Positions 1 through 64,000 of a stretch of 64,000 nucleotides of DNA are shown piece by piece. Position numbers and translations under genes: made by a program. This DNA comes from Kutzneria kofuensis. GTDB lineage: Bacteria; Actinomycetota; Actinomycetes; Mycobacteriales; Pseudonocardiaceae. A model generated the notes under the pieces. It searched no databases, was not told the origin of the DNA, and saw nothing but the letters and a program-made list of their open reading frames with translations. Location: positions 7,194,038 through 7,258,037 of the forward strand of contig NZ_JACHIR010000001.1 of the NCBI RefSeq assembly GCF_014203355.1, in the 5' to 3' direction. The stretch's first letter is position 1. The number at the start of each line of letters is the position of its first letter.

Positions 1-3000
1 CACGACCCGGTCATCTTCCGTGACGGCTCCGCGCACGTGCGGATGGGTGGCGTCGAGGCCAACCGGGCCGGCATCGAGCCGCCGCACGGCGCCAAGACCG
101 ACTTCGAGCCGACGCCGGAGCCGCTGCACGCGCCCAGCTACCTGTCCTCGGGCAAGTCCATGGGCCTGGCCAAGATCCTCAGCCTCTCCGGCGGCGACCA
201 GGTGCGCCAGCGGGTCGAGGAGACGTTGCTGGGCAACGACAAGCTCAAGGATCTGGCCCCGGACTTCGGCAGCCGCACGTTCGCCGACGCCTCCCGCGGC
301 GACAAGGCGCTGGCCGCGGCCAACCGCCGCGCGTTGGACACCAAGCTGTCCGACGAGCACCTCGCGGCCAACATGGACAGCATGCTCGGCGACGGCATGA
401 AGATCCGTCTGAAGAAGCCGGGCCTGTTCGTCAACCGCTACGTCACCGTCACGGTCAAGGCCCGCCTGACCGAGTTCGAGCACCTGGGCCAGGCCCCCGA
501 TCACACCGTGACCGGGGCCGGCGGCACCTCGCACGCGCTGGGCATCTCCGGCACGGCCAAGAAGGGCGTGACGGTGTACGCGGACGGCCGCGTCACCACG
601 CCTTTCGACGGTGGCCACGCCAAGGGTGCGCCGACCGCCTCGGTCGGCGTCCAGTACGGCTACAACCGTGCGCACGACACCGAAGCCGGTCCGTCGACCG
701 GACACAAGCTGTCCACCGGCGGCGGTGAGGACGTGCACGGCTTCAAGGCCAAGGTGGCCTACGACGTCACCGTGGACGACCACAGCCGGTCCCGTTCCTG
801 GGTGCGCCGGCTGACCCCGGGAACCCCCGGTCTCGACGTGCCGGCCGTGCACCGGACGCCGCACGTGGGCCCGGACGACGGCACGCACCGCACGCCGCCG
901 TCCGGCGAGGTCACCGTGCTGGTGCCGCACAGCCTGACCAGCAAGACCCCGCCCCACCAGCACGTGGACAACCACGTGACCACGCCGATGGCCAACGCGC
1001 CGCACATCAGCGACCTGCGCGCCACGGCCCGGGCCAAGCGGCAGCCGGAGTTCCAGCGGGTCGAGGCGATCGTCGGCGCGGAGCACATCCAGCGGGCCGC
1101 CGAGGATGCCCTGGCCGAGGCCGGCGGCGGTGACCGCGCGCTGGCGTTGCCGGGCACGGTCAGCGCCGACGCGCTGCATCACGCCTTCAGCCCGGAGACG
1201 CTGACCGCCGACCCGCAGCTGGTGTCGCACGGCGTTCAGCTGGACGGCTTGCAGCACAACCGACGCGTGATGGACCGGGTCGGCGCGGTCGGCATGACCA
1301 TGGAGCTGTCCGAGCCGAAGCTGGTGTCCGTCTCCGACGAGATCTCGTTGAAGCAGCAGCAGTCCGGCGGGTACTCGGTCAGCGGCGCCAAGCAGACGCA
1401 GCACTCGGTGGGCATCAACGTCGGCACGTCCGCGTCCCGCAACGCCCTCACCATCACCCCGGACACCGCGCACCCGCACGGCCGGGCCGGCATCTTCGCC
1501 ACGGCCAGCCTGCGCAACTGGACCTGGACGTCCAAGGTGGCGCGGTCGATGGGCGGCACCGCCGAGCACAGCGTGTCCTCGCCGGACGGCCGGACCGTGC
1601 TGCTGCGGATGAACGCCAAGGTGCACGTGGTCGCGGAGTCGCGGCAGACGAACATGCTGCACGACACCGATGTCCGTACCGCGGGCCGCACGGTCGACCT
1701 GCCGGACAGCGTCTTCGTGCGCGTCACCGAGCAGCAGGCGCGGGCCATGGGCGTGTTGCCCGAGCACGACCTCGCGATCGACCCGACGCCGATCGGGCCC
1801 AAGCCGGGTCTGCCGGTGCCGAACACGCTGCGCACCGAGCGGCCGTCGATCGGATTCGGCTACGTGGAGCCGACCGGCGACCTGGTCAAGCTGGTCCCGT
1901 CGCTGCGTGAGAACCTGGGCGACCTCGGCAAGGAGCTGCTGCCGCAGTCGGTTCTCGACGACGCCATGGGCAACCTGCGGCGTCTGGAGGAGCAGTCCTC
2001 CCAGGACGGTGTCCGGTCCTTCGTGGACAGCGCGCTCAACGGCGGCGTGTCGCTGATGACGCCGAAGCCCAACACCTTCACGCACGACAACTACGAGGTC
2101 GTGCTGCACGCGACGCCGACCGGGGACGGTCCGACCTACCTCGGCGTGTCCAACGACGGCAGCACGATGGCGCACAACGCCACCGGCGCACTGGCCGAGG
2201 CCCAGACCAAGGGCAAGGAGGCCAGCTCCGGGATCGGCGGCCGGTTCATGGGCACCGGTCTGCCGCAGCTGAAGGACCCGGCGGCCAGCATGACCGTCAA
2301 CAACGCCACCTCGGCCAGCATCAGCCACTCCACCGGCACCACGACCACCAGGACCGACTCGACCGAGGTCAGGCAGACCAGCGAGGCCGCCGGCCCGCAG
2401 GCGCGGTTCAAGCTGCCGGTGAACTTCCGGCTGGAGATCAAGCACAAGGGCGAGCACCTCCAGTTCTCCGCGCCCGAGCCGCACGACCTGGTGGTCCGCA
2501 AGCTGGCCGACGACGTCAGCACCACCACCGACGTGCCGGTGCGTAACGGTGCGACCGTCACGCGCATGGAGGACGGGCCGGTCGACCACGCCGACTGGCA
2601 GCGCGACGGCGCCAAGCTGCCGGACGAGGTGCACGTCGACGACTTCACCGGCTCGGTGAACCTGCTGCGCACCGAGGCCCGGCGGCTGGCCGGCGACCTG
2701 AGCAGCACCTCGGAGCACGCGCTGACCACGACGCTCACCCCCGAGGTGATCAAGGCGAACCTGCCGGCGATGCTGCGTGGTCCGGTCGACCTGCCCGGCC
2801 TGCGCGAGGCCGGCCTGACCGCGTACGCCAAGCTCACCAACCCGCGGCTGGTCAGCGTCAGCGACTCCGTCGACCTCGGCGGCGGCACCGCCCATTCGTC
2901 GAAGATCGACACGACCGTGTCGCGCACGGTCTCCGGTTCGGTCAACGCGATCATCGGCGGCGTCGGCGGCAACGTCACCGACGCCCCGCACGCCCCGCAG

Positions 3001-6000
3001 CACCGGGACTTCAACGCCGGCGAGTCCGGTGTCTACCTGGACCGCGGCGGCATGTCGCACACCGAGAGCTCCAGCACCGGCGGCACCGTGCACCCGGCCC
3101 CGGCCGGCAGCACCGCCCACCCGGGCCGCACCCAGGTTCTGGTGCACGACACCGAGATCCGCCTGGTCAAGGGCGACCGGGCCGTCTCGCTCAAGTTCGA
3201 CGATTCGTCCCGCGTCCGGACCTACGACGACGGCACGCTGCCCGAGCCGGTCCGGCAGGCCCAGGACAAGGTCCGCGAGGCCGAGAAGGCGTGGCGGACG
3301 GCCGAGAACAACGTGGTCAAGGCCCGTCACGTCGCCGACGACGCCTACCTGGCCGCGAAGGACCAGACCGAGCCGCTGCGCGAGCAGTTGGAGCGCAACC
3401 GCCAGGCCCAGGAAACCAACAACGACGAGCTCGGACGGCTGCGCGGCGAGCTGTACAACGCCTACGCGGCCGACGACCGGGCCCGTGTCAGCCAGGTCGA
3501 GCAGCAGCTCGCGCTGGCCCATGAGCACGCCGACGAGCTGACCCGACAGCAGGACGAGTTGACGAACTCGTTCCGGCAGGCCGACCGGGCCCGGCAGCAG
3601 GCGTTCGACCACGCCGTCGACACCTACCGCCAGGCCCGCGACGCCGAGGACGCGTGGTGGGCGGCCCGTCGCGAACGGGACGCCGCCCTGGCCGGCCGAC
3701 CGCCCGTGCACGAGGAAACCCGTTCCTCCAACGACGACATGCCGTTCAACCCGCCGGAGCGCGACCGCAGCGCCGAGTTGCAGCACCACCGCTCCCTGCT
3801 GGACCGCAACACCCGGGACAGCGCCGTGCACATGGCCAACGCCGCCGCCGCCCGGGAACGCTTCGGGCAGGCGCTGCACGACCGGGACCTGCCCGGCACG
3901 CGTCGGGGAATGGCCACGCTGCAACGGATCCACAACGAGGGCCAGCGGCTCGCCGACAACCGCCGGCACATGCTGGAGTCCATCGCCGAGATCGAGCACG
4001 AGCACGAGCCCGAGATGCGGGCGCTGCCCGACGAGTTGCCGCCGCCGGTGCCCCCTCGTCCGGCGCGCACCCTGTCCGAGGCGCTGCCCAGGAACGACTG
4101 GTGGCGGCTCTACCTCGACCCGCGCCACCACGAGCAGGCCGCGCGGGAGTTCCCGGACGACCCGGGCTCGCTGTACGACAACGAGCGCTCGCCGGGCTTC
4201 CAGCGCAGCATGGTCGGCGCCTACGAGAAGTTCCTCGACGCGCGGCGCGGCGAGCGGCTCGACGCCGACATCTACAAGGAGATGCACGAGGCCGCGACCA
4301 GCAACCTGAACAAGAAGTTCGAGTGGACCGGCAGCCAGGTCGTCAAGGGCGTCACCGTGCCGACGAACTTCCCGGTCCGACGCCGTGAAGTCGACCCGGA
4401 CGTGTTCCTGGACCACGTCGGCGACCGCCCGCTGGTCGTCGACGTCAAGAAGGCGCTGGCCACGCCCGGCGTCAACCCGGTGACCTACACGCACGTCGAG
4501 GGTGGCCGCCGGCTGATCACCACCAACTACAACCCGGGCGAGGCCCGGGAGATGGTGAACACCACGTTCGACCAGTTCTACGCCGAGATCGGCCGCGCGC
4601 ACGACGACTTCGACCGGCTGCGGGCCATCGCCCGCGCCGTCCGCACGCTGCACATCATCCATCCGTTCGAGGACGGCAACCGTCGCCTCAACGTGCACGT
4701 GCTGCTGCCGAAGCTGTTGCTGGAGCACGGTTTCGACCCGGTGATCCGGCCCGACATGGACGAGCTCTTCCAGGGCGGCCGGTCGCTGGACCAGATCGTG
4801 TCGGCCATCCACGAAGAGCACCTGGCCATGCGCAACCCGGTCCTGACCGACGAGCGCTGGCGGCACAGCGAGGCCGATACCGCGTCGTGGTCGCAGCCGC
4901 ATGAGCCGCTGACCGCCGACCAGTGGGACCACCTGCGCCGCGACGACCTCAAGACCACCGTGCACACCGAGGTCACCGACGTGAAGGCGGTGCACGAGCA
5001 CAACAACGGCGAGACCCCGAAGCCGCGGTCGATCTCCTCGGACGCCACCATGGTCCGCTACGACCTGCGACGTATCGAGGTCGAGCCCGGTCGCTTCGTG
5101 CAGGAGTACACGGTCAAGCTGCACGTGGACGGCCCCGACGCCGACACGGTCTGGCACAAGGCCGAGGCCGGCGTGAACTCCCTGCTGAACAAGGGTTTCC
5201 GCCTGCCGACCGGCGACCAGTTCCACCTCCGGCTGGAGCGCGCGGCCACCACGGCCGACGCCCACGCCACGGTGTCGGTCGGAGACCACGGCGTGACCCG
5301 GCAGAACCAGTGGGACCGCCACGACTCGCCGGAAACCCTGGCCCACGCGGTGATGCAGTACGTCGGCCCGAGGGACGACCCGCGTCGGCCGATCACCTCG
5401 GAGCCGGCCGTCGGCCCCCGGCCCAGCGACCTGTGGCAGATCGAGCGGATCGCCCGCAACCAGGTCAACGTGCCCGACACCCGGCTGAACGGGCCGAACC
5501 CGCAGCGCTGGAACACGGTGCCGCGCACGGAACACGATGTTCCCGAGCACCTGCCGCCGGTGCGCGAGCGCAACGCCGACCACGACCGTGAGCAGATGGC
5601 GCAGGAGGCTTTGCGGCGCGGCCAGGAGGCGTCGGCCCGGCGCCAGGCGGAGCCGCAGGACGAGAACCCCGAGCCGATCCCGCCCGGCCCGGCCCGGCCG
5701 CTGGACGCCGTGCTGCCCAAGAAGGACTGGTGGAAGCTGTACCTCGACCCGGCGCACCATGAGGAGGCGCTGCGTCGCTTCCCGGACGACCCGGGCTCGA
5801 TGTACGACCACGAGCAGTCCAAGGGCTTCCAGCGCAGCATGGAGTCGGCCTACGAGCGCTACCTCAACGACATCGACCCGAACGAGCGCTTCGACTCGGC
5901 CAAGTACAAGCAGATGCACGACGCCGTCACCGCGCACCTCGGCAAGACCTACAAGTGGTCGGGTTCGATCGGCCGCAGCGGCACGGCCAAGAACACTCAC

Positions 6001-9000
6001 TTCCCGATCGGCGACCGCCCGCTGGCCCGGGACATCCTCGACGAGAGGCTGGGCGACCGACGCCTGGTGTCCACGCTGGCCTCGATGGTCAACGACGAGC
6101 ACGACCAGCCGCCGGCCACGTTCACCAGCAACCTGGTCGGCAAGAACACGACGATCACCACCAACTACACGCAGGAGCACGCCCCGCAGTTGATCGACTC
6201 GGCCTTCGCCCAGTTCCACGACGAGATCGGCCGGGCGCACGACGACTTCGACCGGCTGCGGGCCATCGGCCGGGTCGTGCGCACGCTGCACGTGCTGCAC
6301 CCGTTCGAGGACGCCAACGGCCGGCTCAACGTGTACCTGCTGCTGCCGAAGCTGTTGCTGCAGCACGGTTTCGAGCCGGCGATCCGGCCCGAGATGAGCG
6401 AGCTGTTCAACGGCGGCTACAGCGTCGACCAGATCGCGTCGGCGCTGCACGACTCGCACCGCGCGGCCAACGATCCGGTGCTGGCCAACGAGCAGTGGCG
6501 GCACAACCCGGCCGACACCGCGCCCTGGTTCGAGCCGAACCGGCCGATGACCCCGGACCAGTGGGAGCACCTGCGGCGCGACGACCTGCTGGACTCGGTG
6601 CACACCGAGAACACCGGCGTGCGCGACCGGCACAGCGACGTCTCCGGCCCGGCCCGGATCCTCGACTCCGACACCGGCATGGTGCGCTACGACGTGCGGC
6701 GTATCGAGGTGGAGCCGGGCCGGTTCGTGCGGGAGTACACGGTCAAGCTGCACATGGAGCGCGGCTCCGGCGCGACCCACGAGGACGTGGACACCGCCTG
6801 GCAGAAGGCGTCCGACGGCGTGCGGGACGTGCTGAACAAGGGCTACCGCCTGCCGACCGGCGACCAGTTCCACGTGCGGATCGAGCGAGTGGCGGCCGAC
6901 CAGGCGCACGCCTCCGTGCGGGTCGGCGGCGACGAGACCCGACAGAACCGTTGGCGCATCGAGGATTCGCCGGAAACCTTGGCCCACGCCGTGCTCCAGT
7001 TCCTCGGCCCGCGCGACGACACCGGCGTGCTGCATGGGCACGACGCCGGCACCGCCCTGCGCCCGCGCGACCTGTGGCAGGTCGAGCGGGTCACGCAGGA
7101 CCAGGCCGTCGTGCCGCACACCCGGCTCAACGACACCAGCGCCGCGCCACGGACGGTGGTGCCGAAGACCGGCATCGAAGGCCCGGCGTTCCCGCAGCCC
7201 GTGCACCAGCGCGAGGCCGACTCCGGCGCGCAGATGCACTCCGCGCCGGACGTCGTCGTGCCGCGACACGACCGGGTGTCGCTGGCCGATATCGACCTGG
7301 TCCGTGACGACGCCCCGCTGAACATCGTCCGTGCCTCCACGGAACACGGCCGGTTCAGCTACGACATGCGCCGCATGGAGGTCAAGCCGGGGGAGTGGGT
7401 CCGCGAGGCCACCGTCAAGGTGCACTTCGACGGCGACGTCACGCCGCGCCAGGCCCGCGAGGTCCTGCGCAACCTCGACCTGGGCGCGGAGAAGCAGTTC
7501 AACCACGAGCGGCTGCCCGGCGGCGACCAGTTCCGGGTCCGCTTCCAGCAGGTCGAGGACCGGCTCGACGCGCACGCGCGAGTCAAGCTCGTCGCCGAGG
7601 GACCGGCCGAGGGACACGCCGTCTGGAGCCTGAAGGACGACCCGGCGCAGCTGGCCCACAAGATTGGCACCCACCTCGGCCTGACCGGCCACCACGTGGG
7701 CGAGAAGCTCACCGCGCACCACCTGGAGCAGCTCCAGAACGACCCACGCCGCGGCGTGGACTCGTTGCCGCACAGCGATTCCCACGGCGACACGCGTCAG
7801 GACTGGTTCAGCGGCGAGGACGACGCCGGTCGCGAGCGCCGGTTCCCGATGTCCAACGTGACCCACACCGAGCTGCGGGACCGCTCCGGCAAGGTGTTCG
7901 GGACGTCGTTCTTCCACGACGACGCCGACCAGCGGCTGGCCCGGCGCTGGGCCGGCGGTGCCAACCCCGACCGCGTCTACCAGTACGACAAGGACGGCCA
8001 CGGCCGTGTCGTGAACGACAAGGACCTGGCCACCACCGTGCCCGGCCTGGCCGACGAGTCCGCGGTGCTCATGGCGCACGCCAACCCGTACAGCGCCGGC
8101 CTGCATGTCCGGGGGCTCGGCGACGTGCGGGTGAAGGCCGACACGCTGGCCGACATCGCCGTGCGGACCGAGGGCTTCAACAAGGCCGTCGACGGCGGCC
8201 GCCGCACCACGATGTTGCTGGCCTGCAGGGCCGGCGCGGTCGACGGCCCCGGCGGACTGGCCCACGACCTCCAGCTGGCGCTGGCGGCCAGGAACAAGGC
8301 CGACCGGGTGGTCGGTGCCAGCCAGATCATGCTGTTCGGTGAGGGCAACGGCGACCGGCTCACCGCGGTGGAGAGCGGCGGCCACTACAACGTCTTCGGG
8401 TCGGTCCTGCCCAAGCACGAGGCAGCCATGGTGTCCGAGATCGCCACCGCCATGGGCAGGGGCTGGAAGTACGCCGACGGCCCGGCCCGCCTCGACGGCA
8501 AGATCGGCCTGTCCGACCGGGCCAACACCATGCGGCTGGCCAAGGCCATCGCCGACGACGCCGTGGCCAAGCTGCCCGGCAACGGCGGCCACCTCGATCT
8601 CGCCGACGTGTATCGCAAGGCCGGCAAGCACCAGCGGCCCGACATCGTCACCGCGGTCGTGCTGTCCCACATCGCCTCCGACCCGGCGACCAGCGAGGCC
8701 GTGCACTCGATCACCGACCGGTACCGCGACCGGCGCGACCGGTGGGTGCCGGTGCCGGTCGGCAGCGCCCGCGAGCGGTTCACCGTCACCGGCGAGTCCA
8801 CCTGGCACGAGGGCGAGGGCAAGGTGACCCGGCCGGTGCGACTCAACGCGCTGGGCGAACACGGGCCGCTGAGCGAGCCCGGTGGGCATGAGCCCGTCGG
8901 CGTGCAGTTCAAGCGAGGCAAGTTCACGTTGCCGACCGGCCGCGTGCCCGAGCTGGACGCGTTCGCCGAGCGATTCGCCAAGCTGGCCCTGGAACGCCAG

Positions 9001-9888
9001 GCCGACAACCTGCCGCTGCCGGTCGCCAAGATCACCGGCTACTCCAGCGGCTCACCGCTGGGCAACGCCCGGGCCACCGGCGAGGTGTCGGGCCGGCAGC
9101 GGGCCGACGACGTGCGCGAGTACCTGATGAACCAGATCCAGCGGCAGCTCAACATCTATGCCCCGCCGCGGACGCGGGAACTCGACGTGGAGCAGCTGGT
9201 GCCGGAGTCCGACACGGTCGGCGCCTACGACGCCCACCGGCGCGACGCCGTCGTCACCACGCACCTCGACCACGGCGACCAGGCCCGGCACACCGTCACG
9301 CCGCCGGCCACGCGATTCCACGACGCCGCGGTCCGGTCGGCCGGAGTGGAGCTGGGCAGGCATTTCCGCGACGACAGCCCGTTGTCGCGGATCCGCCGCT
9401 GGACCTCGACCCAGCCGCTCAGCCGGCTCAAGCGGCCCGCGCCGCTCAGCGCGCACCTGCTGGAGCCCATCCCCGACACGCCCGTCGCGCCCAAGCGGGT
9501 CGACCTCGGCGCCCGGCTGTCCGGGCACGGGGCGTCGGACGAGACCGTGGACCTGGTCAAGTCCACCACCGACGAGGCCGCCGAGGAGATCAAGGCGGTC
9601 GAGGGCGAGGCCGCCGCCGGCAAGTTCCGGGCCGGCTTGCAGCGGGCCGTGGAGATGCTGGAGCGGGACGGGGCGCTCAATCCGTACCTGCGCAAGGCCG
9701 GCGACCCCGTGACGGCCGGGCTGATGCTGTCGCACCTGTTGGACGGCATGGCGCGGGCCTGGGCACAGGGCGGCAACGCGGCGGCCGCCGCGGCCGCGCA
9801 GATGGAGATGCGGATGATAGGGATAGAGTTGCCGCCCGTCGGCTCAGTCGGCGTGCCGAGCGAGGGACGTGGGACCGATGACCAGTGA
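1..9888 (+). CDS. Giant T7SS-linked multidomain Fic protein (5' partial)
   Basis: The reading frame is open from base 1, so the start lies upstream; 3,295 residues are visible. The first third is beta-rich with repeated units (each carrying LVSVSD, near bases 1320 and 2850), followed by a charged coiled-coil stretch (about 3240-3700). Two tandem Fic units follow, with motifs HPFEDGNRRLN (residue 1554, base 4660) and HPFEDANGRLN (residue 2100, base 6298). Each is followed by a metalloprotease-like repeat that has lost the HExxH site; a third such repeat is at 7354-7690. Near the C-terminus, MAHANP (His 2693) and LLACRAG (Cys 2742) look like a caspase/CHAT-fold dyad, and an OmpA-like stretch lies near 8900-9150. 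Fic enzymes transfer AMP or phosphate to target proteins. The downstream T7SS-associated gene overlaps it, so I infer a T7SS-exported polymorphic toxin. Exact family unknown. Confidence 0.8.
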   Translation, partial: HDPVIFRDGSAHVRMGGVEANRAGIEPPHGAKTDFEPTPEPLHAPSYLSSGKSMGLAKILSLSGGDQVRQRVEETLLGNDKLKDLAPDFGSRTFADASRGDKALAAANRRALDTKLSDEHLAANMDSMLGDGMKIRLKKPGLFVNRYVTVTVKARLTEFEHLGQAPDHTVTGAGGTSHALGISGTAKKGVTVYADGRVTTPFDGGHAKGAPTASVGVQYGYNRAHDTEAGPSTGHKLSTGGGEDVHGFKAKVAYDVTVDDHSRSRSWVRRLTPGTPGLDVPAVHRTPHVGPDDGTHRTPPSGEVTVLVPHSLTSKTPPHQHVDNHVTTPMANAPHISDLRATARAKRQPEFQRVEAIVGAEHIQRAAEDALAEAGGGDRALALPGTVSADALHHAFSPETLTADPQLVSHGVQLDGLQHNRRVMDRVGAVGMTMELSEPKLVSVSDEISLKQQQSGGYSVSGAKQTQHSVGINVGTSASRNALTITPDTAHPHGRAGIFATASLRNWTWTSKVARSMGGTAEHSVSSPDGRTVLLRMNAKVHVVAESRQTNMLHDTDVRTAGRTVDLPDSVFVRVTEQQARAMGVLPEHDLAIDPTPIGPKPGLPVPNTLRTERPSIGFGYVEPTGDLVKLVPSLRENLGDLGKELLPQSVLDDAMGNLRRLEEQSSQDGVRSFVDSALNGGVSLMTPKPNTFTHDNYEVVLHATPTGDGPTYLGVSNDGSTMAHNATGALAEAQTKGKEASSGIGGRFMGTGLPQLKDPAASMTVNNATSASISHSTGTTTTRTDSTEVRQTSEAAGPQARFKLPVNFRLEIKHKGEHLQFSAPEPHDLVVRKLADDVSTTTDVPVRNGATVTRMEDGPVDHADWQRDGAKLPDEVHVDDFTGSVNLLRTEARRLAGDLSSTSEHALTTTLTPEVIKANLPAMLRGPVDLPGLREAGLTAYAKLTNPRLVSVSDSVDLGGGTAHSSKIDTTVSRTVSGSVNAIIGGVGGNVTDAPHAPQHRDFNAGESGVYLDRGGMSHTESSSTGGTVHPAPAGSTAHPGRTQVLVHDTEIRLVKGDRAVSLKFDDSSRVRTYDDGTLPEPVRQAQDKVREAEKAWRTAENNVVKARHVADDAYLAAKDQTEPLREQLERNRQAQETNNDELGRLRGELYNAYAADDRARVSQVEQQLALAHEHADELTRQQDELTNSFRQADRARQQAFDHAVDTYRQARDAEDAWWAARRERDAALAGRPPVHEETRSSNDDMPFNPPERDRSAELQHHRSLLDRNTRDSAVHMANAAAARERFGQALHDRDLPGTRRGMATLQRIHNEGQRLADNRRHMLESIAEIEHEHEPEMRALPDELPPPVPPRPARTLSEALPRNDWWRLYLDPRHHEQAAREFPDDPGSLYDNERSPGFQRSMVGAYEKFLDARRGERLDADIYKEMHEAATSNLNKKFEWTGSQVVKGVTVPTNFPVRRREVDPDVFLDHVGDRPLVVDVKKALATPGVNPVTYTHVEGGRRLITTNYNPGEAREMVNTTFDQFYAEIGRAHDDFDRLRAIARAVRTLHIIHPFEDGNRRLNVHVLLPKLLLEHGFDPVIRPDMDELFQGGRSLDQIVSAIHEEHLAMRNPVLTDERWRHSEADTASWSQPHEPLTADQWDHLRRDDLKTTVHTEVTDVKAVHEHNNGETPKPRSISSDATMVRYDLRRIEVEPGRFVQEYTVKLHVDGPDADTVWHKAEAGVNSLLNKGFRLPTGDQFHLRLERAATTADAHATVSVGDHGVTRQNQWDRHDSPETLAHAVMQYVGPRDDPRRPITSEPAVGPRPSDLWQIERIARNQVNVPDTRLNGPNPQRWNTVPRTEHDVPEHLPPVRERNADHDREQMAQEALRRGQEASARRQAEPQDENPEPIPPGPARPLDAVLPKKDWWKLYLDPAHHEEALRRFPDDPGSMYDHEQSKGFQRSMESAYERYLNDIDPNERFDSAKYKQMHDAVTAHLGKTYKWSGSIGRSGTAKNTHFPIGDRPLARDILDERLGDRRLVSTLASMVNDEHDQPPATFTSNLVGKNTTITTNYTQEHAPQLIDSAFAQFHDEIGRAHDDFDRLRAIGRVVRTLHVLHPFEDANGRLNVYLLLPKLLLQHGFEPAIRPEMSELFNGGYSVDQIASALHDSHRAANDPVLANEQWRHNPADTAPWFEPNRPMTPDQWEHLRRDDLLDSVHTENTGVRDRHSDVSGPARILDSDTGMVRYDVRRIEVEPGRFVREYTVKLHMERGSGATHEDVDTAWQKASDGVRDVLNKGYRLPTGDQFHVRIERVAADQAHASVRVGGDETRQNRWRIEDSPETLAHAVLQFLGPRDDTGVLHGHDAGTALRPRDLWQVERVTQDQAVVPHTRLNDTSAAPRTVVPKTGIEGPAFPQPVHQREADSGAQMHSAPDVVVPRHDRVSLADIDLVRDDAPLNIVRASTEHGRFSYDMRRMEVKPGEWVREATVKVHFDGDVTPRQAREVLRNLDLGAEKQFNHERLPGGDQFRVRFQQVEDRLDAHARVKLVAEGPAEGHAVWSLKDDPAQLAHKIGTHLGLTGHHVGEKLTAHHLEQLQNDPRRGVDSLPHSDSHGDTRQDWFSGEDDAGRERRFPMSNVTHTELRDRSGKVFGTSFFHDDADQRLARRWAGGANPDRVYQYDKDGHGRVVNDKDLATTVPGLADESAVLMAHANPYSAGLHVRGLGDVRVKADTLADIAVRTEGFNKAVDGGRRTTMLLACRAGAVDGPGGLAHDLQLALAARNKADRVVGASQIMLFGEGNGDRLTAVESGGHYNVFGSVLPKHEAAMVSEIATAMGRGWKYADGPARLDGKIGLSDRANTMRLAKAIADDAVAKLPGNGGHLDLADVYRKAGKHQRPDIVTAVVLSHIASDPATSEAVHSITDRYRDRRDRWVPVPVGSARERFTVTGESTWHEGEGKVTRPVRLNALGEHGPLSEPGGHEPVGVQFKRGKFTLPTGRVPELDAFAERFAKLALERQADNLPLPVAKITGYSSGSPLGNARATGEVSGRQRADDVREYLMNQIQRQLNIYAPPRTRELDVEQLVPESDTVGAYDAHRRDAVVTTHLDHGDQARHTVTPPATRFHDAAVRSAGVELGRHFRDDSPLSRIRRWTSTQPLSRLKRPAPLSAHLLEPIPDTPVAPKRVDLGARLSGHGASDETVDLVKSTTDEAAEEIKAVEGEAAAGKFRAGLQRAVEMLERDGALNPYLRKAGDPVTAGLMLSHLLDGMARAWAQGGNAAAAAAAQMEMRMIGIELPPVGSVGVPSEGRGTDDQ

Positions 9889-10390
9889 CCAGTGGCTGTT
9901 CCTGGTCGACCCGGCCTGGCAGCCGGCCGAGGAGGGCCAGAACCCGCCGGCCGAGTCGGTGGTCGGCGGCTGGCTGGTGACCGACGGCGTGGTCGGCCGG
10001 TTCGAGCCCAACCCCGACTACGAGCCGCTGAGCCCGGAATCGCCCACCGACCCGGTGGACGCCGCCCTGCGGATGGCCGCCGACGGCGAGGTCGACTCCG
10101 ACGCCCTGTTCGCCGTGATCCGGGAGTCCGAGTTCGGCGTGGCGCTGGACGAGCATCAGCGGCCGTTGATCGCGCCCGCGCCCGACGACGTGCTGTCGCT
10201 GCTGGTGACCACCGCGCCGGCGCACCGGGGCCGGGTGCGGGCCGAGGCGTGGCAGGTCGTCAGCTGCGCGGAGCTGGCCGGCATGTTGGCCGAGCACGAG
10301 GTGGACGCCCTGGTCAACCCGGGTGCGTCCACGTCGACACGGTTGTTGGCGGCAACCATCGCGGACGCGGCTGTTCACCCGGCCGGGTGA
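9878..10390 (+). CDS. Type VII secretion system-associated protein
   Basis: A 170-residue soluble protein. The ATG at 9878 lies 11 bases inside the end of the giant toxin-like gene, so the two are translationally coupled. The sequence opens WLFLVDPAW, then has VVGGW, a NPDYEPLSPESPTDPVDA stretch and a C-terminal DALVNPGASTSTRL. This pattern matches the actinobacterial family annotated as type VII secretion system-associated protein, whose biochemical role is not known to me. Its place directly after the exported giant protein suggests a chaperone, adaptor or immunity role, but that is inference. No signal peptide or membrane segment is present. Confidence 0.7.
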   Translation: MTSDQWLFLVDPAWQPAEEGQNPPAESVVGGWLVTDGVVGRFEPNPDYEPLSPESPTDPVDAALRMAADGEVDSDALFAVIRESEFGVALDEHQRPLIAPAPDDVLSLLVTTAPAHRGRVRAEAWQVVSCAELAGMLAEHEVDALVNPGASTSTRLLAATIADAAVHPAG

Positions 10391-10497
10391 AGACGTCCGG
10401 GGGGACCTGGCAGTATCGGGGACGTGCGCGTGTCCTCCGGCCCCGGTGAGCAGCTGACCGTCTTGTTCCGTGCTGAGCGCGCCACGGGCAGGGTCTC

Positions 10498-12732
10498 GTG
10501 ATCAACTGGTTGAAGTCGCGCCGGGCCAAGCCGCAGCGCCCGGTGGTGGAGGCGCAGCCGGTCGTCGAGTTCCAGACCCGGCAGGTGGGGGCGGCCCTGA
10601 TCGTCTCGGCGCCGCCGGGACCGGGCTGGCACGCGATGGCGCTGGCGGCTTCGGTGCCGCCGGACCCGGGGCGCACGGTGGTCGTGGTGGACTTCCCGTC
10701 CGGCGACAACGGCGGCTACTGGAGCGCGCTGGTGCAGGCGCTGCGCGGGCGCGGCCCGGTGCGGCTGGCGGTCTCCGGCGCGGGCAGTGCGTCCGGCAGC
10801 GGACCGACCCGTGCCATCGCGGCGCAGTGGTTGGCCGAACAGTTGCAGGCGGAGGTTGTCGCCCCGGACGGCACGCTGGTGCCGGTGCCCGGCGGCTCCA
10901 CGTTCGTCGCCAACGCGCACGCCACCGGCGCGTGGCGCAGCTACCACCCGGACAAGCCGAGCGAAGCCCTCGGTGCGCGGTTCCCGTCGCCGGAATGGGA
11001 GTCGTTCATGACGACGGCGCCGTGGCGGGCGGGGCCGGTGTCCGTGGCCGAACCCGTGCCGACCGGGCTGTGGCTGCACGCCACCCCGACCGCCGCCACC
11101 CGCCGGCACTCGACGCTGGCGTTCGGCGTGCCGGTGCGGATGGACGTGCTGACCGTCATCCTCGGCGGGCCGGAAGAGGCCCAACTGCCGGCCGCCGACC
11201 TGCGTGCGTTGTGGGAGGCGCTGCCCGAGGAGATCCGCCGCCGGGTGCGGTTCGCGTCGTTCGGGGCCGACCTCGGGCAGTTCGCCGCCGACACCATCGG
11301 ACGGCCGGTGATCGCGTACAACGGGCTGCCGGTGTCGTCGGAACGGGGCATCGAGATCGGCATCGTGTCGCCGGACGGGCGTCCGACCTGGCGGGCCTTC
11401 GCCACCGAGCTGCGGTACCGACCCGGCAAGATGCCGGAGATCGTCGCCGCCCGGCCGCCCGTCGGCGGGTTGAAGCCGCTGCGGCCGGGGCTGTGGGAGT
11501 TGACCGCCAACGTTGTCGTCGAGGCCGTAGCCGCCGGGCTGTGGGTGCGGGCCGCCGGGGCGACGCCGGTGGGGGCGGAGACGGTGCGGCGCATGCCCGT
11601 CGACCCCGAGTGGGCGCGGATGACCGTGGGGGTGCCGGGGGAACCCGTCGGCGACGAGGTCAGCGTGGCCGGGGCGAAGCTGTTCGCCGGGCTCGACCCC
11701 GAGACGCAGCGGGTCGTGCGGTTGGTGTTCGGGGAGGCGCCGAAGGCTGCGGAGCCGGAGGTCGAGGAGCCGACCGTTTCCGAGTGGCCGACGACTGAGG
11801 TTCCCGGGGACCCCGCGGATTCCGTGGAGGCTGCGGTTCCCGTTCGTTCTGCGGCTGGTGAGCCGTCGGCGCCGGTGCCGACCGCCGTGGATGCCGAGAT
11901 CAACTACGACATCGGCGACGACCTGCCGACCATGGTGCTGCTGCGCCGTCAGATGGAACTCGGCCAGCAGGCCCCTGCCGAAGCGTGGTCGGTGCCGGTG
12001 GAGCCGCCGCCCGTGCCCGCTCGGGTCGAGCCGTTCCTCGTGGATCCCGGCATCGACGTCGACACCATGCTCGACACGTTGGTCGCCGCCGAGACCGCGT
12101 TGGACGAGCACCGGGGATGGATGCGGCGGACCCTCGGCGACCAGTACGACTCGTATGCCAGCCGGGTGCTGCGGTTGCTGGTGCAGCATCCGGAGCTGCG
12201 GGAGGGCGAGCTCCAGTCCGTGGTGACCGATCTGGTCGCCGTGCTCGTGTATTTGGCGGCGGGGGAGCGGAAGGCCGACGAGGCTTTGCTGTCCGGGGAC
12301 GTGGACGCGTTGCTGCCGTTCCTCAGCTGCGTCATATCCGGGTTGCAGCGGTTGCCCGTCTACGAGGGTGTCGCCTTCTGCGGGGGCGCGGTCGACCCGG
12401 GCACGCATCGACCCGGAGCCATTCTCACCGAGGTCAGCTTCCTGAACGCCGTGACCGCGGCGGAGGTGGCGTTGCCGGGGGATGCGGAGTTCGTGATCTG
12501 GTCGGACAGTGGGCGGCGGACCGGCTACTTCGAGCCGGAGCTGGAGCCGATCGTGTTCCTGCCGGGGACCCGGTTCCAGGTGCTGGGGGTGCACGACAAC
12601 CGGATCCTGCTCGGGGAGATCGGTGGGGGCGACCAGCTGGCCAAGCTGGAGGAGGCGGCGAAGCTGCGGGCGGCGACCGGGCCGGTGGCGGATCCGGTGC
12701 GGTTCGGGCGGTCGATCGGCTCGCCGGTTTAG
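10498..12732 (+). CDS. 744-aa T7SS-module protein, possible ART-like C-terminus
   Basis: Third gene of the T7SS-linked module, starting at GTG 10498 behind a GGGCAGGG-like ribosome site, 107 bases after the previous gene. I do not recognise the first ~430 residues. They are followed by an acidic, proline-rich linker (about 435-500). The last ~200 residues (LPVYEGVAFCGG, a WSDSGRRTGYF stretch, then VFLPGTRFQVL) have the layout of an ADP-ribosyltransferase fold, in which a YRG-like strand is followed by an ExE loop before a PGTxF strand. Here the expected Arg is Glu (YEG) and the expected catalytic Glu position is Pro (LEPIVF), so if the fold is right the enzyme is probably inactive. No signal peptide or membrane helix is visible. 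Function unknown; the ART assignment is tentative. Confidence 0.65.
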   Translation: MINWLKSRRAKPQRPVVEAQPVVEFQTRQVGAALIVSAPPGPGWHAMALAASVPPDPGRTVVVVDFPSGDNGGYWSALVQALRGRGPVRLAVSGAGSASGSGPTRAIAAQWLAEQLQAEVVAPDGTLVPVPGGSTFVANAHATGAWRSYHPDKPSEALGARFPSPEWESFMTTAPWRAGPVSVAEPVPTGLWLHATPTAATRRHSTLAFGVPVRMDVLTVILGGPEEAQLPAADLRALWEALPEEIRRRVRFASFGADLGQFAADTIGRPVIAYNGLPVSSERGIEIGIVSPDGRPTWRAFATELRYRPGKMPEIVAARPPVGGLKPLRPGLWELTANVVVEAVAAGLWVRAAGATPVGAETVRRMPVDPEWARMTVGVPGEPVGDEVSVAGAKLFAGLDPETQRVVRLVFGEAPKAAEPEVEEPTVSEWPTTEVPGDPADSVEAAVPVRSAAGEPSAPVPTAVDAEINYDIGDDLPTMVLLRRQMELGQQAPAEAWSVPVEPPPVPARVEPFLVDPGIDVDTMLDTLVAAETALDEHRGWMRRTLGDQYDSYASRVLRLLVQHPELREGELQSVVTDLVAVLVYLAAGERKADEALLSGDVDALLPFLSCVISGLQRLPVYEGVAFCGGAVDPGTHRPGAILTEVSFLNAVTAAEVALPGDAEFVIWSDSGRRTGYFEPELEPIVFLPGTRFQVLGVHDNRILLGEIGGGDQLAKLEEAAKLRAATGPVADPVRFGRSIGSPV

Positions 12733-12813
12733 GACTGTTGGCCGGCTTGTCCGGCGGGGGCGGATGGCTCCGGGGAATCCCGTTATGGTGCTTCGGGGAT
12801 GTTTGGGGATTAG

Positions 12814-12835
12814 TACTACAGCCGCAGGCTGTGAT
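12814..12835 (+). repeat. IS701 left terminal inverted repeat
   Basis: Begins TACTACAGCCGCA and ends TGTGAT. It pairs with 14218-14239, with two mismatches in the centre. TTAG lies immediately outside. Confidence 0.92.
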
Positions 12836-12985
12836 GTTTGCGGTGTTGCCGCTGGTAGTGGCATCGCCGGGCGTGGGTCTGATGAAGTCGCCGCCAGTCC
12901 GACCATCGATCAGTGTGCGCTCGGGGGTGCGTCGGTCGCGTCAGGATGGCCCACAAACGTCTGATCTCGTTGCACGACAACGGGA

Positions 12986-14215
12986 TCAAACACTCGTGGC
13001 CGGCTGTGACGCCCCCTTTGCGTCGCGGTCGCGTTCAGCGGACGCGGTCACGGCCAGGAACGCGGCGGCCAGCATCGACAGCGTGACATGTCGGTACCAC
13101 GCCTGATACTTGCGGACCTGGTAGTGGTCCAAGCCGGTCTCGTTCTTGGCGAACTGGAAGGTTTCCTCGACACCCCAACGACTGCCGGCGACCCGGACAA
13201 GTTCTGCCAACGGCACGGGACGGCGGGTGTGGCAGATGTAGTACGCCAACTCGTCCGGCTTGCTGATCGACCGGCGCACCACGAGAAGGTGCTCGTCCGC
13301 GCCCGGGTCCAGCAGCAGCCAGTCATACAGCCGGCGCCCCTTGCTGCCCTCACCGGCCGACAGGCGTTGCCAGCCCTTGCGCGGTGCGCTGCGAGCCAAC
13401 GCATCCGCCCGCACAGCGCCTTTCGGGGTGGTGAAGCGCTGATCGCAGGAAACGGCCATGACGTAGTCGATGTCGTTGTCTTCTAGCCAGGTTCGCAGGC
13501 CGGGATTGTCGCCGTATGCCTCGTCCGCGGTGAACCAGTCGATGTCCCTTCCCGCCTCCAGCAGGCGAGCCAGCATGTGTTGGGCCAGCACGGGCTTGGT
13601 CGCGAACTCCACATCCTCGTCGATCCCGGCCTCCGCGCAGCGCTCGCGGTCGTCGGTCCAGGACGCGGGCAGGTAGAGCTCGCGGTCGATCAACGCCCGC
13701 CCCCGGGCCGACACGTAGGTCAAGAACACGCCGAGTTGGCAGTTCTCGATCCGACCGGCGGTGCCGGAGTACTGCCGTTGGACACCGGCGGATTTGGTGC
13801 CTTTCTTGAGGAATCCGGTCTCGTCGGCGACCACGACCCCGGTGGGATCAGTGATCTGGTCCAGCACGTAGTCCCGCAGGTCGTCTCGGACCGCGTCGGC
13901 GTCCCAGCGGTAGAAGTTCAGCAGGCGCTGCATGCCGTCAGGGGCCAGGTCACCGGCCTGCTCGGCGATCGTCCAGGAGTTCTTGCGCTCGGCGCCCGAC
14001 AGCAAGCCCAGCAGGTACATCCTGGCCCGGTGGCGTGAGTCTGCCTGTGCGAACCGGCCTGCGACCAGCGCGAACATGTCCTCGAACCCTGCCCGCCACC
14101 GCGCCAGGCGATCGTCCGCGTTCGTCTCCGGTAGGGCCGTGAGGTCCTGCTCCATGTCCGGCACACCCAAGTCGATCACGCATCGGCGGTCTCCGTGAAC
14201 ACGACACGCCGACAA
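12986..14215 (-). CDS. IS701-family DDE transposase
   Basis: A 409-residue transposase carrying out DDE-type cut-and-paste transposition of the surrounding element. Visible family features are ADETGFLKKGTKS with the first catalytic Asp, the YSGTAGRIENCQ block, DWFTADEAYGDN with the second Asp, and GVEETFQFAKNETGLDHYQVR-type sequence with the catalytic Glu. Length is normal for IS701 transposases and there is no frameshift. The in-frame Met at 14155 (MEQDLTALPE) is an alternative start. The gene occupies nearly the whole element; its end is 172 bases from the left repeat. Confidence 0.94.
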   Translation of the reverse strand: MSACRVHGDRRCVIDLGVPDMEQDLTALPETNADDRLARWRAGFEDMFALVAGRFAQADSRHRARMYLLGLLSGAERKNSWTIAEQAGDLAPDGMQRLLNFYRWDADAVRDDLRDYVLDQITDPTGVVVADETGFLKKGTKSAGVQRQYSGTAGRIENCQLGVFLTYVSARGRALIDRELYLPASWTDDRERCAEAGIDEDVEFATKPVLAQHMLARLLEAGRDIDWFTADEAYGDNPGLRTWLEDNDIDYVMAVSCDQRFTTPKGAVRADALARSAPRKGWQRLSAGEGSKGRRLYDWLLLDPGADEHLLVVRRSISKPDELAYYICHTRRPVPLAELVRVAGSRWGVEETFQFAKNETGLDHYQVRKYQAWYRHVTLSMLAAAFLAVTASAERDRDAKGASQPATSV

Positions 14216-14217
14216 GT

Positions 14218-14239
14218 ATCACACCGTGCGGCTGTAGTA
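14218..14239 (-). repeat. IS701 right terminal inverted repeat
   Basis: Read on the minus strand it begins TACTACAGCCGCA and ends TGTGAT, matching the left end. TTAG lies immediately outside. Confidence 0.92.
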
Positions 14240-14282
14240 TTAGGGGCTTGGTGGCGGTGGGTGAGGATTTCTTGTGTTGGGT

Positions 14283-14402
14283 GGGCCGATTTGGTGTGGA
14301 GCCTCTGGACGATGGCACTCAGGGCTGTTCAGGGGCAGGCAGAGCCTGCCCTGAGTCGCTGTCAATTGTATGCCATCGTCCACCTCCACACAAAATCGGC
14401 CC
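14283..14402. repeat. Hairpin repeat, left copy of inverted 108-bp pair
   Basis: The core 14289-14396 is the reverse complement of 15801-15908 with one difference in 108 bases (near 14330). The copy is itself self-complementary: TGGACGATGGCA pairs with TGCCATCGTCCA, ACTCAGGGC (14317-14325) with GCCCTGAGT (14348-14356), and GGGCAGGC with GCCTGCCC around an AGA loop. The stem base GGGCCG/CGGCCC (14283-14288, 14397-14402) lies outside the shared core but is still paired. Confidence 0.9.
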
Positions 14403-14487
14403 AAGTGTGGGGTGGAGGTGGTGAAAGGGCTCCGGCAGGTTGGGGTGGGCGGGTTTCGTTCGCTGTGGAGTTGTCAAAGAACGCGGG

Positions 14488-15573
14488 TTAGTACTGATGG
14501 GGTCGGGTGGTGTGGACCCGGCCTTGGGGTGTGGTCCAGCGGGTGGTGCCGTCGGAATCCGGGGTCACCGTGTAGTTGTCGTGTTTGCGGTGGTGGTGCC
14601 AGGAGCAGAGGCCCTTGAGTTGGGTGGCTGTGGCTTTGCCTTTGGGCCAGGGGATGACGTGGTCGAGTTCGCGGATGGGGCTGGTGCAGCCGGGGGCGGT
14701 GCAGGTGCCGCCGTCGTGGACTGTGACCATTTCCCGCATGGGGGCGGTGGGGCGGTACTTGGCGGTGCTCATGGCCACCGCGTGGCGGTACTGGTCGAGC
14801 AGGATGCCGCGCCAGGGGCCTTGCATGGCCAGTTCGCAGGCGAGTTCGGCGGGGATGGGGCCGTAGCCGTCCAGCAGGCCGGGCTCTTTGGTCAGGCCGA
14901 TGAGGGTCTCGACGGGGATCGTCACATGCACCTGGACCTGGCGGTCCTTCGCCTGGGCCAGGAACCGGTCGAGGAAGGCATCGGCCCGCCTCTGATCGGT
15001 GGTCCGGTCGTCTTTGGGCAGGTCGGCGACGTCGGCGTTGAGCAGGTCGTAGGCCATGCGGGCCTCCACGGCGGGCAGCACGGCCTTGAGCTGGGCCATG
15101 CCATCCGGTAGCGCCTTGAATTCGACCCGCCGCTCGGCTTTGGCTCGCTGGCAGCGCTGGTCGTGGCCGTCGGGGTCGGCCAGGGCGACCAGTTTCGTGG
15201 TCTGGCGGGCGAGTTGGCTGCGGTTCAACCCGGCAGCGACCTCGACCAGGGTGTCTTCGACCTGGGTGATCAGGGCCTGGGTGGGCAGGTGGGCGACCCG
15301 CTCGTCCACGACTTCCAGCCGCCGCTGGTCGATCTCCCCGCGCCGCAGCTGGGCGAACAGCCGGGGCAGTGTCTCGACCACTCGGCTGAGTTCTTTGCGT
15401 TGTCCCAACGCCCGTTCGGGTTCGTGGCCGGCCATGGCCAGTTCGGTGAGGTCGTCGACGTGGTGGAGGACCTCCAGCTGGATGGCGTGGCCGAATGCGG
15501 CGATCTTGCCGGCCAGAACGTAGGCGGTGACTTTATCCCGCTCGGAGAGGGCTCGGATGTCCACCCTCGCCAA
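14488..15573 (-). CDS. DUF222/13E12-family HNH endonuclease, possible 5' frameshift
   Basis: A 361-residue protein of the 13E12 repeat family: a helical DUF222 region, then a C-terminal HNH nuclease with CTAPGCTSPIRELDHVIPW and GLCSWHHHRKHDNY. HNH proteins cut DNA; the family recurs as repetitive, possibly mobile genes in actinobacteria (REP13E12 in mycobacteria). Codon 1 is a TTG at 15573, but the same frame continues upstream as ALRGLFDLLARVD, while another frame opens with ATG at 15632 and reads MKELTPDIENRE. Adding one base near 15595 would fuse them into a natural N-terminus, so a frameshift (real or a sequencing slip) is likely. The gene lies inside a pair of inverted hairpin repeats. 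Confidence 0.85.
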   Translation of the reverse strand: MARVDIRALSERDKVTAYVLAGKIAAFGHAIQLEVLHHVDDLTELAMAGHEPERALGQRKELSRVVETLPRLFAQLRRGEIDQRRLEVVDERVAHLPTQALITQVEDTLVEVAAGLNRSQLARQTTKLVALADPDGHDQRCQRAKAERRVEFKALPDGMAQLKAVLPAVEARMAYDLLNADVADLPKDDRTTDQRRADAFLDRFLAQAKDRQVQVHVTIPVETLIGLTKEPGLLDGYGPIPAELACELAMQGPWRGILLDQYRHAVAMSTAKYRPTAPMREMVTVHDGGTCTAPGCTSPIRELDHVIPWPKGKATATQLKGLCSWHHHRKHDNYTVTPDSDGTTRWTTPQGRVHTTRPHQY

Positions 15574-15794
15574 CAGATCGAACAGGCCCCGCAGGGCTCC
15601 CTGTTCTCGATGTCGGGGGTGAGTTCTTTCATGCCTCTAGAATACGCCCGCTAAAGATCGAACTCGAATCACTAATGGGTGATTGTTTCGTGCATAATCG
15701 CTGGGCGCTTCGCGTTCTGGGGGATGGGGATCGGTGGACTGAGGAAGTGGGAAGCGGGGAAGCGGGGCCGGCAAGCGGTGAAGCAGTGAGCGAA

Positions 15795-15914
15795 GCGTGG
15801 ATTTTGTGTGGAGGTGGACGATGGCATACAATTGACAGCGACTCAGGGCAGGCTCTGCCTGCCCCTAAACAGCCCTGAGTGCCATCGTCCAGAGGCTCCA
15901 CACCAAATCCACGC
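15795..15914. repeat. Hairpin repeat, right copy of inverted 108-bp pair
   Basis: The core 15801-15908 is inverted relative to the left copy at 14289-14396. The stem base here is GCGTGG/CCACGC, different in sequence from the left copy but again fully paired. Together the two copies bracket the HNH gene symmetrically. Confidence 0.9.
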
Positions 15915-16281
15915 GACCTCCACCACAAAAACCCACCCCCCACACGGAAACCAAACCGCCCCCCACGCAAGAACTCAACCGTCCCCACCGCAAACCCCAC
16001 CACCCTTGATGATGTTGCTCAGCCCCCGCCCCAGGTCGCCGCCCCGCCGCACTACGCACCCTCCGCACCTCCACCCCATCGGCCGTAGGATGACCGGCTC
16101 ACCTGCATATTGCCGTTTGCACCTCCCGCTCCGCCTCTTGTGAACCATGGTCCACACGGTGGAACAAACCCCCCGGTCACGAATTTTCCTCATGCATCCG
16201 CCGCGACTTGGTTCTAGGCTGTGCACCGCATATCTCCCGTTTTGTCTGCTCCACGACCGCCCGGAGCGGAGGTCGGTGACG
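15915..16281. other. Intergenic, C-rich, no gene seen
   Basis: A C- and A-rich stretch (15915-16080) with no convincing reading frame. After it comes lower-GC sequence, with ribosome-site sequence GGAGCGGAGGT just before the next gene. It presumably holds the promoter of the sensor-kinase operon; no clear -35/-10 pair was recognised. Confidence 0.5.
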
Positions 16282-16500
16282 ATGAAGAACGACAGGGACA
16301 GGCCCGGCGAGGACAACCGCCTCAGCTCCCGGCTCACCTTCGTGGCGATGCTCGCGGCGGCGTTGATCTTGCCGCCCCTGCTGACAGCGGCAAGCCGAGC
16401 CGGCGAACTCCTCGGCCTCCCCGCCGTCTGGGTCTACCTCTTCGCCACCTGGGCGGCCGTCATCGCCGCCGTCGGCGTCATCGTCCACCGGTCGGAGTGA
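16282..16500 (+). CDS. Small two-helix membrane protein
   Basis: A 72-residue protein with a charged N-terminus (MKNDRDRPGEDN) and two hydrophobic segments (about 19-36 and 46-67). The ATG at 16282 was chosen because GGAGCGGAGGT lies just upstream; an earlier in-frame ATG at 16147 lacks this. It ends 6 bases before the SSS-type sensor kinase, so it is likely cotranscribed and perhaps an accessory subunit. Specific function unknown. Confidence 0.75.
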   Translation: MKNDRDRPGEDNRLSSRLTFVAMLAAALILPPLLTAASRAGELLGLPAVWVYLFATWAAVIAAVGVIVHRSE

Positions 16501-16506
16501 CGAGCC

Positions 16507-19080
16507 ATGCAGACCTGGGTGGTAGTCCTCGCCTCCGTCGCCTACCTGGGCACGCTGTTCGCGGTGGCGTTCCACGGGGACCGCCGCGCCGACAAGGGCC
16601 GCAGCGTGATCAACAACGGCTGGGTGTACTCCCTGTCCCTGGCCGTCTACGCCACCTCCTGGACCTACTACGGCGGCGTCGGCTCGGCCGCCACCGTCGG
16701 CGTCGGCTTCCTGCCGATCTACCTCGGCCCGACGATCATGCTGACCCTGGGCTGGCTGGTGCTGCGCCGGATCATCCGCATCAGCAAGCGGAACCGCATC
16801 ACCTCGCTGGCGGACTTCGTCTCCGCCCGCTACGGCAAGAGCAGCGCCCTGGGCGGCCTGGTCGCCGTCATGGCGGTGATCGGCATCGTCCCGTACATCT
16901 CCCTGCAGCTGAAGGCGGTCTCGCAGACGTTCGAGATCATCCGCCGCCAGCCCGCCGTCTTCCGTGACGCCCAGCTCGCGCACGTCCCGCTGCTCCAGGA
17001 CACCGCCCTCTACGTGGCGCTGCTCCTCGCCGGCTTCACGATCCTCTTCGGCACCCGCCATCTCGACGCCACCGAACGCCACGAGGGCATGGTCGCCGCC
17101 GTCGCGTTCGAGGCGGTGGTCAAGTTCATCGCCTTCGTCGCCGTCGGCGTCTTCGTGACCTTCTTCCTCTACGACGGTTTCGGCGACCTCTTCTCCAAAG
17201 CCTCACAGGCCGGCCTCGGCACGCTGTTCACCCTGCACCAATCCAGCGCCACCTGGATCTGGCAGAACGTCCTCTCCGCGCTGGCCATCATCATGCTGCC
17301 CCGCCAGTGGCAGATCGGCGTCGTGGAGAACGTCGCCGAGCGGCACGTGAAGCGGGCGATGTGGGCCTTCCCGCTCTACCTGCTCACCCTCAGCCTGTTC
17401 GTGCTGCCGATCGCCGCCGCCGGCCTGCTCCGCCTCAGCGGTTCGGCCGACGCGGACGCCTACGTGCTCGCGCTGCCCATCTCCGGCGGCCAGGAAGCCT
17501 TGGCCCTGCTGGTGTTTCTCGGCGGCTTGTCCGCGGCCACCGGCATGATCATCGTCGAGACGGTCGCCCTGTCCACCATGGTGTCCAACTCGCTCGTCCT
17601 CCCGGTCCTGCTCAAGACCCGCCCGAAGCTCGCCACCCGAACCGACCTGGGTCCGCTGATCCTCGGCATCCGCCGCGCCACCATCGTCGCGGTGATGCTG
17701 CTCGGCTTCGGCTACTTCCGCGTCGCCGACCGGGCGACCGCCCTCGCCTCCATCGGCCTGGTGTCCTTCGCCGCCGTCGCCCAGTTCGCGCCGGCGATCC
17801 TGGGCGGCCTGTTCTGGAAGGGCGGCACCAGGGCCGGCGCCCTCACCGGCCTGTCCGCGGGTTTTGCCGTCTGGGCCTACACCTCGCTGCTGCCGACCTT
17901 CGCCGAGGCCGGCTGGCTGCCCACGACCTTCCTGCAGCACGGTCCCTTCGGCATCGACGCGCTCCGGCCGCAGGCGCTGTTCGGAGTGTCCGGAATGGAC
18001 TCTCTCAGCCACACCATGTTCTGGAGCCTGGTCTTCAACCTCGGCGGCTACATCGCGGTCTCGGTCTTCGGCCGCCCCAGCGCAACCGAACAGGCCCAGG
18101 CGGTCCTCTTCGTCGATGCCCTGCACGAGCCCGAAAACGCCCGCCGCTGGCGCGGTCGCGTCGCGATCGGCGAACTCCGCGCCCTGCTCGAACGCTTCCT
18201 CGGCCCGAAGGCCGCGACCGCCGCCCTTGGCGACCGCAGCACGGTCGTTTCCCCTGCGACGGAAGCGGATCCGGCCATGATCCAGCACGTGGAGACCGTG
18301 CTCGCCGGCGCCGTCGGCGCCGCGTCGGCCCGCATCCTGGTCGCCTCCGTCGTCGGCGAGGAGCAACTGAGCGTCGAGAAGGTCATCGAGATGATCGACG
18401 AGGCTTCCGAGGTCGCGGCCCTCGAAGAACGCCACCGCCTCGCCCGTGAGCTCCACGACTCCGTGTCGCAGGCGCTGTTCTCGATGACGTTGCACACCCG
18501 CGCGGTCGAGTTGGCCGCGCAGCGTGAGGGATGCGACCCCGACGGCCCGATCGCCCGCGGCCTGATCGAGCTGCGCAGCCTGACCCAGGGTGCGCTGTCC
18601 GAGATGCGCGCCTCGCTGTTCCAACTCCGCCCCGGCGCGCTGCACGAGGACGGCCTCACCGAGGCAATCCGCAAGCAGGCCACGGCCATCGCCACCCGCG
18701 AGAACGTGACGATCAAGGTCGATGCCCCCGACGCCAGGCTCCCACTCGACGAGCGCGCGGAGGACGAGCTGTTCCGTGTGGTCCAGGAAGCCGTGCACAA
18801 CAGCGTCAAACACGCGTCGCCGCACCGCATCGACATCCGGCTCTGCGAGCATCCCGACCAAGCGGGCGCGCTGCTCATCGAGGTCGCGGACGACGGCGCC
18901 GGCTTCGACCCGACGGACACCCGCGAGGACGGCATGGGCCTGCCGGGGATGCGCGAGCGGCTGGCCCGGCTGGGCGGCCTGCTGGTCGTGGACAGCGCCC
19001 CCGGCCGGCACACCACCGTCCAGGCAGTTCTGCCCGGTGCGCTGCACGACCTGAGCAACCAGCTAGGAGAACGACGATGA
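16507..19080 (+). CDS. SSS transporter-like sensor histidine kinase
   Basis: An 857-residue fusion. The first ~520 residues form a multi-helix sodium:solute symporter domain (for example NNGWVYSLSLAVYATSWTYY and the SLADFVSARYGKSS region). A cytoplasmic NarL/DesK-type kinase follows, with RLARELHDSVSQ carrying the phospho-accepting His near residue 650, and an ATP-binding domain with EAVHNSVKHA, VADDGAGFDP and GMGLPGMRERL. Such kinases couple sensing, or possibly uptake, of a small molecule to phosphorylation of a response regulator. The start of the next gene overlaps its stop (ATGA), so the pair forms one two-component system. The ligand cannot be told from sequence. Confidence 0.92.
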   Translation: MQTWVVVLASVAYLGTLFAVAFHGDRRADKGRSVINNGWVYSLSLAVYATSWTYYGGVGSAATVGVGFLPIYLGPTIMLTLGWLVLRRIIRISKRNRITSLADFVSARYGKSSALGGLVAVMAVIGIVPYISLQLKAVSQTFEIIRRQPAVFRDAQLAHVPLLQDTALYVALLLAGFTILFGTRHLDATERHEGMVAAVAFEAVVKFIAFVAVGVFVTFFLYDGFGDLFSKASQAGLGTLFTLHQSSATWIWQNVLSALAIIMLPRQWQIGVVENVAERHVKRAMWAFPLYLLTLSLFVLPIAAAGLLRLSGSADADAYVLALPISGGQEALALLVFLGGLSAATGMIIVETVALSTMVSNSLVLPVLLKTRPKLATRTDLGPLILGIRRATIVAVMLLGFGYFRVADRATALASIGLVSFAAVAQFAPAILGGLFWKGGTRAGALTGLSAGFAVWAYTSLLPTFAEAGWLPTTFLQHGPFGIDALRPQALFGVSGMDSLSHTMFWSLVFNLGGYIAVSVFGRPSATEQAQAVLFVDALHEPENARRWRGRVAIGELRALLERFLGPKAATAALGDRSTVVSPATEADPAMIQHVETVLAGAVGAASARILVASVVGEEQLSVEKVIEMIDEASEVAALEERHRLARELHDSVSQALFSMTLHTRAVELAAQREGCDPDGPIARGLIELRSLTQGALSEMRASLFQLRPGALHEDGLTEAIRKQATAIATRENVTIKVDAPDARLPLDERAEDELFRVVQEAVHNSVKHASPHRIDIRLCEHPDQAGALLIEVADDGAGFDPTDTREDGMGLPGMRERLARLGGLLVVDSAPGRHTTVQAVLPGALHDLSNQLGERR

Positions 19081-19736
19081 CCGAGACGCCCATCCGTGTC
19101 TTCCTTGTCGACGACCACGCGGTGGTGCGCCGGGGTATGCGCGCGTTCTTCGACATGCTGGACGACATCGAGGTGCTCGGCGAGGCCGGCGACGGCCAGG
19201 CGGCGCTCGACCAACTCGCCACCATGGCGGCCACCGACGAGCTGCCCGACGTCGTGCTGATGGACCTGTTGATGCCGCGCCTGGACGGGATCCGCGCGAC
19301 GAAGGCGATCAAGCAGCGCTACCCGCACGTCGAAGTCGTCGCGCTGACGAGCTTTTCCGAGGCGGAACGGGTGCACGTCGCGCTGGAGGCCGGCGCGGCC
19401 GGCTATCTGCTCAAGGACGCCGAGGCCGACCAGGTCGGGGCGGCCGTCCGTGCCGCCAACCGCGGCCAGGTCCACCTGGATCCGGCGGTGGCCCGCAAGC
19501 TCACCCAGGCCCTCGTCGCGCCCCAGCACACCGTGACCGCGCTGACGCCGCGCGAGCGCGAGATCCTCATCCTGGTGGCCGCCGGAAAGTCCAATCGGGA
19601 CATCGCCGACACGCTCGTGATCAGCGAACGCACCGCCCGCACCCACGTCAGCAACGTGCTGGCGAAGCTGGGGCTCGCCTCCCGGACCCAGGCCGCCCTC
19701 TGGGCGATCCGGGAGGGCCTGGCCACCGCGCCCTGA
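19077..19736 (+). CDS. NarL/LuxR-type response regulator
   Basis: A 219-residue regulator. The receiver domain (about 6-125) has acidic residues in FLVDDHAVVRRG, the phospho-acceptor Asp in DVVLMDLLMPRLDG and the conserved Lys in GYLLKDAEADQ. A LuxR helix-turn-helix follows (LTPREREILILVAAG, then ISERTARTHVSNVLAKL). The start overlaps the kinase stop codon, which makes this the cognate partner. Target genes are unknown. Confidence 0.93.
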   Translation: MTETPIRVFLVDDHAVVRRGMRAFFDMLDDIEVLGEAGDGQAALDQLATMAATDELPDVVLMDLLMPRLDGIRATKAIKQRYPHVEVVALTSFSEAERVHVALEAGAAGYLLKDAEADQVGAAVRAANRGQVHLDPAVARKLTQALVAPQHTVTALTPREREILILVAAGKSNRDIADTLVISERTARTHVSNVLAKLGLASRTQAALWAIREGLATAP

Positions 19737-19739
19737 CGC

Positions 19740-20516
19740 TCACGCGGCGTCGGGGCGGGCGGCGGCCATCGCGGCGGAGGCGGCACGGGCGGCCCGGCGC
19801 AGTCGGTCGATGACGGTGCCCGGGTCGAACCGGCTGATGTGCCCGCTGATCGAGACGGCGGCGACGGCCTGACCCGCCGTGCCGAGTACGGGCGCGGCGA
19901 TGCACACGGCTTCCGGGTGCGTCTCGCCGAAGTCGTAGGCGATGCCGGCACGGCGAACCGACGCCAGGTCGGCCTGCAGCCGTACGGGCGAGGTGATCGT
20001 GGCGTCCGTGAACCGAGGCAGGTCCGCGGAAAGCACTGCCGTCAAAGCGGTACGCGACGCGTACGCGAGCAGCGCCTTGCCCACTGCCGTGGAGTGAGCC
20101 GGCAGCGCGCCGCCGACACGGGAGTCGGCCGGGCTGCGGCGATGGCCGTGCAGCTTCTCCACGCAGCGAACGCCGCTGTCGGTGAGCACGCCGAGGTGCA
20201 CGGTCTCGTGGGTCAGCTCGTACAGGTCCTGGAGGAACGGCAGGCACGCCTCGCGCAGCTGCGGCGGCAGCCCGCCGGTCAGCAGGCCGGTGATGCCCCG
20301 CAGCCGCTCGCCGATCCGGTAGCTGCGGGCGCTGCGCTCCACGATGCCGGCGGACTCCAGCACGCCGAGCAGCCGGTGGCTCGTCGTCTTCGGCAGCCCG
20401 GTGCGGCGGGACAGCTCGGACACGCCGAGCGTCTCGTCCCGATGCTCCCACGCCTCCAGCAGCGAGAAGGCCTTCTCCACCGCGGTACGGGTCTCGGATT
20501 CGATCGCCATGGTCAT
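19740..20516 (-). CDS. IclR-family transcriptional regulator
   Basis: A 258-residue regulator with an N-terminal winged helix (VEKAFSLLEAWEHRDETLG, then LSRRTGLPKTTSHRLLGVLE) and a C-terminal effector-binding domain (for example HLGVLTDSGVRCVEKLHGHR). IclR proteins control small-molecule catabolism or specialised metabolism and often themselves. GGAGGAGG precedes the ATG. It is the last gene of a minus-strand operon behind two small proteins (gap of 13 bases) and converges with the NarL regulator. The effector is unknown. Confidence 0.9.
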   Translation of the reverse strand: MTMAIESETRTAVEKAFSLLEAWEHRDETLGVSELSRRTGLPKTTSHRLLGVLESAGIVERSARSYRIGERLRGITGLLTGGLPPQLREACLPFLQDLYELTHETVHLGVLTDSGVRCVEKLHGHRRSPADSRVGGALPAHSTAVGKALLAYASRTALTAVLSADLPRFTDATITSPVRLQADLASVRRAGIAYDFGETHPEAVCIAAPVLGTAGQAVAAVSISGHISRFDPGTVIDRLRRAARAASAAMAAARPDAA

Positions 20517-20529
20517 CTCGGCCTCCTCC

Positions 20530-20883
20530 TCACGCCACCGCGGCCGGCCGTCTGGCCGTCACGACACCGAGGCTGGCGCGGCAGGCGGCCAGCAGCCGCG
20601 TGGTCGCGCCGCTGCCGCCGGCCCCGCAGCCGGGGCAGGTCATCCGGACGGTGCCGGCGAGTTCGTCGATCGCCACGGTCAGCGGCCGCTCGCAGCGGCG
20701 GCACCAGCGGTGCCGGGTGACCGGGTGGACGTGCACGGGGGAGGACACGCACTGGTGGATCCAGCGGCCGTGGACGTGGCAGGTGAGCCGGTCGTCGGGG
20801 GACAGCCGGCCGGCGTCCTCGTCCTGGTCCTCGGCCCGCAGCCGGCGGGCCAGGGGTGATTCCACGAGATGCAGGACGGTCAT
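20530..20883 (-). CDS. Small zinc-ribbon protein
   Basis: A 117-residue protein. C- and H-rich pairs, HRWCRRCERPL and MTCPGCGAGG, make a probable zinc ribbon of the CxxC...CxxC type, preceded by CHVHGRWIHQC. Its ATG overlaps the stop of the 77-aa gene (ATGA), and it lies 13 bases before iclR. Small zinc-ribbon proteins of this kind occur in actinobacteria without known function; a role in nucleic-acid or protein contact would be a guess. Confidence 0.7.
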   Translation of the reverse strand: MTVLHLVESPLARRLRAEDQDEDAGRLSPDDRLTCHVHGRWIHQCVSSPVHVHPVTRHRWCRRCERPLTVAIDELAGTVRMTCPGCGAGGSGATTRLLAACRASLGVVTARRPAAVA

Positions 20884-21113
20884 GCCGCCCACCCACCCTC
20901 GGCGCTCAGCCGGTCGGCGTGCGCGAAGCTGGCGGCCGCGTGGGCGCTCTCCTGGTCGGCGTCGTCTCCGCCGCGGGCGGCGAGCTGCTCGTGCATGCGG
21001 CCCTTGGCCCGGTACCACTCGGCGACGGCCTCGTTCGACGCGCCGGGGGCGGGGCGGTGGGTGAACAGCGCGGTCATCTCGATGATGGCGTTGATACTGG
21101 GCTGGGTGTTCAT
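20880..21113 (-). CDS. Small hypothetical protein, operon leader
   Basis: A 77-residue protein with no cysteines or membrane segment, mostly helical (EAVAEWYRAKGRMHEQLAARG and an Ala-rich C-terminus). ATG 21113 is preferred because GAGG lies 8 bases upstream; GTG 21122 is the alternative and gives 80 residues. It is the first gene of the operon with the zinc-ribbon protein and IclR. I do not recognise a function. Confidence 0.65.
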   Translation of the reverse strand: MNTQPSINAIIEMTALFTHRPAPGASNEAVAEWYRAKGRMHEQLAARGGDDADQESAHAAASFAHADRLSAEGGWAA

Positions 21114-21250
21114 CTCGGTCACCTCATCGGCGGGGCTGTTTTGGCGACACTTGAACTGTGCTCCGCATCACATCTGTAGACATCGGCGTGGAGACCCGAC
21201 GCGACCAGGGCTTTGGGGCTGCCCCGTCCGGGACGAACGACGATGCGCGG

Positions 21251-21643
21251 CTACGTCATTTGACGCGGGCCGCAGTCTTCGAGGGTGGCCAGCAGCTCGT
21301 CGGGGACCCTGGCCTTCTCCAGGAAGTGGGTCGCCCCGGCGCCGAGCGCGTGTTCCCGCGCGTTGGCGTCGATGCTCATCGCGATCACGGTGATGCCCAG
21401 GTCCGCGCTCAGCGCGCGCAGCAGGCCGAGGCCGTCGGCCAGCGCCGGCAGGTAGACGTCGGCGAGCACGATGTCCGGCGCGTGCTCCCGCGCGTGCGCG
21501 AGGGCCTCGACGGCGTGCCGGGCCTCGGCGACGACCACGATGCGCGGATGAGATGTGAGGAAGGCGCGCAGCGCGGACCGCACCCTCGTGTCGTCCTCGG
21601 CGATGAGGACCCGGATCGGCGCGGCCTGGTCGTCACGGACCAT
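21251..21643 (-). CDS. Receiver-only response regulator
   Basis: A 130-residue single-domain receiver. Acidic residues are in VLIAEDDTRVR, the phospho-acceptor is Asp62 in DIVLADVYLP, and the conserved Lys is in FLEKARVPDEL. It resembles the receiver half of NarL proteins but stops before any helix-turn-helix, so it cannot bind DNA in the usual way. ATG 21643 is preferred over 21709 because GAGGAGG lies just upstream. It is divergent from the terpene operon, with no kinase next to it. Confidence 0.82.
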   Translation of the reverse strand: MVRDDQAAPIRVLIAEDDTRVRSALRAFLTSHPRIVVVAEARHAVEALAHAREHAPDIVLADVYLPALADGLGLLRALSADLGITVIAMSIDANAREHALGAGATHFLEKARVPDELLATLEDCGPRQMT

Positions 21644-22102
21644 CAACGGGCCTCCTCGCGACGCGCTGCGGCGTAGGAGTCCAGTGAACCTGCTCGGCGT
21701 GGTGGCCACCCGCAGCCGATGACTCGACTTGCCCGAGACATATGACGTAGACGGGCTCCGGCCCGACCGCGCACCGTCACCGACAACGTCGTCTCATTGC
21801 GACGATCGGGCGGCGGTTTGTCGAGGGGGTCCGCGAGCGGTGATCCGACGACCGAAGGGCGTCGGCCGAGCGTGAACCGGACCTCGATCTCGCCGGTATC
21901 ACGCCCGTAGCGGGGTGGGCAACGGGCCGTTCCGTGTGCCGGACATCGCGCCGCCGCCGCGTAACCCGCTTGAAGGACAGTAGATCGGCGTTGTCCAACC
22001 TTGTGGAACAGACGGTGCCGCCGCGTTCGCACGCTGGTTACGGTGCGCGGGACAACACGGCGGGTGCCCGTTTCCGCCATGTGAGCCGGGAGGGTGAGCG
22101 GT
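21644..22102. other. Divergent intergenic region before terpene operon
   Basis: About 460 bases between the receiver protein and the prenyl synthase. No reading frame with convincing features. It must contain the promoter of the eight-gene terpene operon. CGTCG-N8-CGACG (21787-21804) and GTCCA-N6-TGGAAC (21993-22009) are weak inverted repeats, but no clear promoter was recognised. Confidence 0.5.
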
Positions 22103-23134
22103 GTGACCGCAGAACCGATTGTGCGGCAAGCCAGTTCCGCGCTGGACATTCTTGCCACGAGCCGCAGGATGCTGGATCCGCGACTGAGGGCGGCGGTCGA
22201 CCGGCTGCCGGGCATGCTGCGCCGCATCGCCGGCTACCACCTCGGCTGGTGGGACGCGGACGAGCGGCCGGTGGCTGCCAGCCCGGGCAAGGCGATCCGG
22301 CCGGCTCTGGTGCTGCTGGCCGCCGAGGCCGTCGAGGACCGGGTCGACGAGGCGATGCCCGCCGCCGTCGCGGTGGAGCTCGTGCACAACTTCTCGCTGT
22401 TGCACGACGACGTGATGGACGTCGACCGGATGCGGCGCAACCGCCCGACCGCGTGGACGGTTTTCGGTGTGTCGCAGGCGATCATCGCCGGCGACGCGAT
22501 GGCGTCGCTGGCCAGCGCGGTGCTGTCGGAGTCGGCCGGCCCGTGGGCGGCCAGCGCCGTCCGTTGGCTCAACGACTGCGTTGTGGACCTGTGTGACGGG
22601 CAGTTCCTCGACGTCGCCTTCGAACAGCTGGACCGGGTCGACCTGGCCGAGTGCCTACGTATGGTGCACGGCAAGACCTCGGCTCTGCTGGGCGTCTCCT
22701 GCGCGCTCGGCGCGCTGGCCGGCGGCGGAACGCCGCGCCAGGTCGAGCTGCTGCGCCAGTTCGGCTACCACCTCGGCCTGGCCTTCCAACTGGTTGACGA
22801 CCTGCTGGGCATCTGGGGCGACCCCGCCGTCACGGGCAAGCCGGTCGGCGCGGATCTGGTGCGCCGCAAGAAGTCTCTGCCGGTGGTGGCCGCGCTCGCC
22901 TCGGGCACGGCCGCCGGTGACGAGCTCGCCCGCACGTACCGGGCGGACACGCCGGTCGATGTGGCCCGTACGAGCGAACTCGTCGAGCTGGCCGGCGGCC
23001 GGAAGTGGGCGGAGACCCGCGCCGACGAGGAGCTGGCCCACGCGATGGCCTGCCTCGACTACGCCAACTGCGCGCCCAGGGCCCGCGGCTACCTGGTCGA
23101 GGTGGCCAACCTCGTCGTCCGCCGGAACCACTGA
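22103..23134 (+). CDS. Polyprenyl diphosphate synthase (probably GGPP synthase)
   Basis: A 343-residue trans-prenyltransferase joining IPP to allylic diphosphates. The first aspartate-rich motif is [18 protein letters not shown] and the second is [13 protein letters not shown]; both bind magnesium-diphosphate. The DDxxD motif without insertion and the [13 protein letters not shown] context resemble actinobacterial GGPP synthases, so a C20 product is likely but not proven (FPP possible). Start GTG 22103 is 9 bases behind GGGAGG; GTG 22094 abuts it and is less likely. It leads the MEP-pathway/terpene operon and is followed 16 bases later by ispH. Confidence 0.9.
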
Positions 23135-23150
23135 GCCCGAGGAGACTGCC

Positions 23151-24377
23151 ATGCTTCGCCGCTTGCCGGTGACCGCGGTCGGCGACCAGACCGCCAATGT
23201 GCTGGTGGCCGACGGGATCCGCGTCGACGGTCGCGAGGTGGCCTGCCCCGCCGCCCCGCTGTTGATCGGCGACCTGACGCGCCGCGGCCACCACCCGGAG
23301 GTCGCCACACTGCAGGCCGGCGCCGGTGGCGTCGAGGCTGCCGTCGCGTTGGTGCCCGGCACCGACTTGGGGCTGGCCGTCGCCGCCGCGCCGCGGGATC
23401 TCGCCACCGCGCAAGGAGTTGTGGCTTCATGGCTGGCCGTCGCGGGGCCGCGCACCGTGTTGCTGGCGAGCCCCCGGTCGTTCTGCGCCGGCGTCGAGCG
23501 GGCGATCGAGATCGTCCTGCAGACGCTGCAGCAGCGGGACACCACTGTGTACGTGCGCAAGGAGATCGTGCACAACAAGCACGTCGTCAACGACCTCGCC
23601 CGGCGCGGGGCGCGCTTCGTCGACGAGCTCGACGAGGTGCCGGACGGTGCGACTGTGGTGTTCTCGGCGCACGGCGTCTCGCCCGCGGTGCGGGCGGAGG
23701 CCCGCGACCGCGGCATGGAGGTGATCGACGGGACCTGTCCGCTGGTGACCAAGGTCCACTCGGAGGCCCGGCGGTTCGCCGGTCGCGGCGACACGGTTGT
23801 CCTCATCGGGCACGCCGGCCACGAGGAGGTCGAGGGCACCATGGGGGAGGCGCCCGACGCGATGGTGCTCGTCGAGACCGTCGACGACGTGCTGAAGCTG
23901 GAGATCGAGGACGTCAGCCGGGTCTCGGTGCTGACGCAGACCACCCTCGCCATGGACGAGACGGCCGAGGTGGCGGACGCGCTCCGGCAGCGGTTCCCGG
24001 CGCTGCGTGGCTCGGCGGCCGAGGACATCTGCTACGCCACCACCAACCGGCAGGAATCGTTGCGACGGCTCACCGTCGACGCGGACGTCGTGCTCGTCGT
24101 CGGCTCGGTGAACTCGTCCAACTCGCAGCGGCTCGTCGATCTCGCCGACCGCCAGGGCGTGCCGGCCCACCTGATCGACGACGTGGCGGACCTCCGCCCG
24201 GAGTGGTTGGCCGGTGCGGAAACCGTGGGCCTGACCGCGGGCGCCTCCGCGCCGCCCGAACTCGTCTTCGAGGTGATCGCCGCGCTCGGCGGGCTCGGTC
24301 CGGTCGAGGTGCGGGAACGCCGGACCGTCGACGAGACCGTCCACTTCGGACTTCCGTCCGCGCTGCGCACGCGGTGA
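23151..24377 (+). CDS. ispH: 4-hydroxy-3-methylbut-2-enyl diphosphate reductase
   Basis: A 408-residue protein performing the last MEP step, reduction of HMBPP to IPP and DMAPP with a [4Fe-4S] cluster. The three cluster cysteines are in [23 protein letters not shown] and [10 protein letters not shown]. It is about 90 residues longer than usual at the N-terminus ([13 protein letters not shown] up to about residue 95), a domain I do not recognise. GAGGAGA precedes the ATG. It sits between the prenyl synthase and dxs. It needs low-potential electrons, relevant to the korAB genes downstream. Confidence 0.95.
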
Positions 24378-24409
24378 GACAGCCATCCACTCACGCTCGG
24401 GAGCTAGCC

Positions 24410-26200
24410 ATGACCAGTGCCTACCAGGCGGCGTCGGACCAGGTGCCGCTACCGCGACCGCGCAAGGCCGCCCACCCCAGCCTGCTGTCCGCCGAACTGG
24501 GCGAGTTCGACACCGTGCAGCTGCGCGCGCTGGCCGCCGACATCCGGGCCCACCTGGTGAGCACGGTCTGCGCGGCCGGCGGCCACCTCGGCTCCAACCT
24601 GGGCGTCGTCGAGCTGACGATCGCGCTGCACCGGGCCTTCCGGTCGCCGTGGGACGCGGTCCTGTTCGACATCGGCCACCAGGCCTACGTGCACAAGATG
24701 CTCACCGGCCGCTGGGACCGATTCCGCACGCTGCGCCAGGCCGGCGGCCTGTCGGGTTACCCTTCCCGGGCCGAGAGCGCTCACGACTTCATCGAGAACT
24801 CCCACGCCTCAACGGTGATCTCCTACGCGGACGGCATGGCGCGGGCGATCGAGCTGATCGGAAACCACGGCCGGCGGGTCGCCGCGGTCATCGGCGACGG
24901 CGCGCTCACCGGCGGCATGTGCTGGGAGGCGATGAACAACCTCGGCGGCTCCGGCAAGCCGGTGGTCCTGGTGCTCAACGACAACGAGCGGTCCTACGAC
25001 CCGACGCTCGGGTCCGTCGCCGAACACCTGAGCGCGCTGCGCGCCGGCACGGCCGACGGAAACCTGTTCGAGCAGCTGGGTTTCGAGTACCTGGGGCCGA
25101 TCGACGGGCACGACTTCGACGCCCTCGACGACGCCTTCGCCCTGGCGCGCAGCCGTCCGCACCCGGTGCTGGTGCACTGCGTGACCGTGAAGGGCAAGGG
25201 ATACGCGCGGGCCGAGCGGGACGAGGCCGACCGCATGCACGGCATCGGCGTGATCGACCCGGCGACCGGCCGCAGCACGCAGCCGGCCGCGGTCAGCTGG
25301 ACGAACGTGTTCGCCGAGGAGATCGCCGACATCGCGCGCGACCGGGTCGACGTCGTCGGCGTCACCGCCGCGATGCGGCTGCCGGTCGGCTTCGGCAGGT
25401 TCGCCGCGGAGTTCCCGGACCGCGTGATCGACGTGGGCATGGCCGAGCAGCACGCCCTGACGTCGGCGGCCGGCCTCGCCATGGGCGGCATGCACCCGGT
25501 GGTGGCCGTCTACTCGACGTTTCTCAACCGGGCGTTCGACCAGCTGCTGATGGACGTCGCGCTGCACCGGCTGCCGGTGACGCTCGTGCTGGACCGGGCC
25601 GGTGTCACCGGGCCGGACGGGCCCAGCCACCACGGCATGTGGGACCTGTCGCTGCTGGCCATGGTTCCGGGGATGCGGGTGGCCTGCCCGCGTGACACCG
25701 ACAGCCTGCGAACCCAGCTGCGCCAGGCGGTTTCGTGCGAGGGGCCGACCGCGATCCGGTTCCCCAAGGCCTCGGCGGGGCCGGCGGTCCCGGCCTGCGC
25801 CACGGTCGGCGACGTGGATCTGCTGTCCGCCGACGGGAACGACGTACTGATCGTCGCTGTCGGACAGTTGGCCCCGATGTGCCTGCGGGCCGCGGAGATC
25901 CTGCGCGAGCAGGGCATCGGCGTGACGGTGGCGGACCCGCGGTGGGTGCTGCCGGTGAGTCCCTCGCTGGTGGATCTCGTCGCCGGGTTCCGGGTCGCCC
26001 TCGTGGTCGAGGACGGCCTCGGCTCCGGTGGCATCGGCGACGCCGTCGCCCGGGCTTGTGCCGCGTCCGATGTGGACGTTCCGGTCCGATCGATGGGGTT
26101 GCCAACAAGGTTTCTCGCGCACGGTAGCCGGAACGGGGTGCTGGCCCAGGTCGGCCTGGATGCCGAGTCGATCGCCAGGCACGTCGGCGGCCTGCTGTGA
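24410..26200 (+). CDS. dxs: 1-deoxy-D-xylulose-5-phosphate synthase
   Basis: A 596-residue thiamine-diphosphate transketolase-like enzyme that condenses pyruvate and glyceraldehyde 3-phosphate, the first and flux-controlling MEP step. Visible features: [30 protein letters not shown], the TPP motif [16 protein letters not shown] ending near LNDN, and [18 protein letters not shown]. Slightly shorter than housekeeping homologues (~620-640). Its last codons overlap the dxr start (GTGA). A dedicated copy inside a biosynthetic cluster would raise isoprenoid precursor supply. Confidence 0.96.
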
Positions 26201-27387
26201 GTGCCGCCGTCCTGGTGCTCGGCTCGACGGGGTCGATCGGCGCCCAGGCGCTCGACGTCGTCGAGGCCCGGCCGGATCAGTTCTGGGTCGCCGGCATCTC
26301 GTCGTCCGGCCGGAAGCCGGCGGTGCTGGCGTGCCAGGCGTTGAACCACAACGTCGACGCCGTCGCGGTCACCGACCCGGCCGCCGTCGACAACGTCCGG
26401 CTCGCCCTGCGCACCGAAGCCCACCGCCGGGGCAACACGCAGCGGCTGCCGCGAATTCTGTCCGGCCCGCACGCGGACCTGGAGTTGATCGACTCCACGC
26501 CGGTGGATGTCGTGCTCAACGCCCTGCCCGGCTCGCAGGGCCTGCGGCCGTCGTTGCTGGCGCTGGGCACCGGCGCTCGGTTGGCGTTGGCCAACAAGGA
26601 ATCGCTGGTGGCCGGCGGTTCGCTGGTGTTGAAGGCGGCCAAGCCGGGGCAGTTGGTGTCGGTGGACTCCGAGCACTCGGCGTTGGCGCAGTGCCTGCGC
26701 GGCGGCGCCGAGGAGGAGGTGGCCCGGCTGGTGTTGACGGCGTCGGGCGGCCCGTTCCGTGGTCGGCGCCGCGCCGAGTTGGCCCGGGTCACCGTCGGCA
26801 GCGCGATGGCGCATCCGACCTGGTCCATGGGGCCGCTGATCACCATCAACTCGGCGACGCTCGTCAACAAAGGGCTGGAGGTCATCGAGGCGCACCTGCT
26901 GTTCGACGTGCCCTACGACCGGATCGACGTCGTGGTGCACCCGCAGTCGGTGATCCACTCCATGGTGACCTTCGTGGACGGTTCGACGCTGGCCCAGGCC
27001 AGCCCGCCGGACATGCGGCTGCCGATCTCGCTGGCCCTGGGCTGGCCGGCCCGGGTGGCGGGTGCGGCGCAGGCGTGCGACTGGTCATCGCCGACGAGTT
27101 GGACGTTCGAGCCGCTGGACGATGTGACGTTCCCGGCGGTGGAGCTGGCCCGCTTCGCCGGTGCGACCGGCGGTTGCCTGCCGGCGGTCTACAACGCCGC
27201 CAACGAGGAGTGCGTCGCCGCTTTCCTCGCCGGCGCAACGAGTTTTCTGTCCATTGTGGATACCGTGGCCGAGGTTGTCGGCGCCGCCGACCAGTGGCAC
27301 GGGGAACCCGCCGACGTGTCCGAGGTGCTTGCCGCCGAAGGGTGGGCCCGGACCAGGGCCGCCGCCACGCTGGCGCGTGCCGCCTGA
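26197..27387 (+). CDS. dxr: 1-deoxy-D-xylulose-5-phosphate reductoisomerase
   Basis: A 396-residue NADPH enzyme converting DXP to [18 protein letters not shown] at the N-terminus is the nucleotide-binding loop; [25 protein letters not shown] and [16 protein letters not shown] are the metal- and substrate-binding blocks. The GTG start overlaps the dxs stop by four bases, so translation is coupled. The next gene, ispG, starts 16 bases downstream. Confidence 0.95.
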
Positions 27388-27403
27388 TGTGAGGGAGATG
27401 ATC

Positions 27404-28549
27404 ATGTCTGTCCTGCTCGGCATGCCGCAGGCGCCTGCGCCGGTGCTTGCGCCCCGTCGTGTCACCCGGCAGCTGAAGGTGGGGTCGGTGGGCATCGGCA
27501 GCGACTTTCCCGTTGCGGTGCAGTCCATGACCACGACGCTCACCGCCGACGTCAACGCCACCCTGCAGCAGATCGCGGAGCTGACCGCGGCCGGCTGCGA
27601 CATCGTGCGCGTGGCCTGCCCGTCGCAGGACGACGCGGACGCGCTGCCGGCGATCGCGCGCAAGTCGCAGATCCCGGTGATCGCCGACATCCACTTCCAG
27701 CCCAAGTACGTGTTCGCCGCGATCGAGGCCGGCTGCGCCGCGGTGCGGGTGAATCCGGGCAACATCAAGAAGTTCGACGACAAGGTCCGGGAGATCGCGC
27801 AGGCGGCCAAGGACCATGGCACGCCGATCCGGATCGGTGTCAACGCCGGTTCGCTGGACCCGCGGCTGTTGCAGAAGCACGGCAAGGCCACGCCGGAGGC
27901 GTTGGTGGAGTCGGCGCTGTGGGAGGCATCGCTGTTCGCCGAGCACGACTTCCACGACATCAAGATCTCGGTCAAGCACAACGACCCGGTGGTCATGGTC
28001 CGGGCCTACGAGCTGTTGGCGGAGTCGTGTGACTATCCGCTGCACCTGGGTGTGACCGAGGCCGGTCCGGCGTTTCAGGGCACGATCAAGTCGGCGGTGG
28101 CGTTCGGGGCGCTGCTGCGGCAGGGCATCGGGGACACGATCCGGGTGTCGCTGTCGGCGCCGCCGGTGGAGGAGATCAAGGTCGGCACGCAGATCCTGCA
28201 GTCGCTGAACCTGCGTCCGCGCAAGCTGGAGATCGTGTCGTGCCCGTCGTGTGGTCGGGCGCAGGTGGATGTGTACAAGTTGGCCGAGGAGGTCACCGCC
28301 GGCCTGGAGGGCATGGAGGTGCCGCTGCGGGTGGCGGTGATGGGGTGCGTGGTCAACGGGCCCGGTGAGGCGCGGGAGGCCGATCTGGGGGTGGCCTCGG
28401 GCAACGGCAAGGGGCAGATCTTCGTCAAGGGGCAGGTCGTCAAGACGGTGCCGGAGCACCAGATCGTCGAGACCCTGATCGAAGAGGCGTTGCGGATGGC
28501 GGAGGGGATGGAGTCGGTGCCGGGGTCGTCGGTGGAGGTCGTGGCATGA
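27404..28549 (+). CDS. ispG: 4-hydroxy-3-methylbut-2-en-1-yl diphosphate synthase
   Basis: A 381-residue [4Fe-4S] enzyme making HMBPP from MEcPP by two-electron reduction. The TIM-barrel N-terminus includes [17 protein letters not shown]; cluster cysteines are in [12 protein letters not shown] and [14 protein letters not shown] near the C-terminus. ATG 27404 is preferred to 27398 because GAGGGAG (27391-27397) then has normal spacing. The stop overlaps the korA start (ATGA), tying it to a ferredoxin-reducing enzyme. Confidence 0.95.
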
Positions 28550-30428
28550 CCGGCACCCGTCGCATCGTCAAGGCCGTCGACCGGGTTGTGATCCGTTTCG
28601 CCGGTGACTCCGGTGACGGCATGCAACTCACCGGCGACCGGTTCACCTCCGAGGCCGCCGCGTTCGGCAACGACCTCGCCACCCTGCCGAACTTCCCCGC
28701 CGAGATCCGCGCGCCCCAGGGCACGCTGCCCGGCGTGTCCAGCTTCCAGCTGCACTTCGCCGACTACGACATCCTCACCCCCGGCGACCGCCCCGACGTC
28801 CTGGTCGCGATGAACCCCGCCGCCCTCAAGGCCAACATCGCCGACCTCCCGGCCGGCGGGACCCTGATCGTCAACACCGACGAGTTCACCAAACGCAACC
28901 TGACCAAGGTCGGCTACGCCTCCAACCCCCTGGACGACGAGTCCCTGGCGCAGTACAACGTGCACCAGGTCGCGATGGCCTCCATCACCCGCGCCGCCCT
29001 GGAACCCACCGGGCTGTCGAAGAAGGACGCCGAACGCGCCAAGAACATGTTCGCCCTCGGTCTGCTGTCGTGGATGTACCACCGGGAGACCGCCGGCACC
29101 GAACGGTTCCTGCGGGAGAAGTTCGCCAAGAACCCGGCCATCGCCGAGGCCAACATCCTCGCGTTTCACACCGGCTGGAACTACGGCGAGACCACCGAGT
29201 CGTTCGCCGTGACCTACGAGGTCGCCCCGGCGAAGCTGGCCACCGGCACGTATCGGCAGATCACCGGCAACACCGCGCTGGCGTACGGGATCGTGGCGGC
29301 CGGGCAGTGCGCCAAACTGCCCGTCTTCCTCGGCACCTACCCGATCACCCCGGCCTCCGACGTGCTGCACGAACTGGCGAAGCACAAGAACTTCGGGGTG
29401 ACCACGTTCCAGGCCGAGGACGAGATCGCCGGCATCGGCGCCGCCCTGGGCGCCTCCTTCGGCGGCGCGCTGGGGGTGACCTCCACCTCCGGGCCGGGGA
29501 TCGCGTTGAAGTCCGAGACCATCGGCCTGGCCGTGATGACCGAGATGCCGCTGGTCGTGCTGGACATCCAGCGCGGCGGCCCGTCGACCGGTCTGCCGAC
29601 CAAGACCGAGCAGGCCGACCTGCTGCAGGCCATGTTCGGCCGCAACGGCGAGGCCCCGGTGCCGATCATCGCCCCCCGCTCGCCGGCCGACTGTTTCGAC
29701 GCCGCCCTGGAGGCCACCCGGATCGCGCTGACCTATCGCACGCCGGTGTTGCTGCTGTCGGACGGCTACATCGCCAACGGCTCCGAGCCGTGGCTGATCC
29801 CCGACGTCGACGACCTGCCCGATTTGAGTGTGGAGTTCGCGACCGAGCCCAACGCCACCGACGGGTCGGGGGAGTTCTGGCCGTATCTGCGGGATCCGGA
29901 GACGCTGGCCCGGCCGTGGGCGGTGCCGGGCACGCCGGGGCTGGAGCACCGCATCGGCGGGCTGGAGAAGGCCGACAAGACCGGCAACATCTCCTACGAC
30001 CCGGACAACCACGACAAGATGGTCCGGCTGCGCCAGGCCAAGATCGACGGCATCGCCGTGCCGGACGCCGAGGTCGACGACCCGTCCGGGGCCGCGCGGG
30101 TGCTGGTGCTGGGCTGGGGCTCCTCGTACGGGCCGATCGGCGCGGCCTGCCGGCGGGTGCGCCGGCTGGGCATGGACGTCGCGCATGTGCACCTGCGCAA
30201 CCTCAACCCGTTCCCCAAGAACCTGGGCGAGGTGCTGGGGCGGTACGACAAGGTCGTGATCCCGGAGATGAACCTGGGCCAGCTCGCGATGCTCATCCGG
30301 GCCAAGTTCCTGGTCGACGCCGTCTCCTACACCAAGGTGGCGGGTCTGCCGTTCAAGGCCGAGGAACTCCAGGACGTGCTCGTCGGCCATGTGCGGGCGA
30401 TGCGGGCGATGCGAAGCGAGGTGGCGGC

Positions 30429-30432
<4 letters not shown>
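28546..30432 (+). CDS. korA: 2-oxoacid:ferredoxin oxidoreductase, gamma-alpha subunit
   Basis: A 628-residue subunit of a KorAB-type 2-oxoacid (probably 2-oxoglutarate):ferredoxin oxidoreductase. The N-terminal gamma domain (from [19 protein letters not shown]) is fused to the alpha domain starting near residue 245 ([14 protein letters not shown], then [18 protein letters not shown]). KorAB oxidatively decarboxylates a 2-oxoacid with CoA and reduces ferredoxin. Start overlaps ispG and stop overlaps korB, both ATGA. Such genes normally serve the TCA cycle; here the position among MEP genes suggests electron supply to IspG and IspH. Confidence 0.92.
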
Positions 30433-31427
<995 letters not shown>

Positions 31428-31428
31428 T

Positions 31429-31457
31429 GTTCCGGGTTGCAGAACAACCGGTGGAAC
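31429..31457. promoter_or_regulatory. Inverted repeat between korB and terpene synthase
   Basis: GTTCCGGGTTG (31429-31439) and CAACCGGTGGAAC (31445-31457) form an imperfect stem with a 5-base loop. It starts one base after the korB stop. It could be a weak terminator or an operator; its outer arms GTTCC/GGAAC recall the palindrome at 38413-38429. Confidence 0.35.
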
Positions 31458-31513
31458 GCCCCGTGGGTGCTTCCTAGACTCGGCACCGCGCCGAATCGAG
31501 AGCGGAGATCATC

Positions 31514-32569
31514 GTGACCATCTGCGACACAACCCTTCTCTGGTGCCCGATTCCGCCGGGAATCCACCCGAACTGGCGGCAGTGGGAGCGCGACACCGTC
31601 GCCTGGCTGGAAAGCTTCGCGCTCGAGGACGAGCAGCGGGAGAAGAAGCGGCTGCAGGCCATCATCGCCGGCGAGCTGGCCGGCCGTACCATCCTCAGCT
31701 GCGACGACCCGCCCGGAGCCCAGTTCTCCACCGACAGCCTGATGTGGCTGTTCGCGTTCGACGACGCGTACTGCGACGAGGGCCGCTACAGCCACGACCC
31801 CGCGGCCATGGCCATGCTCGTCGCCGAGATGGGCCGCATCGCCGAAACCGGCCGGACCGTGTCGACGAGCCCCCTTGCTCGTGCTCTGGCCGAGCTTCGG
31901 TCTCGTCTCGATGTCCTGGCCAGTCCCGCCCAGACCGCGCGGTGGGTGCACGCCATGAAGGGCTACCTCGGCTACCAGGTGTGGGAGGCCGCTTTCCGGC
32001 ACACCGGCACGATTCCCACCCTCGACGAGTACGCCGTCGCCCGGATTCGCAACGGCAGCATGGAAGTCTGCGCCATGACCCTCGACATCGCCGAGGGCTA
32101 CGAGGTTCCCGCCGCCGAGATCGACCGCCCCGACGTCCGCGCCCTCACCGAGATGGCCTGCTCGCTCGTCGGGTGGGACAACGACATCGCCTCGTACTAC
32201 AAGGAACACGAGCGCAGCGGCGACCGGATCAACCTCGTCGACGTGATCGCCGACCAGAAGGGCTCGACCCCCGCCGAGGCCCTGCCGTCCGCCATCGCCC
32301 TGCGCGACGCCGTGCTGGCCCGCTACCTCGAACTCCGCGACGAGATCGAACCGCACGTGGGTTCCTTGACCTGGCGCTACATCGGCGGTCTGTCGGCGTG
32401 GATCCGCGGCAACCTCGACTGGAGCGCCAACACCGCTCGGTACCGTCGGCCCGACTGCCCCACCGTCGCCGTCACCTCCTCGCGTGAGTACGCGACCGGC
32501 GACTGCCCCCAGCCTCCCGGCATCGCCTGGTGGTGGACCGCCGACCCGACCCAGCCCGCAGCGGCGTGA
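31514..32569 (+). CDS. Class I terpene synthase
   Basis: A 351-residue bacterial type I terpene cyclase that ionises a prenyl diphosphate and cyclises it. The metal-binding aspartate motif is FAFDDAYCDE (DDxxx[DE] type); the NSE triad is WDNDIASYYKE (NDxxSxxKE, complete); a C-terminal Arg-Tyr pair (NTARYRRP) fits the family. GTG 31514 is preceded by GGAG. It is last in the operon with GGPP-synthase-like and MEP genes, which favours a diterpene product, although sesquiterpene is not excluded. Product unknown. Confidence 0.93.
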   Translation: MTICDTTLLWCPIPPGIHPNWRQWERDTVAWLESFALEDEQREKKRLQAIIAGELAGRTILSCDDPPGAQFSTDSLMWLFAFDDAYCDEGRYSHDPAAMAMLVAEMGRIAETGRTVSTSPLARALAELRSRLDVLASPAQTARWVHAMKGYLGYQVWEAAFRHTGTIPTLDEYAVARIRNGSMEVCAMTLDIAEGYEVPAAEIDRPDVRALTEMACSLVGWDNDIASYYKEHERSGDRINLVDVIADQKGSTPAEALPSAIALRDAVLARYLELRDEIEPHVGSLTWRYIGGLSAWIRGNLDWSANTARYRRPDCPTVAVTSSREYATGDCPQPPGIAWWWTADPTQPAAA

Positions 32570-32571
32570 GT

Positions 32572-32715
32572 GTTGGGGCCAAGTCGGTGCCGCTGGATGT
32601 CGGGCGACTGCGCCGGACGATCCCGAACCAGGTCCGCAGGGCGTTGATCGTGCGGGATCGGGGGTGCGCGTTTCCGGGACGCCACCGCAGACCGAGGCAG
32701 CGTCATGCGGGCTGA
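32572..32715 (+). pseudogene. Remnant of 13E12/HNH nuclease gene
   Basis: Right after the terpene synthase stop, one frame reads VPLDVGRLRRTIPNQVRRAL then RDRGCAFPGRHRRPRQ and ends at TGA 32713-32715. This matches the stretch just before and into the HNH domain of DUF222/13E12 nucleases (typically RDRGCAFPGC followed by the His-rich core). The second zinc/fold Cys and the HH core are missing, so it is a truncated relic. It is of a different subfamily from the intact gene at 14488-15573. Confidence 0.65.
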
Positions 32716-32954
32716 GGATCGACGGGGAAGGGCGGAGTTCGAGCGGCCCTGGTCGGAAGGCGGCCAGGGCGTCCGCCGTTCGGTCAGAGGGCGTTCCGTC
32801 GGCCGGAACGGGAGCTCGACCCGAGCGGAAAACGGGCCGTCGGATTATCCCATCTTTATTGATAAACCGGGTGGTTGGTCGGGATTGCGCCTGTTCATGT
32901 CCTGTATTACGTTCGTCTTCGCCAAGTCGCAGGCGGGCCACCCGGGAGCGTTAA
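32716..32954. other. Intergenic region before LuxR-ATPase pair
   Basis: About 240 bases, becoming AT-richer towards 32840-32960 (for example TTATCCCATCTTTATTGATAA). The drop in GC just before the regulator gene suggests its promoter lies here. No gene seen. Confidence 0.45.
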
Positions 32955-35255
32955 TTGATCAGCGAAGTGACCACCTTCGTTGGCCGGGGCAACGAACTGA
33001 ACCAGGCATGCCACCTGTTGGGGGCGGTGCGGCTGCTGACGCTGATCGGGCCGGCCGGCGTCGGCAAGACGCGGCTGGCGCAGCACGTGGCGGCGAAGGC
33101 GGGCAGTGCCTTTGACGACGGGGTGGTCTTCGTCGAATTGGAGGCGCTGACGGACGCGGGGCTGTTACCGCAGGTGGCGGCGGCGGAACTGGGATTACGG
33201 GACGTGTCGGTGGCGCCGATGCCACAGTTGTTGTCCTTTCTACGAAATCGGTCGATGTTGATCGTGCTGGACAACTGCGAGCACATGGCCGCGGCCTGCC
33301 GGGAATTCGTGAATGCGGTGCTGGAGACGGCGCCGGAGGTCAGGGTGCTGGCGACAAGCCGGCACGTGCTGGGCGTTAGTGGCGAACAACTGCTGCCGGT
33401 GCGGCCGCTGTCGGTGCCGAAGCGGGCGGCGGACACCACCGACGACGCGATCACGCTGTTCACGGATCGGGCCACGTGTGCGCTGCCGCACTTCCGGCTG
33501 GACGACGACAACTGGGACACGGTGCTGGGCATCTGCTCGCGACTCGACGGCATACCGCTGGCGATCGAACTGGTGGTGCCCTGGCTCCGGGTGCTCTCGA
33601 CCCACGACGTCCTGAGCCGGCTCGACGACACGTTCACGCTGATCACGGCGGAAGCGGCGGCGAGACCGTCGCGGCAGCAGACGCTGATCGCGGCGGTGGA
33701 CTGGAGTTACGCGCTGTGCGCCCCGGACGAGCAGATCCTCTGGGCGCGGGCGTCGGTGTTCAGCGGCGGATTCACGGTCGAAGCGGTCGTGCAGGTGTGC
33801 GCGGACGAGCGGATCCCGGCGTCGGCGGTGCTGAGGCTGCTGGGCGGCCTGGTGGACAAGTCGGTGCTCATCCGGGACGAGGTCGACGGCGTGACCCGGC
33901 TCCGCATGCTGTACACGATCCGCCAGTACGGCCTGCAGCTGCTGGCGGAATCGGGCGACGAGCGACGGATCCGCGGCCGCCACCTCGACTACATGCTGCA
34001 GCTGGCGGAACGCTGCGCGGGGGAGTGGCTCGGCCCGAACCAGGTGGAGCTGGCGGCGGTGACCCGCCGTGAGCACAACAACCTCCGCTCGGCGTTGGAC
34101 TTCGCCCTCGGCGACCCGCAACGACGGATTGTCGGCGCGCGGCTGGCCACGGCCCTGCAGTTCTACTGGCTGGACTGCGGCTTCATCGGCGAGGGCCGCC
34201 GCTGGCTGGACCGCGTGCTCGAACTCGACGACCTGCCCGTCCACACGAGGCAGAACGCGCTGTGGATCAACTCGTACGCCGCCACGGCGCTCGGCGAGCT
34301 CCCGACCGGGAGGCGCCTCGGCGAGCAGGCGGTGGCGATCGCGCGGGACACCGGCGACCCGCTGATGATGGCCAACGCGCTGCTGGCCTACGGGGGATCG
34401 GCATTCGTCGGCGGCGAGCTCGAACGAGGCCAGGAGGTCTACCACCAGTGCGTCGACCACTACGCGAAAGCGGGAGTGATCGACTGCCAGGCCATCCTCG
34501 CCCACGCGGCCCTGGGCATGAGCGCGGCCTTCGCCGGCAACCACGACCGGGCGGTGGCGGCGGCCGAGAAGGCGATCGAACTCGCCGACGCGCACGGCGA
34601 GCGGTGGACCCGTTCGTACGCGCACTACGCGGTGGCGGTGGCCACCTGGAAGATGGGCCGCACGGCGGAGGCGGCCCGGCACGCGATGACGGGCATCCGG
34701 ATCAAGGACCAGTTCAACGACCTGCTCGGGCTGTCCCTGCTGGTGGAGCTGATGGCGTGGATCGCGGGCTCCGCCGGCGCGATGCCGCAGGCGGCGGAGG
34801 TGCTCGGCATCGCGAGCTCGCTGTGGCGGCACACCGGCGGCGAGGTGTTCCTCGCGTCCGACAACTGGGCGCTGCCGCACCGGCGCTGCGAGCAGGCGGC
34901 GCGAGCGGCGCTGGGCGACGAGCGGTACGAGTCGATCCACGCCAGGGGCGCGGCGAGCGCCGCCACCGTCGATGACGCCGTGGTGCAGACGCTCAGGGTC
35001 GCGACGGACCTGGCCGCCGCCCACGCGGCCGCGCCGACGGTGTTGACCAGCCGGGAGATCGAGGTCGCCGAGCTGGCCGCCGCCGGCGCGTCCAACAAGG
35101 AGATCGCCGCCCGGCTGGTGATCTCCACCCGGACCGCCGAGAAACACCTGGCCAACATCCTCAAGAAGCTCGGCTTCACCTCCCGGGCGCAGCTCGCGGC
35201 CTGGGTCGCCGACCGCCGCGGTGCGCCGAACCGCCAGCGTGGGAGCACGCCGTGA
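32955..35255 (+). CDS. LuxR-family ATPase regulator, first of tandem pair
   Basis: A 766-residue regulator. It has an N-terminal NTPase with Walker [11 protein letters not shown] (residues 31-40) and Walker B MLIVLDNCEH, a middle winged-helix/TPR region, and a C-terminal LuxR helix-turn-helix (LTSREIEVAELAAAGASNKE, then STRTAEKHLANILKKLGF). Start is a TTG at 32955 behind GGGAG; GTG 32967 is the alternative. These ATPase-type activators often switch on biosynthetic clusters, and it lies between the terpene operon and the P450. The next gene is a close paralogue and overlaps by four bases (GTGA). Confidence 0.88.
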   Translation: MISEVTTFVGRGNELNQACHLLGAVRLLTLIGPAGVGKTRLAQHVAAKAGSAFDDGVVFVELEALTDAGLLPQVAAAELGLRDVSVAPMPQLLSFLRNRSMLIVLDNCEHMAAACREFVNAVLETAPEVRVLATSRHVLGVSGEQLLPVRPLSVPKRAADTTDDAITLFTDRATCALPHFRLDDDNWDTVLGICSRLDGIPLAIELVVPWLRVLSTHDVLSRLDDTFTLITAEAAARPSRQQTLIAAVDWSYALCAPDEQILWARASVFSGGFTVEAVVQVCADERIPASAVLRLLGGLVDKSVLIRDEVDGVTRLRMLYTIRQYGLQLLAESGDERRIRGRHLDYMLQLAERCAGEWLGPNQVELAAVTRREHNNLRSALDFALGDPQRRIVGARLATALQFYWLDCGFIGEGRRWLDRVLELDDLPVHTRQNALWINSYAATALGELPTGRRLGEQAVAIARDTGDPLMMANALLAYGGSAFVGGELERGQEVYHQCVDHYAKAGVIDCQAILAHAALGMSAAFAGNHDRAVAAAEKAIELADAHGERWTRSYAHYAVAVATWKMGRTAEAARHAMTGIRIKDQFNDLLGLSLLVELMAWIAGSAGAMPQAAEVLGIASSLWRHTGGEVFLASDNWALPHRRCEQAARAALGDERYESIHARGAASAATVDDAVVQTLRVATDLAAAHAAAPTVLTSREIEVAELAAAGASNKEIAARLVISTRTAEKHLANILKKLGFTSRAQLAAWVADRRGAPNRQRGSTP

Positions 35256-37528
35256 GCAGCCAGCTGACCACCTTCGTCGGCCGGGACACCGAACTCGCGG
35301 AAGCCCGTCGCCTCCTCGCCACGGCTCGGCTGCTCACCCTGGTCGGCCCGGCCGGTGTCGGCAAGACCCGCATCGCGCAGCGGATCGCGCGGGAGTCGGC
35401 CCCCGACTTCGCCGACGGCGTGGTGGTCATCGAGCTGGACGCGCTGAGCGACCCGGATCTGCTGCCGCAGGTCGCGGCGGTCGAGCTCGGCCTGCGTGAC
35501 GTGCCGGCCGAACCCACCGCGCAGCTGTTGTCCTTCCTCCGCGCCAAAACCATGCTCATCGTGCTCGACAACTGCGAGCACATGGTCGCCGCCTGCCGCG
35601 AGTTCTTGACGGCCGTGCTCGCGGTGGCGCCCGCGGTCCGGTTCCTCACCACCAGCCGGCACGTCCTCGGCATCGGCGGCGAGCAACTCCTCCCGATCCG
35701 GCCGCTGTCGGTGCCCGACCGCTACGTGGCCGACCAGACCGACGACGCCGTCGCCCTGTTCGCCGACCGGGCCACGTTCGCCTTGCCGCACTTCACCGTC
35801 AACGAGGACAACTGCGACACCGTGCTCGGCATCTGCTCGCGGCTGGACGGCATCCCGCTGGCGATCGAGCTGGTCGTGCCCTGGTTGCGCGTGATGTCCG
35901 CCAGCGATGTCCTCACCCGGCTCGACGACACGTTCGCCCTGCTGACGGCCGAGGCCGCGGCCCGGCCGTCACGGCAGCAGACGTTGATCGCCGCGGTCGA
36001 CTGGAGCTTCGCGCTGTGCGCCCCCGACGAGCAGACGCTGTGGGCGCGGGCGTCGGTGTTCACCGGCGGGTTCACCGTCGAGGCCGCCGCCGCGGTGTGC
36101 ACCGACGAGCGGATTCCCGCATCGGCGCTGCTGAGGCTGCTTGGTGGCCTGGTCGACAAGTCCGTGCTGGTACGGGACGAGGTCGGCGGCGTGACCCGGC
36201 TCCGCATGCTCTACACGATCCGCCACTACGGGCTCCGGCTGCTGGAGAAGTCGGGCGACGAGCGGCGGTTCCGCCGCCGGCACCTCGACCACTTCCGGCA
36301 GTTGGTCGACCGCATCGGCCGGGAATGGTGCGGCCCCGACCAGATCGAGCTGCTCGCGCAGATGCGCCGTGAGCACAACAACCTGCGCGCCGCACTGGAG
36401 TTCGGTCTCGGCGATCCGGTGCGGAAGTTCGTCGGCGCCCGGCTGGCGACCGGGATGTACTTCTACTGGCTCTGCGGGTTCCTGGGCGAGTCGAGGCGCT
36501 GGCTCGATCGGGTGCTGGCCCTCGAACTCCTGCCCGACGCCGTTCGCCAGGACGCGCTGTGGATCAACTCCTACGCCGCGACGGCGCTCGGCGAACTGCC
36601 GGAGGGCAGGCGTTTCGCCGAGCAGGCCGCCGGGATCGCCGACCGGACGGGCGATCCGCTGATGGCGGCCAACGCGATGCTGATCACGGGCGGTTCGGCG
36701 TTCATCCGCGGCGAGTTCGAACTCGGGGACACGTACTACGAGCGGTCGGCCGAGTTCTACCGGCACGCCGAGGTGATCGACTGCCGGATCGTGTTGGCCT
36801 ACGCGTCGATGGCGATGGTGGCGGCGACCGGCGGCGACCTGGTCCGGGCCGAGGCACGCGCGGCCGAGGCGATCGAGATCGCGGAGGCACGGGGCGAGCG
36901 GTGGGCGAACTCGTACGCGCACTACGCGGTCGCCCTGGCCAACTGGCGGGTGGGCCGGCACGCGGAGGCGGCCCGGCACGCGATGACCAGCCTCCGGCTC
37001 AAGTCGGAGTTCAACGACCTGCTCGGGCTCGCCGTGCTGTGCGAGACGGTGGCGTGGATCGCGACTTCCGCCTGTTCCGCGCAGCAGGCCGCCGAAGCGC
37101 TGGGCGTCGCGAGCATGGTGTGGCGGCACATGGGCAGCGAACTCGTCGTCACGTCCGACAACTGGCGCGTGCCGCGCAGCCAGTGCGAGGAGGTGGCGCG
37201 GTCGGCGTTGGGGGACGAGCGATACGGCACGGCGTACGCGGGAGGCACGGCGATCGGCGCCAACCTCGACGACGCCGTCGAGCACCTGTTGACGGTGTGC
37301 GCCACCGTCGTGGCGGCGGCAGCCGGCCATGTCCCGACCACCCTGACCGGCCGGGAGCTCGAAGTCGCCGAGTTGGTCGCGGTGGGGGCGTCCAACAAGG
37401 AGATCGCGGCGCGCCTGGTGATCTCCATCCGCACGGCGGAGAAGCACCTGGCGAACATCATGAAGAAGCTCGGTTTCACCTCCCGCGCACAGCTCGCGGC
37501 CTGGGTCGTCGACCGCCGGGTGTCCTAG
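35252..37528 (+). CDS. LuxR-family ATPase regulator, second of tandem pair
   Basis: A 758-residue paralogue of the preceding protein with the same order of parts: [52 protein letters not shown] region and a C-terminal LuxR domain (LTGRELEVAELVAVGASNKE). The pair is collinear throughout, which points to tandem gene duplication. Translational coupling (GTGA overlap) suggests both are made in equal amounts and may work as a complex. Its stop overlaps the convergent iclR gene by four bases. Confidence 0.88.
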   Translation: MSSQLTTFVGRDTELAEARRLLATARLLTLVGPAGVGKTRIAQRIARESAPDFADGVVVIELDALSDPDLLPQVAAVELGLRDVPAEPTAQLLSFLRAKTMLIVLDNCEHMVAACREFLTAVLAVAPAVRFLTTSRHVLGIGGEQLLPIRPLSVPDRYVADQTDDAVALFADRATFALPHFTVNEDNCDTVLGICSRLDGIPLAIELVVPWLRVMSASDVLTRLDDTFALLTAEAAARPSRQQTLIAAVDWSFALCAPDEQTLWARASVFTGGFTVEAAAAVCTDERIPASALLRLLGGLVDKSVLVRDEVGGVTRLRMLYTIRHYGLRLLEKSGDERRFRRRHLDHFRQLVDRIGREWCGPDQIELLAQMRREHNNLRAALEFGLGDPVRKFVGARLATGMYFYWLCGFLGESRRWLDRVLALELLPDAVRQDALWINSYAATALGELPEGRRFAEQAAGIADRTGDPLMAANAMLITGGSAFIRGEFELGDTYYERSAEFYRHAEVIDCRIVLAYASMAMVAATGGDLVRAEARAAEAIEIAEARGERWANSYAHYAVALANWRVGRHAEAARHAMTSLRLKSEFNDLLGLAVLCETVAWIATSACSAQQAAEALGVASMVWRHMGSELVVTSDNWRVPRSQCEEVARSALGDERYGTAYAGGTAIGANLDDAVEHLLTVCATVVAAAAGHVPTTLTGRELEVAELVAVGASNKEIAARLVISIRTAEKHLANIMKKLGFTSRAQLAAWVVDRRVS

Positions 37529-38247
37529 GCCGCCCAACACACTTCACGCAACGCGGCGTCCGACACCCTGCGCAGCCAGAGCAGGGCTCGTGCCCGGTCC
37601 GCCTGTCCGTTCGCGCCCTCGACCACCAGCGCGATCGCCGGCGGCCTCGGCAGCCGCAGCGGCACGGCCAGGCACGTGCCGCCGTGCGGGCCGGTCAGTT
37701 CCGCGAACCCGCGCTGCCGGATCCGCATCAGGTCGCCGCCGAGCTCGGCGGCCTCGCGGATGCCGAGACCGGCCAGCCGGATCACGCCGCGCGCCGCGGT
37801 TTCGTCGTACGCGAGCAGCAGCCGCCCGGCGGCCGACAGGTGGGCGGCGACCCGGCCCGTGTCGTCGCTCGGGCCCCACACGTGGCGGTGGCCGTAGACG
37901 CGGTGCGCGAACTCCACCTCCGTCCCGTCGAGCACCGCGAGGCTCGCGGTCATGCCGGTACGCACCAGGAGATCGCCCAGGAACGGCGCCAGCCGGCGTA
38001 GCGCGTCGTAGTGCGCGCCGGACTTCGGCGTCGTCGTCGAGGAGAACCGGGCCGGCTGGTAGTGGCTGCCGACCCGTGTGACCAGGCCGGCCGAGGTCAG
38101 GGCCCACAGCATGCGGTGGGTGGTCGACTTCGCGATCCCGGTGCGAACGCTCAGCTCCGTCAGCCGCATCGGCGTGCCGGCCTCGCGCAGCGCGGCGAAA
38201 ACCAACAGGGCCTTCCCGATCGATCGTGGCAACCGCTGATCCTCCAC
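37525..38247 (-). CDS. IclR-family regulator of P450/terpene region
   Basis: A 240-residue IclR protein with an N-terminal winged helix (IGKALLVFAALREAG, then LSVRTGIAKSTTHRMLWAL) and a C-terminal effector domain (AVLDGTEVEFAHRVYGHRH). GTG 38247 is chosen because CCGGAGG lies six bases upstream; longer versions to 38463 have no ribosome site. It is divergent from the P450, and a perfect 17-bp palindrome lies in the shared region, a likely operator. IclR regulators can be repressors or activators. Confidence 0.88.
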   Translation of the reverse strand: MEDQRLPRSIGKALLVFAALREAGTPMRLTELSVRTGIAKSTTHRMLWALTSAGLVTRVGSHYQPARFSSTTTPKSGAHYDALRRLAPFLGDLLVRTGMTASLAVLDGTEVEFAHRVYGHRHVWGPSDDTGRVAAHLSAAGRLLLAYDETAARGVIRLAGLGIREAAELGGDLMRIRQRGFAELTGPHGGTCLAVPLRLPRPPAIALVVEGANGQADRARALLWLRRVSDAALREVCWAA

Positions 38248-38350
38248 GTCACACCTCCGGCTCGTGACGGCAATTGGCGGGTACAGCCTCCACCCAACGG
38301 TCCTGAGCCAGCTATTGGTGAAGATACGCAGCTTCCTGTGGGCGGTTCCA

Positions 38351-38405
38351 CGTACGCAGTGCGGGCCGCCGTCTACGTAGTCGGCACGCGGCGTACGTAG
38401 TGCGG
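38351..38405. promoter_or_regulatory. Three phased TACG repeats
   Basis: CGTACGCAGTGCGG (38351-38364), CTACGTAGTCGG (38373-38384) and CGTACGTAGTGCGG (38392-38405) have TACG cores 21 and 20 bases apart, two helical turns. They lie between the divergent iclR and P450 genes and could be a cooperative activator site. Confidence 0.5.
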
Positions 38406-38412
38406 CCGGCAT

Positions 38413-38429
38413 GTTCCGCCCGGCGGAAC
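38413..38429. promoter_or_regulatory. Perfect 17-bp palindrome, candidate IclR operator
   Basis: GTTCCGCC-C-GGCGGAAC, arms fully complementary. Located about 90 bases before the P450 start and 165 bases before the iclR start. IclR-family regulators commonly bind palindromes of this size, so autoregulation and P450 control are inferred. Confidence 0.6.
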
Positions 38430-38519
38430 CCGTCTTGCCCCGGATGGCCGAGGTCGAGCTCAATATCGGTGCTCTTGCCGCGAATGGGTGGACCCACTCG
38501 AGAATTCAGGGGGCGAATG

Positions 38520-39851
38520 ATGACTATCGTGTCGAAGCCCGAGCCGAAAACGTCGCGAGTGCCGTCGGCGCCGTCGGCATGGGCCCTCGTCGGCCATGCG
38601 CCGAGCCTGATGCGGGACCCGGCGGGCTTCCTGGCGGCGTGCCGGGACAGCGGGCACGACCTGGTGGAGCTGCGGCTCGGCCCGCGGCGGGCGCTGCTGC
38701 TGTGCAAGGCGGCGGTGGTCAACCGGGTGCTGGCCGAGCAGGCCGAGGACTACGGCAAGGGCGGCCCGTTCTGGGACGCGATGCGGCCCATTCTCGGCAA
38801 CGGCGTCGGCACCTGCGACGGCGACGAGCACAAGCGGGCCCGTCGATTGCTGCGGCCGGCGTTCAACCGCGCCGCGGTCAACGGTTACAGTGAAATGATC
38901 GACGATTCGGCCAGTGTGCTGGCCGAATCGTGGCGGCCGGGACAACCGGTGCGGGTGGCCGCGGAAATGATGGCATTCACCTCCCGGATCACCGTTCGCG
39001 CGCTGCTGCCCACCATTGACGAGGCGGAAGTCGAACGATTCGTGCGGATGATGCCCATTCTCACCGAGGGCGCCTTCTATCAGCTCGTGCTGCCGTCATT
39101 CGCGCAGTTGCTGCCGACCGCGCACAACCGTCTCTACCAGAAGACGCGGGCCGAGGCGCGTGATGCCGTCGCACGGCTGGTGAAGCAGGCCCGCGCCGTG
39201 GACGAACAGGCTGGCCAGTGCCCCGCGCACCAGGGCCACGGCCTGCTGGCGTCGGCGATCGTGACCGGGCGGCAGGAGGAGTTGCCCCCGTTCACCGACG
39301 AGGAACTGGCCGACCAGGTGATGACGGTGCTGTTCGCCGGCATCGAGACCAGCGCGAACGTGCTGTCGTGGGCGTTGTGCCTGCTGGCCTCGCATCCGGA
39401 GACCGCCGACCGGATCGCCGAGGACACCGAGGGCGAGGTGGTGCACCGGGTGATCGCCGAGACGATGCGGTTGTACCCGCCGGGTTGGATCTTCAGCCGG
39501 AACTCGACGCGGCCGGTGGAGCTGTCCGGCCACCACCTGCCGGCCGGCACCGACTTCATCATCAGCCCCTTCCTGTTGCACCGGGAACCGCGGGTCTTCG
39601 ACCGTCCCGAGCAGTTCGACCCGGACCGCTGGCGCGACATGGATCCCGACGTGAAGCGCAGCTACCTGCCGTTCGGTCTCGGCCCGCGGCGGTGCCTCGG
39701 CGAGTTGCTCGCCAACGCCGAGATGGTGGCGGCGCTGACCACCCTGTGCCGGCGGTGGCGATTCAGCCTTCCCGAGGGCCGCACGGTTGTGCCGCGCTTC
39801 CGCAGCGTCCTCATCCCGCACGGTCTCGAACTGGACGTGCACCCCAGGTGA
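38520..39851 (+). CDS. Cytochrome P450
   Basis: A 443-residue soluble bacterial P450. The oxygen-activating I-helix has FAGIETSANVL, the K-helix ExxR is AETMRLYPP, and the haem-thiolate loop is FGLGPRRCLGE. All key residues are present. ATG 38520 (or the adjacent 38517) follows CAGGGGGCG; an earlier in-frame start at 38400 would run through the palindrome region and is unlikely. Its neighbours suggest oxidation of the terpene made by the upstream cyclase; no ferredoxin or ferredoxin reductase gene is adjacent. A strong hairpin follows. Confidence 0.93.
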   Translation: MTIVSKPEPKTSRVPSAPSAWALVGHAPSLMRDPAGFLAACRDSGHDLVELRLGPRRALLLCKAAVVNRVLAEQAEDYGKGGPFWDAMRPILGNGVGTCDGDEHKRARRLLRPAFNRAAVNGYSEMIDDSASVLAESWRPGQPVRVAAEMMAFTSRITVRALLPTIDEAEVERFVRMMPILTEGAFYQLVLPSFAQLLPTAHNRLYQKTRAEARDAVARLVKQARAVDEQAGQCPAHQGHGLLASAIVTGRQEELPPFTDEELADQVMTVLFAGIETSANVLSWALCLLASHPETADRIAEDTEGEVVHRVIAETMRLYPPGWIFSRNSTRPVELSGHHLPAGTDFIISPFLLHREPRVFDRPEQFDPDRWRDMDPDVKRSYLPFGLGPRRCLGELLANAEMVAALTTLCRRWRFSLPEGRTVVPRFRSVLIPHGLELDVHPR

Positions 39852-39868
39852 CGCCGGCCACTGGCTGT

Positions 39869-39888
39869 CGTTGCCCGCACGGGCAACG
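39869..39888 (+). terminator. Hairpin terminator after P450
   Basis: CGTTGCCCG-CA-CGGGCAACG is a perfect 9-bp stem 18 bases after the P450 stop. No U-tract follows, as is common in actinobacteria. Confidence 0.6.
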
Positions 39889-39984
39889 AAAGCGGGCCTT
39901 CGGTTGGGTCTCGAGTGCCCGTGGAGAAGACATGGAGAACGGGCCCGCACTCTGGTCGTACCGACTACCGGACCGAGGAAGTGA

Positions 39985-40149
39985 ATGGTCATGAGCGACA
40001 CGTTCCACGACATCGCCGACGTGCTGGACCGGGTGTACCGCGAGCAGGACGCGATGGACGCCGTCGACGAGAACACGGTTGCCGGGCTGCGGGTCGCGGT
40101 GGACGGACCCGTGGCCGTCTCGGTTTCCATGCCGGCCCGCGCGGCCTGA
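39985..40149 (+). CDS. Small acidic protein of unknown function
   Basis: A 54-residue protein starting at ATG 39985, six bases behind GAGG (internal ATG 39991 also possible). The N-terminal two thirds are acidic and helical (HDIADVLDRVYREQDAMDAV); the C-terminus is small and neutral (PVAVSVSMPARAA). No match recognised. The acidic leader-like part and short tail make a ribosomally made peptide precursor conceivable, but no maturation enzymes are adjacent apart from an oxygenase 1.6 kb away. Function unknown. Confidence 0.5.
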   Translation: MVMSDTFHDIADVLDRVYREQDAMDAVDENTVAGLRVAVDGPVAVSVSMPARAA

Positions 40150-40175
40150 GCCCCGCTCGCGTTCGACGCGCCCTG

Positions 40176-40195
40176 ACCCGGTGCTCACGCCGGGT
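40176..40195 (+). terminator. Weak hairpin after small gene
   Basis: ACCCGG and CCGGGT separated by eight bases, 27 bases after the stop of the 54-aa gene. Possible terminator. Confidence 0.3.
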
Positions 40196-40213
40196 ACGGC
40201 AGGATCTCCCGGC

Positions 40214-41746
40214 ATGGGGACGATCGACGGCGTTGTGGACGTCGGGGAACTGCCGCCGGCGACGCAGCCGTCCACCGCCGGGCCGCTGGACCGGCTGGCC
40301 GTCTGGCGGCCGACCGACACCCTTCGCGGCTGGCTCGTCACCATCACCGTCACCCTGGTCGGCGGCCTGGTCCGGTTCTGGCATCTCGGCTCGCCGACCG
40401 ACCGCGGCTATCCCGTCTTCGACGAGAAGTACTACGCGCCGGAAGCGTGGCAGATGCTGCGCAACGGCGGCTACGAGGACGACGTCGGCGAGAAGTACGC
40501 GTTCATCGTCCACCCGCCGGTCGGCAAGTACCTCATCTCCATCGGCGAATGGCTGTTCGGCTACGACGGCTGGGGCTGGCGGTTCTCCTCGGCGGTCGCC
40601 GGCGCCGTGTGCGTCTTCCTCATCGTCCGAATCGGACGGCGGCTGACCCGGTCGACGATGCTCGGCGCGCTGGCCGGCGTGTTCCTGATCTGTGACGGCG
40701 TGAGCCACGTCCAGTCCCGGACAGCGTTGCTCGACATCTTCGTCGCCCTGTTCGTCGTGATCGCCTTCGGCTGCCTGCTCGTCGACCGCGACCAGGTACG
40801 GAATCGGCTGGCGGTGGCGGTCGGCGAGGGCTGGGCGGAGGAATCTCCGTGGGGCCCGCGTCTGGGCTTTCGGTGGTGGCGCTTCGCCGCCGGCATCTCG
40901 CTGGGGTTGGCCTGCGGGGTCAAGTGGAACGGCATCTACTACATCGTCGCCTTCGGCCTGCTGTCGGTGATCTGGGACGCGACGGCCCGGCGCGCCGCCG
41001 GGGTGGACCGCCCGTGGGTGGGGGCGTTGGTCCGGGACGTGCTGCCGGCGCTGTGGTCGCTCGTGGTGATTCCGGTGGCGGTGTACTTCGCCATGTGGTG
41101 GGGCTGGTTCGGCAGCGAGACCGGCGTCGACCGGCACACGTACGCCTCCGTCTTCCAGTCGTTCCTCGGCTACGAGGCCGACGTGCTGCATTTCCACGAG
41201 ACCCTGCTCAGCAGCAATCACCACCACTACTGGGAATCGAAGCCGTGGACCTGGCCGATGGGGTTGCGGCCGATGCTGTACTACATCGAGCAGAGCCCCA
41301 GCCCGTACGCCGCCGGGTGCGGCGCGAGCCAGTGCGTGAGCGCGGAGATGCTGGTCGGCACGCCGGCGATGTGGTGGCTGGCGTTCCCGATGATCGGCTG
41401 GTCGCTGTGGCGGGCCCTGGTCAGGTTCGACTGGCGCCACGCCGCCGTCATGGTCGGCTACATGGCCGGCCTGCTGCCCTGGTTCATCAGCATCGACCGG
41501 CAGATGTTCTTCTTCTACGTCACCCCGATGGCGCCGTTCCTGGTGCTGGGCCTGGTGTTGGCGTGCGGCGACATCCTCGGCCGCGCGAAGGCCGGCGCCG
41601 AACGCCGCGGCACGGGACTGCTCTTGGTGGCCATCTACACGGGCCTGGTGGTGGCCGACTTCGTCTGGCTGTGGCCGATCCTCAACGGCGTCCCGATCAG
41701 CAACGCCCAGTGGCAGGCCGAACTCTGGCTGCCGAGCTGGCGCTGA
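40214..41746 (+). CDS. Protein O-mannosyltransferase (Pmt, GT39)
   Basis: A 510-residue multi-pass membrane glycosyltransferase that moves mannose from polyprenyl-phosphate-mannose to Ser/Thr of exported proteins. The first extracytoplasmic loop has the acidic YPVFDEKYYAPEAW, then HPPVGKYLIS, typical of bacterial Pmt; about ten hydrophobic helices follow. Normal length for the actinobacterial enzyme. ATG 40214 gives the conserved start just before WRPTDTLRGW. It converges with the oxygenase gene with a gap of one base. Housekeeping rather than part of the terpene cluster. Confidence 0.9.
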   Translation: MGTIDGVVDVGELPPATQPSTAGPLDRLAVWRPTDTLRGWLVTITVTLVGGLVRFWHLGSPTDRGYPVFDEKYYAPEAWQMLRNGGYEDDVGEKYAFIVHPPVGKYLISIGEWLFGYDGWGWRFSSAVAGAVCVFLIVRIGRRLTRSTMLGALAGVFLICDGVSHVQSRTALLDIFVALFVVIAFGCLLVDRDQVRNRLAVAVGEGWAEESPWGPRLGFRWWRFAAGISLGLACGVKWNGIYYIVAFGLLSVIWDATARRAAGVDRPWVGALVRDVLPALWSLVVIPVAVYFAMWWGWFGSETGVDRHTYASVFQSFLGYEADVLHFHETLLSSNHHHYWESKPWTWPMGLRPMLYYIEQSPSPYAAGCGASQCVSAEMLVGTPAMWWLAFPMIGWSLWRALVRFDWRHAAVMVGYMAGLLPWFISIDRQMFFFYVTPMAPFLVLGLVLACGDILGRAKAGAERRGTGLLLVAIYTGLVVADFVWLWPILNGVPISNAQWQAELWLPSWR

Positions 41747-41747
41747 G

Positions 41748-42617
41748 TCAGAGGATCCGCGGGTGCCGGCCGCCGCCGGCCATCCGGCGGAGGTTGCGGC
41801 TGACGGTGATCCGCTTCAGCCAGTCGCCGCCGAGCCGGCCGTGCGCGGCCAGGTAGTTGTCGACGATCAGCAGGCTGCCGGGGGCGACGGCGACCTCCTG
41901 CTGGACCCGGTCGAGCTCGGCCAGCAGCCGGTCGAGGGCCTGCCGGGCGCCGGGGTCGAGAGGCAGGCAGCGGTCGAGCCGCAGGTACGGCTCGATCTGG
42001 TCGCCGAACAGCACGGCCGCCGGCCCCGCGGCGAAGCGGAACCGCTCCTCGGCGAGGACTTCCCGGGTGCCGTCGTCGAGATCCACGTCCCGCGCCGACG
42101 CCAGCGTGACGTGGCCATCGCGCATGCCGAGGAACGCCAGGTAGTCGCAGTGCGAGCCGCTCTCCGTGTGCAGATCGCGGCGGTCCGATCCGGTGGGAAG
42201 GATGTTCTGCACCATCCGGCCGTTCTGCACGCAGTCGCGGGCAAAGGGATCGCCGACGCACATCGCGCACAGCGCCATAATGGTTTCCGGGACGAGGGTG
42301 TGGTTCCGGGAATGTGGCACGTCCCAGTGCGGCGGAATCGCGACGTCGTCCACCGGCAGGCCCTGGATCAGGCACGCGGCGTGCGACTCGGTCATCCGGA
42401 ACCGCTGCAGGAAGTCCCGCAGCCCCGTGGGAAGCAGTTCCACGTCCAGCCAGTGCCGGTCGTAGAACTCCGGCTCGGTCGGCCGGACTCCCGATTCGAC
42501 CAGCGCGGTGACATCGGTCAGCAGCGCTTCGGCGGCGCGCTTGTCCAGGTGGTATTCGTGCGGGGAACGGACGCGGTGGGTCGCTGGCGAGCGAAACGCC
42601 GTGGCCATCGTGGTCAT
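41748..42617 (-). CDS. Fe(II)/2-oxoglutarate oxygenase, VioC/AsnO-like
   Basis: A 289-residue non-haem iron oxygenase of the clavaminate-synthase-like group. Iron ligands are likely His and Glu in DLHTESGSHCDYLAF and the distal His in DNYLAAHGR; the Arg of HGR and the WLKRITVSRNLR end fit 2-oxoglutarate binding as in L-arginine and L-asparagine hydroxylases. Such enzymes hydroxylate free or carrier-bound amino acids for specialised metabolites. It is divergent from the SARP regulator next door, which may control it. No peptide synthetase is in the window, so the substrate is unknown. Confidence 0.85.
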   Translation of the reverse strand: MTTMATAFRSPATHRVRSPHEYHLDKRAAEALLTDVTALVESGVRPTEPEFYDRHWLDVELLPTGLRDFLQRFRMTESHAACLIQGLPVDDVAIPPHWDVPHSRNHTLVPETIMALCAMCVGDPFARDCVQNGRMVQNILPTGSDRRDLHTESGSHCDYLAFLGMRDGHVTLASARDVDLDDGTREVLAEERFRFAAGPAAVLFGDQIEPYLRLDRCLPLDPGARQALDRLLAELDRVQQEVAVAPGSLLIVDNYLAAHGRLGGDWLKRITVSRNLRRMAGGGRHPRIL

Positions 42618-42732
42618 CCGTTCCGTCGTTGGGCGAATGCTGAACGGACGCTACGGCCGCGGCCGCGAGGCCGGCAAGCGACACGGTCATCGCGGGCAGC
42701 CGAAGCCGGTGATTAAGGCAGGGCTGAGGTGC

Positions 42733-42749
42733 ACTTGATCAAGACTTGA
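42733..42749 (+). promoter_or_regulatory. 11-bp-period direct repeat before SARP gene
   Basis: ACTTGA at 42733-42738 and again at 42744-42749, start to start 11 bases, overlapping the palindrome CTTGATCAAG (42734-42743). SARP regulators bind direct repeats with 11- or 22-base period, so self-control or control of the divergent oxygenase gene is possible. Confidence 0.4.
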
Positions 42750-42795
42750 GCGGAGCGGGTTGCGCGCGCGACCCGGGGTCCGCTCGAATGGCCCG

Positions 42796-45489
42796 GTGGT
42801 GGATCCGGCGGTGCGGCTGCTCGGCCCGGTCGGCGCGACGCTGGCCGGCGCGGAGCTGAACCTCGGCGCGCCGGGGCCGCGGTCGCTGTTCGCACGGCTG
42901 GCGCTGAGCGTGGACGAGACCGTGTCCGCGGACGATCTGGTGGACGCGCTGTGGGGCGAGGCGCCGCCGAGGACAGCACGGTCCACTGTGTACACGTACG
43001 CCTCCATCCTGCGGAAAGCCTTGGGCGACAAGGCGTTGATCGGCAGCCGGGCCGGCTATCGGTTGGCGCTGCCGGCCGAGACCGTCGACGTGCGTCGGTT
43101 CGAGGCGACCTTCCGCGCCGCGCGCCGGCTGTGGTCGGCGGACGACCACGGGGCAGTGCTGGCGGAATGCGAGCGAGCCCGGCGGGAATGGGGCGGCGTG
43201 CCGCTCGGCGGCGCGGTCGGCCCGTTCGTCCAGCGCGAGCGCGAGCGGCTCGACGCGCTCTTCCTGGACGTCCAGGAACTGCGCTGCGCCGCGCTGGTGG
43301 AGATCGGCCGCCCGGCCGACGCGATCGCCGATCTCTCCGAGCTGGCCAGGGAAAACCCGCTGCCCGAACGTCTGCACGAGATGCTGATGACCGCGCAGCA
43401 CCGCAGCGGCCGGACCGCCGAGGCGCTGCGGACCTACGACCGCGTCCGGCGGGCGCTGGACGACGAACTCGGCATCGACCCCGGTCGGGGCCTGCGCGAG
43501 GCGTACGAGCTCGTGCGGTCGGAACCCGACAAGCCGTCGGTGGTGCCGGCCCAGCTGCCGCACGGTGGTGGCGCGCACTTCACCGGCCGCGCAAGGCATC
43601 TGCGGGAACTGCAGGCCGTCGGGCCCGGCTCGGTGGTGGTCATCGACGGCCCGGCGGGCGTCGGCAAGACCACGCTGGCGATCCGGTTCGGGCACCTGGT
43701 CGCGGACCGGTTCCCGGACGGGCAGCTGTTCGTCGACCTGCGTGGCTTCGACACCCGGTCCGGGCCGGTCGCCCCCGCCGACGCACTCGACCGCATGCTG
43801 CGGGCGCTCGGTGCGGAGGAGCAGCCGGCCGACCGCGCCGAGCGCTACCGGTCACTGCTGGCCGGCCGGAAGGTCCTCGTGGTGCTGGACAACGCCGTCA
43901 GCGCCGACCAGGTGCGCCCGCTGCTGGCCGACGCCCCGGGCTGCCTCACGCTCGTCACCAGCCGGAACCGGCTGATCCTGGGCGGGCCGCGGGTCGGCCT
44001 GAACACGTTGTCGCCGGCCGAATCCGTGGCGCTGCTGGCCAGCGTGCTCGGAGCCGACCAGGTCCGCGAGGACCCCGACGCCGCCAGCGAGCTCGCCGAC
44101 CAGTGCGGTCACCTGCCGCTGGCGCTGCGGGTGGCGGCCGAGCGGATCGGCTCCGGCGCGTACGGACTCACGGACATGGTCGACGAGCTGCGGCGCGAGG
44201 AGGACCGCCTCGACGTGCTCGCGCAGGACGACGACGAGTTGTCGGACGTGCGGGCGGTCTTCCGCCTCTCCTACCGGTCCCTCGACCCCGAGCAGGCGCG
44301 CGCCTTCCGGCTGCTCGGTGTGCATCCGGGCACCGACATCGACCTGCACGAGGCGGCCGCCCTGCTCGGCGTCGACCTCGGCACGGCCCGCGACACGGTG
44401 GCCGGCCTGGTGCGGCAACACCTGGTCCAGCCGACCGGAACCGACCGCTACCGGCTGCACGACCTGCTCCGGATCTTCGCGGCGGAACAGGACGAGCCCG
44501 AAGCCGACGCGGCCGTCTCAAGGCTGCTGGCCTGTGCCCTCGCCGCGGCGCATGCCGTACGGGCGGAGCTCATGCCGGGGCTCGGCGACATCGTTGCCGA
44601 CGCGCGGTGTCCGCACCCGCCGCCGACCGGCTACGACGCGGCGCTGACCTGGGCGGCCGATCGGCTGCCCACCCTCGCCGCCACGGTCCGGGCCGCCGCC
44701 GACCGTGGGCACGACCGGTACGCCGCGCAGCTCGCGGCCACGCTGGCGGTGCTGTGTTATGGCACGAGCCACTGGGTGCTGTGGCTGCAGGTGATCGAGA
44801 TCGGGCTGGCCGCCGCCCGCCGCACCGACGACCCGCTCAACATCGCGCGGCTGTGCAACGACGCCGGCGTGGCCTACGACTTCCTGCCCGGCCACGAGGA
44901 CCAGGCCATCGCCTGCCACGAGGTCGCCGCGGAGATCCTGGCGGGGCTCGACCGCACCGATCCCGCGGTGGCGGCCAACCTCGCCGTGGCGCACGTGATG
45001 TTGGGCCGGCTGCGGGGCTCGCTGGAGTTGCTGGAGCGGGACCTGGACAGCGCCCACGAGCAGGCCAATCCGCTGTTCGAGGCCATCGCCGCGTTCAACC
45101 TGAGCATCGCGCTGTCGGCGCGGGGCGACTCCGCGCGGGCGCTCGAGTACGGCCGCCGCGGCGCCGCCGTGCTCACCGCCTCGGGCGCGGCCAACCGGCC
45201 CATGTTCGGGCACGCGTCCGAGCAGGTCGGCATGTCCTTCCTGCAGGCGGGTCACCCGGCCGAGGCGATCGGCCACCTCGAGGAGGCGCTGGCCGTCTGG
45301 CGGGAACTCGACAACCAGCGGGGCATGGCCACCGCGATGCACTCGCTGGCCGAGGCCCGTCACCGGGCCGGCCGCGCCGACGGCGTGGCGGAGTTGCTGA
45401 CCGCCGCCCTGCCGCTGGCCGACCGGAGCCGCGCCGCCGCGATCCGGGCGCTGCTGGCCGAGGTCAGCGGGGCAGCTTCACCACGGTGA
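42796..45489 (+). CDS. AfsR/SARP-family transcriptional regulator
   Basis: About 897 residues. The N-terminal OmpR-like winged helix ([15 protein letters not shown] to SILRKALGD) is followed by the bacterial transcriptional activation domain ([17 protein letters not shown] to [18 protein letters not shown]), an NB-ARC ATPase ([17 protein letters not shown]) and C-terminal TPR helices. Such proteins activate specialised-metabolite clusters. No clear ribosome site decides between GTG 42796, GTG 42799 and TTG 42760; 42796 puts the DNA-binding domain right at the start. It overlaps the convergent response regulator by 26 bases. Confidence 0.9.
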
Positions 45490-45900
45490 CGAAGAAGTCG
45501 TCGATCTGGCGGATGACGTCGATGAACCGGTCGAAGTCCACCGGCTTGGTGACGTAGGCGTTGGCGTGCAGGTCGTAGCTGCGCAGGATGTCCTCCTCCG
45601 CCTCCGACGTGGTCAGCACGACGACGGGGATGCTGCGCAGCGACTCGTCGGACTTGATCTCGGCGAGCACCTCGCGGCCGTCCTTGCGCGGCAGGTTGAG
45701 GTCCAGCAGCACCAGCCCGGGCCGCGGCGCGTCGGCGTACTCGCCCTCGCGGCGCAGGAACTGCAGCGCCTCCACGCCGTCGGCGACCACGTGCAGCTTG
45801 TTGCGCAGCTTGTGGTGCTCGAACGCCTCGCGGGTCATCAGCACGTCGCCCGGGTCGTCCTCGACCAGCAGCACGTCCACGACCTCGACGAACGATTCCG

Positions 45901-45904
<4 letters not shown>
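45464..45904 (-). CDS. Rcp1-like single-domain response regulator
   Basis: A 146-residue receiver of the cyanobacterial Rcp1 type. Acidic residues are in [13 protein letters not shown], the phospho-acceptor Asp in [14 protein letters not shown], and the conserved Lys in [12 protein letters not shown]. The GTG at 45904 overlaps the stop of the histidine kinase (GTGA), so they are a matched pair. No output domain, so it acts by protein contact, possibly on the phosphatase encoded upstream. Confidence 0.9.
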
Positions 45905-47397
<1,493 letters not shown>

Positions 47398-47517
47398 GAT
47401 CTCTCCAGCATCGGGCAGCGCGCGGATGTGCGCAGCGCGAGCGGGCTCGGTTTGTCACATGCGCTTCCCATGTGGCATCAGACGCCAAGTAGGAAGCGCA
47501 CGTGGCAGCAGGCGGCC

Positions 47518-48642
47518 CTACCGGCTGTCCGTCAGCACCACCAGCGCCAGGTCGTCGTCGAGCTCGCCGACCGTCATCCGCTCCACCGCCGACGCCAGGT
47601 CGCCGACCAGGTTGCCCCGGTCGCAGCGCGCCACCAGGTCGACCAGGCCCTCCACGTCCAGTCGCTCCGAGCCGACGCCGATGCGCCCCTCGATCAGGCC
47701 GTCCGTGTACAGCAGCAGCGACCAGCCCGGCGGCAGCGGCAACTCCAGCGCCGACCACTTCGCCTCGGTCAGCACCCCCAGCGGCAGCCCTGCCCGGTCC
47801 CGCGGCAGCGGCCGCGGCCCGGCGTCGTCGATCAGGATCGGCGACGGGTGCCCGGCCAGGTACACGGCGGCCGACGACTGGTCCGGCGCGATCGTGGCCA
47901 TGCACAGCGTGGTGAAGATGCCCTCCCGGTGCCGCTCGTGGATCAGCAGCTCCTGCAACGTGCTCAGCACCTGGTCGTCGGCCTGCCCGGCCAGCACCAG
48001 CGCCCGCCACGCGATCCGCAGGCACACGCCCAGCGCCGCCTCGTCCGGGCCGTGCCCGCAGACGTCGCCGATCACCACGTGCAGCGAGCCGTCGGTGCCC
48101 GTGACGGCGTCGAAGAAGTCGCCGCCCAGCTGCATCCGCCGCTGGCCCGGCCGGTAACGGGACGTGAGCACGGGGGATTTCTCGGTGAGCAGCGGCGACG
48201 GCAGCAGGCCGCGCTCCAGGCGGGCCGTCTCCTGCGCCAGCAGCCGCTCCTCGCGCAGCTGCCGGTGCATGTCCTCGGCCCGGCGGCGCTCGACCGCGTA
48301 CCGGATGCCGCGCAGCAGCAGCGAACCGTCGACCTGCCCTTTGACCAGATAGTCCTGTGCGCCGACCGCGAGCGCCTGGATGCCGCGCTCCTCGTCGTCG
48401 TGACCCGTGAGCACGAGCACCGCCGCCTGGCCGGCGCGGTCCAGGATGCGGCGCAGGCCGTCCAGCCCACTGGCGTCGGGCAGCCCGAGGTCCAGCAGCA
48501 CGCAGTCGAAGCCGGGCAGCATCTCGACCGCGTCCCGCGCGGTCCGTGCCCTGGTCACCTCGACCGGCGCGCCCACCTCGTCGAGCAGCGCGGTGACCAG
48601 CACTGCGTCACCGTCGTCGTCCTCGACCAGCAGCACCCGCAA
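47518..48642 (-). CDS. Receiver-SpoIIE (PP2C) phosphatase
   Basis: About 374 residues. An N-terminal receiver domain (VLLVEDDDGDAVLV, phospho-Asp in DCVLLDLGLPDASG, Lys in YLVKGQVDGS) is linked by a helical stretch to a PP2C-type SpoIIE phosphatase (LGGDFFDAV, IGDVCGHGPDEAAL, LLYTDGLIEGR, DDDLALVVL). Such proteins dephosphorylate anti-sigma-factor antagonists. The start is uncertain: TTG 48642 has GAAAGGG seven bases upstream, while ATG 48708 would add 22 residues. First gene of the operon with the kinase and regulator, 120 bases upstream of the kinase. Confidence 0.88.
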   Translation of the reverse strand: MRVLLVEDDDGDAVLVTALLDEVGAPVEVTRARTARDAVEMLPGFDCVLLDLGLPDASGLDGLRRILDRAGQAAVLVLTGHDDEERGIQALAVGAQDYLVKGQVDGSLLLRGIRYAVERRRAEDMHRQLREERLLAQETARLERGLLPSPLLTEKSPVLTSRYRPGQRRMQLGGDFFDAVTGTDGSLHVVIGDVCGHGPDEAALGVCLRIAWRALVLAGQADDQVLSTLQELLIHERHREGIFTTLCMATIAPDQSSAAVYLAGHPSPILIDDAGPRPLPRDRAGLPLGVLTEAKWSALELPLPPGWSLLLYTDGLIEGRIGVGSERLDVEGLVDLVARCDRGNLVGDLASAVERMTVGELDDDLALVVLTDSR

Positions 48643-48832
48643 CTGTCGTGCCCTTTCGTGACAAGTCCTCTGCGGGGATCTTAGGTGTGCGACACTCCGG
48701 GCACGCATCGATGGTCACCCGCACGCGTCCCTTGTGACCGTCGCGTTGTCTTCCTAGCGTGCCAACCGTCCATCCGGGCCTGGCCGTTCGGCCGGATGGC
48801 ACCGACATCCCCGTGAGATTGGACTAGTTCCC

Positions 48833-49618
48833 GTGGCGCACAAGCGTTACGCAGTCGCGATCGCGGCTGCCTTCGTGACGGCGGGTGCGTTGGCCGCCGC
48901 CCCCGCGAACGCGGTCGCGAACGGTCACGACGCGACTCCAGGCATGTTCCCGTTCGATGTGAAGTTCACCATGACGAACATCCCCAATCCGGACGGCACC
49001 ACGCGGTCCAGCGCGTGTTCCGGCGCGCTGATCGCACCCCAATGGGTGATCACCGCCGGGCACTGCTTCCACGACGTCAACCGCAATCCGGTCAGCGGCC
49101 CCGTGCCGTACCCGACGACGGCGACGCTGGGCAAGGTGGACCTCGCCGACAAGGGTGGCCAGACCGTGAACGTGACCGACGTGCGCCAGGCCCCGAAGGG
49201 GGACATCGCGCTCGGAAAGCTGGACAGGCCCGTCTACGGCATCCTGCCGCTGTTGGTGAACCGGCAGCAGCCGGCCGTGGGGCAGAAGCTGACCCTGGCC
49301 GGCTGGGGCGCGACCGACTCCGTCAACCCGGTCCCCGGCACGCACATGACCTACGGCGAGGTCGCGGTCGGCGCGGTCGAGGACGTCGACCTGCTGGTGC
49401 ACGGCGTCTCGCCGGCCGCCGACACGAGCGCGTGCCTGTACGACTCCGGCGCGCCCTACTTCAAGCCGGTCGGCGTCAAGACCGGCGTGCTGGTGGCCGT
49501 GGAGAGCGACGGCCCGGACTGCCCGCACGACACGCCGGAGACCACCACCCGGGTGGACGTCGTCGCGGACTGGATCGGCAGCCAGCTGGGCTACGCCGGC
49601 GTTGCCGCGAACGAGTGA
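48833..49618 (+). CDS. Secreted trypsin-like serine protease (S1)
   Basis: A 261-residue protein with a Sec signal peptide (KRYAVAIAAAFVTAGALAAA, cleavage near APANA-VA). The catalytic triad is His77 in VITAGHCFH, Asp124 in PKGDIALGKL and Ser205 in CLYDSGAPYF. The usual GDSGGP around the Ser reads YDSGAP here, which alters the oxyanion loop and may change activity. LAGWG is present as in S1 proteases. No clear ribosome site before GTG 48833. Stands alone; probably an extracellular protease. Confidence 0.85.
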   Translation: MAHKRYAVAIAAAFVTAGALAAAPANAVANGHDATPGMFPFDVKFTMTNIPNPDGTTRSSACSGALIAPQWVITAGHCFHDVNRNPVSGPVPYPTTATLGKVDLADKGGQTVNVTDVRQAPKGDIALGKLDRPVYGILPLLVNRQQPAVGQKLTLAGWGATDSVNPVPGTHMTYGEVAVGAVEDVDLLVHGVSPAADTSACLYDSGAPYFKPVGVKTGVLVAVESDGPDCPHDTPETTTRVDVVADWIGSQLGYAGVAANE

Positions 49619-49685
49619 CATGAGCTAACGACTTCCGGTCGAGGACGCGATCTCCGGGCGGGGCACCGGCCCGGAGGGAGCAACC

Positions 49686-51434
49686 ATGGCTGCCGGCATC
49701 ACCGAACGGAATCAGCACTGTTGGCGCTGCGCCACGGTGAATTCCGGCGGCGACAAGTTCTGCCAGAGCTGCGGGGCCTCGCTGGTGCAGCGCGACAACA
49801 CGACGCGATACCTGTGTGCGGCCGCGCAGCTCAGCGAGGTTTACGCCAACGCGGCGATCCGCGAGTTCCTGGTGGAACCGCTGCGCGCCATCCCGCCGAC
49901 GCCCGGCGTGGACACCACGGCGGTGCTGCGGGAGGCCGTCGCCTCCCGGGCCCGCCGGCGGCTCCGGGACGGCGTGCTGCTGGCGCTGCTGGCCGCGCTG
50001 CTGATCGCCAACCCGGTGCTGTTCGTGCCGTGGCTGGTGTTCGCGCTGCTGCTGGCGCTGTTGCTGGGTCGCTTCGAGATCAGCCGGCGCAGCGCGATCG
50101 TCGGCGTCGTCGTGGTCGTTGTCGGCCTGGTGATCGTCACGTTGCTCGGCTCCTTCGGCATCGCCGCGCTGGCGATCTTCTCCTCGCTCGACGAGTCGTC
50201 GAGCAGCGGCGGCTACTACCCCGGCGGCCCGCAACCGTCGACGGGCAGCGGTTTCCTGACCGTCGACCTGATCATCACGGTGCTCCTGCTGCTGGCGATC
50301 GTCGCCGTGGTCGCGGTGGACGAGTTCGCCGTGCACTACTTGGTGTTCAACCGCTTCCGCCGCGCCGACTTCCTCGCCGACGGCCGGACCAGCCCGCACG
50401 AGTGGGAGCGCCGGCTGCGCGGCCTCGGGCTGCCGACGTACCACCTGCCGCTGCAGCGGGTCGCCGCCGCCACCGAGCAGGCCGACCGGCGCGCCACCGA
50501 CGCGGATGTGGTGGTGCACCGGGGTTTCTCGCCGTTCATCGGCGCCGGCGTGCCCGTGCACGAGCAGCTGATCGCGCTGCCGCTCGAACCGTCCGATGAG
50601 GACGAGGAGCCGGAAGCCATCAGCGTCACCGGCCTGCACGACCACGTCACCCAGGCCATCAACCGGTTACGCACCACGTCCACGCTCGGGCCGGGCCGCC
50701 GGCTGGAGGACCTGGTGCGGCGCGAGCAGGTGCTGATCCCCGCCGACCGGCTGGTGATCGACCACCTGATCGTGCCGGAGATCCTGCCGGACCTGTACCA
50801 CGCGCCGACGTCACGGATCCCGGTCGACCAGGCGCGGTCGCTGGCCGACGCGGCCGTGGAGTGGGCGCGGTACTACAGCTGCTACCGGGTCGAGGCGTGG
50901 GACCGCGACCTCACCACCTCGTGCTACGTGCATGCCGGCACCGACCAGAAGATGCTGTTCCTGGAGTGGCGGTTCTTCGCGCTGCTGCCGATCATGCCGG
51001 GCTTCCGCGCGATCGACGAGTACCGCGATCCCCTGCTGGCGCCGATCAAGTCCACCCTGCTGGAGCTGCTGATCCTGCCGGCCACGATCGTGCGCCGGCT
51101 CGTGTCGGTGTTCCGCCGGTTCAAGCCGTTGAAGCAGGGCGTGAACGAGGTGATGCCGGCCAAGTACGGCGCCGACCGCAGCCTGCGCGAGTTCGCCCAG
51201 GCCGACCGGGTGCAGAGCTACTTCCAGGACGTCGACGTGGAGCGGTACGTGCGGATCCTGGACTCCACGCTGTTCCGCGCGGTCGGGCAGTACCTGCAGG
51301 AGCGCGGCTACTCGGTGGTGGAGTTCATGAAGCTGGCCGACCCCATGGTCAACAACTACAACCTGCAGGGCAGCACGCTCGTCGACTCCGCGGTCGGCAC
51401 CCGCGCGAGCGTCAACAACACCAAGAAGGGCTAG
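49686..51434 (+). CDS. Zinc-ribbon membrane protein with C-terminal shared motif
   Basis: A 582-residue protein of unknown function. It starts with a zinc ribbon (HCWRCATV and KFCQSCGASL) and then has three hydrophobic segments (about 97-120, 137-165 and 195-220). After them comes a long soluble region (ERRLRGLGLPTYHLPLQRV, LIVPEILPDLYHAPTSR, LFLEWRFFALLP). The last residues (558-580) carry a motif ending DSAVGTRASVNN that recurs at the start of the next protein, four bases downstream. GGAGGGAG precedes the ATG. The two-gene arrangement suggests the proteins bind each other through the motif. Confidence 0.82.
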   Translation: MAAGITERNQHCWRCATVNSGGDKFCQSCGASLVQRDNTTRYLCAAAQLSEVYANAAIREFLVEPLRAIPPTPGVDTTAVLREAVASRARRRLRDGVLLALLAALLIANPVLFVPWLVFALLLALLLGRFEISRRSAIVGVVVVVVGLVIVTLLGSFGIAALAIFSSLDESSSSGGYYPGGPQPSTGSGFLTVDLIITVLLLLAIVAVVAVDEFAVHYLVFNRFRRADFLADGRTSPHEWERRLRGLGLPTYHLPLQRVAAATEQADRRATDADVVVHRGFSPFIGAGVPVHEQLIALPLEPSDEDEEPEAISVTGLHDHVTQAINRLRTTSTLGPGRRLEDLVRREQVLIPADRLVIDHLIVPEILPDLYHAPTSRIPVDQARSLADAAVEWARYYSCYRVEAWDRDLTTSCYVHAGTDQKMLFLEWRFFALLPIMPGFRAIDEYRDPLLAPIKSTLLELLILPATIVRRLVSVFRRFKPLKQGVNEVMPAKYGADRSLREFAQADRVQSYFQDVDVERYVRILDSTLFRAVGQYLQERGYSVVEFMKLADPMVNNYNLQGSTLVDSAVGTRASVNNTKKG

Positions 51435-51437
51435 GCG

Positions 51438-51761
51438 ATGGGCGACAAGTTCGACATGGGCGGCGCGCACATCAGCGGCAGCGCGATCGGCCACCGTGCC
51501 ACCGTCAACAACTACGGCGGCGCTCCGGACGCGCTGCTGGCGGCCCTGGTCGAGCGGCGCTCGGACCTGCTCGGCGACGCGCCCGCCGACCGCCGCGACG
51601 ACGTGCGGGCGCGGCTGGACGAGATCGAGGCGCAGCTGCGCAGCCGCCGGCCGGACAAGGAGGTCGTGCGCAGCGGCTGGCAGCGCATCGCCGGCATCGT
51701 CGGCGTGCTCAGCGAACCCGTCATGGAGGTCACCAAGCTGATCGCCAAGTTCCTGGCCTGA
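51438..51761 (+). CDS. 107-aa partner with N-terminal shared motif
   Basis: A small soluble protein. Residues 5-27 (with GSAIGHRATVNN) align without gaps to the C-terminus of the preceding membrane protein. The rest is helical and charged (ERRSDLLGDAPADRRDDVRA) and ends in an amphipathic or hydrophobic helix (VLSEPVMEVTKLIAKFLA). It starts four bases after its neighbour's stop. Glycine- and asparagine-rich motifs at the facing ends of adjacent genes resemble the layout of amyloid-signalling partner proteins, but this is only an analogy. Function unknown. Confidence 0.75.
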   Translation: MGDKFDMGGAHISGSAIGHRATVNNYGGAPDALLAALVERRSDLLGDAPADRRDDVRARLDEIEAQLRSRRPDKEVVRSGWQRIAGIVGVLSEPVMEVTKLIAKFLA

Positions 51762-51781
51762 CCAGGTTGTGGTGTCTTCAG

Positions 51782-51803
51782 GACCCGCTGACCTCAGCGG
51801 GTC
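51782..51803. terminator. Bidirectional hairpin terminator
   Basis: GACCCGCTGA-CC-TCAGCGGGTC is a perfect 10-bp stem in the 32-base gap between convergent genes, running into the end of the minus-strand gene. It can act in both directions. Confidence 0.7.
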
Positions 51804-52603
51804 TTGGAGTTGCCGGCGGGGCCACCGGTGTGCGTCAGGCGACTGGCGTAGCAGTCGTCCTCCGCGAAGCCCTGTTGGTCGCACCACGCGTTGGCCGCGT
51901 CGGCGGTGCCGAAGGTGGAGGCCTGCACCGTGACCCAGAAGTCCTTGCCGGAGAAGTTGTTGTAGTCGTTGGAGTTCAGCATGATCGCCTGGGGGAAGCG
52001 GGCCTTCAGCGCCGTGAAGTCGGCCATGATCTCGGGGTAGCCGAACTGCACGCCGTTGACCACGAGGCCGAGCTTCTTCGACGAGATCTGCGGAACCCAC
52101 TGCCCGACAAGGGATTCCGCGGTGGCGTGGTCGGCTGCCACCTCTCGGGCCAGGTCCGCCTCGGTCGGCGGCGTCGGGGTCGTCGTTGTCGTCGGTTCCG
52201 TTGTGGTGGTGGTCGTGGTTGTCGTGCTGGTGGTCGTCGCGGCCGGCTGCGCGCTGGTCGTGGCCGGCGGCTGGGCCGCCTGGCTCGTGAAGCGGGGCAA
52301 CAGGAAGACGATGACGCCGGTCGTTGCCAGCGCAAGCACGGCGACGCCGGCGACGATCGGGAGCACCAGGCTCCGGGTCGGCGCCGAGTGCCGCGGCGGG
52401 GGCGGCGGCGGATACGCCTGGGTGTCGGGAACCGGCCGCTCGTGCGGCCGGGGCTCGGCGACGGGCGGCGGATACGCGAGCGGCCGGCTGATCGGCTGCG
52501 GCTGGTCGATCGGCGGCTGCTGCTGCGCGACGGGCGTCCCACACGATCCGCAGAACCGCGCGTAGGGGCCGAGCTCCCGTCCGCACGTCGGGCATGCGGT
52601 CAT
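51794..52603 (-). CDS. Zinc-ribbon, single-pass membrane protein with Thr-rich linker
   Basis: A 269-residue protein. An N-terminal zinc ribbon (MTACPTCGREL, ARFCGSCG) is followed by a proline-rich cytoplasmic stretch, one membrane helix (about 78-103), a Thr/Pro-rich extracellular linker (about 108-150) and a C-terminal ~115-residue domain (LVGQWVPQISSKKLG, DFWVTVQASTFGTADAANAW) resembling a SPOR-like or ligand-binding fold. The layout suggests a cell-envelope sensor or anchor. The Thr-rich linker could be O-mannosylated. Function unknown; converges with the 107-aa gene. Confidence 0.78.
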   Translation of the reverse strand: MTACPTCGRELGPYARFCGSCGTPVAQQQPPIDQPQPISRPLAYPPPVAEPRPHERPVPDTQAYPPPPPPRHSAPTRSLVLPIVAGVAVLALATTGVIVFLLPRFTSQAAQPPATTSAQPAATTTSTTTTTTTTTEPTTTTTPTPPTEADLAREVAADHATAESLVGQWVPQISSKKLGLVVNGVQFGYPEIMADFTALKARFPQAIMLNSNDYNNFSGKDFWVTVQASTFGTADAANAWCDQQGFAEDDCYASRLTHTGGPAGNSKTR

Positions 52604-52664
52604 GGCAGTTAGTTCGCCGCCGGGACGGTCACGTTAGCCGGGTGAACTCGAATGGGGGAAGGCC

Positions 52665-53348
52665 GTGACCACGTGTACGGTGCGGCTCATGGGGAGCGCA
52701 ACGCCCGTGAAGATCTGCGGCCTGACCAGGCCCGAGGATGTGGACGCCGCGGTCGGGGCGGGGGCCGACGCGATCGGCTTCGTGCTCTACCCGCCGAGCC
52801 CGAGATACGTCACGCCGCAACGAGCCGCCGAGTTGGCCGCGCGGCTGCCGGCGTTCGTGACGCCGGTGCTGCTGTTCGTGAACACGCCGGCCGACGAGGT
52901 GATCGCCGCCGCCTCGGCCGTGCCCGGGGCCCTGCTGCAGTTCCACGGCGACGAGACGCCCGAAGACTGCCTGGCCGCCTCGCAGCAGGGACAGCGTGCC
53001 TTTCTTCGTGCGGCACGGATCCCGCTCGACCCCGATGCGCCGCCGTTCGACCTGCTCGGCTTCTCGAAGCGGTTCGACCGGGCGCGGGCGATCCTGCTGG
53101 ATGCTCACGTTCCGGGTTACGGCGGCGGTGGCCAAACCTTCGACTGGTCGCTGCTGCCGGCCGCGCCGGACGCGCACCTCGTGCTGTCCGGCGGCCTCAC
53201 CCCCGACAACGTCGCCGCCGGCATCGCCGCCCTGCGGCCGCTGTGCCGGACCCTCTCCGTGGACGTCAGCTCGGGCGTCGAGGCGGCCAAGGGGATCAAG
53301 GACCACGGCCGGATCCGGGCCTTCGTCGACGCGGTGGCGAGTTGTTGA
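52665..53348 (+). CDS. trpF: Phosphoribosylanthranilate isomerase
   Basis: A 227-residue TIM-barrel enzyme converting phosphoribosylanthranilate to CdRP in tryptophan synthesis. VKICGLTRPEDVDAA near the N-terminus carries the catalytic Cys, LQFHGDETPEDC follows, and LSGGLTPDNVAAGI plus VDVSSGVEAAKGIKDH form the phosphate-binding end. GTG 52665 has GGGGGAAGG upstream; ATG 52689 gives a more typical length but no ribosome site. It stands alone, away from other trp genes. Confidence 0.93.
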   Translation: MTTCTVRLMGSATPVKICGLTRPEDVDAAVGAGADAIGFVLYPPSPRYVTPQRAAELAARLPAFVTPVLLFVNTPADEVIAAASAVPGALLQFHGDETPEDCLAASQQGQRAFLRAARIPLDPDAPPFDLLGFSKRFDRARAILLDAHVPGYGGGGQTFDWSLLPAAPDAHLVLSGGLTPDNVAAGIAALRPLCRTLSVDVSSGVEAAKGIKDHGRIRAFVDAVASC

Positions 53349-53357
53349 GCATTCAAC
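53344..53357. promoter_or_regulatory. GTTGA-GCAT-TCAAC inverted repeat
   Basis: Perfect 5-bp arms around GCAT, across the trpF stop and 31 bases before the VOC gene. Similar TTGA...TCAA repeats are bound by MarR-type regulators; a candidate operator for the VOC gene. Confidence 0.4.
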
Positions 53358-53388
53358 TACACTGGTGGTGACCCGAGAGGAGAGCACC

Positions 53389-53922
53389 ATGCCGCAACCG
53401 GAAGGCGCCGAGCTGGAGGCCGTGCGGGCCCGCCGCGAGGAGCTCAAGGCCAAGTACCTGCGTCCCGTGGGGGAGCGCCCCGCCACGCCCGTCCGGGGTG
53501 TGCACCACATCGCCCTGGTCGCCAAGGACGTCGAGGCCACCGTCCGCTTCTACCAGGAGTTCCTCGGCTTCCCGCTGGTCGAGCTCGTGGAGAACCGCGA
53601 CTACGCCGGCTCCAGCCACTTCTTCTTCGACCTGGGCAACCGCAACCTGCTGGGCTTCTTCGACTTCCCCGGCCACCCGCACCCCGACTACGTCGAGACC
53701 ATCGGCGCCGTCCAGCACCTGGCCCTGTCCGTCGACGCCGAGCACTTCGCCGCCATCAAGGCCAAGCTCGACGCCGAGGGCGTCGAGTACCTCGGCCCCG
53801 ACCGCGGCGTCGAGGACAGCATCTACGTTCGCGACCCCAACGGAATCGGCCTGGAGTTCTACCAAGAGGAACTCGGCATTTTCAACGGCGAGTCCCTGCA
53901 TCTCGACGGCGCGGCTGATTGA
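53389..53922 (+). CDS. VOC-family (glyoxalase/dioxygenase-like) protein
   Basis: A 177-residue protein of the vicinal-oxygen-chelate superfamily. Probable metal ligands are His in GVHHIALVAKD, His in VQHLALSVD and Glu in GIGLEFYQE. A charged ~35-residue N-terminal extension (EAVRARREELKAKYL) precedes the fold. Family members include glyoxalases, fosfomycin-resistance enzymes and extradiol dioxygenases; substrate unknown. GAGAGGAGAG precedes ATG 53389. Confidence 0.85.
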   Translation: MPQPEGAELEAVRARREELKAKYLRPVGERPATPVRGVHHIALVAKDVEATVRFYQEFLGFPLVELVENRDYAGSSHFFFDLGNRNLLGFFDFPGHPHPDYVETIGAVQHLALSVDAEHFAAIKAKLDAEGVEYLGPDRGVEDSIYVRDPNGIGLEFYQEELGIFNGESLHLDGAAD

Positions 53923-54227
53923 GCGCCCGTGGCCTGCCGGTGCTCGGCTGCCTTCCCCTTCCCGGTCGCGACTGAGAATCGGTAGCGGCCGGGCGGCCGG
54001 CAGGAGTGAGTCAGCCGTTTGCCAGGGGCGGGGCTCCGGAACGGCCCCGTCAACCGGTTGTCGGGCCGCGCACTACGTCACCCTACGCTGATCGTGTAAG
54101 TCATTGAGCGCTGGTGACCGCGCTCACCATTCACTCGCTTGACCCGCCGGATTTTCTTGGGGAATCTGAATGATGTCGCGCCCGATTGGCGTGGCGGAAT
54201 TCATGTGATCCCGGTAGGGGTGGTGTC
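53923..54227. other. Intergenic region before epoxide hydrolase
   Basis: About 305 bases with no gene. TTGACC (54139-54144), then 17 bases, then GAATCT (54162-54167), is a possible but weak -35/-10 pair. The segment CCGGGCGGCCGG near 53988 is locally palindromic. Confidence 0.35.
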
Positions 54228-55520
54228 ATGCCTGAATTGTTTTCGTCGCGGTCGAGACGCGGATTCCTGGCCACTTCGGCGGCGGCGATCGTGGGTTCCG
54301 TGGCTGTGCTGTCCGCCCGGAACGCCGTCGCCGCCCCTGACGGCTCCGGCATCCGCCCGTTCCGGGTGCGGTTCCCGGAGAGAGACCTTGTCGACCTGGC
54401 ACGACGGGTGCGCGCGACCCGATGGCCCGACCGGGAGACCGTGCCCGACCAGACGCAGGGCGTGCCGAGGGCGACCCTGCTGCGGCTCGCGGACTACTGG
54501 ACGTCGCGCTATGACTGGCGTCGCGTCGAGGCTCGTCTCAACGCGCTGCCCCAGTTCATGACCGCCATCGACGGGCTGGACATCCACTTCATCCACGTCC
54601 GGTCCAGGCACGACAACGCCCTGCCGCTGATCGTCACCCACGGCTGGCCCGGCTCGGTGATCGAGCAGCTGAAGATCGTCGGCCCGCTCACCGATCCGAC
54701 TGCGCACGGCGGCAGCACCGCCGACGCCTTTCACCTGGTGATCCCGTCCATTCCCGGCCACGGCTTCTCCGGCAAGCCCACCACGGTCGGCTGGAACCCG
54801 GACCGCATCGCCCGTGCGTGGACCGAGCTGATGGTGAACCGGTTGGGCTACAACCGATTCGTCGCGCAGGGCGGTGACTGGGGCGCGTTGATCACGGACA
54901 GGATGGCCGTGCAGGCGCCGCCCGCGCTGATCGGCATGCACACCAACCTGCCCGGCGCCGTCCCGCCCGCGTACGACAGCGCGATCCGTGCCGGTGCCAT
55001 GCCGCCCGCCGGCCTGCCCGCCGACGAGAACGCCGCCTGGCTTCAGCTGTCCGACCTGTACTCGAGGCACGTCGCCTACGCGCGATTCATGGGCACGCGG
55101 CCGCAGACCCTGGCCGGGCTGGCCGACACGCCCGTGGGGTTGGCCGCGTTCATGCTCGACCACGATGTTCGCAGCCTGGACCTCATCGCCGCCGCCTTCG
55201 CCGGCCACCCGGGCGGCCTCAGCCGTGACGACGTGCTGGACAACATCACCCTCTACTGGCTGACCAACACCGCGGTGTCCGCCGCACGGCTGTACTGGGA
55301 GAACCCCGACTCCGTGGTCGCCGCCAAGGGCGTCCGCGTCCCGGCCGCCGTGTCGGTGTTTCCCGACGAGGTCTATCAGGCGCCGCGCGGGTGGGTCGAG
55401 AAGGCGTACCCGAACCTGTTGCGGTACAACAGGGTCGCCAAGGGCGGGCACTTCGCGGCCTGGGAGCAGCCCCAGCTGTTCGCCGAGGAGCTCCGGGCCG
55501 GCTTCCGCCCGCTCCGCTAG
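54228..55520 (+). CDS. Tat-exported epoxide hydrolase (alpha/beta fold)
   Basis: A 430-residue enzyme. A twin-arginine signal (SRSRRGFLATSAAAIVGS) directs export, then an EHN-type N-terminal domain (PFRVRFPERDLVDLARRVRATRWPD-like) and an alpha/beta hydrolase core. HGWPGSVIEQ supplies the oxyanion region, GGDWGALITD the nucleophile Asp, and KGGHFAAWEQP the catalytic His. It hydrolyses epoxides to diols; substrate unknown. ATG 54228 is chosen because it places the signal at the N-terminus; ribosome-site sequence is weak. MarR regulator is convergent downstream. Confidence 0.9.
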   Translation: MPELFSSRSRRGFLATSAAAIVGSVAVLSARNAVAAPDGSGIRPFRVRFPERDLVDLARRVRATRWPDRETVPDQTQGVPRATLLRLADYWTSRYDWRRVEARLNALPQFMTAIDGLDIHFIHVRSRHDNALPLIVTHGWPGSVIEQLKIVGPLTDPTAHGGSTADAFHLVIPSIPGHGFSGKPTTVGWNPDRIARAWTELMVNRLGYNRFVAQGGDWGALITDRMAVQAPPALIGMHTNLPGAVPPAYDSAIRAGAMPPAGLPADENAAWLQLSDLYSRHVAYARFMGTRPQTLAGLADTPVGLAAFMLDHDVRSLDLIAAAFAGHPGGLSRDDVLDNITLYWLTNTAVSAARLYWENPDSVVAAKGVRVPAAVSVFPDEVYQAPRGWVEKAYPNLLRYNRVAKGGHFAAWEQPQLFAEELRAGFRPLR

Positions 55521-55593
55521 GTCGTGTCGTCGTCGCTCGGCCGCGTCGTTCGCGACCGGGGTCCGCGCGGGTGTGACGGCGCGAGCGTCGACC

Positions 55594-56046
55594 TCACTCG
55601 GCCCAGGGCTCGAAGCCGGTGTGCAGGACGGCTTCGAGGGATCCGCGCAGTTGTGCCGCGGCGACGGCGCCGAAGCGCTCCTCGAAGGAACCTTGCACCG
55701 CTCGCCACAGGGGTAGTGCCGCCTTGAACCGGGCCAGGCCGTCCGGTGTGATCGTCACGATCCGTGCGCGGCGGTCCGCTGCCGACGGCTCGACGGTCAC
55801 CAGGCCCTCCCGTGCCAGCGGCTTGAGGTTCGAGGCCATCGTCGTGCGGTCCATGGCGATCATGTCGGCGAGGCTGGTGATCGTCATCTCGCCGTGGGCC
55901 CTGAGCTTCTGCAGGATGCTGAACTGCGTCGCGCGCAGGCCGGCCGGGGCCAGGGCCTTGTCGTACGTGGCGCCGAGGTATCGGGCCGCCTTGCGCAGCG
56001 CCAGGTTGTTGCACGCGATGTCGAGGTCCTTCGACGTGCGGGTCAT
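55594..56046 (-). CDS. MarR-family transcriptional regulator
   Basis: A 150-residue winged-helix regulator (LRATQFSILQKLRAHGEMTI, LADMIAMDRTTMASNLKPLAREGLV, and a wing with DRRARIVTITPDG). GGAGGAGA precedes the ATG. MarR proteins usually repress nearby genes and themselves until a phenolic or similar ligand binds. A TAGGAGCAT motif lies 32 bases before its start, and a matching palindrome lies before the nitrile hydratase operon, which is divergent from it. That makes the nitrile hydratase operon its likely target. Confidence 0.88.
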   Translation of the reverse strand: MTRTSKDLDIACNNLALRKAARYLGATYDKALAPAGLRATQFSILQKLRAHGEMTITSLADMIAMDRTTMASNLKPLAREGLVTVEPSAADRRARIVTITPDGLARFKAALPLWRAVQGSFEERFGAVAAAQLRGSLEAVLHTGFEPWAE

Positions 56047-56077
56047 CGTCTCCTCCAGAAGCCTTCCCCACCCATGT

Positions 56078-56092
56078 TAGGAGCATGTCCTC
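56078..56092 (+). promoter_or_regulatory. Candidate MarR operator, own promoter
   Basis: TAGGAGCATGTCCTC, 32 bases upstream of the MarR start. It matches the reverse strand of 56413-56427 at the first nine bases and is partly palindromic (AGGA...TCCT). Confidence 0.5.
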
Positions 56093-56412
56093 GCATACGC
56101 GCATTGCGGCACCGGACCGACGTGCCGGCGTTCCCGGCGAATGATCGTCAAGGCGGCCGCGGTGCCAGGCCGGCGGCCGGGGACGGGGTGTCGGGCAGAG
56201 CCATCGGGGTCAGCCTCTCCAAGGTCTCGTGACTGCCCTTGCCGTATGATCATTGTGAGCATATCGGCGTAACTGGCGCGTGTGTACCCCTCGCTCCTTC
56301 GGAGTTCGCGTCTCGACGGGCCGTTCGCCGGGGAAGCGTCCTTGCTGCTGGCAACCGGTGCGCTGGCCCCGGTTGCCGATCCTGGTTCACGCCCTTGCCC
56401 CCTCGTAGATAA
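56093..56412. other. Intergenic region, MarR to nitrile hydratase
   Basis: No convincing gene. It carries another half-site-like GTGAGCATAT near 56256 between the two stronger motifs. Promoters for both directions presumably lie here. Confidence 0.4.
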
Positions 56413-56427
56413 GAGCATATGCTCCTA
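56413..56427 (-). promoter_or_regulatory. Candidate MarR operator, nitrile hydratase promoter
   Basis: On the minus strand TAGGAGCATATGCTC; GAGCATATGCTC (56413-56424) is a perfect 12-bp palindrome. It lies 135 bases before the nitrile hydratase start. Confidence 0.55.
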
Positions 56428-56561
56428 CTTGCGGGCGCCGAGACGCCCCCGCTCGTGCCGGTGGACGGATCGACGCCGATCCGTGTCCTGACCGGACGAC
56501 GCCGGCCGAACGCGATCCGACCGGATTCTCCTGCTCCTGCAAGCCAACGAGAGGTTGTGCC

Positions 56562-57233
56562 GTGGACGGTGTTGCCGACATGGGAGGCGCCCCGAGGTGG
56601 GGCCCGGTGCATCCACCGAGACGCCATGAGCCCGTCTTCGGCGAACCCTGGCAGGGCCGGGCGTTCGCGCTGGCGATTCTGTCCAGCCGCATCGCCTGCG
56701 GCGGCGTCAACACGGACGCCTTCCGACACGCCCTGGAGCGCCTCGACCGAGCCGCCTACCTGGGCGACGGCTACTACGGGCGCTGGCTCAACGGCGCGGA
56801 GCTGATGCTCACCGAACGTTCCATCCTGGCACCCGGCGCCGTCGAGGCCCGCGCCCGCAACCTGCGTGGCGAACACGTCGACGAACCGCCGATCCCGGAA
56901 CCCGACCGTCCCCACTACGCGCCGACAGCCGAGGGCTCGCTGCGGGCCGTGGACACCGTGCCCGCGTTCGCTGTCGGCGAGTCCGTGCGCGCCAGGAACA
57001 TGTCGGTGCCCGGGCACACCCGGTTGCCGGGCTACATCCGGGGGCATGTCGGAGTCGTCGAGTCCCGCCAACCCGCAGCGGTGCTGCCGGACACCAACGC
57101 CCACTTCCTGGGCGAGAACCCGCAACACGTCTATTCGGTGCGGTTCGACTCACGCGAACTGTGGGGCGCGGACGCCGACCCCTTCGCGCTCACCGTAGAG
57201 CTGTACGAGAGCTATCTGGAGACCATCTCATGA
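56562..57233 (+). CDS. nthB: Nitrile hydratase beta subunit
   Basis: A 223-residue beta subunit of the heterodimeric enzyme that hydrates nitriles to amides. It opens [16 protein letters not shown] as family members do; [15 protein letters not shown] and the C-terminal SH3-like part ([32 protein letters not shown]) are typical. GTG 56562 follows GAGAGG. Gene order is beta, alpha, accessory protein, each overlapping the next by four bases, as expected for cobalt-type systems. Confidence 0.94.
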
Positions 57234-57826
57234 CCCCGACCGGACCGGACGCACCCCTTCCCGTCGCCCTCCGCGCCGAGGCGCTCGAGCAGCTGCTCAC
57301 CGAGCGCGGCCTGATCGACCCGAAGGTGATGAACGGGATCATCACCAACTACGAGAGCAACGTCGGCCCGCTCAACGGCGCCAAGGTCGTCGCCAGGGCG
57401 TGGACGGACCCGGAATACCGGCGGCGGCTGCTCGACGACGGCACCGCCGCCATCAAGGAGCTGGGCTTCTCGGGTACGCAGGGCGAGCACATCGTCGTCG
57501 TGGAGAACACCGCGACCACCCACAACGTGGTGGTGTGCACCCTGTGCTCCTGCTATCCGTGGCCGGTGCTCGGACTGCCGCCGAGCTGGTACAAGGATCC
57601 CGCCTACCGCTCCCGAGTCGTGGCGCAGCCGCGCACGGTGCTGTCCGAGATGGGACTGGACCTCGCCGACGACGTGCGGATCATCGTCCGCGACTCGACC
57701 AGTGAGGTCCGCTGGCTGGTGCTGCCCGAACGGCCGGCGGGCACCGAGCACCTGTCCGAGGCGGAACTCGCGTCGCTGGTGACCCGGGACGCGATGGTCG
57801 GCGTGGCGAAGGTCGAGGCGCCGTGA
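57230..57826 (+). CDS. nthA: Nitrile hydratase alpha subunit, cobalt type
   Basis: A 198-residue metal-binding subunit. The claw motif [19 protein letters not shown] provides Cys103, Cys106 and Cys108; Thr in CTLC rather than Ser marks the cobalt form. In this family two of the cysteines are oxidised after translation. The ATG overlaps the beta-subunit stop. No amidase gene is nearby, so amide release or cleavage by an enzyme elsewhere is implied. Confidence 0.95.
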
Positions 57827-58161
57827 CCGCGCCGCTGGAGATCGAGGGACCGGCCGCACCTCCGCGGTCCAACGGCGAACTGGTGTTCGCCGAGCCGTGG
57901 GAGAGCCGCGCCTTCGGCATGGCTGTCGCCCTCTACGAGGCAGGCGCGTTCACCTGGCCGCAGTTCCGGTCCGAGCTGATCGCCCGGATCGCCGCCTGGG
58001 AAATCTCGGGGGCCGCGGACGAGCCGTACAACTACTACCGGCTCTGGCTGGCGGCGCTGGAAGAGGTGCTCGCCGGCCTGTGCGCCGTGTCCACCGACGA
58101 GGTCACCACACGCGCCCGAGCCCTGGCCGGACGTCCCGAGGGACACGACCACCGGCACTGA
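57823..58161 (+). CDS. Nitrile hydratase accessory (activator) protein
   Basis: A 112-residue protein related to the beta-subunit N-terminus ([40 protein letters not shown]) and ending in a His-rich tail (GHDHRH). Such proteins deliver cobalt and form a self-swapping complex with the alpha subunit during maturation. The GTG start overlaps the alpha-subunit stop (GTGA). Confidence 0.92.
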
Positions 58162-58177
58162 CGCACCGGTGTTGTTC

Positions 58178-58201
58178 ATGCCCTACCCGCGTCGTGGGCA
58201 T
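58178..58201. terminator. Possible hairpin after nitrile hydratase operon
   Basis: ATGCCC (58178-58183) and GGGCAT (58196-58201) can pair across twelve bases. Weak terminator or operator before the exporter gene. Confidence 0.3.
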
Positions 58202-58236
58202 TCGGCCCCTCGCGCGGCCCACGTCTAGGAGCATCG

Positions 58237-59694
58237 ATGGCCATCCCCGAGAGCCCGGGAAATCTGGGCCTACCGACCCTGCCGGCGGCATCGGCCGCGG
58301 TCCCGGAGCAACCCCAGGACCCCGCGGCGCGCCGGCACGCGCTGCGTGTGCTCGCCCTGAGCAGCCTCGGCGTGTTCGTGGTGTTCCTCGACACCACGAT
58401 CGTGAACGTCGCCTTCGAGACGATCGGCCGCGGCTTCCGGACCACCACCGAGCACCTGAGCTGGGTGCTGAACATCTACAGCCTGGTCTTCGCCGCGGCG
58501 CTGATCCCCGCCGGCCGCCTCGCCGACCGCTACGGCCGCAAGCGAGTCTTCCTCATCGGGATGACGGGCTTCGCCGTGACGAGCGCGCTGTGCGGCCTGG
58601 CCGTGAACGTGCCGGTGCTCATCATCGCCCGTGCGCTGCAGGCGGCCTTCGCCGCGTTGGCCATTCCGGCCTCGCTGGCGCTGGTGCTGCCCGAATTCCC
58701 GGCTTCCCGCCGCTCCGTCGCCATCGGCACCTGGGGCACGATGGGCGCGGCCGCCGCGGCGGTCGGTCCCACACTGGGGGCCCTGCTCGTCCAGTACGCC
58801 TCGTGGCGCTGGATCTTCCTGGTGAACGTGCCGATCTGCGCGCTGGTCCTCGTTGTCGGGCTGCGGCTGCTGCGTGAGACCCGCGAGCCGGGCGCCCGGG
58901 GGATACCCGACCCGGTCGGGGCGGTGCTGATCGCGGCGGTGCCCGCCGCGCTGAGCCTGGCCATCGTCGAGGGCCCGAGCTGGGGCTGGTCCGACCCCCG
59001 GGTGATCGCCGCCTTCGTCGTCGCCACGGCGCTGTTCCCGGTCTTCCTGTGGCGCACCCGGGCCGCCGCCCGGCCCGTGATGGACCTGGCCCTGTTCAAG
59101 GTCCGTCAGTTCCGGCTGGTCAACGCGGCGTCGCTGGTGTTCTCCGTCGCGTTCTACGGTGTGATCCTGAGCAACATCGTCTTCCTGCAGACGGTGTGGC
59201 ACTACCCGGTGCTGACCGCCGCACTGGCCGCCGCTCCCAGCCCGATCCTGACGATGATCGTCGCCCGCCCCGCCAGCCGGCTGGCGCACACCTACGGGCA
59301 CCGGATCGTGCTCCTCGCCGGGGCCGTCCTTTTCGCGGCGGCCCAGGGCATGCTCGCGTTGACGATCTCGAGCGAGCCGCACTGGGCCGTCCTCTGGTTG
59401 CCCGCCATGGTGGTCACGGGGACCGGCATCGGGATGTCGCTGCCCGTGCAGTCCGGCGCTTCCGCGAAGTCGCTGCCGCCGGCCCGGTTCGCGGTCGGCT
59501 CGGCGATCAACCAGAGCTTCCGCCAACTCGGCGCCGTCCTCGGCGTCAGCATCTTCGCCGCCGTGGCGGGGACGCCGGGAGCCGGTGCGACGCCCGACGC
59601 CTTCCACCACGTCTGGTGGATCTTCGGTGCTCTGGCCCTGGCCGGTGGGCTGCTCGTGTGGCTCCCGCCCCTGCGCCGCACGGCAGCCGCCTAG
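58237..59694 (+). CDS. MFS transporter, DHA2 drug-exporter type
   Basis: A 485-residue membrane protein with about 14 hydrophobic helices, as in the EmrB/QacA group. Motif A is RLADRYGRKRVF and the first helix has FVVFLDTTIVNVAFETIG typical of DHA2 exporters. TAGGAGC precedes the ATG. It follows the nitrile hydratase genes by 75 bases on the same strand and may export their substrate or product, but general drug efflux is equally possible. Confidence 0.92.
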   Translation: MAIPESPGNLGLPTLPAASAAVPEQPQDPAARRHALRVLALSSLGVFVVFLDTTIVNVAFETIGRGFRTTTEHLSWVLNIYSLVFAAALIPAGRLADRYGRKRVFLIGMTGFAVTSALCGLAVNVPVLIIARALQAAFAALAIPASLALVLPEFPASRRSVAIGTWGTMGAAAAAVGPTLGALLVQYASWRWIFLVNVPICALVLVVGLRLLRETREPGARGIPDPVGAVLIAAVPAALSLAIVEGPSWGWSDPRVIAAFVVATALFPVFLWRTRAAARPVMDLALFKVRQFRLVNAASLVFSVAFYGVILSNIVFLQTVWHYPVLTAALAAAPSPILTMIVARPASRLAHTYGHRIVLLAGAVLFAAAQGMLALTISSEPHWAVLWLPAMVVTGTGIGMSLPVQSGASAKSLPPARFAVGSAINQSFRQLGAVLGVSIFAAVAGTPGAGATPDAFHHVWWIFGALALAGGLLVWLPPLRRTAAA

Positions 59695-59734
59695 TGCGCC
59701 CCGCGTGTCACGGGACGCCCGGCCGGGTGGCCGT

Positions 59735-61159
59735 TCACTTCCGGCGCGGCGGGCCGGCGATGACCTGGAGCTCGGTGAAGCCGTACAGCCCCCACGGGCC
59801 GTTCTCGACGCCGAGCCCGCTCCACTTGTGCCCGCCGAAGGGCAGGTGCGGCCGCACGCCGGCGCCATGGCTGTTGATGGACACCTGGCCGCTGTCGATG
59901 TCGGCGGCCAGGGTCAGGGCGCGGTCGGGGTCGCCGGACCAGACGGACGCGGTGAGGCCGTAGTTGGTCCGGTTGGCGCGGGCGACGGCGTCGGCTTCGT
60001 CACGGTAGGAGAGAACCGGCAGCACGGGGCCGAACTGCTCCTCGTCGACGATGCGGATGCCGTCGTCGACACCGTCGAGGATGGTGGGGGCGTAGAAGTA
60101 GCCGGGGCGGTCGAGCGGAGCGCCGCCGGTGACGGCGCGGGCGCCGTGGTGCAGGGCGTCGGAGACGAGAGTGGTCACGCGGTCGAACTGCGGACGGTTG
60201 TTGATCGGACCGAGCTGTGCGCCGTCCACCGTCCCGTCGTCGACCTTGATCGACGCGGCGATGCCGGCGAGGGCCTCCACCAGATCGGCGTGGATGCTCT
60301 CGTGGGCGTAGACCCGTTTCACGGCCAGGCAGACCTGGCCGTTGTTGCGGAACGCGCCCCAGAAAAGCTGCGGCGCGATCTCGGCCACGTCGACGTCGGG
60401 CAACACGATCGCGGGATCGTTGCCGCCGAGCTCCAGCGTCACCCGCTTCAGGTCGTCGGCGGCGGAGGCGGCCACCTTCTTGCCCGTCGCGGTGGAACCG
60501 GTGAAGCTGACCTTGCGGGGCACCGGATGCGCCACCATCGCGGCGCCGAGCGGGTCCCGGCCCGTGACGACGCTGAGCACCCCGTCCGGGAACACCCCGC
60601 GCAGCGCCTGGCCCAGGGCCAGCGTGGCCAGCGGCGTGAACGGAGAAGGCTTGAGGACGATCGTGTTGCCGGCGCGCAGGGCCGGCGCGATCTTCCAGGC
60701 GGCCAGGGCGAGCGGGAAGTTCCACGGGGTGATGGCGGCGACGACGCCCAGCGGCCGGCGGACCACCTCCTGGTACGCCTCGGCGTCGTCCTGGATCACC
60801 TCCCGCGGCACCTCGAGGTCGGCGTAGTAGCGCAGCCAGGCCGCGGCCGCCCAGACCTCCTCCGCCGCTTCGTTGATCGGCTTGCCCTGCTCCGCGGTGA
60901 GCACGGGCGCCAGCTCGCCGGCCCGCTGCTCGACGGCGTCGGCGGCCGCACGCAGGGCCGCGCGCCGCGCGCCCTCGTCCCGCCGCCAGTGCTGGAAGGC
61001 GTTCTGCGCCGTGGCGAAGACGGAATCCAACGCCTTGTCGCCGATCTGGGGCGCCTGCGCGAACACCTCCCCGGTGGCGGGGTTGACGACGTCGAAGGCG
61101 CCGTCGGCGGCGAAGTCGAGCGCGTCCGCGGACACGATGTCGGCGATGGCGGAGGCCAT
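59735..61159 (-). CDS. NAD(P)-dependent aldehyde dehydrogenase
   Basis: A 474-residue ALDH. The substrate channel has ITPWNFPLALAAWKIAPALR, the cofactor Gly motif FTGSTATGKKVAA, the general base Glu in VTLELGGNDP and the nucleophile Cys in NNGQVCLAVKR. It oxidises an aldehyde to an acid. It lies 24 bases downstream of an aryl-alcohol-type dehydrogenase on the same strand, so the two probably act in sequence (alcohol to aldehyde to acid), as benzyl alcohol and benzaldehyde dehydrogenases do. Confidence 0.93.
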   Translation of the reverse strand: MASAIADIVSADALDFAADGAFDVVNPATGEVFAQAPQIGDKALDSVFATAQNAFQHWRRDEGARRAALRAAADAVEQRAGELAPVLTAEQGKPINEAAEEVWAAAAWLRYYADLEVPREVIQDDAEAYQEVVRRPLGVVAAITPWNFPLALAAWKIAPALRAGNTIVLKPSPFTPLATLALGQALRGVFPDGVLSVVTGRDPLGAAMVAHPVPRKVSFTGSTATGKKVAASAADDLKRVTLELGGNDPAIVLPDVDVAEIAPQLFWGAFRNNGQVCLAVKRVYAHESIHADLVEALAGIAASIKVDDGTVDGAQLGPINNRPQFDRVTTLVSDALHHGARAVTGGAPLDRPGYFYAPTILDGVDDGIRIVDEEQFGPVLPVLSYRDEADAVARANRTNYGLTASVWSGDPDRALTLAADIDSGQVSINSHGAGVRPHLPFGGHKWSGLGVENGPWGLYGFTELQVIAGPPRRK

Positions 61160-61183
61160 TGTGTGCTCCTTGTGGGGGCGTTG

Positions 61184-62263
61184 TCAGGGCAACAGAACGG
61201 GTTTGATCGTCGCGCCGGAAAGTGAGTCCGCCTCGGCCGCGTCGATGCCGGCCAGCGGGTAGGTGCGGATGAGCCGGTCGAACGGGAACCGGCCGTCCCG
61301 CCAGAACCCGATCAGCCGCGGGATGAAGACCTTCGGCACCGCGCTGCCTTCGAGGACGTAGGTGACCGTCCGCCCGGCCAGCTTCGACGGCGGCACCGTC
61401 AGCAGCCCGGGGCCGACGCCGGCCAGGACCGCCTTGCCGCGCCGCCCGAGCACCGCGATCGCGTCGCCGATGACCTTCTCGACCGCCGTCGTCTCGAAGC
61501 TGAAGTCCATTCCCGCCACCTCGGCGGTGATGTCGCCGTCGCCACCCCGGACGATGCGGGTGGCGCCCAGCTCCTTCGCCACGTCCAGGCGGGATTCGAG
61601 GAGATCGACCACGACGATGTCGCGCGCCCCGGCGAGCTTGGCCGCCATCACCGCCGCGAGCCCCACCGCGCCCGCGCCGAAGACGGCGATCGACTGCCCC
61701 GGGGCGAGCCGCATCTCGTTGAGCACGGCACCGGCGCCGGTCTGCATGCCGCAGCCCAGTGGGCCCAGCAGTTCCAGCGGGAGCTCGGGATCGACCACGA
61801 CGACGTCCCGTTCCGAGGCCACCGCGTGCCGGGCGAAGGAGGACTGGCCGAACCACCGATTGCGCACCGGGCCACCCGCGCTGTCGGTCGCGCCGGTGCT
61901 GCCATCGGGATAGCCGCCGCTGACGTTCCGTACGGTGAACTCCTCGCAGTACGCGGGGGCTCCCAGCAGGCATTCGCGGCACGTCCCGCAGGAGGCGAAG
62001 CTCAGCACCACGTGGTCGCCGGTCCGTACGCCGCTGACCGCCGCGCCGACCGCCGTCACGATGCCGCTGCCCTCATGCCCCAGCACCACCGGCGCCAGCG
62101 CCGCGGCCATCGCCGGGTCGCGCAGGATTAGGTCGGTGTGGCACATGCCGACGCCGGCGATCTCCACCAGCACCTCGTCCGGCCGGAGGTCGGCGAGAGT
62201 GATCTCCTCCAGGGAAAAGCCCTGGTCGAAGGAGCGGAGCACCGCCGCCCGGGTTGTCGTCAC
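61184..62263 (-). CDS. Zinc-dependent aryl-alcohol-type dehydrogenase
   Basis: A 359-residue MDR alcohol dehydrogenase. Catalytic zinc ligands are in GVGMCHTDLI and GHEGSGIV; the structural zinc site is SCGTCRECLLGAPAYC. The NAD fold has FGAGAVGLAAVMAAKLAG and an acidic VVDLLESR, favouring NAD. The NRWFGQSSFARHA stretch is typical of benzyl/aryl-alcohol dehydrogenases. GTG 62263 is chosen because GAGAGG lies six bases upstream. Operon with the aldehyde dehydrogenase; divergent from a Crp-like regulator. Confidence 0.92.
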   Translation of the reverse strand: MTTTRAAVLRSFDQGFSLEEITLADLRPDEVLVEIAGVGMCHTDLILRDPAMAAALAPVVLGHEGSGIVTAVGAAVSGVRTGDHVVLSFASCGTCRECLLGAPAYCEEFTVRNVSGGYPDGSTGATDSAGGPVRNRWFGQSSFARHAVASERDVVVVDPELPLELLGPLGCGMQTGAGAVLNEMRLAPGQSIAVFGAGAVGLAAVMAAKLAGARDIVVVDLLESRLDVAKELGATRIVRGGDGDITAEVAGMDFSFETTAVEKVIGDAIAVLGRRGKAVLAGVGPGLLTVPPSKLAGRTVTYVLEGSAVPKVFIPRLIGFWRDGRFPFDRLIRTYPLAGIDAAEADSLSGATIKPVLLP

Positions 62264-62404
62264 CGCATGCCTCTCGTTCGCGGATGCATGCATACCGTAT
62301 CCACGGCGACACCGGGGCAGCACCACGCCGCGGCCGGGCGGGCAAAGCCTTCGTCACCAACCGACGTCTACCGTGGTTGCGCACACAACGAGGGGGCGGC
62401 CCAC

Positions 62405-63076
62405 ATGATTCCGGCCCGGGGGAGCCTGCTGTCCTACCTGTCCGAAGCCGACCGGAAGCACCTGCTCACCGGCGGGGTGCGGCGGGTGTTCGCGGCCGAC
62501 GAGGTGCTGATCCGGGAGGACGACCCGTCGGACTTCCTGCACGTGATCGTGGCGGGCTGGGTCCGGGTGTCGACGCTGCTGGCGGACGGGCGCGAGCTGG
62601 TCTACGCCTTGAGAGGCCCGGGTGACGTGCTGGGGGAGTTGGCCGCGCTGCACGGCTGGGAGCGCACGGCGTCGGTGCGGAGCCTGGAGCCGACGACGGT
62701 GGTGCAGCTGACCGCCGCCCAGTTCCAGGCGTGCCTGCGAACCCGGCCGGAGATCGCCATCGCGGTGATCAAGTCGCTGGCCGTGCGGCTGCGTGAGGCG
62801 GAACAGGCCCGTGTCGGCTCGGTGGAGCTGGACATCAGCCACCGCCTGGCCCGCCACCTGGCCGTCCTGATGTCCGAACGCGGCCGTCCCACGGCCGACG
62901 GCATCGCCATCGACACGCCCTTCACGCAGGAGGAGATCGCCAGCCAGCTCGGTGCCTCCCGACGGGCCGTCGCCCGCGCGATGGCGATGCTGCGGGCCCG
63001 CGGCGTGCTGACCACCGGTCGCCGCCGCATCGTCGTCGGCCGGCCGGACGTGCTGAGGTCGCTGGCCCGCATGTGA
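62405..63076 (+). CDS. Crp/Fnr-family transcriptional regulator
   Basis: A 223-residue regulator with an N-terminal cyclic-nucleotide-binding-like beta barrel (LIREDDPSDFLHVIVAGWVRV, LRGPGDVLGELAALHG) and a C-terminal winged helix (FTQEEIASQLGASRRAVARAMAML). No iron-sulfur cysteines of the Fnr type are present. ATG 62405 follows GAGGGGGCGG. It is divergent from the alcohol/aldehyde dehydrogenase genes across 141 bases, which makes them probable targets; the ligand is unknown. Confidence 0.9.
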   Translation: MIPARGSLLSYLSEADRKHLLTGGVRRVFAADEVLIREDDPSDFLHVIVAGWVRVSTLLADGRELVYALRGPGDVLGELAALHGWERTASVRSLEPTTVVQLTAAQFQACLRTRPEIAIAVIKSLAVRLREAEQARVGSVELDISHRLARHLAVLMSERGRPTADGIAIDTPFTQEEIASQLGASRRAVARAMAMLRARGVLTTGRRRIVVGRPDVLRSLARM

Positions 63077-63167
63077 GCCACATGGCACGTTCGCCCCGTG
63101 TCACACGGCACTGTGCCGGATCCCCGCCCGACGCATGCTGACTTCGCCGTCAAAGGGAGGGGAGATC

Positions 63168-63215
63168 ATGGAGAGTCACGTCATCGTGCTCATCGCGGGA
63201 ATCGTCAGGGGCTGA
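63168..63215 (+). CDS. Possible 15-aa peptide
   Basis: A very short frame (MESHVIVLIAGIVRG) starting five bases behind a strong GGGAGGGGAG ribosome site and ending at TGA. The frame overlaps the end of the convergent NUDIX gene by 11 bases. The ribosome site is the only support; it may be chance. Confidence 0.3.
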   Translation: MESHVIVLIAGIVRG

Positions 63216-63780
63216 CCGGATTGCCGAGCAGGTGGGCGGCGTGCGGCGCGACCAACGCCGTGCCGACACGGCCCCGGGCCACCTCCTGCGCGCTCGCGGA
63301 CAACACCGTGTGCACACGGGGATCCGCCGCCAGCGCGAGGAGTCGGTCCCGCACCGGGCTCACCAGGTCGTAGAACTCGAAGCCCCGCAGCTCCAGCGTC
63401 GAGCACTCGACCTCCGTCCGTAACCGATCGAAGCTCAGGTTCTGGCCGGGCACCCCGAGCTCGGCCAGAACCTCGGCGAGCACGCGCCGCAGGCACTCCT
63501 CCCCGTCCTCGCGGTACGCCCCGCTGGAGAACCACCGCACGAAGCCCTCGACCGATCGCGTCGGCAGGGACCCACGCAGGTGATGGTCGTTGTCGCCGGC
63601 GAAGCCCAACCGCCCCAGCACATCCGCCGCCGGCCCCGCGTACCGGATCACGCCCCCGGGTGGCGCGAACGCCCCCGGCCGGGTCTTCGACTCCACCAGC
63701 ACGATCCGGTCGTCCTCACGGACCCGTAGCACCGCCGCGCAGCACACCCGGACCGGCCGCGCCCGTCGTTGCCAGAACAC
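63205..63780 (-). CDS. NUDIX-fold protein, SMODS-associated-like
   Basis: A 191-residue protein. RPGAFAPPGGVIRY, then LRGSLPTRSVEGFVRWFSSG, and a NUDIX-like helix REDGEECLRRVLAEVLAELG resemble the SMODS-associated NUDIX family, which lies near nucleotide-second-messenger (CBASS-like) defence genes. The NUDIX box is divergent and the catalytic REUxEE pattern is incomplete. No CD-NTase is visible within the window, but the sequence ends 220 bases upstream of this gene's start. Family assignment is by eye. Confidence 0.6.
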   Translation of the reverse strand: MFWQRRARPVRVCCAAVLRVREDDRIVLVESKTRPGAFAPPGGVIRYAGPAADVLGRLGFAGDNDHHLRGSLPTRSVEGFVRWFSSGAYREDGEECLRRVLAEVLAELGVPGQNLSFDRLRTEVECSTLELRGFEFYDLVSPVRDRLLALAADPRVHTVLSASAQEVARGRVGTALVAPHAAHLLGNPVSP

Positions 63781-63921
63781 GCTCCACCTCCGTCCGAGTG
63801 AACGCCGCGGCCTGCCGGACGGGCCGCTCCTAGCATCGAAGTGGATGGTCGCGTGGCCGCCGCGCCGGAACTGGCCAGATCCTGGCCGTGTTGAGCCGGT
63901 TCCGGCCGAAGGGGGAGGGCA

Positions 63922-64000
63922 TGACCGAGCTCGACCTGATCCGCGAGTTCACCACCCTGCGCCGGGGCCGCGGCCTGCACCGCCCGGACGTGCACAAGCG
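63922..64000 (+). CDS. Unknown protein, 3' partial
   Basis: ATG 63922 behind an excellent AGGGGGAGGG site opens a frame (MTELDLIREFTTLRRGRGLH, then RPDVHKR) that runs off the window. The LRRGRGLH pattern recurs at the start of uncharacterised actinobacterial proteins, possibly regulators. Too little is visible to assign a function. It is divergent from the NUDIX gene. Confidence 0.55.

Follow-up and report, generated by a model that had tools for sequence, protein, structure and literature searches.

A terpene operon with korA and korB directly behind ispG lies within the 64,000-nucleotide stretch of Kutzneria kofuensis DNA analysed here (the window). To our knowledge, the donor feeding IspG and IspH in actinomycetes is not settled. 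Excerpts of two papers have these enzymes draw electrons from flavodoxin or ferredoxin and call both bottlenecks (PMC13001223; PMC12605070), needing reducing equivalents to be fed in (PMC13001223). Does the operon pack precursor supply together with a matching electron source, as a preliminary description proposed, or is korAB there for another reason?

Eight co-directional genes

The ORF reading gives a single co-directional run of eight open genes on the + strand (22094–32569), in the order prenyl synthase, ispH, dxs, dxr, ispG, korA, korB and terpene cyclase, as the preliminary description had read it. Families were assigned by NCBIfam and Pfam profiles, with bit scores set against model cut-offs:

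22094..23134, +, polyprenyl diphosphate synthase; 346 aa, GTG start; PF00348 205.9 bits
23151..24377, +, ispH (lytB); 408 aa; NF002188 424.7 bits, cut-off 420
24410..26200, +, dxs; 596 aa; TIGR00204 567 bits, cut-off 466
26197..27387, +, dxr; 396 aa; 4-bp overlap with dxs; TIGR00243 349.5 bits, cut-off 315.7
27398..28549, +, ispG (gcpE); 383 aa; NF001540 538 bits, cut-off 345
28546..30432, +, korA, 2-oxoacid:ferredoxin oxidoreductase alpha subunit (fused gamma-alpha); 628 aa; TIGR03710 672 bits, cut-off 483
30429..31427, +, korB, beta subunit; 332 aa; TIGR02177 250.6 bits, slightly below the cut-off of 261.9; PF02775 TPP-enzyme domain
31514..32569, +, class I terpene cyclase; 351 aa; PF19086 137.9 bits

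Three junctions overlap by 4 bp: dxs/dxr (26197–26200), ispG/korA (28546–28549) and korA/korB (30429–30432). The latter two, already pointed out in the preliminary description, share the sequence ATGA. The largest intergenic gap in the run is 86 bp. Overlaps and short gaps suggest a single transcript, and the ispG–korA–korB overlaps suggest translational coupling. A promoter and terminator scan returned 0 and 0 sites. The ispG–korA junction pattern occurs once in the window and in 0 of 100 shuffles, so the arrangement is not a matter of chance. Since the eight genes fill the run, ispD, ispE and ispF are absent from it.

KorA combines PF01558 and PF01855 (POR and POR_N), and its best solved relatives are OFOR alpha chains; those of KorB are OFOR beta subunits. 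KorB aligns with the solved OFOR beta chain 6n2n_B and has cysteines at positions 35, 38, 69 and 218, which we take to be the four cluster-binding ligands. A fused gamma-alpha chain, and a beta chain with a TPP domain and four cysteines, mark the pair as a predicted KorAB-type 2-oxoacid:ferredoxin oxidoreductase. It belongs to the same two-subunit family as the actinobacterial housekeeping enzyme (M. tuberculosis Rv2455c/Rv2454c, as given in an excerpt of PMC2773412), differing in its place in a terpene operon, its overlap with ispG and a shorter, diverged KorB C terminus.

NF002188 covers IspH residues 102–407 only, leaving an N-terminal extension of ~100 aa. The cyclase has selina-4(15),7(11)-diene synthase as its nearest named family (NF041565, 249 bits, far under the cut-off of 450) and 4okm as its best PDB match. 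Assignment of the operon as a pentalenene cluster was rejected, the cyclase scoring 40 bits against a pentalenene synthase cut-off of 675.

The prenyl synthase, whose GTG start lies 9 bp upstream of that given in the preliminary description, scores 371.9 bits against IdsB (cut-off 475) and 450.4 against NF041169 (cut-off 450), passing the model for the family 2 encapsulin cargo polyprenyl transferase by just 0.4 bit. Such cargo proteins are described, in an excerpt of PMC8346489, with a 50–100 residue N-terminal tail. The profile match here begins at residue 18, so the protein has no long tail of this kind, and a general profile scan found no encapsulin among the ORFs scanned.

Second copies and the recurrence of ispG–korAB

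Separate copies of ispH (C1:3181183), dxs (C1:6191939), ispG (C1:5734859), dxr (~1.4 kb from that ispG) and korA (C1:4686486, with a separate korAB in the genome) lie outside the window; the operon genes are therefore extra copies. With MEP genes duplicated next to a prenyl synthase and a cyclase, and the housekeeping set elsewhere, the locus is by gene content an MEP-carrying terpene cluster. The preliminary description would have given up its reading had korAB been the genome's sole copy and conserved here regardless of terpene genes; the second korA rejects the former, and the latter was not found either.

The linkage it had suggested looking for elsewhere does exist. An exact-pattern scan of 84,980 species genomes located the ispG–korA junction in four further records: Saccharopolyspora elongata, Streptomyces spongiae, Streptomyces sp. 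SID8352 and Kitasatospora aureofaciens. Every one has a separate korA copy and further MEP genes at or near the junction, and the ATGA overlap recurs in S. elongata and S. spongiae. The three Streptomycetaceae carry korAB, or its remains, within a pentalenene-type operon; in S. spongiae (gpps–pentalenene synthase–pentalenene oxygenase–ispH–dxs–ispG–korA–korB) ispG, korA and korB are open. Counting the window, korAB is broken in two of five cases, by a deletion in K. aureofaciens and by frameshifts in SID8352, so it is not indispensable. In S. elongata, an IS110-type transposase gene lies between korA and korB.

Pentalenene operons (PtlA/PtlI equivalogs) of Streptomycetaceae share the prenyl synthase and class I cyclase with the window, and some have ispH, dxs and ispG; the three above place korA–korB or remains behind ispG. 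The window operon differs from them in having dxr, no P450 in the run, a cyclase that is not a pentalenene synthase and a korAB of a different clade. Closer to home, the order prenyl synthase, ispH, dxs, ispG and the N-terminally extended IspH are common to the window and several Pseudonocardiaceae MEP-terpene clusters. The latter differ in korAB and dxr, found in none of the 20 loci read (drawn from the family's 22 top IspH matches, the window's own genome excluded); ispG is present in nine of these, two of which end inside it at a contig end. Near ispG in one genome (G126), 31 bp matched korA at the nucleotide level (E 0.002); we put this hit, and four comparable short ones there, down to chance. 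Among the papers listed on korAB and MEP genes in terpene clusters, mostly at title and abstract level, none described a terpene cluster with korAB.

Mosaic cores and korAB ancestry

The cores of cluster ispG, korA and korB are 99.4–99.8% identical to the housekeeping copies, dropping at sharp edges to 45–75%. They form three candidate gene-conversion tracts:

27521..28494, within ispG; 6 mismatches in 974 bp against housekeeping ispG, with third codon positions as further evidence
28585..30380, within korA; 3 mismatches in 1796 bp against housekeeping korA
30597..31099, within korB; 1 mismatch in 503 bp

Outside the tracts, identity is 60–67% at the ends of ispG, 45% at the start of korA, 75% between the korA and korB tracts and 65% at the end of korB. 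Cluster dxr has ~80% nucleotide identity to its housekeeping counterpart, with no long near-identical tract. Near-identical cores with sharp edges point to recent gene conversion; whole-gene duplication of korAB and ispG was rejected because identity falls abruptly within genes. An assembly artefact was also considered; the mismatches that remain, and the fact that contigs of other genomes break within ispG, speak against it.

Conversion from housekeeping to cluster copy is favoured as the most likely direction, because third-position distances of the housekeeping copy stay near the genus spread. Within the tracts (in a set without S. elongata housekeeping korA), the window genome's housekeeping copy is 0.14–0.22 from genus relatives at third positions, against 0.11–0.19 for the genus's own spread and 0.25–0.29 for the S. 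elongata cluster copy; the distance within korA is slightly raised. The korA tree did not resolve direction. Conversion in ispG and korAB had escaped the preliminary description, and such exchange between primary-metabolism genes and cluster copies calls for caution in dating or tracing clusters from these genes.

In KorB trees four cluster copies (n = 4, the K. aureofaciens row being the readable part of its broken gene) fall into two separate family-specific clades, Pseudonocardiaceae and Streptomycetaceae. Uniting the cluster KorBs in one clade is rejected (p-AU 1.8e-7, or 2.3e-5 when the test is confined to the C-terminal columns). On this evidence korAB seems to have entered MEP-terpene operons two or more times, behind ispG each time. 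A lone early recruitment that conversion overwrote afterwards could mimic this pattern.

Selection bears on whether korAB is a passenger: a copy of a central-metabolism gene pair that the operon happened to pick up, soon to lose again, and that does nothing in particular for terpene supply. Cluster korA and korB cores compared with their own housekeeping copies give dN/dS of 0.18–0.22 in S. elongata and S. spongiae, close to the 0.14–0.22 between housekeeping copies of different genera; these cores are under purifying selection. That result argues against a passenger, as do the 4-bp ispG overlap in three operons and the same position directly behind ispG in two families whose korAB ancestry differs. 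For the window copy the ratio is higher (korA 0.50, from few changes; korB core 0.26; korB end 0.58). A passenger would explain this, along with the two broken pairs, the IS110-type split in a third and the absence of korAB from the remaining MEP-terpene loci read; recombination alone could account for the close match between cluster and housekeeping copies in this genome. We regard this account as unlikely, while giving it real weight.

Candidate roles for KorAB

Our preferred reading, to which we give a probability just over one half, is an MEP-type terpene operon that brings along both a module for precursor supply (ispH, dxs, dxr and ispG) and, in KorAB, an electron source. KorAB would most likely use CoA to oxidize 2-oxoglutarate or some similar 2-oxoacid, by analogy with the M. 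tuberculosis enzyme, which an excerpt of PMC2773412 describes as an aerotolerant, CoA-dependent 2-oxoglutarate:ferredoxin oxidoreductase. Its electrons would pass to a ferredoxin encoded outside the operon, and the reduced ferredoxin would serve both reductive Fe–S-dependent MEP steps, IspG and IspH, to the presumed benefit of flux. Precursors would then run through the operon's prenyl synthase to its cyclase. Pseudonocardiaceae and Streptomycetaceae would each have gained the pair on their own, at the position behind ispG. In this genome conversion would recently have made the cluster cores identical to the housekeeping genes, which most likely acted as donors.

The packing of precursor supply with an electron source gains from the extra korAB and MEP copies, the recurrent linkage and the two apparent recruitments. 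It loses in that the eight-gene run, with gaps of ≤86 bp, contains no cognate ferredoxin gene. As korAB is also rare, broken in some carriers and IS-split in another, we infer a role for it that looks conditional.

Actinobacterial P450s commonly use ferredoxins, and KorAB might feed cluster P450s such as pentalenene oxygenase instead of, or besides, IspG and IspH. A pentalenene-oxygenase-type P450 does occur in all three Streptomycetaceae korAB operons (assigned by model in S. spongiae and K. aureofaciens, by 86% similarity in SID8352), and the window has a P450 at 38400–39851, downstream of the operon. Yet korAB overlaps ispG rather than a P450, the eight-gene run is without one (the nearest recognized P450 is 5.8 kb on, past two large ORFs) and nine of the 11 sampled pentalenene operons have a P450 without korAB. 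We think a P450 acceptor quite improbable.

Less probable still is that KorAB adds dosage to central carbon metabolism, expressed together with the operon during production to balance succinyl-CoA or 2-oxoglutarate, and has no direct electron link to the MEP enzymes. The near-identity of the cluster core to the housekeeping enzyme would suit it, as would the action of the M. tuberculosis relative in the TCA cycle, reported in an excerpt of PMC2773412; the repeated pairing with ispG and MEP genes would then need another reason.

Electron supply to IspG and IspH stays our preferred role for KorAB. A wider version is more tentative and falls somewhat short of even odds: that actinomycetes repeatedly and independently built KorAB, as a dedicated low-potential electron source, into terpene operons via ispG, while conversion with the housekeeping genes keeps the cluster's redox copies in step with primary metabolism here and in some relatives. 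If so, natural terpene production would be limited by the electron supply to IspG and IspH. The cyanobacterial hapalindole, ambiguine and welwitindolinone clusters likewise hold extra dxs, dxr, ispG and ispH, while most strains carry ispDEF elsewhere; in the excerpt of PMC4236562 they are listed without a 2-oxoacid:ferredoxin oxidoreductase, and their products are indole-isonitrile alkaloids, not those of a terpene cyclase.

A natural operon coupling ispG to a ferredoxin-reducing enzyme points to a donor that can be put to the test, and it is a module that engineers could take over as it stands. The pentalenene operons, which run from lacking ispH, dxs, ispG and korAB altogether, through partial sets, to carrying all of them, amount to a natural experiment.

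Operon layout and second gene copies

The window spans C1:7194038–7258037 of the 10.4 Mb, five-contig genome of Kutzneria kofuensis (Pseudonocardiaceae). Its positions 22094–32569 hold eight open, co-directional genes: a prenyl synthase, ispH, dxs, dxr, ispG, korA, korB (the kor genes encoding the subunits of a 2-oxoacid:ferredoxin oxidoreductase, OFOR) and a terpene cyclase. Three adjacent pairs (dxs/dxr, ispG/korA and korA/korB) overlap by 4 bp, and the widest intergenic gap (86 bp) lies directly 5′ of the cyclase. KorB, with a score a little under its NCBIfam cut-off, carries cysteines 35, 38, 69 and 218 and is alignable to OFOR beta subunits of solved structure. The cyclase is nearest to selinadiene synthase and scores far under that family's cut-off.

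The preliminary description proposed that this operon packs MEP precursor supply together with KorAB as electron source for IspG and IspH, and suggested looking for a second, housekeeping set. Such copies of ispG, dxr, korAB, ispH and dxs do lie outside the window, making the operon's MEP and kor genes extra copies.

Second copies on contig C1 of K. kofuensis
C1:5734859, housekeeping ispG, with dxr nearby
C1:4685419–4688342, housekeeping korAB
C1:3181183, second ispH
C1:6191939, second dxs

A third, broken korAB sits on contig C2 (38773–39175; extracted locus L008, 8774–9176), where an 86-bp piece of korA that matches the window exactly is fused to korB's 3′ end (87%) and the ~2.5 kb between them is missing; the following ORF is TetR-like in appearance, judged by eye. 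IspH carries an N-terminal extension of ~100 residues (window 23151–23450) without a Pfam match; several IspH proteins of the window's family have matches to it, the cluster IspH of S. spongiae does not. Beyond the operon, a P450 (38400–39851) scores 276 and 263 bits against the albaflavenone monooxygenase and pentalenene oxygenase models, far under their cut-offs, as a distant relative; it may be part of the terpene cluster. Two large tandem ORFs precede it, the first a LuxR-type STAND regulator (32955–35255). A 3,283-residue ORF at 37–9888 has strong codon-position bias and no Pfam hits at E ≤ 1e-10.

The ispG–korA linkage in other genomes

A degenerate pattern spanning the ispG end and korA start, which detects only near-adjacent genes with these motifs, matches once in the window and never in 100 shuffles. 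Scanning an 84,980-species collection, from which the window's own genome records were possibly excluded, returned four records, Saccharopolyspora elongata, Streptomyces sp. SID8352, Kitasatospora aureofaciens CPD02 and Streptomyces spongiae, so that the linkage which the preliminary description suggested looking for is present in other genomes. S. elongata shares the family Pseudonocardiaceae with K. kofuensis. All four carry an additional korA copy. The S. spongiae operon is ordered gpps–pentalenene synthase–pentalenene oxygenase–ispH–dxs–ispG–korA–korB, with synthase and oxygenase above their NCBIfam cut-offs (696.5 versus 675 and 875.9 versus 800) and ispG, korA and korB all open. Gene order is the same in K. 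aureofaciens, where a deletion removes most of korA and the korB start, and in SID8352, where both kor genes are frameshifted. In S. elongata (contig C223, NZ_SMKW01000065.1, 52,926 bases), korA and korB are separated by an IS110-type transposase gene, with a broken dxr downstream. Its contig C59 holds a prenyl synthase, ispH, dxs and the ispG start, and both contigs end within ispG; we infer that they adjoin, because the other ispG 5′ half, on contig C7, appears from its neighbouring dxr to be the housekeeping one. An ATGA ispG/korA overlap is common to the window, S. elongata and S. spongiae operons.

SID8352 has ispE 3′ of its broken korB (locus L102, 3762–4919; NF002870, 378 versus 286 bits). 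Besides its cluster and housekeeping copies, S. spongiae has a degraded korAB fragment interrupted by stop codons (locus L135, 5689–6356, contig C204).

Probable gene conversion and KorB ancestry

Parts of the window copies are nearly identical to their housekeeping counterparts, a pattern that points to gene conversion.

Near-identical tracts in the window, cluster versus housekeeping copy
27521–28494, ispG tract, 6 mismatches in 974 positions
28585–30380, korA tract, 3 mismatches in 1,796 positions
30597–31099, korB tract, 1 mismatch in 503 positions

Outside them identity is 67% and 60% at the ispG ends, 45% at the korA start, 75% between the kor tracts and 65% at the korB end. Third codon positions differ at 3/595 (korA tract) and 1/167 (korB tract), versus 54/109 at the korB end; among congeneric species, housekeeping ispG is identical at 82–85% of third positions. 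The two dxr copies are ~80% identical, with no long near-identical tract. Since the housekeeping ispG and korAB loci lie ~1 Mb apart, at least two conversion events are needed.

We surveyed 14 within-genome ispG pairs, the housekeeping member being identified by a neighbouring dxr in K. kofuensis and S. elongata and otherwise assumed or not known. Six are near-identical over most or the inner part of the stretch (K. kofuensis, G126, G136, G029, G109 and S. elongata; G109 and S. elongata compared over only 84 and 95 codons), one (G089) has a shorter tract, and seven show no clear tract (G130, G022, G086, whose pair is two cluster copies, G108, S. spongiae, K. aureofaciens and SID8352). Neither ispG nor korAB of S. 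spongiae shows signs of conversion. Contigs of several draft genomes break within ispG (loci in G029, G109, G136, G297 and G298), as expected if near-identical copies collapse in assembly; such breaks are a possible quick marker of converted pairs.

A tree of 47 KorB proteins combined 4 cluster copies with 43 taken to be housekeeping. The cluster KorBs of the window and S. elongata group beside housekeeping KorBs from the window's genus, and those of S. spongiae and K. aureofaciens beside seven Streptomycetaceae copies not near MEP genes. A topology that unites the cluster KorBs in one clade is rejected (p-AU 1.8e-7, or 2.3e-5 on the C-terminal columns by themselves). Those columns give a tree in which the window and S. 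elongata copies sit on long branches that join, and in which three changes of the cluster label, not two, are required. These sequences point either to recruitment of korAB behind ispG at least twice, with the same ATGA overlap, or to a single old recruitment whose sequence local copies later replaced through conversion.

For korA and the korB core, comparing cluster copies with those of the same genome's housekeeping locus gives pairwise dN/dS of 0.18–0.22 in both S. elongata and S. spongiae, much as housekeeping copies do across genera (0.14–0.22). In the window the korB core gives 0.26, and korA, on few changes, 0.50. The KorB C terminus is laxer (0.42–0.68) in 8/9 pairs, the exception being the S. 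spongiae cluster copy versus a Streptomycetaceae copy (0.20).

Proposed role and rarity of cluster korAB

The available text of two sources describes IspG and IspH as needing flavodoxin or ferredoxin electrons and as bottlenecks (PMC13001223, PMC12605070), and that of a third describes M. tuberculosis KorAB as an aerotolerant CoA-dependent 2-oxoglutarate:ferredoxin oxidoreductase (PMC2773412). On the simplest reading, which is also the probable one, cluster KorAB would reduce a ferredoxin encoded outside the operon, which would serve IspG and IspH when the operon makes heavy demands on the MEP route. Alternatively, the electrons may go to P450s, KorAB may have a dosage role in carbon metabolism, or korAB may be a mere passenger. 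Of the five known operons, two have a broken korAB and a third has an insertion sequence splitting it, which suggests a benefit confined to certain conditions or hosts.

MEP genes inside clusters are already known: hapalindole-type clusters, in the available text of PMC4236562, have the same dxs, dxr, ispG and ispH set as the window operon. In searches of open-licence literature, a scope with few subscription papers, no terpene cluster with korAB appeared among the papers listed.

The KorB C terminus is matched in 283/297 genomes of the window's family; cluster-type matches, called from match lengths as lacking the longer C terminus, occur among the matches listed only in K. kofuensis and S. 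elongata, whose locus was afterwards read directly. From the 22 best IspH matches in this family outside the window's genome, 20 loci were read (G071 and G060 omitted): none has korA, korB or dxr, and nine have ispG, two of them stopping inside it; those two genomes have one korB match each among the matches listed. In the S. spongiae family, 14/297 genomes pass the pentalenene-oxygenase cut-off, and all 14 loci were read. With looser criteria, neither 12 of these nor the 20 IspH loci gave korAB remnants at the protein level, and there were just five short nucleotide matches (E 0.002–0.008). Pentalenene synthase lies nearby in 11 of the 14; among these, ispH is present in seven, ispG in five (plus G417, cut by a contig end) and korAB or its remains in two (S. 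spongiae and G299). The supply genes thus form a graded series to which korAB is added only occasionally.
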